Below are positions 1-64,000 of a stretch of 64,000 nucleotides of DNA, piece after piece. The first letter of the stretch is position 1, and each line of letters starts with the position of its first letter. The DNA is from Polytrichum commune (Eukaryota; Streptophyta; Polytrichopsida; Polytrichales; Polytrichaceae). Under the pieces are notes generated by a model. That model was not told where the DNA came from. It worked only from the letters and a program-made list of their open reading frames with translations, and made no database searches. The position numbers and the translations under genes are program-made. The DNA is taken from contig OX485805.1 in the NCBI GenBank assembly GCA_950295325.1, positions 54,460,758 to 54,524,757 of the forward strand. The letters are read 5' to 3'.

Positions 1-72
1 TATGTCATCGACAATTTTCATGCCTCTGACTACATATAATTAAATCAACATGGAGTATGTCTAATGCTCTAC

Positions 73-325
73 TTACGAACGCACGTTCGTAAACCATTCA
101 CATCACACGAACTTAGGTGCCCCTGTATCTCGAAGGAAATATATACGAACGCACGTTCGTATATCATTGACAACTTTCATGCCTCTGACTACATATACGT
201 AAATCAGCGTGGAGTATGTCTAATGCTCGGTTTACGAACGCACGTTCGTAAACCACTCACATCACGTGTCTGAGCCTATTGTGCATATGCTACCAACTCA
301 TCTTTACGAACGTGCGTTCATAAAG
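73..325. repeat. Four dispersed ACGAACG-NN-CGTTCGT palindromes
   Basis: Palindromes lie at about 73-92, 141-164, 229-254 and 302-325, with central dinucleotides CA, CA, CA and TG. The core is seven bases, a two-base centre, and the seven complementary bases. Outside the core the flanks also pair and differ between copies: ATAT/ATAT at 141-164, GGTTT/AAACC at 229-254, and CTTTA/TAAAG at 302-325, the last with one core mismatch. The first and third sit in duplicated context, because the phrase ending in gtctaatgctc recurs. No gene is recognised here. Confidence 0.85.
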
Positions 326-330
326 GTCCG

Positions 331-1284
331 GTATTTGCGGCGGTATATACGGGTATGTGCAGACTATTGTGTACCTAGGAGGTATAGGGTGGGCGCATAA
401 GAAAATGGTTTGAGCTCGTTCCAGTCAGGTCTGTGGAGCGCACACTTGGATGTGCCGCAAAAAAGAGCTCTGATGTGGGGGGAAGAGCTTTAAGTACCTT
501 CCCCCTGATGGTTCAAAATCCCTTGGATGCTATTTAAAAGAGGATTCCCGCCGCCTACTTTGACCTAACAATATGCCATTCCATCCATGTGGATATATAT
601 AAATAGCATTATGTATGGAGCATGTCTTGCATGCACGCAACATATTGTAAATATGTCAATCGGTCGCACACCTTAGTTGTTACCAAGGTCTCACGAGAAT
701 ATATGTCTATATTTATATGTCTATATAAATTATAAATTATATTATATTATATATACATATATATATAATATTAGATACATAATGCCTATATAGGTTGATG
801 GTTAACATTGAGTTTTAAATGATTTGCGACTAAGGTATGAAGTCCAAGTTAATTAACGATTGATTATACCTAATAAAGTGATGAAGGGTTTAGGGTAATA
901 CATATTCACACACACAATGAGGTAAGAGTGGCTAAGAACATGTTGTGGAAGCCCCTAAAATTGTAGGTATTATATGATTCACATTAAAAAAATGCCCGTA
1001 ATATGGTCATCAAGTGCATGAATACCAATAAAAAGTCGCTTAATCCATTATGGCTTGTATTAGGTAGATTGATGACATTTTGAACCAATCTTACCCAGTA
1101 TATGTAGATAAGGTCTTCATTCAAATGTAACACTAGGTTTGAAAATAATGAATTAAAATGGTATGATTGGAAATGATCAATCACTTTGGAACGGTGCATA
1201 CGATAATGATAAGAATTGAAACCATACCTACGTGAAGTCACACTTACAATTATTAATATGTGTTTGACATCCTATGGGAAATAA
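331..1284. other. AT-rich non-coding stretch
   Basis: No convincing coding region or RNA gene is seen. An ATAT-rich run lies at about 715-780. The only open frames are short and compositionally random. Confidence 0.5.
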
Positions 1285-1480
1285 ATTTTCCTCCACCTCT
1301 TGTAAAGGTTTAGGATAGCCCTCGCCACAATTTGAAATTGAGTCCTTTATCCGATAAATATTTATTTAAGGAACCATTGAACACCTTGAAAGATATATTG
1401 TCCATGAAAATTTTATATTTTAAAACACCATATACACATCCTTGCGGGTGGATTCTTCATTTGAATCCACCCCCTACACT
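1285..1480 (+). repeat. Diverged repeat, copy 1
   Basis: This stretch aligns with 2280-2480 over about 200 bases. Shared landmarks are the cacaatttgaaat/cacaatttaaaat segment, the aggaaccattgaaca segment, and the ggtggattcttcat motif near the end. The same end motif occurs at about 37430 and, reverse-complemented, near 38045 just past the gypsy integrase remnant, so these may be old retroelement ends. That link is inference. Confidence 0.5.
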
Positions 1481-2068
1481 CGAGGCTCGCCAAACATCGG
1501 ACCATATTATGAACTAATATAAGTTTAAATGCAATTGATCATTGGTGAAATTAAAAGTTGATGGCACTAGTATTCGTTTGTTAGTTCAAGTCGAAAACTA
1601 ATTAAATGACTTCACCTCCTATTGGAAATTCATTTATCCTCCACTATGGTGTGGAAATGGATAACTAATTTGGAATGGTGCATACATTAGTATGCACTTA
1701 CAATTATCTGTTTATATTATTTGCATCCTACAAGAAGTATGTGCATGACCATAGCTTAAACTGTTGATTTAAACCAAAGTCTTAAATCATTCATGTTATA
1801 ATAAGATTAAGTATGCATAGTGTGATCAAATTGCACTCAAAACTATATACTAAGGTGAAAGGGCTAGCATTCTAAATTTCCCTCTTCACCTATTAAGCCA
1901 ATGTTTTATCTCAAAATACAATTATTCGCATGAGTCTAGATTATTATAGTTGCTATGAACCACATAAAGCGATTTCCAATCGAACCAACATTGGTTTACC
2001 ACTTTGACATGATGCCCATAGACCACAACATGGCCTTATATAAGAAAGGTTGGTAAGATAAAAAGATG

Positions 2069-2131
2069 TAGGGTTTAGGGGTTAGGGTTTAGGGGTTAGG
2101 GTTTAGGGTTTGGGGTTAGCGTATAGGGTTT
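2069..2131 (+). repeat. Interstitial plant-type telomeric repeats
   Basis: Degenerate TTTAGGG units with a few GTTAGGG and TTTGGGG variants run for about 60 bases. This is the plant telomere motif at an internal position. Smaller patches occur near 18800 and its mirror near 23180. Confidence 0.8.
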
Positions 2132-2279
2132 GTGAAAGTTGTCTAGGTGGTTTGTGGGCTTAGGATTTATATCGTTAGTGATACTTAGTGTACTATGCGT
2201 TTGTATTTAGAGTATCTAACACTAAATATCATATTAAGGGTGGGTCAAGCTAACACCTCATGAAATTAATGACAACGTA

Positions 2280-2500
2280 TTGAAAATTGAATTTTCCCCC
2301 ACTTCTAGAGGAGAATCAGATAGCCCCTCTCCACAATTTAAAATGCATCCTTTATGTATGTCATATTTGTTTGAGGAACCATTGAACAACTTTAAGGATG
2401 TGTGGTTCATGAAAACTCTATCTTGCAAAACACCATATATACATTGGGGTGGATTCTTCATCGAAAACCTACTAAATGACATGCATTGTGTTGTACAAAT
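2280..2500 (+). repeat. Diverged repeat, copy 2
   Basis: Partner of 1285-1480. It keeps a 75-codon open frame in one direction and a 74-codon frame in the other. Both look incidental to the repeat rather than genuine genes. Confidence 0.5.
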
Positions 2501-2631
2501 TAACTGAACATACTTTTCTAAAATATGTTTACAAGGAATCCAACTGTAGAGGTATTAAGGGGAATGTAAAATTCATGTCCCCGAACTAAGCTCCCACCAT
2601 TTCGTATTTCTTATTTCCTAAACCCTCATGC

Positions 2632-2905
2632 ATCCATCTCCCCATGCTATTCCCTCATCCCCCCCATGTCCCTCCCCATCCCCATCCCCCACCCCCACCC
2701 CCATCATCCCCATCCTCATCCCCATCCCCTCCCCCTCCCCCTCCCCATCCCCTCCCCCTCCCCCTCCCCATCCCCTCCCCATCCCCTCCATCCCCTCCCC
2801 CTCCCCCTCCCCATCCCCTCCCCCTCCCCCTCCCCATCCCCTCCCCATCCCCTCCCCCTCCCCCTCCCCATCCCCTCCCCCTCCCCATCCCCTCCCCCCT
2901 CCCAG
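2632..2905. repeat. C-rich CCCCTCCCC/CCCCATCC simple repeat
   Basis: About 270 bases of almost pure C with T and A in short units. The minus strand is a run of GGGG blocks separated by A, GA or AT, the pattern expected of DNA able to form G-quadruplexes. All six frames stay open and would give Pro/Ser/His-rich or Gly-rich products; I treat these as shadows of the repeat. Confidence 0.85.
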
Positions 2906-3085
2906 CCCTGGCCAGTGGCCATCAGCCACGTGGCCGCCGCCAGGAAACCCTAGCGGTGCCGGGTACCTCCCCGCGCCTCTTCCTTTCCTCCTCATTTGTC
3001 ATTTGGACCAGAGGAGGAGGGGAGAGCTTAGGTGTGGCGAAGCCCTTGCCGTTTGTGGCGCCACATATTATATGTTTTCTTTGAC
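2906..3085. other. GC-rich segment, possible promoter or 5' exon
   Basis: A non-repetitive GC-rich stretch follows the C-rich repeat and ends in a T-rich tract near 3075. It could be a promoter or an untranslated leader of the plus-strand gene at 4536, whose ATG is directly preceded by a splice-acceptor-like ttgcag. This is inference from composition and position only. Confidence 0.25.
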
Positions 3086-3094
3086 TCGCATTGT

Positions 3095-3300
3095 CAGAAG
3101 CTTGAGATTAGGATCGCTTGAGAGGGTGAGAGTTTTAGAAAGCTTGAGAGGTTGAGAGTTTTAGAAGTCTTGAGAGGTTGAGAGGTTTAGAAAGCTTGAG
3201 AGGTTGAGAGTTTTAGAAATCTTGAGAGGTTTACAATTTTAGAAAGCTTGAGAGGTTGAGTGTTTCAAAAAACTTGAGAGTTCCAGAAAACTTGAGTTTT
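3095..3300. repeat. 26-bp tandem minisatellite (gcttgagaggttgagag)
   Basis: About seven imperfect units of roughly 26 bases share the core cttgagaggttgagagtttt. Units decay towards 3300, where spacing becomes irregular. Confidence 0.8.
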
Positions 3301-3813
3301 AAGGGCTTGTGAGTTGTGTGTACATCAGAATATTTGTAGGATTTGTATATAAGTTCTGAAGGCTTGAGAGTGTGAGAAAGGAGCGAGGGTAGAAGATTGC
3401 ATTTGAAAGTGAAGTCAGTGCATTTGTGAGGTTTCTGGTTTCTGAGTAGCAGGCAGCAGGTTTTGTGTATGCAACAATTCAATGTGAGTACAACTTTCCT
3501 TTTCAAAACACTTCTTTGCAATCTGAAATTCTTCTTTGTTGAATTACATGTGTTTTGTTTTATGCATTATGAGCTTTGGCATGTTTTGAATGAATTAGGA
3601 CTTTCCTCTTCATTATGAATTCCCAATCACTGAATCTAAAATTTTGTTGTGATTCCATATTGCACTTTGTGTTTCATCATTCTGATCAAGAGTTGCAGGC
3701 AGAAATCCAACCTATGTTGATCGCAACTTTCATAAACCCATACATACATATTCGTATACATACGTATACATTCATGTACGGACAAAGCATTTATTATCAT
3801 ACCCACACATGAC
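3301..3813. other. Non-coding stretch upstream of the palindrome array
   Basis: Nothing recognisable apart from a catacata-type simple run near 3735-3775. Confidence 0.4.
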
Positions 3814-3900
3814 CACATTTACGAACGATCGTTCGTAAATGTGCCGTGTATACATCTAATACACCAACCCCTCTACTTTTACGAACGTGCGTTCGTAAAA
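3814..3900. repeat. Two extended ACGAACG palindromes
   Basis: At 3814-3843 lies a perfect 30-base palindrome with arm CACATTTACGAACG and centre AT. At 3877-3900 lies a perfect 24-base copy with arm TTTTACGAACG and centre TG. These are the longest error-free members of the family in the window. Confidence 0.9.
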
Positions 3901-3920
3901 TACGCACTCACCCTATACAT

Positions 3921-4369
3921 TTGCGAACGTGCGTTCGTAATTGACCAAATAAGGAACATCATGTAATTGCGAACGTCCGTTCGTAAGTACACAGTAATCA
4001 CACATCAATATCCAAAATTTACGAACGGTCGTTCGTAAACAGGGATGAAAACAAACCCCGGATTTACGAACGCGCGTTCGTAATTGACCAAATAAGGAAC
4101 ATCATGTAATTGCGAACGTCCGTTCGTAAGTACACAGTAATCACAAATAAATATCCAAAATTTACGAACGGTCGTTCGTAAACAGGGTTTAAAACAAATC
4201 CAGGATTTACGAACGCGCGTTCGTAATTGACCAAATAAGGAACATCATGTAATTGCGAACGCCCGTTCGTAAGTACACAGTAATCACAAATCAATATCCA
4301 AAATTTACGAACGGTCGTTCGTAAACAGGGATGAAAACAAACCCAGGATTTACGAACGCGCGTTCGTAA
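3921..4369. repeat. 143-bp tandem array with three palindromes per unit
   Basis: Three units begin at 3941, 4084 and 4227 with ttgaccaaataaggaac, an exact spacing of 143. Each unit contains three members of the ACGAACG palindrome family. Their centres run in a fixed order: TC (CC in the third unit), GT and CG. An extra palindrome with centre TG sits at 3921-3940. The array ends about 170 bases before the ATG at 4536, which places it in the probable 5' control region of that gene. Open frames across the array on the minus strand are by-products of the repeat. Confidence 0.9.
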
Positions 4370-4484
4370 ATCCACAAAGAGGCATGGACATAAATATGTA
4401 CATCCAATAACTAATAGAAAAATTATTCTCATAAACGATCCCCGTACCTTTTGATTGCACCATATGAACATCAAAGCAACCAGA

Positions 4485-4506
4485 AATACGAACGCGTGTT
4501 CGTAAA
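4485..4506. repeat. Palindrome copy next to the gene start
   Basis: ATACGAACG-CG-TGTTCGTAA with one core mismatch, about 30 bases before the ATG. Between them lies tatattgcag immediately before the ATG at 4536, which reads like a 3' splice site. A 5'-untranslated intron ending here is possible. Confidence 0.7.
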
Positions 4507-4535
4507 TGCCATTCTGAAAGTGTCATATATTGCAG

Positions 4536-5833
4536 ATGGCTAGACCAGGCAGGAGCGCAATAGAGATGTTCGCAGTACAGTTGGATCGCCTTCCGGAGTC
4601 AGTGACAGATGACAATGGCAACGACAACTACATCCCCAAAGATGACTTCATCGGGGAGTGGACGGCGCTCCCCGAGAAAAGTGATCACGGGATGTTCGTC
4701 CTTAGGTTCACATACGAGTTGGAGACAAGGCCAGACCAGCGTGAGCAGTGGGTGCAGATGAAGACCTGGGGGATAGAGTCTATAGAGGCACAGGGTGATT
4801 TTGTCATTTTGGAAATGAAAAACAAAAAAGACAACATCAACCTCCTGCTGGACTTCAGGAGGCACCCTTTCTCCCATACATACGCACAGAATAATATTGT
4901 AGAGGATGCAAAGCATTTTGACCTGATTAACCTCTTCACAAAGTACAGCCTCAGCCAGCATTGGACTGCCAGGAAGCTCTCACTGCACTGGCCCTGAACA
5001 TTTCCAAGTATAACAGTGTCGTCGCCGAGGCTAACAAGAAGAAAAAGAGTCCAAAAAAACCTACTGCATATGGAGCAGGAGGTTCCAGAAGTGCGCCGCG
5101 GCCAGTGCCAACAGGTAGCAGATTGACAGAAGGGCCAAGCAGACACTCCACGCCATCTAAAAGAACTAGGGATGACATGGAGAAGTCAGGTGTAACGGAG
5201 ACCGCGGAGGTCAACTCGCCGCCTGTCATGCCGACTCCTTTGAAAAAGGGAGAAAACCCTGATGCTGCAAAGGCGACTCGTATCCTTCGAGACTTCAACA
5301 ATTACTCGAAGGATTGCTGGCCCATGGGACGGCACTTCACCTTCAACGTGGACTGCTTCAGATGCGAGAAATCCCCGAACAAGTGGGTGGTGAGGTCACG
5401 TGAAAGCGGGGGTGTGAAGTGGCAAATAAATAACTTGATGAAGAATGTGAAGTGGGATAGGCAAACAGTGTGTGTTATGCCAAAAGGTTTCACTTCCCGT
5501 CCCACGGAAAATGATTGGGCACGAATCCAGAACGGGGAGTTCTGGATTATTGATGGACAGCACAGCTTGGAGGCCTCGCAGATCATTCTAAAGGACGATA
5601 ACTTCCAGCATGAGCTTAAGGGGGACCTGCGCTACTGGAAAGCGTTCCTGGTCTGGTCTGACGACTGGGACAAGCTCCGGAAAATTTCGACATTTCTGAA
5701 TTCCGGAAATAAAATCAAGGCGTTTGAAGCGTCGTGGGCAGCGAACATAGTGGCTGCGAGAGACGTGTGGGTTGCACATGGGTGCCCACCAAAGGAGAGG
5801 GAGAATGCGAAAAACCAGTCTCCACAATGGAAG
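4536..5833 (+). CDS. DGQH/ParB-like domain gene, first exon
   Basis: First recognisable exon of an unfamiliar gene. I start it at the ATG at 4536; no earlier in-frame ATG follows the upstream acceptor-like site. The first about 140 codons, to near 4954, form a domain I do not recognise. The frame then shifts to one that runs open to 5833. Either one base is missing near 4958, or a 56-base GT-AG intron (4899-4954) joins the frames in phase. After a Lys/Pro/Ser-rich linker, the second part contains FWIIDGQHSLEAS (DGQH codons from 5552) and then TFLNSGNKI. That arrangement resembles DGQHR-type proteins of the ParB/sulfiredoxin-like fold, better known from prokaryotes. Their usual Arg after DGQH is Ser here. 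The exon ends at AAG/GTAAGT. Function is unknown; a DNA-binding or nucleotide-binding role is only suggested by the fold. Confidence 0.6.
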
Positions 5834-5952
5834 GTAAGTTTACGAACGAGCGTTCGTAATTCTCAGGTTCCTTTTCAACATTCTTGATCATTTTATTTAC
5901 GAACGTGCGTTCGTATTTGGTTGCCCGCTGACATTATTTTCTTCTAATGCAG
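5834..5952 (+). other. Intron carrying two ACGAACG palindromes
   Basis: A 119-base intron with donor GTAAGT and acceptor TTCTAATGCAG. It joins exons in phase 0. Palindromes with centres AG (5839-5859) and TG (5896-5917) occupy a third of its length; the first begins right after the donor site. Confidence 0.75.
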
Positions 5953-7277
5953 GCGTTTTGCGATGCGATGGTAGATAAATTCTCTTCCATCGACATGAAG
6001 TCCACGTCAACGAAGTCCGTGCTGGAGCTGAAGGGTGAGCTCCGGCTCATTTGTTGCAACATAGACACCTGGGATTTGTGGACCCAGTTTTTTGATGCTC
6101 ACAGTGCGGGGGATCTCGTCAACCCCGACACTGAAGAAAAATATAACAAGGAGAAGAGTGGGGAAGCCCCTCCGCTGCTGAGGGAATTTTTCAGGCCGCT
6201 TCAGGGGTTGACGGAGTCCGAATTGCAGAGATGTGCAGTGCATGCTCTTGGGAACACCGTCGGTAGAACAATCCCCTACCCGAAGATTTTTTTGAAGAGG
6301 CCAAAGCACATGCCCGGAACGTACTCCATCAAGGAGTGGTGCGAGCATCGCAAATTGAAGACTAACGCGATGAGGGAGTTGGGCGCACTCGTCCCAGAGT
6401 ACAAACTCTTTCAGGCCGACGGAGACATCAACTGGGCTGGATGGAAAGAGTTCAAGGTCGGTTACAACATCAACGGCTCTTCCATGCGTAGTCTAGTTAA
6501 GGAACACGCCTCCGTTTTGAAACTCAAGGGGAACAAGCGGACCAAGAAAACAGAGACAGATCCCCAGGAGGTGGAGTTGTATATGAAGTTTTTGGAGAGG
6601 AAGCGGAGGGCCACATTCGAGGGAGTGGCCAGATTTTGTTTGGTAACCACCGGGCTGGAGAGGACCACATTTTCTAAGTGGGACGGCACCATCAGCAAGG
6701 CCGAGGTGAGGGAGGACCGCAGGGGTTGTCCATTTGCCCTGATTGATTTAAGGGGGATCCCAGGAGGTGCGAGGCAAGGGGGAAAGGATTTGCCCTTCTA
6801 TAACCCTTTCATGGCAAAGTTTCAAGACTACAAATCGCCTACCATGAGGGAGCCTCACGTATGGCTTTGGATAGTGGAACAAGAGAAACTATCCATTGTG
6901 ACGGAGCTGTACGACAATACCATCAAGTTTGAATACAGCATCTACCACAGCACCTACGTGCCCGCAAAAACAGAAGGGATCGTGGCCATCAACGAGGCCA
7001 GGGGCAACAAGCAGGTGGGAGCTATCAGCCTGATCTTCTTGACATACAATGCACTCAGGCATGGGAGAGCGCCTGTGAAGGCAAACAATACTTTCAAGAA
7101 GATATACAACATTCCTCACCCCCTCCCAAGGAACTGCTGCAGGAGACACTGTACACTATTTTCCCCGCATTGGAGCTCAGGTTGGAGTTCTACGTGTCAG
7201 TGTTGCAGAGCTTGGCAATCAGTGGAGAGACTGTCTACAACATCTTTGGAGGCAGCAAGTTTATGTACGCGGCCATG
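5953..7277 (+). CDS. DGQH-domain gene, second exon block
   Basis: Continues in phase from the GCAG acceptor at 5952. It encodes about 440 residues rich in Trp, Lys and Arg, with no family I can name. The frame must change between 7015 and 7131 to reach the well-formed end at YNIFGGSKFMYAAM before the GTAAGC donor at 7278. A phase-0 intron from CAG/GTGGGA at 7015 to the pyrimidine-rich CTCCCAAG at 7130 (116 bases) would do this exactly; a one-base indel in the C-run near 7120 is the alternative. The possible intron is itself open and coding-like, so I cannot decide. GC-rich codon use matches the other exons of the block. Probable nuclear-encoded hypothetical protein. Confidence 0.55.
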
Positions 7278-7417
7278 GTAAGCACTCCTTCGATTTACGA
7301 ACGCTCGTTCGTAATGTTTATTGAGCTAGATGTTAATAGTTGCCAATGTCTTTCTGTGGGTTGATGTTCATGCTTTTGTTTACGAACGCGCGTTCGTATA
7401 TGCTGACATGATTGCAA
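7278..7417 (+). other. Intron with two palindromes and an altered acceptor
   Basis: The donor is GTAAGC. Palindromes with centres CT (7293-7315) and CG (7378-7400) lie inside. The only phase-consistent acceptor point is 7417/7418, where the sequence reads ATTGCAA instead of ATTGCAG. Other AG dinucleotides upstream lead into a stop or the wrong frame, and the next AG at 7451-7452 is out of phase. This looks like a lost splice acceptor. Confidence 0.55.
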
Positions 7418-8905
7418 TCGTTGCTACAAATGCTGGGGTTGTGCGTGAATAGCTACATCGACGCCCAGGACGAGGAGGAATACCAAGTCCACAGGGTGAA
7501 GGCTTTCACAATGGACCTGCACGACATGGGTGTCCCTAGGGAGGATTTCAGCATGCCCGTCGACGAAGGCATGCCGGGCATGGAGACAGACGATGACGAG
7601 CCCGCCCCTTCCGTAGACGTAGACGTGGACGCCATCCTGCAGTCCTTCAACATCACTCCTTTACGGATTTTGGCGCCAACGGGTCATCCTTCTGACCCCC
7701 AAGGGACACCGGGGGGCTATACAGGTTCGTCGGCTGGGACCACCCAGGATGTCCTCCCCGCTAGAGTGTCGGGTGCGGAACCCTTCGGCACGCCTGGAGG
7801 CTGCTCGACTTCAGTATCTCCAAGGCCCGTCGTCGTTCCGAGGATGGAGACCCTCGACCTCCTCGACCAACGCTCGCGTCCATCCTTGGACCTCTTCCGG
7901 AACACGAGGAGGAGAATGAAGAAGACTCCGTACGTGGAGTTGCCTGAAGGAGCAATCATCGAGGTGTCCGACGAGGACGAGGGCGACATGGACATCATGG
8001 CGGAGCTAGGGGTCGATTACGACAAAAACAAGCGGGTGAAGGAGGAGGTGCTGACTGTTGCCGAGCTGAATGCCAAGCTAGAGCAGAAAATGAAGGAGGA
8101 AATGGCGGCTGCGGCAGAGGAGAGTGCAAGAAATATGGCCCGCATGCAGGAGGCGCTGCGGGAGTCCGCAGCAAAGACAGACGCCATATTTGAGATGCTC
8201 AGAAATATGCAGAGCTTCTCGGCGCCAGCACAACAGCCTTACCCCTTCCCCGGAGGATACCCCTCCCATTCCCCCCCTCCAGGCCTGTTCCCTGGAGGAC
8301 CTTCGCACCCACCAGCACCACACCCAACGCCAGCTGGGAGTCCTCCGCCCCCTCAAATGACTGCCACCCCCGCCAACTCCCACGATGCGATAAGGGCTGC
8401 CATACGCGAGGACGAAGATTTACGAACGCGCGTTCGTGAATCTTCAGGTCCGGCAGTCCTAACCCCTCCCCCTCCAAGGGTAGGACTGGCCTCAGTCACT
8501 GCCACCGCCTCTTTGACAGTCGTCCCGAGGGTAGTGCATAGGCAGGGCGATGAATCTGCGCAACACACTGACATGGTCATTGTGGAGGAAACGCAGGGGA
8601 GCCCCAATGACGCGGCAGCTGTCCAGGGAATGGACGTTGAGAGCCCTGACCTGGAACGGCATCCATCCGCGGAGATGGAGGATGTCCGCATGGACACTCT
8701 CGACCTGGGCGGAGACGACGACGACGACGCGGACCACATTGTGCAGACCCAGGCGTCACAGTCGGAGCGTGCCACAGACGCCATGGAGACAGAGGCGGCT
8801 GGCCAAATGGGGATTACGAACGCGCGTTCGTTAATCGAAGAGGAGGGAACTGCTCGGTCCAGCACCGCTGCCCCTCCCCCCGATGACGAAGTAACTCTCC
8901 TCTGA
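7418..8905 (+). CDS. DGQH-domain gene, last exon, Pro-rich and acidic tail
   Basis: Encodes about 495 residues. Order: a short helical start, an Asp/Glu-rich segment (7585-7640), a Ser/Pro/Gly linker, a basic RRRMKK patch near 7908, and an acidic EVSDEDEGD stretch. A likely coiled coil rich in Lys, Glu and Ala follows (about 8020-8210), then a Pro/Gly-rich stretch (8220-8370), and finally an acidic tail with five Asp in a row near 8715. It ends at TGA 8903-8905. Two ACGAACG palindromes lie inside the reading frame and are translated as DLRTRVRES and GITNARSL. The composition suggests a long disordered nuclear protein tail. With the damaged acceptor and one or two frame changes upstream, this copy may be a recent pseudogene. 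Confidence 0.55.
   Translation, partial: SLLQMLGLCVNSYIDAQDEEEYQVHRVKAFTMDLHDMGVPREDFSMPVDEGMPGMETDDDEPAPSVDVDVDAILQSFNITPLRILAPTGHPSDPQGTPGGYTGSSAGTTQDVLPARVSGAEPFGTPGGCSTSVSPRPVVVPRMETLDLLDQRSRPSLDLFRNTRRRMKKTPYVELPEGAIIEVSDEDEGDMDIMAELGVDYDKNKRVKEEVLTVAELNAKLEQKMKEEMAAAAEESARNMARMQEALRESAAKTDAIFEMLRNMQSFSAPAQQPYPFPGGYPSHSPPPGLFPGGPSHPPAPHPTPAGSPPPPQMTATPANSHDAIRAAIREDEDLRTRVRESSGPAVLTPPPPRVGLASVTATASLTVVPRVVHRQGDESAQHTDMVIVEETQGSPNDAAAVQGMDVESPDLERHPSAEMEDVRMDTLDLGGDDDDDADHIVQTQASQSERATDAMETEAAGQMGITNARSLIEEEGTARSSTAAPPPDDEVTLL
8414..8445. repeat. Palindrome inside coding exon (centre CG)
   Basis: A 32-base palindrome with 15-base arms and one mismatched pair. Left arm GAAGATTTACGAACG; the reverse complement of the right arm is GAAGATTCACGAACG. 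It is in frame within the last exon. Its outer pairing (GAAGATT with AATCTTC) is not shared with other copies. Confidence 0.85.
8812..8836. repeat. Second palindrome inside coding exon
   Basis: GATTACGAACG-CG-CGTTCGTTAATC with a one-base bulge in the right arm. It is translated through without a stop. Confidence 0.8.
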
Positions 8906-9452
8906 GAATACCACTCATTTGACAAACGCGCGTTCGTAACCATTAACCCATGCGCGTTGTGTTCTTGGCGGTTCCTCTCCATCAGCATCACGAGGCGTGC
9001 GAGGACCCTTCTCTACGTGGACCCTTAGCCCGATAAATTTTGTAGAACACGGCATGAATTTGCCATAGGAAATTGTGAAAATTTATCACGTGAGACAAAT
9101 TGTAAATATTCACGGAATTAATATATCAGCAGATGATCTCTGCGTCGCATCTCCCAAACTTATTGTATCGTATCGCATCTTGTATTATGTATGTTCATGC
9201 GCATCATTACACTTTCGCGCCCACTTTCACCCTCCTTCACGAACGAGCGTTCGTACATGTGCTTCTATCCGCGCTCACGAATGAGCGTTCGTAAATGATG
9301 CGCCACCCCAGCCTTCATTCACGAACGCTCGTTCGCAAGTCTGCACTTGACCACATTCTCCTTGCACTATTTTCCTCGCATAATCGTCTTTTCCTTACTG
9401 CAATGTTCTTTATTGGATCATAGAATTAAACTAGTCGAGTTGTTAATCACAG
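8906..9452. other. Intergenic stretch with four palindromes
   Basis: Copies lie near 8921-8940 (left arm decayed), 9237-9256 (centre AG), 9275-9295 (AG, one mismatch) and 9319-9338 (CT). They sit between the DGQH gene and the phosphatase-like gene, so they could mark the promoter of the latter. The stretch ends in taatcacAG at 9452, the likely splice acceptor of the next exon. Confidence 0.7.
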
Positions 9453-10220
9453 GATCCCCCGGAGATAGGTCGGAAACCCTCGACCAGTGGACGTCTTACC
9501 CGAAACAAACCGTTCGTCGTGTTCGACCTGAACGGGGTGTTGTGTCACACCGAACACATCCCCCGGGTCCCCACGCGTCCCTTCTGTCACCCCGACGAAA
9601 GGGACTACGACAGAGAGCTCGACACGCTCATTAACCGCAAGGCTGTCCGCGCCCGTCCCGGCCTGCGTGACTTCCTTCGAGAGGTGCTCGATGTAGCTCA
9701 CGTCTTTGTGTGGAGCTCCATGGTCATGGAGAACACCAAGCCAATTGTCGACTTCCTCTTCCGCGATCTTCCGAGCCCTTGCCTCATCCTCGGCCAAGAG
9801 GATTGCGATGAATTGCTTGACAAAAAGGGTATGCCGGTTTCAAAGTTCGGCGGTCGTGGCGGAGGACAACAATTCCTGAAGGTCCTGAGGTCAAGACTGT
9901 GGCGGGGCATCCCCCGGCTGCAGGGGGTACCCCACGGGTGGTGGCCGACCCCTGAGAACACCATCCTCGTCGACGACAGCCCCACCAAAAGCGTCTTGAA
10001 CCCCCTGGGGAACGTCATCTTCCCCGCCACTTGGACCGGCGATAGAAACGACACGTTTTTGGTCGATACGCTAGCGCCTTACCTTAGAAGGCTTGTTGTC
10101 CACGCCGGTAGCATACCATTTTTTGTTAGGTCCAACCCCATAGGCAATGTGGGTTTAAGCCCCCGTGATAATGTATTCAAGAGCATCATGAGGCTCGCCA
10201 AACTCAATAAATTGATTTGA
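9453..10220 (+). CDS. FCP1/NIF-type HAD phosphatase-like protein
   Basis: Exon model starts after the AG at 9452 and is open for 255 codons to TGA at 10218-10220; earlier exons are not identified. HAD signatures in order: KPFVVFDLNGVL (residues about 19-30), HVFVWSSM (about 83-90) and NTILVDDSPTK (about 168-178). This is the arrangement of FCP1/SCP-like phosphatases that act on phosphoserine, for example in the RNA polymerase II C-terminal domain. The nucleophile Asp is present, but the second Asp of the usual DxD is Asn (DLNG). Plant-specific members with DxNG exist, so loss of activity cannot be assumed. GC-rich codon use matches the DGQH gene just upstream on the same strand. The last about 35 codons look non-conserved, and splicing into the exon at 10347 is possible. 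Confidence 0.7.
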   Translation, partial: DPPEIGRKPSTSGRLTRNKPFVVFDLNGVLCHTEHIPRVPTRPFCHPDERDYDRELDTLINRKAVRARPGLRDFLREVLDVAHVFVWSSMVMENTKPIVDFLFRDLPSPCLILGQEDCDELLDKKGMPVSKFGGRGGGQQFLKVLRSRLWRGIPRLQGVPHGWWPTPENTILVDDSPTKSVLNPLGNVIFPATWTGDRNDTFLVDTLAPYLRRLVVHAGSIPFFVRSNPIGNVGLSPRDNVFKSIMRLAKLNKLI

Positions 10221-10283
10221 AATGCCTCCATGTCTTTGCTTGTATCATGTGGTTCACATTTACTAATGCTTGCTTCGTTTTTG

Positions 10284-10337
10284 GATGTCTTTTGTTGTTG
10301 TGATTGTTGTTGTTGTGATTGTTGTTGTTGTTGTTCT
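10284..10337. repeat. TTG-rich microsatellite / pyrimidine tract
   Basis: A tgttgttgtgattgttgttg run directly before cttgcccatag at 10336-10346. It could serve as the pyrimidine tract of a 3' splice site for the exon starting at 10347. Confidence 0.6.
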
Positions 10338-10346
10338 TGCCCATAG

Positions 10347-11308
10347 TCTGCCCCCATATGCGACGCCCCTGTGGTCGACAACCCTTCCCGTCCCCTCTCG
10401 CCCCCTGCCTCCCCTTCCCGCGACGTCACGGACTTCCAAATGCCATCCCTCTACCAGTTCTCGGCGGTCGACGCGGCCTCGGCCGTGGATTACTCCCGCG
10501 ACGTCGGCATCGACGACGGCGTCGTCAACAACCCGCCCCCCGCACTTGGCGCCCGCGCCTACGCCCCGTCGCCCTCCCCCCTCTCCAAGGAGAAACGGAC
10601 GCTCGTTCGTTTGGGGCACCTCTCGCCCTCTAGGGACAAAGGCGTCGCTCGTCGCGGGCCGAGCCGGCGTCTCCGCATGGACTCCGCCCCCGCCGACCCC
10701 GTTCCTCCCCCCGCAACGTCCACCGCGATCGTGGGCCCTCCACGCCTCGACTCCCCCCCGCCATCCAACAGTGCAATAGTTCCATCGGCTCCGGATGCTC
10801 CCGTCGACGTTCCCCTCGTTCCCCGCATGGACGTCCCCAAAGCCAAGGTGCCCTCCTCAACCCTAAACCCCTTTCCCGCTTTTGCTTCCCTTGTCTTCCG
10901 TTTGCGTGCCGTTCTCTTTACGAGCGCCCATCCCAAACCGCCCTCATTATTTTCCCCACTCCATTCCTATTCTTATCTTCCTATGACGTTGTTTCGCAGG
11001 TGGCTACCCGCTCGCTTGGTGCCCGGCCCTCCTCCACGTCCTCCTTGGATAGGCACGCCCTCAAGGCCGCATCTTCCGAGTCCGATCGTTGTCTGGCCCT
11101 CCGGAGAAGCGCAAGACGTTCCCTTTCGCAAACGCCCTCGCATTCTACTTATAATACCACCTCGTACAATTCGGGAGCGCGTCCTGAAACATGCAAGAAC
11201 GACACATATTCCTGTCCAGGCAACATACAAGGATACAGTCGTGGGCCTGAGATTTTTAGAGCCATGAAGGCCGCCAAAAAAAAGGACTTAGCCGCAAAAA
11301 AAAAATAG
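10347..11308 (+). CDS. Pro/Ser-rich exons downstream of the phosphatase-like gene
   Basis: Two exons fit together in phase 0: 10347-10847, ending AAG/GTGCCC, and 11000-11308, starting after GTTTCGCAG. The 152-base intron between them is pyrimidine-rich. The product is Pro/Ser/Arg-rich with no known fold and ends in Lys/Ala repeats (MKAAKKKDLAAKKK) before TAG. It may be a disordered C-terminal region of the phosphatase-like gene or a separate gene. A diverged palindrome, AAACGGACG-CT-CGTTCGTTT at about 10592-10613, lies in the first exon and encodes KRTLVRL. Function unknown. Confidence 0.5.
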
Positions 11309-11589
11309 TGGGTCGGACCAGCGTACTAGTGGGACGGACTCCCTAAATGGGCTTAGGTGTAGAACATATTTAAGTGCTTACTTTCTATGCTATTCCAAGT
11401 TACTCAAGACATTGATGGTATTTCCATTATAATTGTATTTCAATCCCAATTAATTCATTCAACTTCCATTCATTCTTCGCATCTTCCCTTCCATTCATAA
11501 CGAGTTGTCATTTCATACGCAACTATTTTCATGTATGCCTCACATTTTTGTTCACTTCCATGCCTTTATGTATAATAATAGTAGCATAC
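11309..11589. other. AT-rich intergenic stretch
   Basis: No gene seen. Probably the 3' flank of the exon ending at 11308. Confidence 0.4.
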
Positions 11590-11697
11590 CATTATACATA
11601 TGGGATTTTTAGTCGTCATTACTGGTCCAATTTTGAAATGTGCATCCTTATATAGTCTCATAATCAACAAAAAGTCTCCAAATACCGAATATAGTGT
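11590..11697 (+). repeat. Diverged repeat ending exactly at the palindrome border
   Basis: This stretch is similar to 21745-21855 in the right arm (and reverse-complemented near 20135-20245). Shared pieces include acgggatttttt/atgggattttt, ctggtccaaatttg/ctggtccaattttg and cgaatatagt. Its similarity stops where the inverted arm starts at 11698. Confidence 0.6.
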
Positions 11698-11812
11698 TCA
11701 GTCATCAAACGTTCTCTGTTGTCCAACTTATGGGGGATCCTTGATGTTCTGAAACATTGGACATTCTCTATGTGCGAGTGGACTATTACCAAGTTTTCCA
11801 CATAAGGTAGAC

Positions 11813-12010
11813 GTGCCTAATTCGGTTACTCATCCTCATTGGACACCTATATTTAGTGGTATGTGGTTAGGTGAGGCTCTAAGAATGGATATCAAAAAGA
11901 CACATGCTTCAAAAGAAATTAGACTATGTGTTCAAAATATGATATTCTTTTTAAGTTCAATATTCAACATAATTGGAGATGCATATGACCATTTAATAAG
12001 GAGCATGTAA
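11813..12010 (+). other. Repeat-encoded peptide fragment, left copy
   Basis: A 65-codon frame with the phrase FSGMWLGEALRMDIKK followed by a hydrophobic stretch and IGDAYDHL. A diverged relative is encoded by 22254-22549 and its mirror (FSGVISSVTDLRTDIKT followed by IIEGAYTYNH). Two diverged copies within one arm suggest a fragment of an old mobile-element protein. Family not identified. Confidence 0.3.
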
Positions 12011-12783
12011 TAATTTTCACTTTGAATATTATATTCAGATGAGCTTCAAAAATTATGTGGAAAGTGGCTATGTCCTTGATTTGGATTTGCAAATCATCTT
12101 GTAGTAGTTGCATGTTTCATATCATAAGAGATGTGGGGTGGTTTGAAATAGTAACCATTTAAGACCTATTTAACTTACCTTATGGGGAATAATATACTAC
12201 AAAATACTAACTTACATGAGTAGCCCTTTGCAGTTAAAGCACTGGTCCATTTGTGATTTGCCCACTTAAAATATGTCAACCACATGACATGCAATCGATA
12301 AAGCAATAGATGCATGCAATTGACACTAAATTTGGACTAAATTGTGAATAAAATATACATACTGTAGTCTTTTCAAAGAGTCAGAGAATCTTGGAACTAA
12401 CTTGCAGCTACTAACACAGTCAATGCGAGGGGGGAGACATTCAATGCAAGGGGAGACAAGTCCTAAAAAGAAGAAGATATGTAAAGTAAAAGATTGAGGG
12501 GAAGATGAAGTTCGACGGTAGGCGGGAGAGCGGAAATTAAAAAATCGGGGGGAAAGATGAAGGACAGTAGGCGGGAGAGCAAAAATTGCGAGAATAGTGC
12601 TTGACCTACTAGAGGACTCCAGGTGTCTACTTGGTATTTGAGTCTCCCACATGAAACAATGTCTGGAACTGGAGTCATCGATCCTACGTGGAAATGCACA
12701 CAAGCTTATGCCCAACTCGCCATAACGAGGACATCCAGGCGTCCGGGTCTTCCTTTCTGGGATACCCATAGCAGACCATCACC

Positions 12784-13371
12784 CCGGGTACGCAACTCCC
12801 GTATTATATGGTCCTGATTAGAATCACTTATAATGCGTTTTAGTCCAATATTGGGTGATACAATTTGTTTTAATGTAGGAAACCCTTGTAGCCCTTCTAA
12901 CAAGGAATCCAAAAATGTAATTATATATAGGAAATGAATATATTTTGAAGCATATAATTGCATTAAAAACCTAATTATATGATTTTTTTAATACGTGTAC
13001 CATAGGTCAAACTACCCAACTTTTTGGACTTTTTAATAAAATTTTAACATTGTGAATGAATTATAATTTTAATGGGAGGCAACTATTCGTGGCTTATAAT
13101 TTTAATGGGAGGCTTAATAAATATGCAACCCAACTTTTTTTTCATCTCATTTATTTAATTTGGTCTTCACCCAACTTTTTGTTCATCTCATTTTATTTAA
13201 TTTGGTCTTTACCCAACTTTTTTTTCATCTCATTTTATTTAATTTGGTCTTCACCCAACTTTTTGATCATTTTAATTTGATATAATTTGATATAATTTTT
13301 ACAAAAAGCCGTCCTCTAAGCCGTTTTAAGTACGATGCCCCCTGCGTATAATATGGGAGTTGCGTACCCGG
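12784..13371 (+). mobile_element. Mutator-like non-autonomous element, short form, left arm
   Basis: 588 bases bounded by inverted ends CCGGGTACGCAACTCCC and its complement. The next bases also pair (TATTATA). It is flanked by the exact 10-base direct repeat gaccatcacc at 12774-12783 and 13372-13381. A 9-11-base target duplication points to the Mutator superfamily. The 3' third carries about three 40-base tandem units (acccaactttttttcatctc...). No transposase is encoded. Confidence 0.85.
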
Positions 13372-15385
13372 GACCATCACCCATCTCTAAATTACCAACA
13401 CATAACAATTGCTAGAAGGGCTTCTAAACTAGATACTGTTCTGGTAAATGCCACTGTGCCCAACCCCACATTAACAAAAGACGCTCACTGGTGGACTTCA
13501 TAAATTTCACAATCTCCTTCAAAACCACCTTGGGGCAGAGATCTATTTCGCCCTGACGAGGCCCGTGACTCGTGCTTCCTCAAATCTGAAAGGCACATCT
13601 AACTGCTCTTGCGGTTGCAAAGTCAGTGGAATGATGTGGAAGGTGAGGCTTCTAATCCAAAGCTAATTCCGCTTGCTCCAGTTTCGTTGGGACAGGGGAT
13701 GAGTCTCTGCCAATGAATCAGCAGATTTGGGTGGATGCAAAGGCGTCCGCGATCATGTTGTGACAGCAAGGAGCAGAGGAGATTGATGGAGCAAGCGGAG
13801 GCAAGCTCCGAACAGCGGGACTGTCACGGGACCGAGCTTCAAGTGAGAACGGGGTCCATTCTGGGCTGGAAAAGCATCTCAGTGTGATTAGGGTAATGAG
13901 GGGCTCAGACCCCGGTTTAGGACCGGCACTGGTAATCGGCATCGACCGGCGACGGCGGCAAATCAATGTACCGCCACATCATACCTTTATATCAAGACCT
14001 CATATCGAACCTTTACCTCATATCAATCTAAGAATAACTTAGGGGGCAATGAGTAAGGAATTGAGGGATGCATGAAGGGATTACTTAAGCCATATCTTTG
14101 TGAGATGCCCTAAGGAATTTGAGAGATATTATTCTTCCTTGAGGTTAGATTTTGAACATGAGAAAGGGAATTTGAGGTGGATGAACTAAGGATTTAATTC
14201 AAGGCCGTAAACATAACCAAATAGGCACCCGAGAGATCTAATTTAGCAAGGGTATATGCTTGCGTAAATTGGATAGCGTGACTCGGATTTGAGATAATTG
14301 AATGGACATTCGAACCATGAAATAATGGGGAGTGATCCTAGAAGTTATTAGACTTACGGGAATGATAAAATATTCTAAGAGAGTAAATGAGGAACATTCT
14401 ATGAATTAGGTTGTTTTGACTTAGCGAGGGAGTATGCTTGCCTTATAGAGAAGTTGGGCAAGATGCTTGAAGACTTGAAAGGAACGAGAGATATGTTATA
14501 AGAACTTGAATGAATAAATAGGATTGTGAATGTTTTCAACCATGAAAGATATTGTATAAGAGCAATTTCCCTCGTAACACTTAACCGTGACATTACACTT
14601 TTTTGGAAACATTAACTAAGTTCTAAAGGCACTTACACATTAAGAATCCATTAGAAAGCTATTAAGAGATATTGAGAATGCATTTACGTGTTTCTGGTTA
14701 AGGACGCTTTCGGGGAACATAAACTTGTGATCTTAGGGCAACTACTCCTAGAGAAATTATAAAGACATTGAAACTATATGTTACGGGATTGAGACACAGA
14801 AGAATACAAACACCTTCACGAGACTTAGAGAGGAGATCTAATTTTGGTGGGAGTAACTTCCATGTAAACCGGTTCAGCAGCGGGTTACACCGTCTGAGGC
14901 TGGAAGGTTGAAGGTGGCCCTCCACAGTGGAGTAACATCAGGAGGTGCCCATATTTTTACCACCTTTGGGTTAGCAATTCGAGGAGCTCCTTCTTTGAAA
15001 CCCTCATCTGCTCCCTTGCCATGGGTCGCAAAATGCATCAAAGCTTGGTTGCCTGCATTTTGCAACCTGCACATTTTGATGTCCAAGAATGTTTTCAATG
15101 ATGTCAGCTTCCATCTCAGTATCTGGAAGACGATCTCTTTCATCACGGGAATAAGCAGGGTCTCCAACCACTGAACCTGCTCCCGAGGTTTCCATTAGTG
15201 GGTGGTTTTGATCACATTGTTTGGGAGTGCGCAAGGATACAAAGAACAGTGTGGTGTTCAATCAAGAATTTCTTGGTGTTGGGTTTACATGTATCTGACT
15301 CCAAAGCATTTTTTTTTAATCGACCAAAACATATGCAAAGGCTGAGATGATTGCGAATGGGATGTAATTGGGATTCAAGATTGAT

Positions 15386-15748
15386 GCTACACTAAGTATG
15401 ATATTTAGTGTGATATGGTATTTAATGTCACTATGGTAACTTTTTGGATGACACTTCTTATGAATAAGTGAACAAACATTGTCATGGATGATGGATGAGT
15501 TCATCCATTGGCCAAAATGCTACCTTCTCTTGTCAGCAACTTGTGATGAATTATTGTCATGGATGATTGAAATTTGGATGAAAATTCATGTGGTAAGTGA
15601 CAGAAATTGCAACACTGTAAATCTATAATCCCCTCCAAAAAATTACAAGGAATGACAAATAATGTTGGTTGACATTGACTGTTTGGTGACTCTATACCAT
15701 GGTTTACAATTAGTGTTGAGCAAGACAATTAGAATTGGTGACACTAAA
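15386..15748 (-). repeat. About 360-bp dispersed repeat, left arm copy
   Basis: Aligned with 44861-45221 outside the palindrome at roughly 85-90 percent by eye. The repeat runs from tttagtgtcaccaattct to acttagtgtagc on the opposite strand. Both ends contain (T)TTAGTGT, a hint of short inverted ends. No coding capacity. Confidence 0.75.
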
Positions 15749-16527
15749 AAGCATACTTAATGTAGTACCTTGTTGGCACATATGACCAATTTGTGATGGT
15801 CCGCCATGGAATCCAAGACGTACTGGATGGGTGAAAAGAATGCCTCATAGAGCTCCTCCAAGATTTCGAAGAAGTTCTTTTTAATTCAAAATGTGGTTCA
15901 ATGCTTCACAAGAGAATTACGACATCAATGCAACACATTACAATTTTCAAAATGCATGAGTTGTATATTTCTAAGAAAGACTTGTGATTGTCATGCATAT
16001 GCCATCAAGCAACATAGTACTTGGGGTAAAATGAAACTCAAGTACCCACATAAGCAATTCATGGTCACTATTGATTGCACTTAAGTGTGGTATCTTGGGC
16101 ATTACCATGTGTATCATGTTTCAAGGTGACATACAACCAAATACGTGCACGACATAGAGGTAACACGGACAACAATTTCTTTATTATCACAGTTTGAGTA
16201 TGGAGGTGCTCATGAGAGTGGACTATAGAAACATCTCAATGATCCTCTTACATTAGGAAGCGAGTTGTCTCAATGACAATCTCTCTATGTCACTACCACC
16301 ATGAACATCACAAAACCTCTGAAACTATGCTTCCCTTTCAATGTAACTTCAACAACCACATGGCATTGTTGTATTACACCACAAGAGAAGCGGGGACTAC
16401 ATACTGTGCACACAAATATATAGTCGATTCAAACGCCAGAGCACGACGAATGCAAGCACCGACGTCGACATCGGTGGTGACCGGAGAGCATTGTTGGGCG
16501 ATCGCCAAGTCACATGAAATGCCACGT

Positions 16528-16962
16528 TCATTCGATGGTGATGGTGGCGTAGAGGGTGTTGCCGTCCTCCTTGTAATAGTCAACTGTGAGTTTCATACCC
16601 GTGGTGGTGGTTCTCTCCAGATGCGACAACTGCTTCCACAACATTTGGTTATTGCCGTGTTTGTCGTTGTAGTAAGTGGGGTGAATCTCAACACCGGTGT
16701 TGGAAGCTTGCTTGTCCGGGACGATATCACACCACCTATTGTAGTTGTGGATGCCCAGTGCGACCAAGAAGAAGCCGTCTGAGGGCCCCTTGAAGCGCAA
16801 CATTCCGGAGGTGCCACTAGCGCCCATGTGGAGGATGTGGTCGCCATCCACCTCGCTCCAGTATACTCCAGTATTGCCGTCATGCCAGCATGTCTTCTCC
16901 ACAATGCTAAACCAATTGGTGGGCTTGGTTTGGATGACCCTCACGTGGATGGTGTAAGACAT
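16528..16962 (-). CDS. Fungal-type (ABL family) lectin, left arm copy
   Basis: Identical mirror copy of the gene at 25027-25461, transcribed towards the outer end of the left arm. It has the same ATG context, TATA box (17100-17106) and 144-residue product. The two copies are divergent, with their 5' ends facing the palindrome centre about 4 kb away. If the palindrome is real, the gene dose is doubled; if it is an artefact, only one copy exists. Confidence 0.85.
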   Translation of the reverse strand: MSYTIHVRVIQTKPTNWFSIVEKTCWHDGNTGVYWSEVDGDHILHMGASGTSGMLRFKGPSDGFFLVALGIHNYNRWCDIVPDKQASNTGVEIHPTYYNDKHGNNQMLWKQLSHLERTTTTGMKLTVDYYKEDGNTLYATITIE

Positions 16963-17099
16963 GGTGACGAACTGAAATGGAAACTTTGTGGAAAGTGAAT
17001 GAAGAGCAATGGATCGAAGGAGTATGTACTGCTGTGGGACTGAAGATGAGGAGCGAAGCTTGAAGCAGGAAGGAGTGAATGCTGTGATGAAGGGGCCGC

Positions 17100-17106
17100 A
17101 TATATA
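17100..17106 (-). promoter_or_regulatory. TATA box of the left lectin copy
   Basis: Minus strand TATATAT, mirror of 24883-24889. Confidence 0.6.
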
Positions 17107-18220
17107 GCCTGTGGGAAGGGAGGCAAGCATCAAACTGGTTGTGGATGAAGGGAGTTTTCAATTATTAAAAACACTGCTGAGTACATGGGTTGGCTTTGTC
17201 AGAACCTCTTATTATTATTTATTGGACTATGACAAATGCACACATGCTTTCCTTATGGGATTGGAACTACAGTATTTGCATGGACAGAAGTGATGTGAAC
17301 TGAGGTACATGTAGACGACTTTTAGTTTTCAATTTTGCAAACTGGACTCCGAGTGTCCTGGCCTGGCGACATGGTACCTATGCATGATGTTTATCTAGCT
17401 GAGTCAACAACTGCAACCAGTTAATCGCGTTTCTTGACGTAGAATAGTTTGCTTCAATAAGGATTACTCGGGTGATCGGTCCAGTTAGGTTGAATAAGAG
17501 GAGTATTACAGTGCACCCTCGATATGTGTTACCTCAATGACTGTTAAAATGGCCATGTGTTAAGGGAAATTGTGCTCCCCCGAAAAACCTAAAACATACA
17601 GTAGTAAGTGTTAGTTGTTGATTGTCAAGTGAATCTTTGAAAATCATGCTCCCCTATTCAACAAATTCACCTCGATAATTGTCAATATGGATGACAAAGA
17701 TGACACTTGCAATTAATGCATGATGTTTAACACATTCAAATCGTGACCGTAGCCACTTTTCCTCATGATCTTCTTAGTTCAATGTATGAATATCTTAAGG
17801 AAGATACATGAAAAACAATGAAAATAAGTTGATTAGGTTAGAATGAATGGCTTGAGGTTTTATGCTGAGAGATGGAAAAGAGGAAATGATGAGGAATGCA
17901 AGTTTTTTGATAATTTTATTCCTTTTAAATTATTAATAGTTACATTTTCTCAAAGAGACAAGTAAGTTCAAACCTCCCATTTGTACACTAGAGTCTCCCT
18001 AATTTGAGCATTAAAGTATCATACTCTGCACACGAATACACACGAAATGGTTAAATGAATGGCACCCAAAAGTGATCACAAGTGGTGTGAAACAACACCT
18101 ATCTGGCCAATCATTGCATCCTACCCATCATTGCATCTTTTTTGGGCCCACACAACAATCATTCTAACCCTAGTCAAGTGCACCAGATGTAGTGGTCGTT
18201 TACCGTCTTAGGTTTTCCTC

Positions 18221-19418
18221 CCGGGCACGCAACTCCCGTATTATATGGTCCTGATTATAATCACTTATAATGCGTTTTAGTCCAATATTGAGTGATACAA
18301 TTTGTTTTAATGTAGGAAACCCTTGTAGCCCTTCTAACAAGGAATCCAAAAATATAATTATATATAGGAAATGAATACATTTTGAAGCATATAAATGTAT
18401 TAAAAACCTAATTATATGAATTTTTTTAATACGTGTACCATAGGTCAAACTACCCAACTTTTTGGACTTTTTAATAAAATTTTAACATTGTGAATGACTT
18501 CTAATTTTAATGGGAGGCAACTATTCGTGGCTTATAATTTTAATGGGAGGCAACTATTTGTGGCTTATAATTCTAATTGGAGGCAACTATTCGTGGCTTA
18601 TAATTCTAATTGGAGGCAAATATTCGTGTGGATTTTTTAAAATTATGTATAGGCAACTTACTGGTCTAACTGTTGGGATAGAAAACTAATGATTTGTGTT
18701 AGGATACAGTTGAGGTATGTATTTTTAAGACCATATACATCATATGGTGCCCCGACTACTCAAGGGTATCATGGGGTATTTCAAAATATCATGGGTTCCT
18801 GGTTTAGGGTTAGGGCTTAGGGTTTGAGGCTTTTACATATTCGCTTTGAAGCTTTTGTGTTCGGTTTTGGAGCCTTTGTGTCTTTGCTTTGGAATGTGTG
18901 GCTTTGCTTTGGAGCCTTTGTGTCGTCGCTTTGGAGTGTGCTTGTGCTCATTTGGGAGGGTCATCCTTGGCTTAAACAAACACGTGGATTGTGAGATGAA
19001 GCGTAGAGGCTCATGTAGTGGAGGTAGAGATAGGGAGAAGGAATATGTTACACATGTAATTGCCACAACTCCTTCCAAAAGAGGGAGACCTCGAAAGGAC
19101 CCTCTATCATTTGTGAATACTAATCCGACATCTACATTGAATACCCCTCTTAGACGCTCTACAAGGTTAAAAAACTAGGTGCTTCAATTGTTTATATACG
19201 TTGGAGTTTTTTTTTAATAAATTTGCAACCCAACTTTTTTTTCATCTCATTTATTTAATTTGGTCTTCAACCAACTTTTTTTTCATCTCATTTTATTTAA
19301 TTTGGTCTTCACCCAAATTTTTGATCATTTTAATTTGATATAATTTTTACAAAAGTCGTCCTCTAAGCCGTTGTTAATACGATGCCCCCTGCGTATAATA
19401 TGGGAGTTGCGTACCCGG
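18221..19418 (+). mobile_element. Mutator-like element carrying an AT-hook frame, left arm
   Basis: 1,198 bases with ends CCGGGCACGCAACTCCC and GGGAGTTGCGTACCCGG, the same family as 12784-13371. Flanks ggttttcctc and ggtttttcta match at 8 of 10 positions, an eroded target duplication. The outer parts align with the short form, including a reiterated taattttaatgggaggcaac block (about 18500-18620). The middle (about 18650-19190) is absent from the short form and holds a telomere-like patch, a tandem-repeat block and the frame with an AT-hook. Confidence 0.8.
18846..19178 (+). CDS. AT-hook-containing frame inside the element, left arm
   Basis: A 110-codon frame. The first 45 codons come from a tandem DNA repeat (gctttggagcctttgtgtc-like units) and give a Cys/Leu/Phe-rich peptide of doubtful meaning. 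From the internal Met near 18996 the product is basic, contains KRGRPRKDP (a canonical AT-hook core GRPRK) and ends PLRRSTRLKN. This part looks like a captured piece of a host nuclear-protein gene, as in Pack-MULEs. Whether it is expressed is unknown. Confidence 0.4.
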   Translation: MKLLCSVLEPLCLCFGMCGFALEPLCRRFGVCLCSFGRVILGLNKHVDCEMKRRGSCSGGRDREKEYVTHVIATTPSKRGRPRKDPLSFVNTNPTSTLNTPLRRSTRLKN

Positions 19419-19734
19419 GGTTTTTCTACCTTATTTGTGATCAAAGTGTTGACTCTTGAACTCACAAAATGATTGTATGTATATGCTCCCTCAATTATGT
19501 TGGCTAATAAATTTAGAATGGTCCAACAAAGTTTACATACATAGTCCAATCTCCTCTCAACATATGTCGTTTTGATGTCTGTTCTTAGATCTGTGACACT
19601 TGATATCACACCACTAAAATATAGGTGTGTGAGACTGTGAGTGAACAAAATTAACTTAATATGGCATGCATGCCTTACACTCACTGAGGCACTCCAATGA
19701 CCCCAAGGCGGGCCAGAGACTGGCAAGCAAAACA

Positions 19735-20005
19735 TCCAACACTAAGGGCCAAGTTCCATGTACCGGTCCCGGTCCGTTTTTTTTGAAATAAATGGGTGGG
19801 CCGGTGAAAAGAGGGTGGTGCCATGTGCCCATCCCTCTCACCCAAGGACCGGTACCCCCCATGGATGGGTGTCCCACATTTTGTGTTGTGGAAGAACGGC
19901 TGCCAAAGGACCGGCGGTCCTAACGGTAACGTGAAGGACATGTGCCGGTTAGAGAGCTATGGTGACCGGATCGGCCGGTCACCTAGGGTATTTTATGATA
20001 TTTTA
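19735..20005. repeat. ACCGG-rich segment, left arm (mirror 21984-22254)
   Basis: Many ACCGG/CCGGT motifs in about 270 bases, several as self-complementary pairs such as ggaccggtacc and gatcggccggtcacc. This is typical of subterminal regions of DNA transposons, but I could not place matching ends. Confidence 0.35.
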
Positions 20006-20825
20006 TAGAAACTAAATTTCAACAATAAATACAATTATTTATATTATAATATTATTTAAAATATTATTTTGGTATCATTTAGGTGTTACAGTTAAATTCC
20101 CTTAAAATAAACACATAATTATTTCATTTTATGTAGTAAAAACTATATTCGTTAATTGGAAACTTTTAGATGATTTTGAAATTTTTTAAGGACGCACTTC
20201 CCAAATTTGGACCAGCAATGACAACCAAAAAATCCCGTATGTATAATTTTGGATGCAATTATTAGATAGAAAGGCATTGTGGTACTTTTGGGCCACCCCC
20301 TTTCGAGGGAGCCTAAAAGTATCACACAAGCCCTTCGATGAAGGTATCCTGCACTTGCAGGTGCCCAAGCCGAACCCGGATGATAGGTGTATAACGTGAG
20401 TAGTTAGATGTTTAAGGGAGATTAAATATGCGTCGTAGTACCTCCGGAGGTTGGGCCTTAGTTTTTTACTAGTGCGGCTCTAAACTCCACTAACCAAATT
20501 TCATATGTAATTCTAACTTTAACTTACAACCTATTCTACGCGCAGACGCACCAGCCTTGAAACCAAGGCAATCCTAGTTTATGAATTAGGATGGTTCTGA
20601 TACACACCAACCGGGTGTGACTCATACCACCCTAGCTCAATGAATGGAATAACGACAATTTGATGGACCATTCAATTCTTCCTATTTCTTTACTTAGTTC
20701 TATTTAGTTTTCTAAGCGGGGGAACTTGGCCTAAGTCCCACCCTTTACACAAATTCCTTCTTAATTACTTACTTTCGTTTGCACCTCCTACTTCACTACA
20801 TTCACATATTAGGCATCACCCCTTA

Positions 20826-21163
20826 TTGTCGATGCCGATTATGTTATTGGTCCCATAAATTGGGAGTAATGGCCCCAATTTATGAAGATTGCGCAACAGG
20901 TTGAACCTACAGATCGTCCGTCACCCTGGTCCCATTGAATTGCATTTCGTGGTCTATCCAGTGTAAACACATTTAACAATCAAAACATACAAAATAAATC
21001 GTGAACCCTTGTTGGCAAGAGACCCAAATCGGAAACTTAACTCGGTAGAGTGATACCACCCTTCGAACCATTGATGTTCGAATGGGTTTGAGATGTCACT
21101 CAACCTTCAAAGGACCTGCACGAGGCCTTAGAAGGTTCCGAGGTAAGAGGTGCACCAACCAGG
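20826..21163. other. Spacer at the centre of the giant palindrome
   Basis: 338 unique bases between the arms, with no coding region. Small fold-backs occur, such as cataaattggg with ccccaatttatg at 20852-20885 and ttcgaa...ttcgaa near 21063-21080. Confidence 0.9.
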
Positions 21164-22570
21164 TAAGGGGTGATGCCTAATATGTGAATGTAGTGAAGTA
21201 GGAGGTGCAAACGAAAGTAAGTAATTAAGAAGGAATTTGTGTAAAGGGTGGGACTTAGGCCAAGTTCCCCCGCTTAGAAAACTAAATAGAACTAAGTAAA
21301 GAAATAGGAAGAATTGAATGGTCCATCAAATTGTCGTTATTCCATTCATTGAGCTAGGGTGGTATGAGTCACACCCGGTTGGTGTGTATCAGAACCATCC
21401 TAATTCATAAACTAGGATTGCCTTGGTTTCAAGGCTGGTGCGTCTGCGCGTAGAATAGGTTGTAAGTTAAAGTTAGAATTACATATGAAATTTGGTTAGT
21501 GGAGTTTAGAGCCGCACTAGTAAAAAACTAAGGCCCAACCTCCGGAGGTACTACGACGCATATTTAATCTCCCTTAAACATCTAACTACTCACGTTATAC
21601 ACCTATCATCCGGGTTCGGCTTGGGCACCTGCAAGTGCAGGATACCTTCATCGAAGGGCTTGTGTGATACTTTTAGGCTCCCTCGAAAGGGGGTGGCCCA
21701 AAAGTACCACAATGCCTTTCTATCTAATAATTGCATCCAAAATTATACATACGGGATTTTTTGGTTGTCATTGCTGGTCCAAATTTGGGAAGTGCGTCCT
21801 TAAAAAATTTCAAAATCATCTAAAAGTTTCCAATTAACGAATATAGTTTTTACTACATAAAATGAAATAATTATGTGTTTATTTTAAGGGAATTTAACTG
21901 TAACACCTAAATGATACCAAAATAATATTTTAAATAATATTATAATATAAATAATTGTATTTATTGTTGAAATTTAGTTTCTATAAAATATCATAAAATA
22001 CCCTAGGTGACCGGCCGATCCGGTCACCATAGCTCTCTAACCGGCACATGTCCTTCACGTTACCGTTAGGACCGCCGGTCCTTTGGCAGCCGTTCTTCCA
22101 CAACACAAAATGTGGGACACCCATCCATGGGGGGTACCGGTCCTTGGGTGAGAGGGATGGGCACATGGCACCACCCTCTTTTCACCGGCCCACCCATTTA
22201 TTTCAAAAAAAACGGACCGGGACCGGTACATGGAACTTGGCCCTTAGTGTTGGATGTTTTGCTTGCCAGTCTCTGGCCCGCCTTGGGGTCATTGGAGTGC
22301 CTCAGTGAGTGTAAGGCATGCATGCCATATTAAGTTAATTTTGTTCACTCACAGTCTCACACACCTATATTTTAGTGGTGTGATATCAAGTGTCACAGAT
22401 CTAAGAACAGACATCAAAACGACATATGTTGAGAGGAGATTGGACTATGTATGTAAACTTTGTTGGACCATTCTAAATTTATTAGCCAACATAATTGAGG
22501 GAGCATATACATACAATCATTTTGTGAGTTCAAGAGTCAACACTTTGATCACAAATAAGGTAGAAAAACC

Positions 22571-23768
22571 CCGGGTACGCAACTCCCATATTATACGCAG
22601 GGGGCATCGTATTAACAACGGCTTAGAGGACGACTTTTGTAAAAATTATATCAAATTAAAATGATCAAAAATTTGGGTGAAGACCAAATTAAATAAAATG
22701 AGATGAAAAAAAAGTTGGTTGAAGACCAAATTAAATAAATGAGATGAAAAAAAAGTTGGGTTGCAAATTTATTAAAAAAAAACTCCAACGTATATAAACA
22801 ATTGAAGCACCTAGTTTTTTAACCTTGTAGAGCGTCTAAGAGGGGTATTCAATGTAGATGTCGGATTAGTATTCACAAATGATAGAGGGTCCTTTCGAGG
22901 TCTCCCTCTTTTGGAAGGAGTTGTGGCAATTACATGTGTAACATATTCCTTCTCCCTATCTCTACCTCCACTACATGAGCCTCTACGCTTCATCTCACAA
23001 TCCACGTGTTTGTTTAAGCCAAGGATGACCCTCCCAAATGAGCACAAGCACACTCCAAAGCGACGACACAAAGGCTCCAAAGCAAAGCCACACATTCCAA
23101 AGCAAAGACACAAAGGCTCCAAAACCGAACACAAAAGCTTCAAAGCGAATATGTAAAAGCCTCAAACCCTAAGCCCTAACCCTAAACCAGGAACCCATGA
23201 TATTTTGAAATACCCCATGATACCCTTGAGTAGTCGGGGCACCATATGATGTATATGGTCTTAAAAATACATACCTCAACTGTATCCTAACACAAATCAT
23301 TAGTTTTCTATCCCAACAGTTAGACCAGTAAGTTGCCTATACATAATTTTAAAAAATCCACACGAATATTTGCCTCCAATTAGAATTATAAGCCACGAAT
23401 AGTTGCCTCCAATTAGAATTATAAGCCACAAATAGTTGCCTCCCATTAAAATTATAAGCCACGAATAGTTGCCTCCCATTAAAATTAGAAGTCATTCACA
23501 ATGTTAAAATTTTATTAAAAAGTCCAAAAAGTTGGGTAGTTTGACCTATGGTACACGTATTAAAAAAATTCATATAATTAGGTTTTTAATACATTTATAT
23601 GCTTCAAAATGTATTCATTTCCTATATATAATTATATTTTTGGATTCCTTGTTAGAAGGGCTACAAGGGTTTCCTACATTAAAACAAATTGTATCACTCA
23701 ATATTGGACTAAAACGCATTATAAGTGATTATAATCAGGACCATATAATACGGGAGTTGCGTGCCCGG
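22571..23768 (-). mobile_element. Mutator-like element carrying an AT-hook frame, right arm
   Basis: Mirror image of 18221-19418. Confidence 0.8.
22811..23143 (-). CDS. AT-hook-containing frame, right arm
   Basis: Identical mirror of 18846-19178. Confidence 0.4.
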   Translation of the reverse strand: MKLLCSVLEPLCLCFGMCGFALEPLCRRFGVCLCSFGRVILGLNKHVDCEMKRRGSCSGGRDREKEYVTHVIATTPSKRGRPRKDPLSFVNTNPTSTLNTPLRRSTRLKN

Positions 23769-24882
23769 GAGGAAAACCTAAGACGGTAAACGACCACTAC
23801 ATCTGGTGCACTTGACTAGGGTTAGAATGATTGTTGTGTGGGCCCAAAAAAGATGCAATGATGGGTAGGATGCAATGATTGGCCAGATAGGTGTTGTTTC
23901 ACACCACTTGTGATCACTTTTGGGTGCCATTCATTTAACCATTTCGTGTGTATTCGTGTGCAGAGTATGATACTTTAATGCTCAAATTAGGGAGACTCTA
24001 GTGTACAAATGGGAGGTTTGAACTTACTTGTCTCTTTGAGAAAATGTAACTATTAATAATTTAAAAGGAATAAAATTATCAAAAAACTTGCATTCCTCAT
24101 CATTTCCTCTTTTCCATCTCTCAGCATAAAACCTCAAGCCATTCATTCTAACCTAATCAACTTATTTTCATTGTTTTTCATGTATCTTCCTTAAGATATT
24201 CATACATTGAACTAAGAAGATCATGAGGAAAAGTGGCTACGGTCACGATTTGAATGTGTTAAACATCATGCATTAATTGCAAGTGTCATCTTTGTCATCC
24301 ATATTGACAATTATCGAGGTGAATTTGTTGAATAGGGGAGCATGATTTTCAAAGATTCACTTGACAATCAACAACTAACACTTACTACTGTATGTTTTAG
24401 GTTTTTCGGGGGAGCACAATTTCCCTTAACACATGGCCATTTTAACAGTCATTGAGGTAACACATATCGAGGGTGCACTGTAATACTCCTCTTATTCAAC
24501 CTAACTGGACCGATCACCCGAGTAATCCTTATTGAAGCAAACTATTCTACGTCAAGAAACGCGATTAACTGGTTGCAGTTGTTGACTCAGCTAGATAAAC
24601 ATCATGCATAGGTACCATGTCGCCAGGCCAGGACACTCGGAGTCCAGTTTGCAAAATTGAAAACTAAAAGTCGTCTACATGTACCTCAGTTCACATCACT
24701 TCTGTCCATGCAAATACTGTAGTTCCAATCCCATAAGGAAAGCATGTGTGCATTTGTCATAGTCCAATAAATAATAATAAGAGGTTCTGACAAAGCCAAC
24801 CCATGTACTCAGCAGTGTTTTTAATAATTGAAAACTCCCTTCATCCACAACCAGTTTGATGCTTGCCTCCCTTCCCACAGGC

Positions 24883-24889
24883 TATATAT
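24883..24889 (+). promoter_or_regulatory. TATA box of the right lectin copy
   Basis: TATATAT in the context ggcTATATATgcgg, about 140 bases before the ATG at 25027. This would give an untranslated leader of roughly 110 bases. Confidence 0.6.
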
Positions 24890-25026
24890 GCGGCCCCTTC
24901 ATCACAGCATTCACTCCTTCCTGCTTCAAGCTTCGCTCCTCATCTTCAGTCCCACAGCAGTACATACTCCTTCGATCCATTGCTCTTCATTCACTTTCCA
25001 CAAAGTTTCCATTTCAGTTCGTCACC

Positions 25027-25461
25027 ATGTCTTACACCATCCACGTGAGGGTCATCCAAACCAAGCCCACCAATTGGTTTAGCATTGTGGAGAAGACATG
25101 CTGGCATGACGGCAATACTGGAGTATACTGGAGCGAGGTGGATGGCGACCACATCCTCCACATGGGCGCTAGTGGCACCTCCGGAATGTTGCGCTTCAAG
25201 GGGCCCTCAGACGGCTTCTTCTTGGTCGCACTGGGCATCCACAACTACAATAGGTGGTGTGATATCGTCCCGGACAAGCAAGCTTCCAACACCGGTGTTG
25301 AGATTCACCCCACTTACTACAACGACAAACACGGCAATAACCAAATGTTGTGGAAGCAGTTGTCGCATCTGGAGAGAACCACCACCACGGGTATGAAACT
25401 CACAGTTGACTATTACAAGGAGGACGGCAACACCCTCTACGCCACCATCACCATCGAATGA
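25027..25461 (+). CDS. Fungal-type (Agaricus bisporus lectin family) lectin
   Basis: 144 residues from the ATG at 25027 (context gtcaccATGTC) to TGA at 25459-25461. The frame is open further upstream, but this ATG matches the usual family start and lies behind a TATA box and leader. Visible family landmarks are MGASGTSGMLRF (about residues 44-55) and LGIHNYNRWCDIV (about 67-79), typical of fruit-body lectins that bind Gal-beta-1,3-GalNAc on glycoproteins. Length matches the family. No signal peptide is seen, so a cytosolic or nuclear location is likely. No introns. In plants this family is known mainly from bryophytes and is thought to come from fungi by horizontal transfer. An AATAAA at 25804-25809 could direct polyadenylation. 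Probable role: defence or storage lectin (inference). Confidence 0.88.
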   Translation: MSYTIHVRVIQTKPTNWFSIVEKTCWHDGNTGVYWSEVDGDHILHMGASGTSGMLRFKGPSDGFFLVALGIHNYNRWCDIVPDKQASNTGVEIHPTYYNDKHGNNQMLWKQLSHLERTTTTGMKLTVDYYKEDGNTLYATITIE

Positions 25462-25803
25462 ACGTGGCATTTCATGTGACTTGGCGATCGCCCAACAATG
25501 CTCTCCGGTCACCACCGATGTCGACGTCGGTGCTTGCATTCGTCGTGCTCTGGCGTTTGAATCGACTATATATTTGTGTGCACAGTATGTAGTCCCCGCT
25601 TCTCTTGTGGTGTAATACAACAATGCCATGTGGTTGTTGAAGTTACATTGAAAGGGAAGCATAGTTTCAGAGGTTTTGTGATGTTCATGGTGGTAGTGAC
25701 ATAGAGAGATTGTCATTGAGACAACTCGCTTCCTAATGTAAGAGGATCATTGAGATGTTTCTATAGTCCACTCTCATGAGCACCTCCATACTCAAACTGT
25801 GAT

Positions 25804-25809
25804 AATAAA
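25804..25809 (+). terminator. Possible polyadenylation signal of the lectin gene
   Basis: AATAAA about 340 bases after the stop codon. The mirror copy is at 16180-16185. The distance is long, so this is weakly supported. Confidence 0.25.
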
Positions 25810-26240
25810 GAAATTGTTGTCCGTGTTACCTCTATGTCGTGCACGTATTTGGTTGTATGTCACCTTGAAACATGATACACATGGTAATGCCCAAGATACC
25901 ACACTTAAGTGCAATCAATAGTGACCATGAATTGCTTATGTGGGTACTTGAGTTTCATTTTACCCCAAGTACTATGTTGCTTGATGGCATATGCATGACA
26001 ATCACAAGTCTTTCTTAGAAATATACAACTCATGCATTTTGAAAATTGTAATGTGTTGCATTGATGTCGTAATTCTCTTGTGAAGCATTGAACCACATTT
26101 TGAATTAAAAAGAACTTCTTCGAAATCTTGGAGGAGCTCTATGAGGCATTCTTTTCACCCATCCAGTACGTCTTGGATTCCATGGCGGACCATCACAAAT
26201 TGGTCATATGTGCCAACAAGGTACTACATTAAGTATGCTT

Positions 26241-26603
26241 TTTAGTGTCACCAATTCTAATTGTCTTGCTCAACACTAATTGTAAACCATGGTATAGAGT
26301 CACCAAACAGTCAATGTCAACCAACATTATTTGTCATTCCTTGTAATTTTTTGGAGGGGATTATAGATTTACAGTGTTGCAATTTCTGTCACTTACCACA
26401 TGAATTTTCATCCAAATTTCAATCATCCATGACAATAATTCATCACAAGTTGCTGACAAGAGAAGGTAGCATTTTGGCCAATGGATGAACTCATCCATCA
26501 TCCATGACAATGTTTGTTCACTTATTCATAAGAAGTGTCATCCAAAAAGTTACCATAGTGACATTAAATACCATATCACACTAAATATCATACTTAGTGT
26601 AGC
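26241..26603 (+). repeat. About 360-bp dispersed repeat, right arm copy
   Basis: Mirror of 15386-15748, in the same orientation as the copy at 44861-45221. Confidence 0.75.
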
Positions 26604-28617
26604 ATCAATCTTGAATCCCAATTACATCCCATTCGCAATCATCTCAGCCTTTGCATATGTTTTGGTCGATTAAAAAAAAATGCTTTGGAGTCAGATACAT
26701 GTAAACCCAACACCAAGAAATTCTTGATTGAACACCACACTGTTCTTTGTATCCTTGCGCACTCCCAAACAATGTGATCAAAACCACCCACTAATGGAAA
26801 CCTCGGGAGCAGGTTCAGTGGTTGGAGACCCTGCTTATTCCCGTGATGAAAGAGATCGTCTTCCAGATACTGAGATGGAAGCTGACATCATTGAAAACAT
26901 TCTTGGACATCAAAATGTGCAGGTTGCAAAATGCAGGCAACCAAGCTTTGATGCATTTTGCGACCCATGGCAAGGGAGCAGATGAGGGTTTCAAAGAAGG
27001 AGCTCCTCGAATTGCTAACCCAAAGGTGGTAAAAATATGGGCACCTCCTGATGTTACTCCACTGTGGAGGGCCACCTTCAACCTTCCAGCCTCAGACGGT
27101 GTAACCCGCTGCTGAACCGGTTTACATGGAAGTTACTCCCACCAAAATTAGATCTCCTCTCTAAGTCTCGTGAAGGTGTTTGTATTCTTCTGTGTCTCAA
27201 TCCCGTAACATATAGTTTCAATGTCTTTATAATTTCTCTAGGAGTAGTTGCCCTAAGATCACAAGTTTATGTTCCCCGAAAGCGTCCTTAACCAGAAACA
27301 CGTAAATGCATTCTCAATATCTCTTAATAGCTTTCTAATGGATTCTTAATGTGTAAGTGCCTTTAGAACTTAGTTAATGTTTCCAAAAAAGTGTAATGTC
27401 ACGGTTAAGTGTTACGAGGGAAATTGCTCTTATACAATATCTTTCATGGTTGAAAACATTCACAATCCTATTTATTCATTCAAGTTCTTATAACATATCT
27501 CTCGTTCCTTTCAAGTCTTCAAGCATCTTGCCCAACTTCTCTATAAGGCAAGCATACTCCCTCGCTAAGTCAAAACAACCTAATTCATAGAATGTTCCTC
27601 ATTTACTCTCTTAGAATATTTTATCATTCCCGTAAGTCTAATAACTTCTAGGATCACTCCCCATTATTTCATGGTTCGAATGTCCATTCAATTATCTCAA
27701 ATCCGAGTCACGCTATCCAATTTACGCAAGCATATACCCTTGCTAAATTAGATCTCTCGGGTGCCTATTTGGTTATGTTTACGGCCTTGAATTAAATCCT
27801 TAGTTCATCCACCTCAAATTCCCTTTCTCATGTTCAAAATCTAACCTCAAGGAAGAATAATATCTCTCAAATTCCTTAGGGCATCTCACAAAGATATGGC
27901 TTAAGTAATCCCTTCATGCATCCCTCAATTCCTTACTCATTGCCCCCTAAGTTATTCTTAGATTGATATGAGGTAAAGGTTCGATATGAGGTCTTGATAT
28001 AAAGGTATGATGTGGCGGTACATTGATTTGCCGCCGTCGCCGGTCGATGCCGATTACCAGTGCCGGTCCTAAACCGGGGTCTGAGCCCCTCATTACCCTA
28101 ATCACACTGAGATGCTTTTCCAGCCCAGAATGGACCCCGTTCTCACTTGAAGCTCGGTCCCGTGACAGTCCCGCTGTTCGGAGCTTGCCTCCGCTTGCTC
28201 CATCAATCTCCTCTGCTCCTTGCTGTCACAACATGATCGCGGACGCCTTTGCATCCACCCAAATCTGCTGATTCATTGGCAGAGACTCATCCCCTGTCCC
28301 AACGAAACTGGAGCAAGCGGAATTAGCTTTGGATTAGAAGCCTCACCTTCCACATCATTCCACTGACTTTGCAACCGCAAGAGCAGTTAGATGTGCCTTT
28401 CAGATTTGAGGAAGCACGAGTCACGGGCCTCGTCAGGGCGAAATAGATCTCTGCCCCAAGGTGGTTTTGAAGGAGATTGTGAAATTTATGAAGTCCACCA
28501 GTGAGCGTCTTTTGTTAATGTGGGGTTGGGCACAGTGGCATTTACCAGAACAGTATCTAGTTTAGAAGCCCTTCTAGCAATTGTTATGTGTTGGTAATTT
28601 AGAGATGGGTGATGGTC

Positions 28618-29205
28618 CCGGGTACGCAACTCCCATATTATACGCAGGGGGCATCGTACTTAAAACGGCTTAGAGGACGGCTTTTTGTAAAAATTATATC
28701 AAATTATATCAAATTAAAATGATCAAAAAGTTGGGTGAAGACCAAATTAAATAAAATGAGATGAAAAAAAAGTTGGGTAAAGACCAAATTAAATAAAATG
28801 AGATGAACAAAAAGTTGGGTGAAGACCAAATTAAATAAATGAGATGAAAAAAAAGTTGGGTTGCATATTTATTAAGCCTCCCATTAAAATTATAAGCCAC
28901 GAATAGTTGCCTCCCATTAAAATTATAATTCATTCACAATGTTAAAATTTTATTAAAAAGTCCAAAAAGTTGGGTAGTTTGACCTATGGTACACGTATTA
29001 AAAAAATCATATAATTAGGTTTTTAATGCAATTATATGCTTCAAAATATATTCATTTCCTATATATAATTACATTTTTGGATTCCTTGTTAGAAGGGCTA
29101 CAAGGGTTTCCTACATTAAAACAAATTGTATCACCCAATATTGGACTAAAACGCATTATAAGTGATTCTAATCAGGACCATATAATACGGGAGTTGCGTA
29201 CCCGG
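28618..29205 (-). mobile_element. Mutator-like element, short form, right arm
   Basis: Mirror image of 12784-13371, with target duplications at 28608-28617 and 29206-29215. Confidence 0.85.
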
Positions 29206-29978
29206 GGTGATGGTCTGCTATGGGTATCCCAGAAAGGAAGACCCGGACGCCTGGATGTCCTCGTTATGGCGAGTTGGGCATAAGCTTGTGTGCATTTCCA
29301 CGTAGGATCGATGACTCCAGTTCCAGACATTGTTTCATGTGGGAGACTCAAATACCAAGTAGACACCTGGAGTCCTCTAGTAGGTCAAGCACTATTCTCG
29401 CAATTTTTGCTCTCCCGCCTACTGTCCTTCATCTTTCCCCCCGATTTTTTAATTTCCGCTCTCCCGCCTACCGTCGAACTTCATCTTCCCCTCAATCTTT
29501 TACTTTACATATCTTCTTCTTTTTAGGACTTGTCTCCCCTTGCATTGAATGTCTCCCCCCTCGCATTGACTGTGTTAGTAGCTGCAAGTTAGTTCCAAGA
29601 TTCTCTGACTCTTTGAAAAGACTACAGTATGTATATTTTATTCACAATTTAGTCCAAATTTAGTGTCAATTGCATGCATCTATTGCTTTATCGATTGCAT
29701 GTCATGTGGTTGACATATTTTAAGTGGGCAAATCACAAATGGACCAGTGCTTTAACTGCAAAGGGCTACTCATGTAAGTTAGTATTTTGTAGTATATTAT
29801 TCCCCATAAGGTAAGTTAAATAGGTCTTAAATGGTTACTATTTCAAACCACCCCACATCTCTTATGATATGAAACATGCAACTACTACAAGATGATTTGC
29901 AAATCCAAATCAAGGACATAGCCACTTTCCACATAATTTTTGAAGCTCATCTGAATATAATATTCAAAGTGAAAATTA

Positions 29979-30176
29979 TTACATGCTCCTTATTAAATGG
30001 TCATATGCATCTCCAATTATGTTGAATATTGAACTTAAAAAGAATATCATATTTTGAACACATAGTCTAATTTCTTTTGAAGCATGTGTCTTTTTGATAT
30101 CCATTCTTAGAGCCTCACCTAACCACATACCACTAAATATAGGTGTCCAATGAGGATGAGTAACCGAATTAGGCAC
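29979..30176 (-). other. Repeat-encoded peptide fragment, mirrored copy
   Basis: Exact mirror of 11813-12010. Confidence 0.3.
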
Positions 30177-30291
30177 GTCTACCTTATGTGGAAAACTTGG
30201 TAATAGTCCACTCGCACATAGAGAATGTCCAATGTTTCAGAACATCAAGGATCCCCCATAAGTTGGACAACAGAGAACGTTTGATGACTGA

Positions 30292-31811
30292 TGACGGAGC
30301 TCTACATGGTAGTTGAGCGTTTTGAAACATTCAAAGATTTTCAAACACGTTAAGACAGAAGACCAATTACCTTCCTCATCATAAATCCTGGCTTACAATT
30401 GGTGACAACTTTATTGGCCTCATGTGTGAGACATGACTTCTTACCAGAATACTTGACCCATACGCAGGATGTTCCGAAACGTCGGACGTCTAAATAAATT
30501 TTTGCACTCACACGCGAGGGAACTTTTTGAAACTTCGGACAACCCGAAAACATCCAAAGTTCCGCAAGTGTGAGTGGGCTATAAGCAGTCACCTTTCTGT
30601 GAGCAGCAGACATGAAAATGCAGCTCTTTGAAGAGAGCTTGACTACCTCAATTCGGGTGACTGGTGGCAAGTGACTAGAGTTTGATGAAAATGCAACGAA
30701 TTACACTTCATACCTAGTCCTTTACAACCAGAGGAGACACAGGATTGAAAGTTTTATGCATTTATGAGAAAGGATTCCAGAATTGGAGCACCGGCACCCG
30801 TTCTGCTTATGTGAAGTAGCTCACGATACATCTTGATTTAGGGAAAATTTGTCAAATGAAACGTGCAGGGGATGATGTGGTGAATTTTTTGTGAAACACC
30901 AGTCTTGTTACGTGATGCAATTGGGAAGCTTGCAGTGACAGAATACAATCAATGGAGCACATTGGAACACATCTTGCTAGAAAACAATCACAGCTCTGGT
31001 GCATATGATTTCCTTATGTATTTATCTTTCGTATACTTGCAGCTAATCAAATACTGTTTTGATTGTACGTTTTGGAATGCTCCTGCTCAGTATAGATTGT
31101 ACGTTTTGACGATAGAGCTTCAATATAGTTGTGAGTACATAGACTCTGTACTCGTCATTGAGAACATGATTCATCATCCACTGAACCCAGACAAAGTGAC
31201 ATTGAAGTGTTCATAATTGAATGCGAAAAAATCTTTTGCATATAAAGTTTTGGGTTGCACTCGGATTGCAAACCTCAACTTAGTTTCAACAGACCTCTTG
31301 CACATTTTCACACGCATCACTTAATTGTCATATTACTCAAAAGTTAACACTCAATTGATCAGAAGAGGCCTTGCAGCCTTAAGAGAAGGTAAAAGACAAA
31401 TGATGTCTTTCAGCATTATGCAATTTTTTAATCTCCCTAAGATTGATCACTTCCTGAAGTGGGGCCCATGGAGACGAGAACCGGATTATGTCAAACTGAA
31501 TGAACCGAATCAAGTTTTGCACAGCTTCACAGGTAAATTGTGCAAACCATCGCCACATTACCAACAAATCCTCTGCCATAGATTCAGTCCTCTAGGTATC
31601 ATAGTGTCATCAAGCAATCAGACTGAAAGTTATCAATCAGAAAGGGGGAATATTTTCACAATGAATGGTGCCCACTGTTGATTTTGACAAACTTTTCGAT
31701 GTAACAATTGAGAGATATCTGTACATGGGGGAGTGCAATTTATACAGCTCGCACCAGTTTCTCTCAGAAGTGTAAGACTATTGAATGTACATTCCTGCTA
31801 GATTGATCCTA
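30292..31811. other. Intergenic stretch downstream of an HMA gene
   Basis: No convincing gene. Open frames at 30905-31216 and 31325-31681 lack recognisable features. A tract near 30440-30600 repeats phrases such as gaaacntcggac and gtgtgagtgggctat that resemble 11745-11800 in the left arm. Confidence 0.4.
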
Positions 31812-32414
31812 TCAGTAATCATAGTACCTTGGCAATGAGTACTCTGGCCCATAATAAAACTGTTCATTGTATGATGGCATGTAACGGTTATACGACGAGG
31901 ATCGATACAAGGGAGCACCACCATACTCATACCGCGATGTGCTGTACCTCGAGTCCGCTAGATTCAGTTGGCCGCTGTATAATCTCCGGCTGTTGACACT
32001 ATGATGCTTAAATGGAGACTTGAAGAAATCTCGAACTCCACGGCTCGGGGAGCTGTATAATGGGACACCGGTCCAGAACTGGGAATCTCTCTTCACCTTC
32101 TGCGCCGCCTTCAACGCCTTCATCGGGTCCACAAACCCAGTGACTGCAACTCGCTGCCCTTCCAAGTCCACCGTCACCCGCTGCGCTCCGTGAAGCTCTA
32201 GCATGTTCTCACGCACTTTCTCCTCGCACTTGGTGCAACACATGGGCACCATGAGCTCCACTACAGGTGCCTGGCTGTAGCCCCCGTAATCTCCCTTATA
32301 CCCGTAGTCGAAATCTGAGTAGTACTCTCGACCATGTCGCAGCAATGGGCGGGATGCGTAATAAGCTGGACCTTCACATGGACCATAGAAACACTCGTCC
32401 CTTGTCATGGCCAT
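31812..32414 (-). CDS. HMA (heavy-metal-associated) domain protein, Tyr-rich tail
   Basis: 200 residues from the ATG at 32414. Residues 51-115 form an HMA domain: VVELMVPMCCTKC with the metal-binding MxCxxC at 58-63 and the usual helix and strands through VAVTGFVDPMKALKAAQKV. Such domains bind Cu, Zn or other soft metals in chaperones and plant HIPP/HPP proteins. The N-terminus is Tyr/Gly-rich, and the C-terminal 80 residues are Tyr/Ser/Arg-rich with SRYEYGG. There is no CaaX prenylation box at the end (RYYDY), so it is HPP-like rather than HIPP. Single exon, no signal peptide. A paralogue lies at 55585-56238 and a dead copy at 45460-46454, so the family has duplicated locally. Confidence 0.85.
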   Translation of the reverse strand: MAMTRDECFYGPCEGPAYYASRPLLRHGREYYSDFDYGYKGDYGGYSQAPVVELMVPMCCTKCEEKVRENMLELHGAQRVTVDLEGQRVAVTGFVDPMKALKAAQKVKRDSQFWTGVPLYSSPSRGVRDFFKSPFKHHSVNSRRLYSGQLNLADSRYSTSRYEYGGAPLYRSSSYNRYMPSYNEQFYYGPEYSLPRYYDY

Positions 32415-33113
32415 GATCACAAACTGGGCACACAAACTAATGAACTCGAGAGCTTCGGCGTTGAAGATTGCCGACTCAGAAACACTACAGTTGGTCAGGA
32501 AGACCTTAGCTATCTGAACTTCGAATGTACAAAGTACCTGATAACGCAGAGAATGTACGTGATCTCGTGGAAGTGTGTGAGAATACAGTATTGCAATCGG
32601 AAGATTGGGCCACTTGTTTATGGTTCTGCAAATAACAGAAGCTCATGGAGAACCCCGTGACGTGGCAGAACTCGATTGGGTGCAGTTGTGGGCGGGCTGC
32701 CACCTCATCAACACTGGCCACATCTGGAGCCAGGTCATCTTGTGACATGCATCAGAATCCTTTTGTTGTCTACTTGCCGGCATACATCTCCACCTACTAC
32801 CCAGTAGTTCAGTGGGTATACGAAGTTTAGTCATAATGAATACATATCCAATTCGAGGATCCAAAGTACACATATTAGCGTATACGCCAGCCTAGTACTG
32901 GGCCCTGGCCCTGAATTGGCTAATTCAGGCTGCTGTCTGGACAGGTGTCAGTTCACATGCAGAAATTATTCCCAAAATAAGCGAGTAACTGCTTATCCTG
33001 TTATAATCTAGCAAGTGGCAGGCTGGAGGGATAAATGTTTTGTCCACGGTACACTAACCAACAGTAGAGTCGCCCATAACTAATCACTTAAGATTCTGCG
33101 CCAACTCTGGAGA
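32415..33113. other. 5' flank of the HMA gene
   Basis: No clear TATA box is seen within 150 bases of the ATG. The short frames here are not convincing. Confidence 0.35.
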
Positions 33114-33125
33114 AGCATAATAAGG

Positions 33126-33484
33126 GGATAACATTACCCAACCCAATACTCTTAACTCCGGCGCGGAGTTCGATGCGGCTCCGACGCGACTCCGGGGAGG
33201 TTCGGATGCCAGCTCCGGTGGGTTCGGGTGGGTTGGGGCAAAAATTGCCCCCTATTTTTTTGATTGGGTGGGGCCTTACTTGAGGAGTCTCCTAGAGTAA
33301 TTTTGGGCCGTAGAACCCAAATTTAGCAACAAAAAAAACCAAAAAAAGTCATCAAGGGGCCAAAACGGGGAGGGCCAGAAAAATGGACCCACCGGAGCTG
33401 GCATCCGAACCTCCCCGGAGCCGCATCGGAGCCGCATCGAACTCCGCGCCGGAGTTAAGAGTATTGGGTTGGGTAATGTTAGGG
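33126..33484. mobile_element. Fold-back element with about 100-bp inverted ends
   Basis: 359 bases flanked by the exact 12-base direct repeat agcataataagg (33114-33125 and 33485-33496). Inverted ends extend from taacattacccaaccc through gagttcgatgcggctccg to ccagctccggtggg with only a few mismatches. The central part is AT-rich and non-coding. A target duplication of about 9-12 bases with long inverted ends fits a Mutator-like or foldback element. It lies about 700 bases upstream of the HMA gene start. Confidence 0.85.
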
Positions 33485-33496
33485 AGCATAATAAGG

Positions 33497-36429
33497 TGGT
33501 GTAATTTTTTCCCATGTAGGAAGGTAGAAATCAAGAGGACTGCAGATTCTTCAGTAATTTTATTCCTTGACTTGAAATTACTGTGAACATTTGAAGCCAA
33601 AAGTTGGCCCGAATATATTACCAATGTCTAGGGATTATCATGACCGCTCATTCCTCCTCACCTTAGCACTCAAGACCAAGAGATGTGTCATGACATTATT
33701 GGTTCTAGGTTGATTGAAATTGAGTCCCAACCTAATCAAAATTCACTCCTAACTTGATCGAAATTCCAATACCCTATAGATTGCCGATGGGGTCCTGATT
33801 GAGAATAGATGCCTCTACTATAAGTAATCTGCAATATGTGGCATAAAGCTAAGCATGAACTTGAGATTTGTTAAGTATGAACTTGGTGGCTCACTCGGAA
33901 GCAGTAAATAGAAGGATAGTTCCAATATACGAATTGAAGTAAAAATCTAAGTATGTCACTTGGATGAGGAAATTTGGGATATAATAACTCCATGCTATGG
34001 TTCACCTACATTCATATGTGCATTAGGTTGCTTATGCGAATCAGTTGCATCTCAAAAAAAAAAAAGGAAAAAAAATAAGAGGCATGATCCACCCAATATT
34101 AAGCCTCATATAGTTGTAGGAACTAAGAGTTGAAGCTCCTTGCAACTAGTCCTCAAGCATACAATTAACCATCTCTCCCCTCCATGCCTTTGGGGTGAAT
34201 TAGGTGTTCTTATCTAATGGTCGTTACTTAAGAGGTGAGAGCATAGTGTAATAGCATAGTCTCTTCAGGGATTTCACAGTTAAAAGGTGAGAGCATAGTG
34301 TAACACCACAGTCTCTTTCATGGGTTTCACATCCAAGTCCGTTACATCACATCACGTCTTGTGATGACGATGTGACACTAGACCAAAAAATTCACGTCAG
34401 CAAAGGATATCCGATACTTTACCGAGAGGTAAACTAATACGGTCAACCCCTTGGTCAATAATTTGGTCAAGGACTACTTTGTAGTCAACATGACACTTGA
34501 CACAACAATTGATAGCAAAATGGATTGTTAGATGTTGTTGACTACAAGATCTAACAATTCATCATAAATTTTTGGGATTTTCTTTAAATTTGGTTTAACA
34601 ATCAACTAGTCGATCGACTACTCAAAATTGACGACTATAGTCAACCAAGAGCAATCGACTAGGTGGTTGACTGCTACTAACACTCAACTTCTAGGAAAAG
34701 AAAGGAAAGAAAACCAAATAGAATCCAAAAATTACCCACAAAGTATGGACAATAAGATCTTGAATCTAACAAGATCTAATGCTTCAAATTTTTAATTCTT
34801 TTGATTTTTAGATATTTTTAAATTTGTCTACAAGTAGCAACTAACTAGAACAATTGCCAAAAGAGTTAATGTCTTAAACCAAAAATAGTTACAATAGAAA
34901 AATACATCATCAATGGGCGTCACATTATGACATGATGTGACATGTTGGCATCATAAAATTCGTGATGTGACGTGATGTGATGTGATGTGATGGCCAAGGG
35001 CCACATCATGTCCATTTGCGCACCCCTATTCCCTTTACGTATTAGATCTCTCATGGTGGTCTTCTAGTCTTACAGATAGTAGATTCTCATTGAAATTAGA
35101 GATAGCAAGGTAACTAATAAGTAGATACACGTTACATGCCTCTCTTCTTAGAAATGAACGTTCATGTATTGCAAGATCCAAACTGTAGTGCATCAAAAGA
35201 ATAGTCAAAATCACCACTTAACTAAAACCAAGCCATGAGATATGCATTTGTACCCATGCTCCATGCCACTCGCAAGGCGTGACAAATTAATAATAACGCC
35301 TTGTTTACAAGATCTTGTGCAAGCCTGAAAGAATGAAAAGGTGCCTGCCCCTAAGTGTCAGCCTCAAACCCCCACCCTTGAGCGTCGCAGTCCGGGTGGA
35401 GGCCTAGGGCTAACATGTGTTTAATTAACTCACTTCCAACCTGGAACTCGCTCGGATGACCTCAACCAGTACTAACCCCCCACCTTGAGATCCCTCCTTC
35501 GGCTGCTCGTTTGCAGCCGTTTCCACTTCTTCGCCCTTACAGCTACCGAACCCGAGAATGCTCACTCCCTTAATCCCCCAAATTCACCCTTCACGGCAGC
35601 AGCACTTAAGGTTCGCAGCAGCTCCTTTCCACCCTAGGATAACCCAATGCAGCTCCCCTGGCGCCTCACAGTTTTGAGTAAGTACTGACCTGTTGTGCCC
35701 TCAAGGCACTCTGAATCGCCAAGGCCTGCCAATCGGGTTCGGTGAGTTGAACCAGCTGCCCTCCTGATGTTGGGTGCCGATTCAGGCAGCAACTCCCAAC
35801 CCCCGCTCAAGCTGAATTGAACTCGTTTTCCAGCGGCCTCCCTCGGCATTCCCCCCAGGTGGATCGCATTCGGACATCCTTAATTCTGGTCTTTGATATC
35901 ACTTATCTGTGGTAGCAGCCATTTGATTTCCCGAGACCCTGGTCGTTTTGCGGCTTCCCAGCTGCCACCTTCGGAGGACTCATCCAAGCTCTGGATCCTC
36001 CCCTTAGCTTCCAGTTCCATCCCCTCCTACCAGTTTGCTCTTCGGACTCAATGCCGGCCCACTCCTCGGCTGCCGTGTTTGGCCATCGCTAGTCACCCTC
36101 ATCCCAGCCGCCTCCTTTCTGGTGGTGGCCGCCGACCTCTCTCTCCCCACATCCCCCAAAAAACACACATACACACACCACCCGCTCTCTCTACCAGCCG
36201 ACTCCCAACTGCCTCTGCCCTAGTCCCGTGTCCAGGATTTTCTAGGGGTACAGTCCCCCTCTCCCAAAACAAACACCAGCAACACCCACTCTAGTCCTTT
36301 AACCCAGCCTTTGAACTCTTAAGGCCCTTCTCCCCCTTTCTCTACGTAACTCTAATCAACCCTTTTTCCCCTTTTCAAACCGTAAGTCACACATCTTCAA
36401 GCCTCTAGTTCATTTTAACGATAACTAAG
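33497..36429. other. Gene-poor region
   Basis: No supported gene. A direct duplication of about 50 bases (ggtgagagcatagtgtaa...) lies at 34231-34330. Many TGATGTGA/TCACATCA words cluster at 34340-34380 and 34925-35010. They end at gcgcacccctatt near 35030, which resembles a hAT-type terminus, but I found no left end. The 35340-36370 part is more GC-rich with an open frame at 35893-36294 that resembles nothing I know. It contains acacac runs. Confidence 0.4.
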
Positions 36430-36437
36430 AACACCAC

Positions 36438-37228
36438 CAGGGTTGTCTATTGTGTCGTGACGGAGGCTAATCCCGACATAATGTCGTGGCGTCACGACAC
36501 GTATCTGTCACGACATTATGCCGGATGCCGTCTTTATCCTAACGAACTTGAATTTTACCGTATTTTTTTGTGTAATTACATTACCCCAATCAGGACACGT
36601 AGGATTTACGATGTCCACGTATGGTGCCATGTCAGCAAAGTAGAGGTAAAGTGGGAAAAAAATTACTAGCGCCCCCCCCCCCCCCCCGTTCCCCCCGCTC
36701 CCTACGTTCCCCTCCCCCATCCGGCCCTCATCCGGCCTCCATCCGGGCCCCCCCCCCCCATCCGAACCCCGGTCCCCCCTAATCCGAACCCCCTCCCCCC
36801 CCAATCCGAACCCCAATCCGGCCCCCATCCGTACCCCATCCGGCCTCCATCCGGTACCCCATCCGGCCCCCATCCGGCCCTCCATCCGGCGTTCCCCCCG
36901 TCCGCATCCGTTCCCGTCCCCGTCCACTCCGTTCCCCTCCCCCCCACACCCTCATTTGTCATATTTTACTACTTTGATTTTAACAGAATGATAAACACAA
37001 AGGCAAAATGATTTACCTGGCAAGGGAAATATGCACATCCACGTCGGATTTTTCTGCCACATTGGATGCCACCTTGGCAAGAAGGTAAGTATTTTACCCA
37101 CCCTACTAGCTTCCCCTAATATGACCCTACGTGGACCCTATTATGTCGTGACGGAGGGGTCCGCCCCGACACGACACGACATGTCATGACGTCATGACGG
37201 TGGCAGGACGTTGCGATAGACAACCCTG
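36438..37228. mobile_element. hAT-like non-autonomous element
   Basis: 791 bases, with inverted ends CAGGGTTGTCTAT(T/C)G. It is flanked by the exact 8-base direct repeat aacaccac (36430-36437 and 37229-37236), the hAT signature. Subterminal regions carry many GTCGTGAC/GTCACGAC words, the expected transposase-binding clusters. The middle holds a C-rich CCATCCGG minisatellite (about 36668-36945) with a run of C at 36671-36686. Open frames through it are by-products. Confidence 0.9.
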
Positions 37229-37236
37229 AACACCAC

Positions 37237-38250
37237 TCTTTTTAATGTTTTTGAATAGTTGACTGCAATCAAAACTCTAATTTTTCTAATCTAATTGAGA
37301 TTAAGAGGATATGTGGACCCAAATTCGGGCTCACACTAAGATACCTTTTGCCTCAAATGTTTATTCGCAGCTGGGGCTTCATAGTCATGCTTAATACCAT
37401 GACGTGTAAGCATGTCGTCCCACTCCCGGGGGTGGATTCTTCATACCACGTATGAACTAACAAAATTGTAAGAAGGGGTATTCTTTGAGGCATTAGCATA
37501 CATAATATACATAAAGGAGAGGTATAAATTTTCTCTAGTGTGTACATTTAAAATAAATAAAAAATTCAAGTAAAGGTAGATGTACAATAGGGGGCTTGAG
37601 GTTTAGAATTTTTTTTTTGACAATAGATGTGTTGGTTTCACCCAATTCACATTCGTCTGTTATTGTCATATGATAGAAGTTCTTAATGACTCCCTTGAGT
37701 TAACTCTCCATATTAGGGCTAAGTTATTATGCTCATGTATTTGTTTATGTGATGCAATCATTTAGATACATGTTATGAATATGAAAAAAATGGTTCAATG
37801 ATTTCTTCATTAGAAAAATGAATATGGATTTTACATGTAATAAAGGCATAACTAATTCATGATTTATATTTTTGTATATGTAGTGGAGGCATTTATCACA
37901 TTAAATTGAAAAGCTCTATATAAATATATAAGTCCGTTTTTTAGCATGTTGTTAGTACATATACATTTGTTTTTCTCTATAAACTTCTTGTACATAGGGG
38001 GTTAATTTCTTAGTGACCCACGCATGTCATCTAGGTTTTCAATGAAGAGTCCACCTTCTAGGGACAACTTGGCTACCGCATCCCAATACGCCTTGAGGAC
38101 TTATGCTTAAGTGCATATCCGGGCCGTTTCATCATAAATAATTTCTTTGGATGAGAATGAGACCCTTTTATGTTCATGTGAAAATATGCGTCCTACTTTA
38201 TATGATGCATCATCCTCAAAGATTGGTGGAGTGGAGGCTACACCCTATCA
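37237..38250. other. Non-coding stretch beside the retroelement remnant
   Basis: No gene seen. The ggtggattcttcat motif near 37430 is shared with repeats at 1285-1480 and 2280-2500. On the minus strand, 38020-38250 continues past the integrase remnant with broken frames. Confidence 0.35.
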
Positions 38251-38258
38251 TCGGTTGT

Positions 38259-39170
38259 TTATGGCCAAAGAAATGACACATGAAAGACATAATGAATCTT
38301 AAATGTGCTTGGCAATAGCACACAGTATGCTACAACCCCTACCCTCTTGGTTATTTGCAATGAACCAACCCAACATGGTAATAGTTTTTTAGCACTTGGA
38401 ACCTTCAAATTAATGTTGGGAGTACGTACAAGCATTTTTTGGTCCACCACATAAGAAACTTCTTATCTCTTCTTGTCAATATAGTATTTATGCCATTGTT
38501 GTACATCACTCAAATGTCTCTTGGTCTAGCTAATCACATTGGACATATGCTCGGCAAAATTATTTGTAGCAAGGATTTGGCACTTGTTGACCCCATTGCT
38601 TGGTATCATGAGATGTTGACATGTGGTCATGACAAACAAAGTATTCCAAATAAAATTTTGCCAAGAGTCATTATATGCAAATTCTACCATAGCAAGTAAT
38701 TCAACCCAGTCATCTTGCACTAAATTTACATAATATCACAACAAGTCCTCAATGACGCAATTTATCCATTCTGTTTGTCCATCGGCTTGATGATGAAATG
38801 CAATGGACATAGCCAACCTTTTCCCCAAAAGACCATGCAACGCATTCCAAAACCTATTTGTGAATCTAGCAATCTTGTTGCTTAGGATTACTTTGAGTAG
38901 ACCATGAAGTTTATAGATATGATCATGAAATAACCTTGCCGTTCCTTCAACAATAACGTGTGTCGTGGTTGGCATAAAGTGAATCATTTTGGACAAGTTA
39001 TCCACACACACAAAGATGGAATCACAACCATGACTAAAAAATGTCAAGCCAAAATCCATGCTGACCATTCCCAAATTTTTGTCGGGAATCTCCAATGGTT
39101 GTAACATGCATGTTGGCTTCAGAGTGGGAGCTTGACTCTATTGGCAATTCTCAAAACAAAATATAGGTTG
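38259..39170 (-). pseudogene. Ty3/gypsy retrotransposon integrase remnant
   Basis: Reading the minus strand, the order is as follows. First the tail of the zinc finger (ENCQ, then a stop), then the integrase core with SMDFGLTFF, ILSNKIARFTNRFW and HHQADGQTEWIN. After these come FAYNDSWQN and the C-terminal GPVAY-like segment ending IHYVFHVSFL. Frames are broken several times. Of the DDE triad, the first Asp and the Glu can be seen, but the second Asp is Asn (LSNK). Reverse transcriptase and LTRs were not found, so this is an old internal fragment. It is inactive. Confidence 0.85.
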
Positions 39171-41559
39171 TATGATATAATTTAGAGCATAAAATTATAT
39201 GATATAATTTTTTTATCAAGAGCATATCATGCAATGATTGTATGATATAATTTAGAATCACTAACGAACTCAAGATATCTCTTAGGCATGGGGCTGACAC
39301 TTAATGTGACCTATAGGAACCACATGTGACAAGGGTATAATTCTTTGGGGGGTATTTTCTTGTTCACAAGCAATTAAGCTACACAAACAAGTCGTATAAA
39401 ATTAATAGCAGAAACTATGAAAAACATCACAAAAACTTAATAAAATTGAAGACAATAGACATCAATATACTATAAGAATATATTAAGCGGGACTCTCTTT
39501 TGCAATTAGGTATCTATATCGAAGACGATATATATCAAGATACCTGCATTATTGCAAAAGTGAGTCCCTTTGAGGTGATTGAAGTTTTCTGGTTTGTCAT
39601 TAGAGAACTAAGAATGAGGTGCAGCAAAATGATGCTACATACGTTCAACATGATGTCAGTGCTGATTTTGTTAAGCTTAAGATGGAAGAAGAAAGAACGG
39701 ATGTGGAGGAGTCTGGAGAGGATGGAAAGGATGGTGAAGCTAATCAAGTGGGCAATTCACAGTCTCAAATTAGATTGATAGCTACTGAAGACAACGCTGT
39801 CTAGGTGAAGACAACTCGAAGGATCACCTAGCATCTGTTGTTGATGAACACAAGACAGAAAGCAAAGAGGCAACATTTCTGAGTTTTTTCTGTAGATTCG
39901 ATCTGGATTTGCTAACCATCTTGTACTAATTGTATATGTCACATTCTAGGAGGAGTGAGCTAGTCAAAAAAAGTAGCCATTAAAGACTTATCTACCTTAT
40001 TGCAAAAGAGAGTTCGTCTAAGGTGATTGAAGTTCTTTGGTTTGTCATGCAAATGAAAGAACTAAGCAAAATTCATAGATGATCCAAAATGGTAGAAGAT
40101 AGCAGGGGGAATCTTGATAAACAATCTTTAGCGAGAGATCAAGCAAAGGTACAAGCTGATGAGAAGTTAGATGAAGAGCATGAATCAATGTCAGAGGCAC
40201 AAGAAGAGTTGGAAGAAGTGTGTGTATCTCAATCTAAATCTAAATCAATACTTCAACCTCAAGCATGATTCACAGTTTCAACCTCTAGATTGGTCACCAG
40301 TGAGTTAATATATGTGTGCAGGAGAGGATTACATCCATTGGTCAATTCTTTGAAATTAGTACTAACTGCAATTCATTATATAGATGATTCCATAACATTC
40401 CAAAACATTGGCTGGAGCGTCTCAGACTGATTACTATTCTTTTGATCTCAAGTGCGAAGAAGTGTTGGAGTCTGAAATTGTCACTTCAAACTTCAACCTC
40501 AAGAATCATCCCACTTTCAAACTCTAGATCAACCACCAGTACTTATAGCTACATATGCAAGAGATACCTTTGTGTCAATAATCCGTGATCGGTGGAACTA
40601 ATTACTTTGAATTATCAGCTCAAAGTTGTGATTAGAGCGACTCAGATTAGTTGTACTCTTTCAGTTCTAGGTGTGAAGAATCAAGAAGTGCTTAATTGAA
40701 TCTGAATCATTTCACACTTTAACCTCAAGCTCAAGAATCATCACACTAATTATTTATCTATCTATCTGCTGACACTACCATTCGCCTCATAACTATTTCC
40801 GTGGACACAAAGTTGTGTTGAATCATGTTAAAGGTCTAAGGAGAATGTCAAGGACTGTAAACTCCTCCAAATGAAACTCTCAAACTCTCAAATGAAAAAA
40901 TCAAACATCAAACTCTTTGAATGAAAACCTAATACTTTCAAGATACAAACCAATATTCTCATAAAGCAAAGCTGCCCCCACGATATGAATCAATACCCAC
41001 CTCAAAATCAAAGAGAATGTAGGCTTGGGCACATGGAGTGTCAAGGATCCTAAATCAATCTCACCATTTGCATGTAACAAACTCTTAGAATGCAAACCTA
41101 ATACTCTCGAAATGCAAACCTAATACTCTCGAAATGCAAACCAATACTCTCAAATGCAAAGTCTTTCCCATGCCTAAACCCTAAGCCTGCCATCCAACGT
41201 TCTTGAACTTCATCCACTATGGGCAGAACAGGGAAGTGTATACACTATAATTTTTTTGCAATGTTTAGTATGATGGTATGTTAGAAATAATTTGAACCTA
41301 ATTTCATAGAATTTATAACGACCTATATTATTTTGAAGTCAAAGTCACAATTTTGTGGGACCTATTTTGTTTTCATTTGGGTAACAAACAAAATAAAATA
41401 AAAATTACTCCATTTTGTTATTGTAATAATAAATATTCATAACAGTAGCTCAATGGTCTAGCTTCATAGCATCGAAAATGAATTGGGGTTAAAGTGATCA
41501 ACCAAATCAAATGTCAATAATTTAGTGCAAGACAACCTTATTGCACATATGAGTGTATT
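39171..41559. other. AT-rich region with degenerate local duplications
   Basis: About 50 bases at 39551-39600 (ttgcaaaag...ggtttgtcat) recur at about 39999-40048. The segment around 40275-40490 is loosely repeated at about 40490-40720. A short aatgcaaacctaatactctcg repeat lies near 41095-41150. No gene is supported. Confidence 0.45.
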
Positions 41560-42110
41560 ATAAAAAAATCACCGGAGTGAAAGAAAGATCTAATGAAAAA
41601 AAAAACCAATATATTAACAATTTAATATTTAATATGTTTAAATTTTGTATATTATTATTAAAATATATCTTATTAAAAAACAAGACTATCCAAAAGTATA
41701 GTAATTTTAATAGAATTTAATAAACTTACTTGGATTATAAGCTTTTAATTAAAATAAAAACTGTTTTTTGTATAAAAAATTTATAAAAATTATATAGTAA
41801 TTATTTGAGTCGGATGAAAAAAAATTCATGTCCAATTCTTTTGGGGGGAATATTTAATAACCTATCCTAATAAATAAAAATGGATTTAAGTGATCATGTA
41901 TTACGAGCTAAATTAGCTAAAGGTATGGGACATAATTATTATGGAGAACTTGCTTGGCCTAATGACCTTTTATATATATTCCCAATTGTTATTTTAGGTA
42001 CTATTGCTTGTAGTGTAGGTTTATTTGTTTTAGAACCTTCAATGATTGGTGAACCAACAAATTCTTTTGCAACTCCTTTAGAAATATTGCATGAATGGCA
42101 TGTGGATAAG
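41560..42110 (+). pseudogene. petD: Plastid-derived petD fragment with group II intron end
   Basis: From 41880 an 80-codon frame matches the start of petD exon 2, subunit IV of the cytochrome b6f complex: [16 protein letters not shown] and [11 protein letters not shown] are readable. The match runs to about TPLEILHEW and breaks near 42100. Upstream, 41806-41839 folds like group II intron domain V (gagtcggatga... with ...tgtccaattct), and an A-containing domain VI-like tail ends just before the exon. The AT-rich stretch from about 41560 is probably more intron, with an uncertain border. Exon 1 and the rest of the protein are absent, so this is a nuclear plastid insertion (NUPT), not a working gene. 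Several substitutions and third-position drift suggest it is not brand new. Confidence 0.85.
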
Positions 42111-42124
42111 TATCTTCGTTGAGA

Positions 42125-42320
42125 CGTTCTCATCATCTTTTGCCAATCCACCGTCATCATTTCCTCCACCACCGCCGTCATCTCCTCCGCCTCCACCTTC
42201 ACCATTGCCACCTCTACCTCCACCACTAGCACATCCACTGCTGCCATCACCTCCTCGGCCTCTGCCTCCACCACTGCCACCTCCACCTCCACCTCCACCT
42301 CCGCTACTACTTCCCCCATT
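42125..42320. repeat. CCN/GGN trinucleotide-rich stretch
   Basis: An imperfect (CCTCCACC)n-type run abuts the plastid fragment. It would be Pro-rich on the plus strand and Gly-rich on the minus strand (frame 42078-42494). I do not accept either as a gene without other support. Confidence 0.6.
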
Positions 42321-42484
42321 TCTTGCTTCTCTTATTCCAATTCTTGCTCCTTTTTTTCCACTTGTTTCGCTAGCCCCACCATTATTGTTTGCGCCATTGT
42401 GATCTCTATTACCATTTTTGCTAAAGCTAGATGATAGATCTTTCTCGTCCCTTGAGATTGAAAATTCAAGGAACACATTCTTGA

Positions 42485-43039
42485 TTAAACCCAAGTTTTA
42501 CGAGGATGGGGGACGAGCTCCCAACAATTGCACAATGTTAAAATATACAAGAACATTATGATGTGGATTTTTCTCATGTAATTTTTGACCCATGTTTGAC
42601 AGTAATCATAATTTGGCCAGAACTGGAGTCGATATTCTCCATGTTTTTCTTGGGACTCTCCACTCATTGCATAAGTATCCAAGTCATCACTCGAACTAGA
42701 GTATATTGATTGTGAGCTTTCTTGCATTGATGTTGTCTCATCAACATAGTTGCTTGTTATTTTTTCCTCATCGTCATGAATTCAAAAGGTAATTGTTCGA
42801 AAATTGGGCTCAGAAAACAAAATTTCTTTGTATTTTTCTGCAGGGTTCTTCTCGACCAAAACCTCGACCTCAACCTCATTCACATTGTTCCTCAATGTTA
42901 CCAATGCATGAGGTAATCCAACTCCAACAATAATGGACATGATCTTCTCATTTGCAAAGAGAAACTCTATTTGCATATGATCAGTTGTATCCTGCACTCT
43001 TCCAATGATAATGACCTCAACATGATCATCATGTGTCAA
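42485..43039 (-). other. Unassigned minus-strand frames downstream of the NB-ARC remnant
   Basis: Two frames (42485-42727 and 42782-43039) lie downstream of the NB-ARC remnant on the same strand. Neither shows leucine-rich repeats. They could be broken C-terminal exons of that gene, which is unproven. Confidence 0.25.
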
Positions 43040-43539
43040 ATGATCACCCTAATCAATGACATTGGTCCAAGATTCAACAAAACCCGGCTCTTCGGATGTC
43101 CCCAACAATTTCATGACTTCAAGCAATTGTTTATTGATAAGGTCCAATACTGTAGAATGTAAATCCTGAAAATCACACCAAATTGCAACACAAGAAATAA
43201 TATTGGTCGTAATCATCTTCTTTTAAATACCTTAAAACTCTAATTAAAAATCAATAGATTCGCATTCCCTAGGATTCCATGCGGTTTGTCTAAAAATATT
43301 TATTTCAGCAAAAAAAATTAATACCCAAACTATGAACTTCAAGAAAACAAGTACTAGATACATGGCAATTTTTTATTGCTCATAGAAAGATACCATGTTT
43401 ATAATTTGGCCATAGTGGGTTGCACTGAATGTAGCAATTTTGACTATTTCTTGTCTCCATGACTACACAAAACTAGAAAATGAATGCAATCCATGGAACT
43501 GAAATTGACACTCAAAAACTCCTACCTTACTATATATCA

Positions 43540-44330
43540 AAAAAAATACCAATACAAAGCTTTATGGATAGAAGCCTAACTTCCAACCACATGTTGTTGT
43601 CTTGCATCACCTTTGTTGTTTCCAACCATATCTCCTTATCCTCAGGCCTCTCTTTGTCAAACAAGTGACGACCCATTATTTTAAGTAACAATGGAAGTCC
43701 ACGACAACCGTCTGCAATTGTCTCTGCCAGTTCAACAAGGCCTTCCCTTGGTGTCCCACTCATGAATGCATGCATGTTGAAAAGACGCCGTGAATCAAAT
43801 TTGTCCAACAATTGTACTTTGTACACAGCCTTGGAGGCTGCAGGAAAAGCATTCATCACATGATTCAACACATCATGTTGCCGTGATGTGATCACAATCC
43901 GACTGTCCAATCCAAGGATCATGTGGATCTCAGGAAAAAGAGCTTCAAATTGATTTGCGTCACTTATATCGTCAACAGTGACCAACATTTTTTGATGTTT
44001 CAAAGCAATTTATTTAATGCGCGTCTATATTCCTCGTCATTACAAAGCGATTTGGACCCAAGGCGTAAATCATGTAGAATTTTTTCCTCCAACACGGAAG
44101 TTTGACTTGACTGCACATCTCTCAGAAAACAAAAATCCTAAAAACGGTGGTGTGAACGAAAGTGGTCCAATATTTCCATGGCTAGCTTCGTCTTGCCAAT
44201 ACCACCCATCCCAACTCACCCTATGACACTCACACTCTCAAGTGTCTTCACCACACCCTTTATGGATTCCTCCAACCCAAATGGCATTTTTGATAGAATA
44301 TCAAGGCTTATTGTATTTTAACTTCAACCC
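43540..44330 (-). pseudogene. NB-ARC (NBS-LRR resistance gene) fragment
   Basis: On the minus strand the order is: a GLEESIKGVVKTLESVSVIG lead-in; a stop (TGA at 44216-44218); the P-loop GMGGIGKT (44189-44212); a segment with LEEKILHDLRLGS; a stop; and a frame change. Then come kinase-2 (LVTVDDI), RNBS-B (SRIVITSRQHDVL) and the GLPL motif (GCRGLPLLLKIMG, near 43665-43705). The order and wording fit plant nucleotide-binding immune receptors. At least two stops and one frameshift make it a pseudogene. TIR or coiled-coil N-terminus and LRRs were not found. Confidence 0.85.
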
Positions 44331-44339
44331 CGATCCTTC

Positions 44340-44860
44340 TTATCAGCTCATTCTCATTTCTGAAATCCACAAACAACAATTAACACAATGTGAGGGCTAA
44401 TTAGCATGCGGCATCGAGGCAAGTGGCCATGGGACAAGTGGCAGCAACATATATGTTATGAGTTTGTGCCAATCTATACAACTTATTGAGGTATAATCAT
44501 CGAGCAACCTCTACCCTATAGTGGCAATATTGGAGTAGAGAGGAGGAGTAGAACTCCCCATCTCCTCATTATGAGCAGACGCCTTTAGCCAACTCTCCAA
44601 ACAAGCTTGGATGAAAGCATTAGGGCTCACTATTATTTGGCCCATATTATTCATTATCGATCCACATTATTTGTGTTGCAATAACTAGGTGGAAACTAGA
44701 GAGGATATGATATAGGTTGCTTACTTAACTATCATTGTCAATTAATCAAAATTTGCACATGATCAAACTGAGATTTAGGATTTAATTTAACAAAATGATA
44801 GACATGTACATGCTTTAGACTATAATTTCAAAATGTTCACAATGTCTACTAGTGCTATGG
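44340..44860. other. Non-coding stretch
   Basis: Nothing recognisable. Confidence 0.4.
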
Positions 44861-45221
44861 ATGTCACCAATTCTTATTGTCTTGCTCAATACTAAAGGTA
44901 AACCTTAGTATAGTGTCACCAACACTAAATGTTAACCCAATATAATTTGTCATTCCTTGTAAATTTTTTGGGGGATTATAGATTTACAGTGTTGCAATTA
45001 CTGTCACTTACCAAGTGATTTTTCATCCAAATTTCAACCATCCATGACAATATTTCACCTCAAAGTTGCTGACAGGAGAAGGTAGGGTTTTGACCAAATG
45101 GATGAACTCATCCATTATCCACGACAATATTTGTTCACTTATTCATAAGAAGTGTCATCCAAAGAGTTACCATAGTGACATAAAATACCACATGACACTA
45201 AATATGGTATTTTAGTGTAGC
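44861..45221 (+). repeat. About 360-bp dispersed repeat, third copy
   Basis: Same family and orientation as 26241-26603. It ends only a few bases before the duplicated HMA block begins at about 45225, so its end may mark a duplication border. Confidence 0.75.
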
Positions 45222-45459
45222 TCCAAGTTCCTGCTGCCTCTGGTGCTGGACTCATAGCCACAGTGAAAGCCTCTGCGAAAAGGAGTCTCACAACCCTAAT
45301 TCTTTAAATCTCTCAAAGCGAAACATACAATATACATCTGCCATGCCAGAAGTTCATCTTTTGTCTAGTATAGCTGCTAGATTAATCCCATTGTAGGCAA
45401 TGATACCCACAGAGTCTCAAAACTAAAACACGTAGCAACTCCACAGCTAAATAAATTAC

Positions 45460-46454
45460 TCAGTAATACTCAGAACCAAATTGCTGGAGGTAGCGAGGGC
45501 AATAGCCCAGAGTGTATGCCAGCCACAACCACAGCCCCTGCTGGAGCTGAATTATGTTCATACAAAGGCAGATAATCATCATACGAAGTCTGGAAGGCCA
45601 TACCGATCATAGCTATGAGAAATAGATGCAGGGTTGTGCTAATGTCGGGAAGCTCTGTAGACCTGGGAAGCATCACAGGACTTGCACAGTAATCTCCTGC
45701 TTAAGTATGCACCCAGTTAAGTGTGCAAATTCTTTGACAAAAATCAGGGTTCGTACTTTATTGTATGAACATGTCATGCAGAGTCATTTGTCGCGAATGC
45801 ATGAATTTTTTACACTTGACATTCAATGTTCGTTTGTTAACATTTCGATGAAACGTCTCAAACGATCGTCGTAGTTCATTATACATATGTTCAACTTCTG
45901 TTTAGGGTTTTGGCATCATTAGACAAGTGGGTTGCCTCATGTTTCATCTGTTACCTATTGCGGTAACAAATTACCTCTTACCTATTACCTCTGGTTCAAA
46001 GTGAATACTTAAGCGGGAGGTTACTGTATCGCAAATTTGATCTGTAAGCAGGCTACGGGTGGGACTGGTAGCGTGAGGTGTGGTATGAACTGGAGTCGAG
46101 GTTGTAAGGTGCATCATGATGGTGCTTCGAAGGCAACTACTGTATCTTGCCTCCATTGGTTAAAGCTCCTGTTATAAGGAGATCCATTCCACAGCCAGCG
46201 GCAAATCCTTCTTCACCTTCTTCGCGGCCTTCAAGGCTTTCACCACATCCACAAACCAGGTCACTGCCACGCATTGTCTCCGCATGCAAGTCGACCGACA
46301 CCAATTGCACCCACGAAGCTACAGCATGATTTTCGCTCTTCGCACTTGGTGCAGCCCATGGGCACCAGAAGCTTCCCGGTGAGGTGGCCGGAGCCATGTA
46401 TGTTGGCGTCCAAGCAAGTTAGTGCGAGCTGGGCGAGTGACGAGATTGGCCCAT
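45460..46454 (-). pseudogene. Decayed HMA-domain gene copy
   Basis: Aligns along its length with the intact gene 55585-56238. The end still reads FGSEYY-stop (stop at 45460-45462), the middle keeps DYLPLYE, and the metal motif survives as PMGCTKCEE near 46340-46360. Frameshifts and deletions break the frame, and a 340-base element is inserted at 45687. The 3' flank 45225-45459 also resembles 55410-55584, so a block of about 1.2 kb was duplicated, not a processed transcript alone. Not functional. Confidence 0.85.
45687..46026. mobile_element. TA-targeted (Tc1/mariner or pogo-like) element in the HMA pseudogene
   Basis: 340 bases with inverted ends CAGTAA(T/C)CTCC(T/C)GCTTAAG. Comparison with the intact paralogue around 55820 shows that the interruption falls at a TA in the ancestral sequence. 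TA follows the right end (46027-46028) and CA, a probable mutated TA, precedes the left end. No transposase is encoded. Confidence 0.8.
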
Positions 46455-46562
46455 GGTGTACTTCCGCTCACCTGCCATGCCTCTATAATAAGACATGATG
46501 GTCAGTTCACATCTTCAACCTGGTGTTCACTATAAAGACCTGCTATATCAAGTATTACTCTA

Positions 46563-46960
46563 TGCTAAATATACCAATTAGTGAGTGTGGGCTAATAGTG
46601 GGGATGGGAAACTAGTGAAGGTGGTGCCAAATTTACTTATGCCATGACTTAGTGCTACCAAAAGATCTAGGAGGTGTTGTTCATCTCTGCGCTTGGCACT
46701 ATTCATTAAAGCACTAGCAATTGGTACTAATCATTCAAAGTATCGGCACTTGGCATTATTCACTAACAAGCATGTAGCATGCACTAATCACAAGCATGCA
46801 GTAATTTTCTTGAAATCTATGGTAAATGAGCATAGAATGTATTGCCTTTGTGAATTTAGTGTCAACCAGTAGCAATTTAGCCCTCGGTAACTTTGAGATT
46901 TGGCTTGACTTTCCGTGTGACTTGATTTAGTACCACCCTCACTAATTGGTATATTTAGTG
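46563..46960. mobile_element. Small inverted-repeat element (CTAAATATACCAATTAGTGAG ends)
   Basis: About 398 bases with inverted ends of some 27 bases (ctaaataTACCAATTAGTGA and complement, one mismatch). TA flanks both sides (46561-46562 and 46961-46962), fitting a TA-inserting element. Non-coding. Confidence 0.7.
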
Positions 46961-47027
46961 TATTTTAAGCTCCATTCAACTATTTAATTTTTCACCTTCA
47001 CCTATTGCTCCAACTTTGAGTACCAGC

Positions 47028-47458
47028 CAGAGCCCTACATTGGTTGCCCATACCCATGCCCATGCCCATACCCACCCATGCCCATGGGTTTTGGGTGGGC
47101 ATGGGTGCAATATTATTGTTCATGGGTGGGCATGGGTGGGCATGGGTTTGATATTATAATGGGTGGGCATGGGTGGGGCACAATTACGCAATCATACAAG
47201 ACGCATTACACAATTACACAATACACATTACACAATTTTTGAATACATGAGCGCAATTTGAATAGCATGGGTGGGCATGGGTGGGCACATGTCATGCTAT
47301 GTGTGGGCATGGGTGGGCATGGGTGCGCACATGTCATGCTATGGGTGGGCATGGGTGCACACATGTCATGCTATGGGTGGGCATGGGTGGGCATAGGTCA
47401 CTGCTGATGGGCATGGTCTGGGTATGGGTGCAATTAAAAAGGAAAATGTTGGGCTCTG
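47028..47458. mobile_element. hAT-like element filled with a GGGCATGGGT minisatellite
   Basis: 431 bases with ends CAGAGCCC(T/A)ACATT and complement. Flanks gtaccagc (47020-47027) and gtaccagt (47459-47466) match at 7 of 8 bases. Most of the interior is tandem gggcatgggt with acatgtcatgctat spacers, present on both strands near the two ends. Non-coding. Confidence 0.8.
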
Positions 47459-47677
47459 GTACCAGTTATGCAACTATATTAGTCCAATGCAATGAAAATC
47501 CTAATTGTAGGAACCAAGTCTCATAAGCAGTGCTGATTTTTGCACCTCTCAAATACTTGTTAAACGCCCATCGCACCTGTCAAATGTGCATAATGTATAC
47601 ATTGGGGTTATGATTTTAGACATTTGGGATTCGTGACGAGTGCAAAAATCAACCCGAGTTGTACGCATACGAGTGAA

Positions 47678-47905
47678 CACTACACTAAATATTGTATAGA
47701 GCGTTGCTTATTATTTGGAATTGCGCAAGGCTATGACCGTGTATAATATATCTCATTTTTCTGTAACAAAGATCAAATTGGTTGTTTGGACATTAGAGAA
47801 CATTAACATCTTTACTTGGAAAAAAGAGTAGATTAATAATAAATAAAAATAACATTGTGTAATTGCAAATAGTAAGTGACCCTAAATACAATATCTAGTG
47901 CAGTG
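47678..47905. mobile_element. 228-bp MITE-like sequence
   Basis: Inverted ends CACTACACTAAATATTGTAT and CACTGCACTAGATATTGTAT (2 mismatches in 20). No target duplication could be recognised. Confidence 0.5.
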
Positions 47906-48437
47906 TGCAAGTTGAAGAGGCAGACTTCAAGACGAAGCACTAATCATCTTTTTACACCGAGGAGGCGCATCGAATTTGTGCTTGCATTTCTTCTGTTGAC
48001 GAAGTGCCAGTTTTGGGATACTTTTTATACAGTCCAGGCTCGGCCAGGCCAGGCTATGATTATGAAATGGCCTGAATTTTGCTTTTTAAAATCAAGAGGT
48101 TGAGCTGTTGGTAAATATCAGAGGAGAGCAGGAGGCTGGGGGAAACAGCCACTAGGATTATTAACATACAATTTGTGCGACCTAAATTGTGAATGCTACA
48201 GCTCCCAACACACGGTAACTGCCTCCAGCTTATTAGAGAAAGAATCAATACTATCCCTGACTCGAAGGTCGATTGAATCCGCCTCTTTATGAGCTCAGCT
48301 TTTAAAAACTGACTTTGGGGCTACACTAACGAGATTGAGTACAGTAGGACGGTTGAGAGACGGAGGCCCATGATCCCATCTACAAATTCCAAGTCTACCA
48401 CCCTCCATTTGAGAGGCTTGCTTAACCTCCCTTATAA

Positions 48438-48885
48438 GGAAGAAATACCATAAACCGTGAAAATAAGGTGATTCGCATTGAAGATATGGTCTTCAAATCA
48501 TGGGATAATTTTCCAAGATAGAAGAGAAGGATTCATGAAGAATGCGAGTTGTTTCATTTTATTTTTCTCAGTTTTTTTTTATTTTAAATCTACAATTTTT
48601 CAAAGTGGAAAGTTTGTCAAACTCCCTACTTCTTCACTAGATTCTCCTTAAACCAAACACGGTAATGCTCATTTCCACACAAAACATCACCTAAACTAGT
48701 ATACTCATGAGTACATTAAATTACGATTGATGATAATCAAACATGACTAAATTTGGCTAAACTGACTATACACGCATTTCAAGCTGCCAGCCTCGCAATT
48801 ATTGGTTTCAAAATTGACACTTCACTATTCTAATGGAAGTCTACTGCACGGGTAAAGGATAATTCACGGTTTATGATATTCTACC
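48438..48885. mobile_element. 448-bp inverted-repeat element
   Basis: Inverted ends GGAAGAAATACCATAAACC and GGTAGAATATCATAAACC, continuing CGTGAA. The flanks are TAA and TTA, which would suit a PIF/Harbinger-like element only if one base has changed. Non-coding. Confidence 0.55.
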
Positions 48886-48937
48886 TTAAATATGAACCTC
48901 CAAGAAAAATGACTTGTGGACCAAGTGCACAAGGATG

Positions 48938-49597
48938 CAGAGTTCGGGAAGTTTTTGAAGCCTTAGTGGCTAATTGCCGGTAGTTGCTATGAAGGGTCGG
49001 ATTTTTTCCAATTTACATCGGCAAGAGCCGGTCTTTTGTAAAATCAATCGGCCAATTGCCTATATTTTCATATTTTCATTGGTCAATATCCGATTAAATG
49101 GAATTCACATCGGCACTAATTGTTTAAAAATTGTATGAAAAGTTATTAGAAATCATTTCTTAGTACAAAATCTTGAATAAGTGAAAAGAAAGGCATGTTC
49201 AAAACTTTAAATTTGAAGAGTTAATATCCTTGGCAGGAATTGAACCTAGCAATGCCTTCACCGCTTGAAGGCCAAGGGTCCCCGAATTCTTCATAGAAGC
49301 AATTGGATTTGGTCATGGAAAGGTTGCATAATTCAAAAAGTTTAAGGTTTAGGGTACTTCCTCAAGTGCATCATCAGATGCCCCAGACAAATAGCGCTCT
49401 GGATGCTTCCGGCTGAAATCCAGTAACTCACAAGAAGAATCGGCTACATTTTCGGGACATTTTCTGGTTCATCGGCTAATTGCCGGAGGATTGAAATTAC
49501 AGTCGGATTGCCATCCGATGGTTGGAAATTTGGACCGGCCATGAGGGGAAATCCATCGGCTGATAATGAACTAGCCGTCGGTTTTCCCCGAACATAG
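48938..49597. mobile_element. hAT deletion derivative
   Basis: 660 bases between exact 8-base duplications caaggatg (48930-48937 and 49598-49605). The left end is CAGAGTTCGGG and the right end is its imperfect complement CCCGAACATAG. The sequence is nearly the same as the two outer parts of 57026-59816, joined at about 49403-49406 (gctctggatg/cttccggctg). It is therefore an internal-deletion form that must rely on transposase supplied by another copy. Confidence 0.88.
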
Positions 49598-49605
49598 CAA
49601 GGATG

Positions 49606-51190
49606 TGTGTGTCAGCAGCATCATATAAAAATAAATAAATAAATAAAGAGGAGAAGAACAAGGATAAGGAAAAAGAAAAAGACTAATTTTGGGTTTCTGA
49701 CCTCATCATTTGTTTGGTCTCTAGAGGGGATTCTGTGGAAAATTATTGTGTACGCTGCCTATCCATCTGAAGTTTGTTTTGGTTGATTGGACATCAGATT
49801 TAGCTTCAGAGACTCGACATTATTATTTGGGGATCCGATTGAGATGAAGTGATCACAAGTAATCATAAGTGCCAGTTTTTTAGCTGAGATTATTTCTTTT
49901 GCAAGAATTATTTCTAAAGACAATCAACTCTGGGACAACAGTAGTCGGTTTCTCATATACTCAGTGTGGACAACTTACCGTGAAAATTATGGTGGGGCGT
50001 AGCTGTTTTTTGGGGGTGTAGATGTTTAAACCGTGTCCAAATATGCTGCAAACGTCTGCTCATGTATCATTTGAAATGAAATAAGATCTTGGCTACTTTT
50101 GGGGGGATATTGTCATGGAACAAATTGACCCACGTTGCCACATGTACTCATGCTTTCAAGTCACGCAATAGGCTTTAGTTAAATGAGGTCCTCTACAATA
50201 AAAATATCTTGAACACTTATTCAAGCCCTAAAGCCTTGCAAAACTTGGCTTGCCAATTTAGAGATCTAATACATGTGAGAGCCCCACACATTTTCAATTT
50301 GAATAATTGGGGCATTATAGACTGAGTCGGTTTAGAGGCCATGTGATGGTGGCTATTTGAAATCAAATGCACGTGGTCTATTGACAAAATCCCACATGAT
50401 ATTATTAGATGTGATATTGCAAATGACCAAGTCGAAGATGGTGCATCGAGCCCTGTTTCAAACCTGATTTAAGAGTTGTCCATCACCAGCTTTGACCTCG
50501 ACCTTTGATAAGCTGGTATAAGTATAAATGTTTTGCTTGAGAACGCTCTTGGCAATTGAGGAGTGGAGTGGAGACTTAGCTCTAAGTGATTGAACATGTG
50601 ACATTTTCAATATTAATAATAATTCACCTATGAGCATGTGCATTGAACTATGTTCTCTATTGTACCAACATAATGTAGTTTTGCATACATTAACACATTA
50701 TGGCCCAAAGACAATTAACATGTTGGGGAGAGTTTGGGGATTCATGTGCACTGCAACACCATCCACCCATTATCCAAAGTCACATTGATAACTTCTCTTG
50801 TTTATATATATACTACCCCAGCCCTCCGCCACCTTGACATGAATCTCCCCTGGACCTACGTACAATGGTAAAAAAGACTTTCTTATCGATTGACTCCGCA
50901 TGTTTATAGTACACCTTCTAGTTTCAAATTGTAATAGGTATAGCTGATTAGGATTGGGATGTGAGTTACAATATATGACAAGGTAGTGAGCATTTTTTTT
51001 TTGAGTTTGAGTGAACTATTATTGAGAGGATCATTGTATTATGAGGCCATTTTTTTGGTACAAATTGAAAGAATCAATTACAAGAAGGAACCAAAATACA
51101 ACCACCACATGGATCCAGTGCAACCTGAGGGGAAATCAAGAAATAATGCCCATATGAGGTCTAACCTTCCAGGTGACCACTAAGTTACAC
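49606..51190. other. Gene-poor stretch
   Basis: No supported gene. An aataaataaataaataaa run lies near 49630. Confidence 0.4.
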
Positions 51191-51194
51191 CAGG

Positions 51195-51446
51195 TCACGA
51201 TGAGACCTTTGATCCCCAAGTCGAATCGAATTTGTTAAGAACATCTTGGTAAGCAATGTCCGGGACCTTTTCTAAATCCGAGAGAATCCGTTTCCATTCA
51301 ATCCTACCATAATCTTGCAAGGCGTCCCAAACGACTTGACAAGTTTTCTCAATGGGCCATTGCAGAGTGTTAAACACCATATCATTCCGTTGGCACCAAA
51401 TAATCCACGGAAGACCTCTCCTCAAGATAATTGCATTGAATAGCAT
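51195..51446 (-). pseudogene. LINE-type retrotransposon C-terminal fragment
   Basis: An 83-codon minus-strand frame reads GLPWIIWCQRNDMVFN, followed by WDALQDYGRIEWKR. This is the style of the region after the reverse transcriptase in plant non-LTR elements, where a tryptophan-rich WxxWxxRND(x)F motif is common. Only this tail is present. Assignment is by pattern and could be wrong. Confidence 0.55.
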
Positions 51447-51698
51447 ACTTAATCTATGACCTTGGGGCGGTCACACCCCCTTACGTTTTGTAACCACATG
51501 CAATAATGGGGTATTTAATGGGGGGATATTTATGCATCTCTCAATATTTTTTCATGCCCTATTTGTAGATATAAAGCTACTTTGATGTATTTTCTAGCAC
51601 CCTATATTTATTTTTATAAATCGTACAAGTACCAAATAATGGACAAAATTCTATAGCATTGCAAAATCGACTATGTGAGCAACAAACATTTCATATCA

Positions 51699-52444
51699 GG
51701 GGCCATTCACGGTTGGGGTACTACTTTTGGGACAAAGGACTTAAGGACTTTGTCGCATTGATCTTGGTTTTTATCATGATTTACTATTATTTGATCAATA
51801 AAATTTACATAAATAAGTAGATAGTTCTTAAGCTTTATCAAGAAAGATTTTTATTATTATTTAATAATCACCCTAAACCCTAGGCCACATCAGTGGCATT
51901 TTTTTGCTATTTAGGTGTGCATTGGTGGTCAATTATTTCCTGTTATGTATCTTGGTACCTTGGTAAAAGTGTCATGTGTCCATTCATATAAATTTTTTTG
52001 TCCAATTCTAATACTAGACGTTCCTTTTACGTGTGGCCGTGAGTATATGTATATTTGGACATGTTTGGTGCCACATGTAAAGTTGGGCAATTGCTATTCA
52101 ATATATATTTGGTTCTATTGGTACACACTTGAACGATGAGTGTGAGGAAAAAAATTGGGATCGTTTCGATTGATTCTTGTTGTCCTTTTCATTCCTTGAT
52201 CCTAAGGTGAACAATTAAGACAGCACTCCTGAATGCCCTTTAAGGAATCAAAAGGATATCTTAGATAACCCTATTCCTTCTAAATTAACTTTGTCAGTGT
52301 ACTCGATATGGAGTATGAAATGTAGGTATGATCCAAAATATGCTTCACAATACAAATCTAAGCATACCAAGCATGTGAAGTTATCCAAAAAAGTCCGTTT
52401 CCCGTTAGACGGCCAAAAGTAGTACCCCAACCGTGAATGGCCCC
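51699..52444. mobile_element. Element with perfect 32-bp terminal inverted repeats
   Basis: 746 bases. Both ends read GGGGCCATTCACGGTTGGGG followed by TACTACTTTTGG without a mismatch, on opposite strands. The perfect ends suggest a young insertion. The style resembles hAT elements, but no clean 8-base duplication is seen (left flank catatca, right flank atcatcc). Interior non-coding. Confidence 0.85.
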
Positions 52445-53700
52445 ATCATCCATCTTGTCATTCAATTGGTTTCAATTAGTTATACCAATCCTAAACCATT
52501 CAAAGTACCATCCAAAACACAACCAATAGCATTTGGGTATTAATTAAAGGGTAACCAATAAACATGGAGATAACAAAATATTTTAAGCTAACATAGACAA
52601 GTTATAAACATGGATAGAACAAAACAAGAATTACAATCACTTGTGATAAGACATATTAGAATTTTGCACAACTACCTACTCCAAAAAAAAATTGCATTCA
52701 AATACAAGAAAGCTTAATACAAAAGCCATAATTATTGTATTAATCCTACTACACACTTTTAGGGGGATCCAATATCTATAACCTTATTTTTTTTTTATTG
52801 ATTATTAACATGAAGGAATTATTCACCACCCTATTTTACATATAATCATGTAGGGGATATATTTCCAATGCTATGGTAGATCTAACGAATTTATAATTTT
52901 TACCCTCAACAAATTAAATTGATCTTATTTTTTTATCTGACATGGTTTCTAAAATTCCAATAGTCACCTCCCCGAGTCTGTGACCTCTTGATTTGCTTAA
53001 ATTACATCTTTTTGTAATGGTGTGTGGTCCCTCAGGCTCATCTGTGAGGAATATGGTTAGCCCAGATGAATGTCTTCGAGACCCACCAACAACAAGAATT
53101 CCTCATCCACCAACACGGGCCACATGTCCTTGCAAGAAAGCATTCTCACTACATTGCAATTTTGCATTCCCAGTGTGGAAAAATTATGATGGCACTCTAT
53201 GACCGGCGAGATCAAACCACTAGTTACAGATGGGCCGGTTGAGATAGAGAAGTAACCGATTCAAATTCAATACTTGAATCGACAAACCGTCGATCATTTT
53301 ATAAGAGAGTTTATAGGATTTACCTCAAATTGATAAATGAAAACCCAAAGATGTCAATATGTAAGCAGTTGGACTTGGAAACACTTGAATCTTGACCAAT
53401 TTAGCCCAAAAGCTCCCCAGACACAGATGGCACTTATGTATGTTAACTCAGTGCTGTGCTTGTGAACTTAGCAGCAAAATTTAAAGCAGAGTCTGCAATT
53501 TTCTTGCAACCTCATTGTTTGTTGCGTGCCTTAATATTGCCGGTAACAGCATTGGTAGTTGAGTAGCTGTAAAGGAAGAGACCTTCCACAATCATGGGAC
53601 ATGTATGGGCCGACCCTTCCCCAAAAACTGTAACCGCCATGATGCAGGATATCTGGCACTACAGTGCTCAATGTCCTTACCGCCAAGTTACTGTCATGGT
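52445..53700. other. Gene-poor stretch
   Basis: AT-rich to about 52980, then mixed. No supported gene. Confidence 0.4.
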
Positions 53701-54281
53701 CAGGGCCAGTTTACACCATGGACCATGAAAGATGGCCTTTTTTCATGGTCCAACTTCATGGTCCAACTATCATGGTCTGACTTCATAGTCCAACTTCTGT
53801 GGTCCGATTCTTGAAATAATCAATTTGCAAAGCTTTTAAGACCTTCACTTGGTGTAATCCGAATGTGGATCAAGAGGAATGATCATGAAACAAAAAGTCA
53901 ATGTGATGACTTTTTTAATATGTGCCCAAAAGGGGTAGTTTTGAGAAATTCAAGTTTGACCATTCTTTTATCTTCTCTTGTTTTCATCTTCTCTTCTCAA
54001 AAAAGAAAATCCTTAAATAAATCTAATAACAATATTTCTTTGCCATGAGCCCCCTGCCTTTTTCTACTATAGGACCTATTTTGTCTCTCCCACCGCAAAA
54101 CCCATAGGAATATTTTAGTGGATAATGTAGGCCTTAAAACATGCCTTTTGGGGATCATGATCATCTTGACATTTTTTCCCTTGGTGTAAACCAAAGTGAT
54201 CCCGGGACAAATTCAACAGCCAATCATAGATTTTACAGGGCCTCGGGACGACTTCATAGTCCATGGTGTAAACAACCCCTA
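53701..54281. mobile_element. hAT-like element with subterminal TCATGGTCC repeats
   Basis: About 581 bases. The ends CAGGGCCAGTTTACACCATG and TAGGGGTTGTTTACACCATG (opposite strands) continue GAC(C/T)ATGAA. Five tcatggtccaact-like words follow the left end. A clean target duplication was not found. Confidence 0.65.
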
Positions 54282-55584
54282 ATTTGTGACATTAGTTACT
54301 AAAGTTTGTCCCTCTAAAATTCTAATCCCAAAAAATTCTAACACCACACCTACATACATTTCAGCCGCCATGTCGGTGCATTGGTAGGGAAAAGGGGGGG
54401 TTAGTGGAACACCGTGGGATGACACCAAGTGGAACGCAGTCATGGCACTAACAGACAGTGTCGTGGGAATGACACCAAGAGGGATTATTTAATCCTTCTA
54501 TGGAGATGATGTGATCTTCCAGTTTTTCTTTACTGATTTTAGGTAGATTCCATAGATTCCCCTAATATGATGGGTAAATATCCTGAAGTCTTGAACTTCA
54601 ACCCGCTATTTCTCGAACCCAACTGGTTCATCTATAACTGGCGGTCGGTTCTCCCCATTCATTGCTCTCTATATCTCCGGCATCCGCACTTGGCTGAGAT
54701 TGGACAGCCCTACATTATACAGAGTGGCCCATTGCAACATGTTCACAAGGAATTGAAGGTCACAAGTCAAGACTGGAAGACACAAGAAGACGCTACAAGT
54801 GCAATAAATAACAGTTAGATGGGCTGAGTGGAAACCATGTTAAACATGATTAAATATGTTAATTGAAATATCAATTCATAAGGATGTGTGTACACACTGT
54901 ACACAGCTCTCATAGAGCACTCCTACTCTTGAGGAATAACTGTACAGGTTGCGCTTCTTTTTCTAACAATCAAGTAAGTAGTGTACATTCTGAGATGAGG
55001 ACATCCATAACTCTCCACAGCCTCAAAATTCAATGGAAACCATGTCAGCTGTATCAAGCCTTAATCTATTCTTATTTACACCAGGTATTTGATATCTTGA
55101 AGTCTCGTACCCCAAAGAAGGTTTGTGTGTAATGAAGTTCTTCAACCGTGAGTCATGACCTCCGTCATACTAGCTATTCTAGCTCTTTCAAGGACCAGCA
55201 CTCAGTGCCTTTGCAAGTGACATTATCCTCTACCATAAATGCCTGGGTGACCAAAGCCAAACCCGCACGTGCAGAGTCCACCAATCCTTACCCTCCACCT
55301 AATTTTCTTGCCTCTTTCAAGCCTTACATGATTGAATCATCTTCAAAGATTCTGTCTAACATGACCTACACTACACATGGTATCTACAATGCTATCTTAT
55401 CCTGTCTCTGATGCTCAACTCATAGCAAGAGTGGGAGGCCTCTAGAAGGCACCGCAAACCCCTGACCAAGTTTCTCAATCTAGACTCTGTACATCAAATT
55501 TAGACGGTTCACTCATGCCTTTGCAAGGCTGCTAATCTTCACAAAAAACCATGACATTATGAACTCCTCAGCTAATGTAATTAC
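54282..55584. other. Intergenic stretch downstream of an HMA gene
   Basis: No supported gene. The part from about 55410 is shared with 45225-45459 and is probably the 3' untranslated region of the HMA gene. Confidence 0.4.
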
Positions 55585-56238
55585 TCAGTAATACTCCGAG
55601 CCAAAGTGCTGGAGGTAGCGAGGGCTGTAGCCATCAGTGTATGCTGGCCACGACAACGGCCCCGGGTGGAGGTACGAATTCTGCTCATACAAAGGAAGAT
55701 AATTGTCATACGAAGTCCGGAAGGCAGGAGGGCCATACGGATCATAGCTATTGTACATTGACGAAGGGTTGTACTCGTATCGGGAAGTCCTGTACACCGG
55801 GGACGGATCGTAGGATTCATACTGTGAATTTGACCTGTATGCAGGATACGGGTCGTACTCGTAGCGTGAGGTGCGATACGCACTGGAGTCAAGGAAGGGC
55901 GCATCATGGTGCCGCATAGCCAACATTTCTCCTCCAACGCTGATGTTATAAGGGGATCCATTCCACAGCTGCGAATCCTTCTTCACCTTCTTCGCGGCCT
56001 TCAAGGCTTTCAACGGATCCACAAACCCGGTCACCACCACACGTTGTCTCTGCAAGTCGACCATCACCCGTTGCACGCCACGAAGCTCCAGCATGTTTTC
56101 ATTGATCTTCTCTTCGCACTTGGTGCAGCACATTGGCACCAGAAGCTCCACGACGGGCGCATGCTGGCCGTAGCCTCCATGACCATAGCCACGAATGGAG
56201 TCCGAGTAGTATGACGGGTAGTGCCTAGATCGGCCCAT
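55585..56238 (-). CDS. HMA (heavy-metal-associated) domain protein with YRTSRYEY repeats
   Basis: 217 residues from the ATG at 56238; the frame is open a few codons further but without an ATG. The HMA domain spans about residues 28-95 with MCCTKC (36-41) as the metal-binding MxCxxC, then VVVTGFVDPLKALKAAKKVKK. The C-terminal half is Tyr/Ser/Pro-rich with two YRTSRYEY repeats and ends FGSEYY, without a CaaX box. Single exon, no signal peptide. Likely a metallochaperone-like or metal-binding scaffold protein in the cytosol; the Tyr-rich tail has no known role. It is about 70 percent similar by eye to the HMA core of 31812-32414 and is the parent-like copy for the pseudogene at 45460-46454. Confidence 0.87.
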   Translation of the reverse strand: MGRSRHYPSYYSDSIRGYGHGGYGQHAPVVELLVPMCCTKCEEKINENMLELRGVQRVMVDLQRQRVVVTGFVDPLKALKAAKKVKKDSQLWNGSPYNISVGGEMLAMRHHDAPFLDSSAYRTSRYEYDPYPAYRSNSQYESYDPSPVYRTSRYEYNPSSMYNSYDPYGPPAFRTSYDNYLPLYEQNSYLHPGPLSWPAYTDGYSPRYLQHFGSEYY

Positions 56239-56504
56239 GATGGACGTTTCACTCAACTAACAATTCTACTCAACTGCTTTGATGGGGCTTCGAGTTTCTG
56301 GTGTCAATTGATTGAAACTTCTCCGTTTGCTCGTATTTGTACCAAGCGAAGCGTTTGCTAAGCTTTGTGAGGCTTGATGTGAGGTCCAAAGAACAATGTG
56401 CAGCGCGCAGACAAACACGTAAACACTCGTGCAGGTGGCTTTGAAGAAAGCTCGTCTAATTTGTGTCTGCTAGTGTTGTTGTAAAACTGCCAAGCACAAC
56501 ACTA

Positions 56505-56511
56505 CTTATAA
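56505..56511 (-). promoter_or_regulatory. Possible TATA box of the HMA gene
   Basis: Minus strand TTATAAG about 270 bases before the ATG. It is the best TATA-like word in the near upstream region. Confidence 0.35.
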
Positions 56512-57017
56512 TGAAGACTGTGGCAGTCTACCATTATAAAATTGGATTATTTATATTGATCAATATATGTTAAATTAGGATGGAGATTCCAGAGGCAGAG
56601 AGTAGGAACCCTCCAAGAAGTTATGTCACACAAGCATTATATGGTGCTACAAGCCCCCACACACACGGCTGTATCACTTAGTGTCAAAGAATAAAATAAA
56701 GTTACCACAGCCCCAGCAGAGTCCAAGGGACAGCCACCTGCACCATTACAATTACCACCAGAGTCTAGATAAGCTTAAGGATCTTTCTTTTGTAAACTTT
56801 TGTTTTTGGATTGTCTGCACAAATGAAGGAAATTTATTGCAAACTTGGAAAACCGCGTACAGCACGAAACCTCTGGGAAACAGGGGGTGGGGTTGTTAGA
56901 AGCACTTACCCCCTCAGGGGCTGGGCATTCCACAGCCTGGGCTGAAACATGTAAATTTCCCGCAAGCCAACAAAGTTGGGCCATGTGCCCAGCCCTTTAG
57001 GCCAACATTCCTCCTTC
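56512..57017. other. Intergenic stretch between HMA gene and hAT element
   Basis: No supported gene. Confidence 0.4.
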
Positions 57018-57428
57018 CCCATAACCAGAGTTCGGGAAATTTTTGAAGCCTTGGTGGCTAATTGCCGGTAGTTGCTACGAAGGGTCAGATTTTTTCCAAT
57101 TTACATCGGCAAGAGCCGGTCTTTTGTAAAATCAATCGGCCAATTGCCTATATTTTCATTGGCCAATATCCGATTTAATGGAATTCATATCGGCACTAAT
57201 TATTTAAAAAATGTATGAAAAGTTATTAGAAATCATTTCTCAGTACAAAATCTTGAATAAGTGAAAAGAAAGGCATGTTCAAAACTTTAAATTTGAAGAG
57301 TTAATATCCTTGGCAGGAATTGAACCTAGCAATGCCTTCACCGCTTGAAGGCCAAGGGTCCCCGAATTCTTCATAGAAGCAATTGGATTTGGTCATGGAA
57401 AGGTTGCATAATTCAAAAAGTTTAAGGT

Positions 57429-57944
57429 TTAGGGTACTTCCTCAAGTGCATCATCAGATGCCCCAGACAAACAGCGCTCTGGATTGCTATACAAATAGCG
57501 AAACTTAGCAGCATCCTCCCAAGGATCTAGAGCACTTGTTAGAATGTCATCAAAATCATTGTCTGGGCCTTCTATAGCAACATGCATCATACTTTCTAAG
57601 TTAGATGTAGACATTCGATTACAAAGTTTTTGTTTAATAGTATTTTGAACAAAAAACGTCCTTTCACATGTTGCAATATTCACACATTGGCACTTAGCAA
57701 TCTCAACAAGAATCAGAAGGTTAGAATACTCCACTTTCAAAGATGGAGACCAAGAAATTGATGTCCATACATCTACAAAAGTAAGATCCATCCACTCTGT
57801 ACCTCCTTGTATCTTGAAAGCAAAAAACTCTTGCTTGCACAGGGTTGCATACACCAACGGCGGAAGGACTTGAACTCCTTGCATTTTTTGTACACTATAT
57901 TGCTGCAACAACCTATCCAACTCCACAACACCCCAATAGGCCAA
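57429..57944 (-). pseudogene. hAT transposase C-terminal (dimerisation) region
   Basis: 171 codons on the minus strand. The segment NLLILVEIAKCQCVNIATCE followed by RTFFVQNTIKQKLCNRMSTS and NLESMMHVAIEGP matches the hAT C-terminal dimerisation region. There the pattern CERxF, xQNxIKxKxRNR and NLExLM is characteristic. The frame begins inside the protein; the catalytic DDE region upstream is missing or unrecognisable. Its position within TIR-bounded DNA with 8-base duplications confirms the family. Confidence 0.8.
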
Positions 57945-58612
57945 ACCTACTTGTCTACTCAGTTACCATTTCCCGGTGTCGTAATGTAAATACGTACACT
58001 CTATAAATGTGTACTTACTTAGTATTGCATTGTGATTCTTTGATTTGGAGGAAAGTAAAAGGAAATAGAAGTAGATTATTTTTTTGTTTACTCTTAGTTT
58101 ATTTTAGTTACTTTTAAATTACCCTTTTAGCCTTATCTTTTGTTTTATTCATAGTTTACTTTTGGACCAATGAGATATTAGAAGTCCATGTGATGAGGAT
58201 AAAAAGGGGACTTTGTCTCTCTCAAGAGGATGATTATTTTTTTTGTGGTTGTAAGAGAAGAGGTTGTTGAGGAGAAGAGGTTTTTTGGGTTAAAGCGGAT
58301 GGTGTGAGTTTATGAAATTTTTTGAAATAAAATATGGAGGAGTTGTGTTTCATGGTGGTGTTTCTCTAGAGTGATCTCACTTGCTTGATTTGAAGTTAGC
58401 AAAAAAAAATTGTGCTAGTTTGAGTGGAGGGAGGTCTATTGGCTCTTAAAAAGAAGGGCTGAGACTTCGACCGACCATAGAAGGCGGACATGTCTTTTGT
58501 TTGCAACGAAACTTTGAGGAAGTGTATTACTTATTGTTAGCTTTCTGTAAAGATCTCATTTGCTCAATTTGGCGTTCATATGAAGATTTGAAGACTTCTC
58601 AAGATTCAAGTG

Positions 58613-59108
58613 CTCAGGGAGTGCACTATTCATTAAAACCAAGCATCACGTGCGTGCATGCCCCTTATTAAAATACCCCTGTATACATTTTATTTTTGCT
58701 AAAATCAAGCAATATACTTACAAATCTCATTGCTTCAAAATACATTTCCATACATACACAAGGGTCCAAAAACAAATACAGAAATTGTATATAACATGTG
58801 TACAAATGTTTGGAAATGCAAAAATATGGCCCTATTATATGTATAATATCAAATCATGGATTTTTAGTTATAAAGTCGTTACTTAGTGGATGAAAAAACA
58901 CATGATTCTTGGTCCAGGTTTGACTTGAACGCGTAAACACATAAATGCATACTTTACATATATTTTTCTATAGCCTCATGTATATCTACTTCTTGCTTAA
59001 TAGCAATATGTCTCTTGTACGTACATTTTGTACATGTTTGTTTTAAATAATACCCCTTTTGTGCACCCACGTGTATAAATACAGTACTTGAACAGTGCAC
59101 TCCCTGGG
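58613..59108. mobile_element. Nested hAT-like MITE inside the hAT element
   Basis: 496 bases with ends CTCAGGGAGTGCACT and complement (AGTGCACTCCCTGGG, one mismatch). The exact 8-base duplication ttcaagtg flanks it (58605-58612 and 59109-59116). AT-rich and non-coding. Its insertion post-dates the host element. Confidence 0.88.
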
Positions 59109-59824
59109 TTCAAGTGTGTTGTGGCTTGTAGTTCGTTGTCATTTCTGTGAATCCCAGCCGGATTTGGAGGCTAGTCGCATTTGATTTTTTGTATCGTAAA
59201 TTTGTTGCGGGTTTTGTAGGAATCCATAAAAACGCCGTTTCGTGTTTGTGATAACGAAGTGGGATTGATGACCCACAAGGTTGTATTCTGTTGTTCCCAT
59301 TGGTGAGGCACGATTGCTGGTCACTATGGGTTTGAAAGTTTAGGATCCAATCTTTCGGACGTCAGCTTGTGTTTTGACGTCCCGTTTTACCCGTCCGAGG
59401 CTTGTGGTTTCTTATCACCTTACCCTTAACCCATATAGAGCTGCAACAGGATAAGCCGACGGGAAAGAGTTTGAAGATTTAAAGAAACTGAAGACCGAGA
59501 CTCTTGAAGACCAGAAGATATGACGGTTTGATAAACAAATCTAGTTGCAGCCCAAAGCCCAGTGTTTTCCCAAGGCGGAACCCTCTCTACCGGACATCGG
59601 GTATCGGCCAGTATTTGAATACTTCTTCCGGCTGAAATCCAGTAACTCACAAGAAGAATCGGCTACATTTCTGGGACATTTTTTGGTCCATTGGCTAATT
59701 GCCGGAGGATTGAAATTATAGTCGGATTTCCATCCGATGGTTGGAAATTTGGACCGGCCATGAGGGGAAATCCATCGGCTGATAATGAACTAGCCGTCGG
59801 TTTTTCCCGACCATTGCCCATAAC

Positions 59825-61262
59825 TTCTAACTCTTGACGACTATTACACCTAACATATTCACCATCCACCTATCATCAAAATTGTTGAAAAACCTATCCA
59901 AGAGTAGTGTGAGTTTTATAAAACTCAAAAGGTGGGGTCATTAATCAACACCAAATGACCGAAGAGGTTATAAGGTACAAGCTAAGAGAGCAAGAGGTTG
60001 GCGACCAAAAGGGTAAAGAATGGAGGAGAAAGTGGTGACACCACTCACCCCATCAACTAAACCCTAGGCAAAACGAGTCCTTGGTTGGGAGGATGGGCTT
60101 CATCCACGGCTCATAATGGAGTTCATTGGCTACTCCCATCAACAAAGCTTGATGACAGGTCCCAATTTTTAGGTGGTTGCACTCCGTACATGAGAAGTTA
60201 GTTGGCACCGCTTGTTACCCACGAAGAGTGGAAGTGACACCTTACCAACTAAAAATCCATGTTTTTAAACATGTGTGTGTAACTCGATTCACTTTAATGT
60301 AGCAAAATGGGTACTAGTAGTTGGAAAAACAAGGGTGGCTCCTTTTCAAGACTTATTGTATGGGGGATACCCTAAGCATCCAAGATGCTCAATCTAAGTC
60401 TCCCCGGGGGGGGGGGGGGAGTAGTGTGAATTTTAACCTACATATGTCCAATTTTATGTCAACCATGTTAGAAGTTATTGGGAAATCTAAAATGGATCAA
60501 TCTTTGGCTGCACTTTTCAACAATGTTAGATACTTTAGTATTATTGACAATCCATATTCAAATACAAATACACAACATGCCAGATGCCCTTGGATGCACA
60601 TTATGTAGTATTGTGATCTATCAATGGTGTATATAGATTTATTTTCATTTTCAATTTTTCATAAAATAATTTACTAAATATAGTTTAATCCCCATACTAA
60701 ACTTGTAATGTTGAGGTTCATAGAAACTAGTGTGTATATATGTTTTCAACAATGTCTAGTCCACCTACCCTCCTCTTGGTTAGTCAATCAAGCAATCTCA
60801 ATATCTCGACACTTGTTTGAACAAGGATTTGAGACATGACACAAAACGACAACAATTTGGAAGGCATCCGGCAATCTTTCACATTGGGTCATCCATGACA
60901 TCCCCCAACACCACTAAAGATCACATTGGATGCTCTCAAACAAGCCTTTCTAGCTAAAGTGTTAAATTATCTCCTCAAGGGAAGGAAACTAGACTAACTT
61001 CACCTCAAGGACTTTCCCAACTATGAATGTGAATTGTACTTGAAGCAACCATTGACACCACCACAACACAAAATCGTATTGTTGCTTGCCACATCTCAAA
61101 TTATAGACTCGCCATTAAAATTGACCAGTGGCTAACTATCCGATCCCACATTATGGTACTTTGCTCCTACAATGTAATTGAAATTGAGGCGGACTTTATG
61201 TTGGAATGTCCCATGTACAACTTCATTAGAGATAGCCTTCCTTCCCTGTTTTAGATGTATAG
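59825..61262. other. Gene-poor stretch
   Basis: No supported gene. A run of 14 G occupies 60406-60419, likely unstable or inaccurately sequenced. It breaks or makes the frame 60321-60608 and should not be trusted for coding calls. Confidence 0.45.
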
Positions 61263-62332
61263 TCTAACCTCAATAATGTCACACCATCCATTTCACCAAA
61301 AAGTGTGATATAAACAAGGTGTGACATATTTGATAATGTCACATTTGGAAGATTTATGCATAATGTGATATTATCAAAGAAATAGTTAGAAAAACAAATA
61401 AAAATCACAATGTTCAAAAGAGAATAACAAAGATGAGAATTCAATGTTTTTAAATATAAAATCAAATTCAAAAGCTTGAATAACAAAGATAGCACATCAT
61501 AATGTGTCATTGAGATCATGTAAAGACCTCTCACTAAAGACAAAGAAGAACCTAATGTCACATTGTTTTGTTGACATTGATGTTAAATGTGCAATACCAA
61601 TTTTAATGAGCTTGTCATGGATTTTTCCATTCCTAACAACTCCATAGTGTTGAAAATTTGAGAATCTTGACTAGCCATAAAATTCAAAACATCTTGAACC
61701 GATATTTGTCTCGGGGGGTTCAATGGCAAAAATCGTAGAACAACGTGTGATAAAAAATAGGGTCTAATATATTCATTGTAAATAAAATTTATAAAAAACT
61801 TACATATAATATAGGGGGTTTCAAAATAGTGAAAAATGATTTCATGTAAAATACCATCACACCTTTATTTTGAAAAATACCATACCTTATAATCTTTTTT
61901 GCAAGGTAAATAGCCCCCCAATAAATAGGTCCCGAACGCACGTGTATGCAAAATATAAGAGGGAGTGAACCCCCCGAGATATTTGTGCATCACTTAACTT
62001 CACTACCTTAGACTCAACATCATTGCTATCATCAATCAATGAGTCTACTTCTACAGGATCATGTACCTCCTAGCCATCTTGCACTAATTGCACAAGCTCC
62101 TCAATAGAATACTCCACCTCAAAATCATCTTCACCTTCCATGTTTACATACTTCAATGGAGATTACTTATTATTATCGCACTTACACTACAAATTTTTGA
62201 AAAAATTAATGACAATATCAAGGGTGATAGGGATAATAAGGAGGGAGTTTTACACTAGAGAATTTGGTTTCGAAGTTTTGGGTGACAATACCAAGGTGTT
62301 CTATAAACAAGTGTGATATTATCGAGGTTAGA
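61263..62332. mobile_element. About 1.07-kb inverted-repeat element
   Basis: Ends TCTAACCTCAATAATGTCAC and TCTAACCTCGATAATATCAC on opposite strands, 20 of 22 bases matching including the next two. Internal copies of aatgtcaca words lie near the left end. No target duplication is recognised and no transposase is encoded. Confidence 0.6.
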
Positions 62333-64000
62333 ATGTAGCCTCAAGCCTTTCTTGCAACAATTGGACAATCAAGTTGATACTAGTTGCCGTCTCACAGAGG
62401 CAATTGCACTTCATTAATCTAGGAGAGTAGCCTTTTTGACACCATCTTGATGTACTTATATTCCCATAAGCCTTTTGACTTCGTGGACTTCATAATCAAT
62501 TTCATTCCATAGGTCGTGCATTGAGCCCCTTAGTCCTTTTAGGATTATCCTTGCAAGTAATGCAAATCCATTCTATATGTAAACTTATTTTTCCTATTTT
62601 AGCTAGGGTTATTCTAAATAAAAATCGCATTGAAATTTTAAAATTTGAACTTGGGTATACTCCCAAAAATATGCTACTTTGTTGAGTTTGGATTGTTGAT
62701 ATTGAGAACTTGACCACATGTTATCATTATAGGCCGCCGCAACAAGACAATGCAGGGTTTAGCTCATGAGCTGAACCTACCTGTCAAGCCAAACCACTAA
62801 TCCACCGTTAGCAAGGCCCGGAAAACCCTCCCCAGTTGAAATAGCTTGGATACATTGCAGCCTAACTTTCAACTCCTTTATAAAAGAATCAACTAACAAT
62901 ATCTCACAATCTTTGACCATACAAAATCTTAGCTTCATTTATCTCTATGTAAAGCCATGTGTATTATAAGATATGAGTTTTGATCATGAAACTCACAGTT
63001 TATGAAGCTCATATAATATATACTAAACATGTGAAGCATATAATGAAATTACTCCCCTCTAAAACAATATTACGTAATTTAGCGGCCCTTTGTGAGCATT
63101 TGGTGTACAACGTGGGATCTTGCTCTGACATATTGTTTGAATTTCGCGATACAGTCGGCAGATGTGAAACATATTTTTTTCTTTCTATTAAAGGCATGTT
63201 AGCTCCATGCACACATTTCCTAGTCTATTTGAGTGGAGAGGTTAAGGTTGAATTATGAGTGGTGAGTGAGGTGTATTAAAGTATCTAACAGATATGATGG
63301 TGTGTCATGGCGGTCGAATTGAACAATACAAAGGCTACATTCGTGAGACAATCATGGGAGCCGGTTCAGGAAATCGTGTTTATAATTTAGTTTTTATTGG
63401 GGGAGTTGGATGTCATGACACCATGCACACTTGCCGTGGCAGTCAGCTCATGCTTGATTTCATCAAATAGCCAACTGAGGAATTCCAAATAGCCTTATGT
63501 TTTGATGACTTGTTCCATTAACAAACCCTTGCTGCAAACGTATCCATGTGCTCAAATCCATGTGTTCATTCGTATGAAGTGCCTGAGTGCCGGGGCTCCA
63601 TGTATTAAATTGGATGCCCTGATTGGACCGTAATGTGAACCAAGTTGGCGAAGAGGGGTCCTATGGTGGCTATTCAAACTTATGGACACAACTCCTCCAA
63701 GTGGGTGTGTCTTCTTGGTTTTCGGTTCATTATTGACAATGGTTTTTTTAAAATTTTTTTTTAAAATTTTAAAGTTTGTGTCTTCGAATAATAACAATAA
63801 TGGACACAACTTGAAGGCCTAAAGATTCACACTTTGGTAATATACACAAGAGTTAGGGGCAAGCAAATGATCTTACAAGGTAAGCCGTGCTTGCAAATCA
63901 AAGTAACAAAATGGGAACAGTGATCTGTCATGCACACCTATCTTGATTATGAAACAATTGTGCAATGTAATACTAGAGCACTAAACAATTACAGCACCAA
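62333..64000. other. Gene-poor right edge
   Basis: No gene recognised. Frames of 60-92 codons are present, but without any identifiable motif. Confidence 0.4.

Follow-up and report, generated by a model that had tools for sequence, protein, structure and literature searches.

Why should one palindrome recur dozens of times around a single gene and be missing from the rest of a moss DNA segment? In the window (the whole stretch of 64,000 nucleotides of Polytrichum commune DNA that was analysed), ACGAACG-NN-CGTTCGT has 28 matches with up to two mismatches, compared with a mean of 0.01 and a largest count of 1 in shuffled windows. An earlier note on this DNA had placed about 28 such palindromes at 73-10613 and none in the other 53 kb; the count holds, with all 28 lying within 75-10610. 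The sites are real, but the complete unit is larger than the extent given there: they belong to a 16.6-kb DNA transposon with terminal inverted repeats, which we call F1 and which runs from -4931 to 11698 in window coordinates. The whole copy spans G000:C3:54455826-54472455, with its left end and transposase outside the window. Nine further exact sites of this locus (L001) begin left of the window, one of the nine straddling the window edge.

The window thus holds one copy of the multi-copy family F1, within a group of DNA transposons comprising at least six families. We propose, with a probability of about 0.6, that each family of this group carries a DGQHR-like protein together with a scattered, family-specific operator, which the protein is predicted to bind as a self-mark.

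Besides the DGQH protein and an SCP-like phosphatase, F1 encodes a transposase whose frame has DUF7869 as its sole Pfam match (E 4.1e-40). Six of the eight two-ended copies read (C, D, E, L012, L013 and the F2 copy) are flanked by 4-bp target duplications, while none was found for W and B. Ends, target duplications and copy number together show that F1 is mobile. The gene with the IDGQH and FLNSGNK motifs, spotted by the earlier note, is also real: the window segment 4931-5833 is part of a gene covering about 4536-8902. In the window it is broken by frameshifts relative to copy B, one within the first long exon and another close to the end of the exon that follows. Many other copies give a match free of internal stops, and the F1 DGQH exons have a dN/dS of 0.05-0.08 where dS is computable.

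Table 1. Features of the F1 copy in the window (window coordinates).
Feature	Position	Strand	Basis
F1 transposon, part inside the window	1..11698	.	6-copy alignment, boundary comparison, TIR search
4 palindromes, end of a left array extending beyond the window	75..321	.	motif matches
13 palindromes 5' of the DGQH gene, partly inside a 143-bp tandem repeat	3821..4503	.	
DGQH gene, first long exon, ending in the DGQHR-like domain; reading frame disrupted here	4536..5833	+	
Palindrome in intron 1 of the DGQH gene	5842..5857	.	
Palindrome in intron 1 of the DGQH gene	5899..5914	.	
DGQH gene, following exon, perhaps with a degenerate methyltransferase-like part; reading frame disrupted here	5953..7278	+	
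Palindrome in intron 2 of the DGQH gene	7297..7312	.	
Palindrome in intron 2 of the DGQH gene	7382..7397	.	
DGQH gene, last exon, low-complexity, charged	7430..8902	+	
Palindrome 3' of the DGQH gene	8922..8937	.	
3 palindromes 5' of the phosphatase gene	9239..9336	.	
SCP/NIF-type phosphatase gene	9447..10217	+	PF03031, E 1.1e-15
Proline-rich open frame without Pfam family	10347..11264	+	Pfam search
Right terminal inverted repeat, reading inward AACACTATATTCGG...	11669..11698 (C3:54472426-54472455)	-	copy alignment, TIR search

Across the whole genome, the exact F1 palindrome occurs 5602 times, against 4 for the reversed control; the F2 and F3 palindromes occur 9731 and 953 times, each against 0. 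An even spread through the genome, which the earlier note had named as evidence against its idea, is not what we see: the 100 F1 sites listed out of the 5602, all on C1, form clusters at 640-646 kb (33), 2235-2245 kb (17), 2270-2276 kb (23), 2286-2289 kb (4), 2367 kb (3) and 2458-2466 kb (20). Paired by eye, every listed C1 cluster has an F1 end, a DGQH match or a phosphatase match no more than about 25 kb away. The sites also persist where the gene does not. L012 and L013, two-ended copies flanked by target duplications, show no DGQH match but contain 33 and 32 sites, and such non-autonomous copies have a higher site density. Likewise, four pieces that lack a DGQH match (L030-L033) contain F2-type sites, which is consistent with action in trans but no proof of it.

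Families F2-F6 each have a relative of the DGQH protein (22-36% identical) and a palindrome of their own. When the six exact motifs were crossed with the six families, no off-diagonal site appeared; the diagonal held 153 sites for F1 (a figure that takes in 15 from a neighbouring cluster beside copy C), 50 for F2, 12 for F3, 17 for F4, 7 for F5 and 5 for F6, two non-autonomous F1 copies added 65, and a nested LTR element contained none of the six motifs. Moreover, a motif-free search of F1-F4 returned the family's own palindrome as the commonest repeated one in 8/8 sequences (7-50 copies), the largest count in shuffles (30 per sequence) being 1. The sample comprises a single copy of F3, two loci of F4, two contigs of F5 and one of F6. 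F3 and F4, picked by transposase alone, both turned out to encode a DGQH relative and to bear a new palindrome; for F5 and F6 it was the DGQH protein that led to the contigs, and its occurrence in them is no independent evidence. For F4 the kinship is thin, consisting of one tblastn match (E 2e-4) at one of the two loci, with a VDGQHV motif recognised by eye at each of them. The pairing of protein and palindrome is specific to the family across F1-F6. The suspicion that a protein and its site are linked within a eukaryotic mobile locus is supported: the palindrome accompanies the DGQH gene, and five further pairs exist. That each family has a different palindrome suggests a private tag by which an element recognises its own DNA.

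The sites share one geometry in all six families: half-sites of about 10 bp flank two or three largely free bases, and the half-site consensus drops off after about 10 bp in every family. The 16-bp site originally described is thus too short, the operator being nearer 10+2+10 bp. Sites are located 5' of genes (those for the transposase, the DGQH protein and the phosphatase among them), within introns and as tandem arrays. Few fall in coding frames: 3/28 in the window (8422 and 8816 in the last DGQH exon, 10595 in the proline-rich frame), 4/30 in copy B and 2/41 in F2. The palindromes both surround and invade the DGQH gene, as had been noted, since both of its introns hold sites; intron 1 sites occur in F1 (6/6 aligned copies), F2, F3, F5 and F6, and in F1 their arms are 100% identical across the six copies, compared with 61% outside the arms. 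Palindromic flanks, considered as a sign of hairpins, extend some sites only and are lacking at most, and were set aside.

On this sequence evidence, the DGQH protein most likely marks the element by binding its own palindrome. It would bind as a dimer, would act in trans on the copies of its family, including those without the gene, and would mark the element to the element's benefit; the families would then be kept apart as protein and operator diverge. By analogy with VANC and VANDAL transposons, marking would most likely keep the non-coding DNA open, so that its purpose is probably anti-silencing or expression. It is tempting to speculate further that a DGQHR-like protein of the ParB superfamily loads at its own 22-23-bp operators, spreads, and coats or shields all copies, gene-less ones included, with private operators precluding cross-help; we regard this extension as tentative and somewhat doubtful.

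The binder could instead be the DUF7869 transposase or a host factor, the palindromes serving as internal enhancers or synapsis sites and the DGQH protein having another role. The transposase could be the binder because it too differs among F1-F4, and sites retained in non-autonomous copies are expected if they are needed for mobility. However, CACTA-like subterminal repeats are confined to a few hundred base pairs from the ends, and no such confinement was seen here: in copy B, 3.9 kb separate the first site from the left end, and 1.1 kb the last (with at most one mismatch) from the right end. They also stand before each gene and in introns, and arrays of dozens over many kb, as found here, are unusual for transposase sites. 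We therefore consider this explanation unlikely. A DGQH protein acting as an autoregulator, with promoter and intron operators that repress or tune its own element as copy-number control, would account for sites 5' of the three genes and in introns; yet arrays of dozens exceed what a simple operator needs, and copies lacking the gene retain sites at higher density, making this quite improbable.

A true partition or centromere-like system, in which parS-like sites and a ParB-like protein serve an extrachromosomal stage of the element, could draw on the DGQHR-like domain and the clustering of palindromes around its gene. It has very little probability in our judgement, as the Pfam matches of the scanned frames include no ParA-type ATPase, segregation requires neither intron sites nor different operators within one genome, and nothing in the sequences read hints at an episome. 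Hardly any weight goes to the palindromes acting in RNA as hairpins, for splicing or as a small-RNA source: the sites are inverted repeats and some lie within introns, but a 2-base centre is too short as a loop closed by full arms, many of the sites belong to intergenic arrays, some fall within coding sequence, and the consensus stops at about 10 bp, with further pairing varying by site. Functionless tandem-repeat drift has a negligible chance of being correct; although the arrays grow and shrink between copies, isolated intron sites are better conserved than the sequence beside them, and the six motifs, though different, have geometry and placement in common.

What kind of protein, then, would read these operators? 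Profile-profile comparison supports a distant relationship to DGQHR proteins: in one comparison, the DGQH domain matched a bacterial DGQHR profile (14 of 24 fetched proteins, 10 near-duplicates being left out) with an hhalign probability of 92.7% (E 4.2e-7), against 0.1% for the reversed control and 0.4% for an unrelated MTase profile. The DGQHR pentapeptide (TIGR03187/PF14072) is not kept, its R being lost in 8/8 rows of alignment A4, where DGQHS, DGKHS, NGQHT, DGQHV and NGQHS replace the final R by S, T or V. FxxxN, a feature of the DGQHR domain (PMC4619093), is likewise absent from A4, in which SxxxN is invariant (S384, N388; 8 rows). Pfam and NCBIfam gave no DGQHR, DndB or ParB match for eight members or for P0001. 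Of the proposed ParB/DGQHR fold, a distant DGQHR kinship is thus supported while the ParB fold is unconfirmed, the models being poor (pLDDT 52 and 43); the DGQH exon model (mean pLDDT 43.5) was too poor, and Foldseek gave weak, unrelated rows. The DGQH exons had no match above curated cut-offs in Pfam, PHROGs, NCBIfam or PDB sequences. An Agd3_CE match to the N-terminal part (E 0.0042, below cut-off) and a cytochrome construct match to exon alignment A5 (E 0.0011) were taken as chance, and a viral origin was rejected, as the viral-contig pattern matches (79 and 168) included no relative of exon alignments A2/A3. For the second exon, motif order and weak matches are suggestive of a methyltransferase-like part, with hhalign giving only 2%: N6_N4_Mtase matched 1/7 members (E 0.028), MTases topped the Foldseek list at a weak E of 0.02, and VIA Z values of about 5-6 were equally obtained for RNase P proteins, NUDT6 and Alba.

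Compared with known systems, the likeness to ParB-parS lies in palindromes clustered around a gene for a DGQHR-like-domain protein. In contrast to that system, there is no ParB family match, no ParA in the scanned frames, and there are dozens of sites per element with a separate operator in each family. The suggested parS parallel thus survives as one of layout only: the operator is about 10+2+10 bp, and the arrangement is as VANDAL/VANC-like as parABS-like, or more so. DGQHR/DndB proteins (ParB/Srx superfamily) share the profile match around the motif and an invariant N beyond the helix, whereas here the R and F of the signature motifs are replaced, no Pfam/NCBIfam match is found, and the setting is a eukaryotic transposon with a long second part. 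A link to Dnd modification, whose context is GAAC/GTTC according to PMC4507180, was dropped because this sequence, present inside the F1 operator, is missing from those of F2-F6.

According to passages of PMC5735166 and PMC10398659, VANC is transposon-encoded and paired with short, often tandem non-coding motifs that differ between related families, acts in trans on other copies, and has demonstrated DNA binding and demethylation; VANDALs are MuDR-type according to PMC12730594. Family-specific motifs in the element's own non-coding DNA are likewise found in F1-F6. The systems differ, on those passages, in transposase (MuDR-type there, DUF7869 with a 4-bp target duplication here), in site (a 9-base motif there, a 22-23-bp palindrome with a DGQHR-like protein here) and in that activities demonstrated for VANC are predicted only for the DGQH protein. 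In the literature compared, as far as its passages go, VANDAL/VANC of Arabidopsis is the known case of sequence-specific transposon self-recognition; ours is an unrelated transposon group with similar logic, in which another protein goes with a palindromic operator; there are six such operator-protein pairs, of which four share a single genome. Co-divergence of protein and DNA site is therefore directly testable by swapping, and the pairs could yield orthogonal DNA-binding modules. They also raise the question of how a DGQHR-like domain entered eukaryotic transposons.

Literature searches returned no paper for DUF7869 or for Polytrichum/moss transposable elements, and, judged by title, none on such a system for anti-silencing of transposons in moss; among the matches listed for ParB with eukaryotic transposable elements, the titles were prokaryotic save one on SMC complexes. 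Passages of PMC3627910 on Sola2, which contain no mention of a DGQH gene or operators, describe 4-bp target duplications and short terminal repeats, and by these features alone the present elements can be likened to it.

The clustered, recurring palindrome that the earlier note had claimed for the window is borne out by direct counting: with up to two mismatches allowed, the whole window holds 28 copies of ACGAACG-NN-CGTTCGT, all within 75-10610, against 0.01 expected in the shuffled window sequence, and window 11699-64000 contains no exact site. Across the genome (408 Mb, 64 contigs), where the window occupies C3:54460758-54524757, the exact palindrome occurs 5602 times and its reversed control 4 times. 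Genome searches also returned at least 131 scored matches among 996 candidates for the exon bearing IDGQH, and at least 148 among 1258 for the phosphatase frame.

The family to which this locus belongs, F1, is mobile. When six copies were compared with their flanks, the window's own (W) and five others (A to E), they shared a left end, AACACTATATTCGTTAATCGG, and a right end terminating in CCGAATATAGTGTT, giving a length of 15 to 17 kb; copy A is without the right end. Four-base target duplications flank copies C (TAGT), D (AAAG) and E (TCCT), as well as two non-autonomous F1 copies, L012 (CATA) and L013 (CTTA), and an element of the related family F2 (CAAT). They were thus present in six of the eight copies having both ends read, and absent at the two ends of W and of B. 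A minus-strand frame at the left end matches DUF7869 (E 4.1e-40) and is taken to be the transposase. Shared ends, target duplications and the DUF7869 frame therefore identify F1 as a DNA transposon, which may already be named in repeat databases. Genome-wide, with up to two mismatches, left ends (831) are twice as numerous as right ends (414), and a fraction of the left ends may be partnered by right ends of another type. Two observations concern the window's copy itself: a short repeat of TTTAGGG-like units, which we take to be of the plant telomere type, lies within the transposon, and an inverted repeat (two arms of 9128 bp, 100% identical, separated by 338 bp) starts at the right end of W, a copy without target duplication. 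This repeat could be a transposon-caused rearrangement or an assembly artefact.

Coordinates of the features discussed
Feature	Coordinates	Basis or remark
F1 copy W	C3:54455826-54472455 = window -4931 to 11698	agreement of six copies
SCP/NIF-type phosphatase, F1	window 9447-10217	
SCP/NIF-type phosphatase, F2	L018:6938-7786	
TTTAGGG-like repeat	window 2069-2132	within transposon
Inverted repeat	window 11698-30291	starts at right end of copy W
F2 element and remnant	L015:501-4771	remnant bears F1-type left end
Exon with DGKH, copy E	L011:1563-2858	otherwise open

In six families, an operator, as we call the putative binding palindrome, is paired with a gene for a DGQH protein. F2, on contig C1, was reached through an F1-type left end; its proteins are 53-65% (transposase), 33% (DGQH protein), 36% (next exon) and 44% (phosphatase) identical to those of F1. 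It has zero exact F1 sites and carries GGGTCG-NN-CGACCC 50 times (the full operator is GTTTGGGTCG-NN-CGACCCAAAC), in arrays adjoining the transposase and DGQH genes; intron 1 holds 3 of these sites and intron 2 holds 7. A remnant bearing an F1-type left end adjoins or surrounds the F2 element, which itself contains a nested Gypsy-like LTR element. F3 and F4 were chosen by DUF7869 search alone, with DGQH disregarded. F3 encodes an NGQHT protein and has 12 exact sites of CCCACGGGTG-NN-CACCCGTGGG, plus one at one mismatch; intron 1 contains one site, and another falls into a gap in the match to the transposase. F4 encodes a VDGQHV protein, whose match is weak (E 2e-4, at one of the two loci read), and has 17 exact sites of GGGTGAGGCA-NN-TGCCTCACCC; allowing one mismatch raises the count to 68, in arrays of about 60 bp. 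Finally, an alignment of DGQH exons, run against bacterial and archaeal genomes, gave 25 pattern matches, with three short contigs confirmed, all from one GTDB cyanobacterial bin, AVDCRST_MAG81. Because their coding stretches look intron-split, we take these contigs for eukaryotic DNA, which the bin probably holds. Two share the palindrome TTCAGCTCG-NNN-CGAGCTGAA (F5) and the third has TTATCCTCG-NNN-CGAGGATAA (F6), with sites within introns and upstream of the DGQH gene.

In the sequences compared, each palindrome occurs only in its own family. Exact motifs in their own family numbered 153 in F1 (including 15 from a neighbouring cluster beside copy C), 65 in non-autonomous F1 copies, 50 in F2, 12 in F3, 17 in F4, 7 in F5 and 5 in F6; all off-diagonal cells were zero in these sequence sets, as were counts of all six motifs in the nested LTR element and window 11699-64000. 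A motif-free search of F1-F4 ranked each family's palindrome first by copy number in 8/8 sequences (7 to 50 copies; in non-autonomous L012 and L013 the count of these sites used a shifted frame), and shuffles of these sequences (30 each) never exceeded one copy. Genome counts were 9731 for the F2 operator and 953 for that of F3, with reversed controls of 0 and 0. Two further loci have F2 sites together with a DGQH protein 81-83% identical to that of F2, so the motif is shared within the family; four smaller pieces have F2 sites and no DGQH match, and F1 sites occur in 0/6 of these loci.

Although sequences differ, the geometry is fixed. In all six families the half-site is sharp over about 10 bases and then declines (profiles were built from sites with at most one core mismatch, so core values are high by construction and outer values are not). 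Position 10 from the centre scores 0.81, 0.97, 0.85, 0.57, 0.95 and 0.90 in F1 to F6 (position 9 of F4, 0.86) and position 11 scores 0.40-0.60; F5, with 10 sites, rises again to 0.85 and 0.80 at positions 12 and 13. The centre spans 2 bases in F1-F4 (widely variable in F1 and F2, mostly AA/TT in F3, TA or CA in F4) and 3 in F5-F6. Such constant geometry with changing sequence would be expected if the binders were homologous dimers whose specificity drifted.

Operators lie mainly outside coding DNA, are conserved there and are kept without the gene. Sites in coding frames (4/30 in copy B, 3/28 in the window, 2/41 in the F2 stretch) are rarer than the share of coding sequence. With arms located by motif, one mismatch permitted in any copy, comparison of six F1 copies showed the intron 1 arms to be identical in 420/420 compared cells against 61% agreement in the remainder (100% against 51% for W, B and E only); in intron 2, delimited in three copies, the values were 100% and 72%. 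In L012 and L013 transposase and phosphatase are reduced to fragments and a DGQH match is absent, yet these copies hold 33 and 32 operators within 9.5 kb, a higher density than in copy B (24 in 16 kb). This retention of sites without the gene argues that they confer a benefit in cis, with the protein provided in trans.

The DGQH exons of F1 have dN/dS of 0.05-0.08 where dS is computable, although dS mostly exceeds 1; for one F2 pair the ratio is 0.17. Contrary to expectation, dS is saturated between the exons of B and those of A, D or E (L003, L005, L009, L011), in contrast to 0 to 0.44 for transposase pairs (0.20-0.44 among B, D and E) and 0.006 to 0.42 for phosphatase pairs, which indicates a mosaic element or a faster-diverging DGQH module.

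Of the DGQHR/ParB-like kinship proposed in the earlier note, a distant relationship to DGQHR proteins is supported. No curated profile recognised the DGQH protein. By hhalign, an eight-row profile of the 190 residues surrounding DGQH matches a set of 14 bacterial DGQHR proteins (24 minus near-duplicates) at 92.7% probability, against 0.1% for the reversed profile and 0.4% for a methyltransferase profile. Among the features described for the DGQHR domain, a QR pair, FxxxN and DGQHR (PMC4619093), the N is invariant, F becomes S and the final R becomes S, T or V; the protein is therefore a distant relative and not a member. Predicted structures were poor models. In copy E, DGKH replaces DGQH. The second exon is possibly a degenerate DNA methyltransferase: its end resembles motif I, which carries GSG in methyltransferases and here reads GSK, an N6_N4_Mtase match falls there in one of seven members (E 0.028), and methyltransferases top its Foldseek list (E 0.02). 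Its Z values near 5-6 are common to other folds as well, and hhalign against 22 methyltransferases gave 2%.

We infer that the DGQH protein binds the operators and that binding benefits the element. By analogy, the closest working model is VANC, the anti-silencing protein of Arabidopsis VANDAL transposons, described as binding short, often tandem motifs in non-coding regions that differ among related families, and as removing methylation across whole elements (PMC5735166, PMC10398659). The likeness lies in motifs that are non-coding, often tandem and family-specific, with binding in F1-F6 putative. ParB-like loading at operators followed by spreading would account for action over the whole element as well as for the sparseness of intronic sites. 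Among the papers listed, no title points to a eukaryotic transposon with a ParB-like protein and palindromes, and the library searched gave none on DUF7869; transposon-encoded TET/JBP enzymes are described as a case of transposons recruiting epigenetic tools (PMC12730594). F1 and F2 both carry an SCP/NIF-type phosphatase (NIF domain in F1, E 1.1e-15), whose substrate might be RNA polymerase II or some other target in the host.
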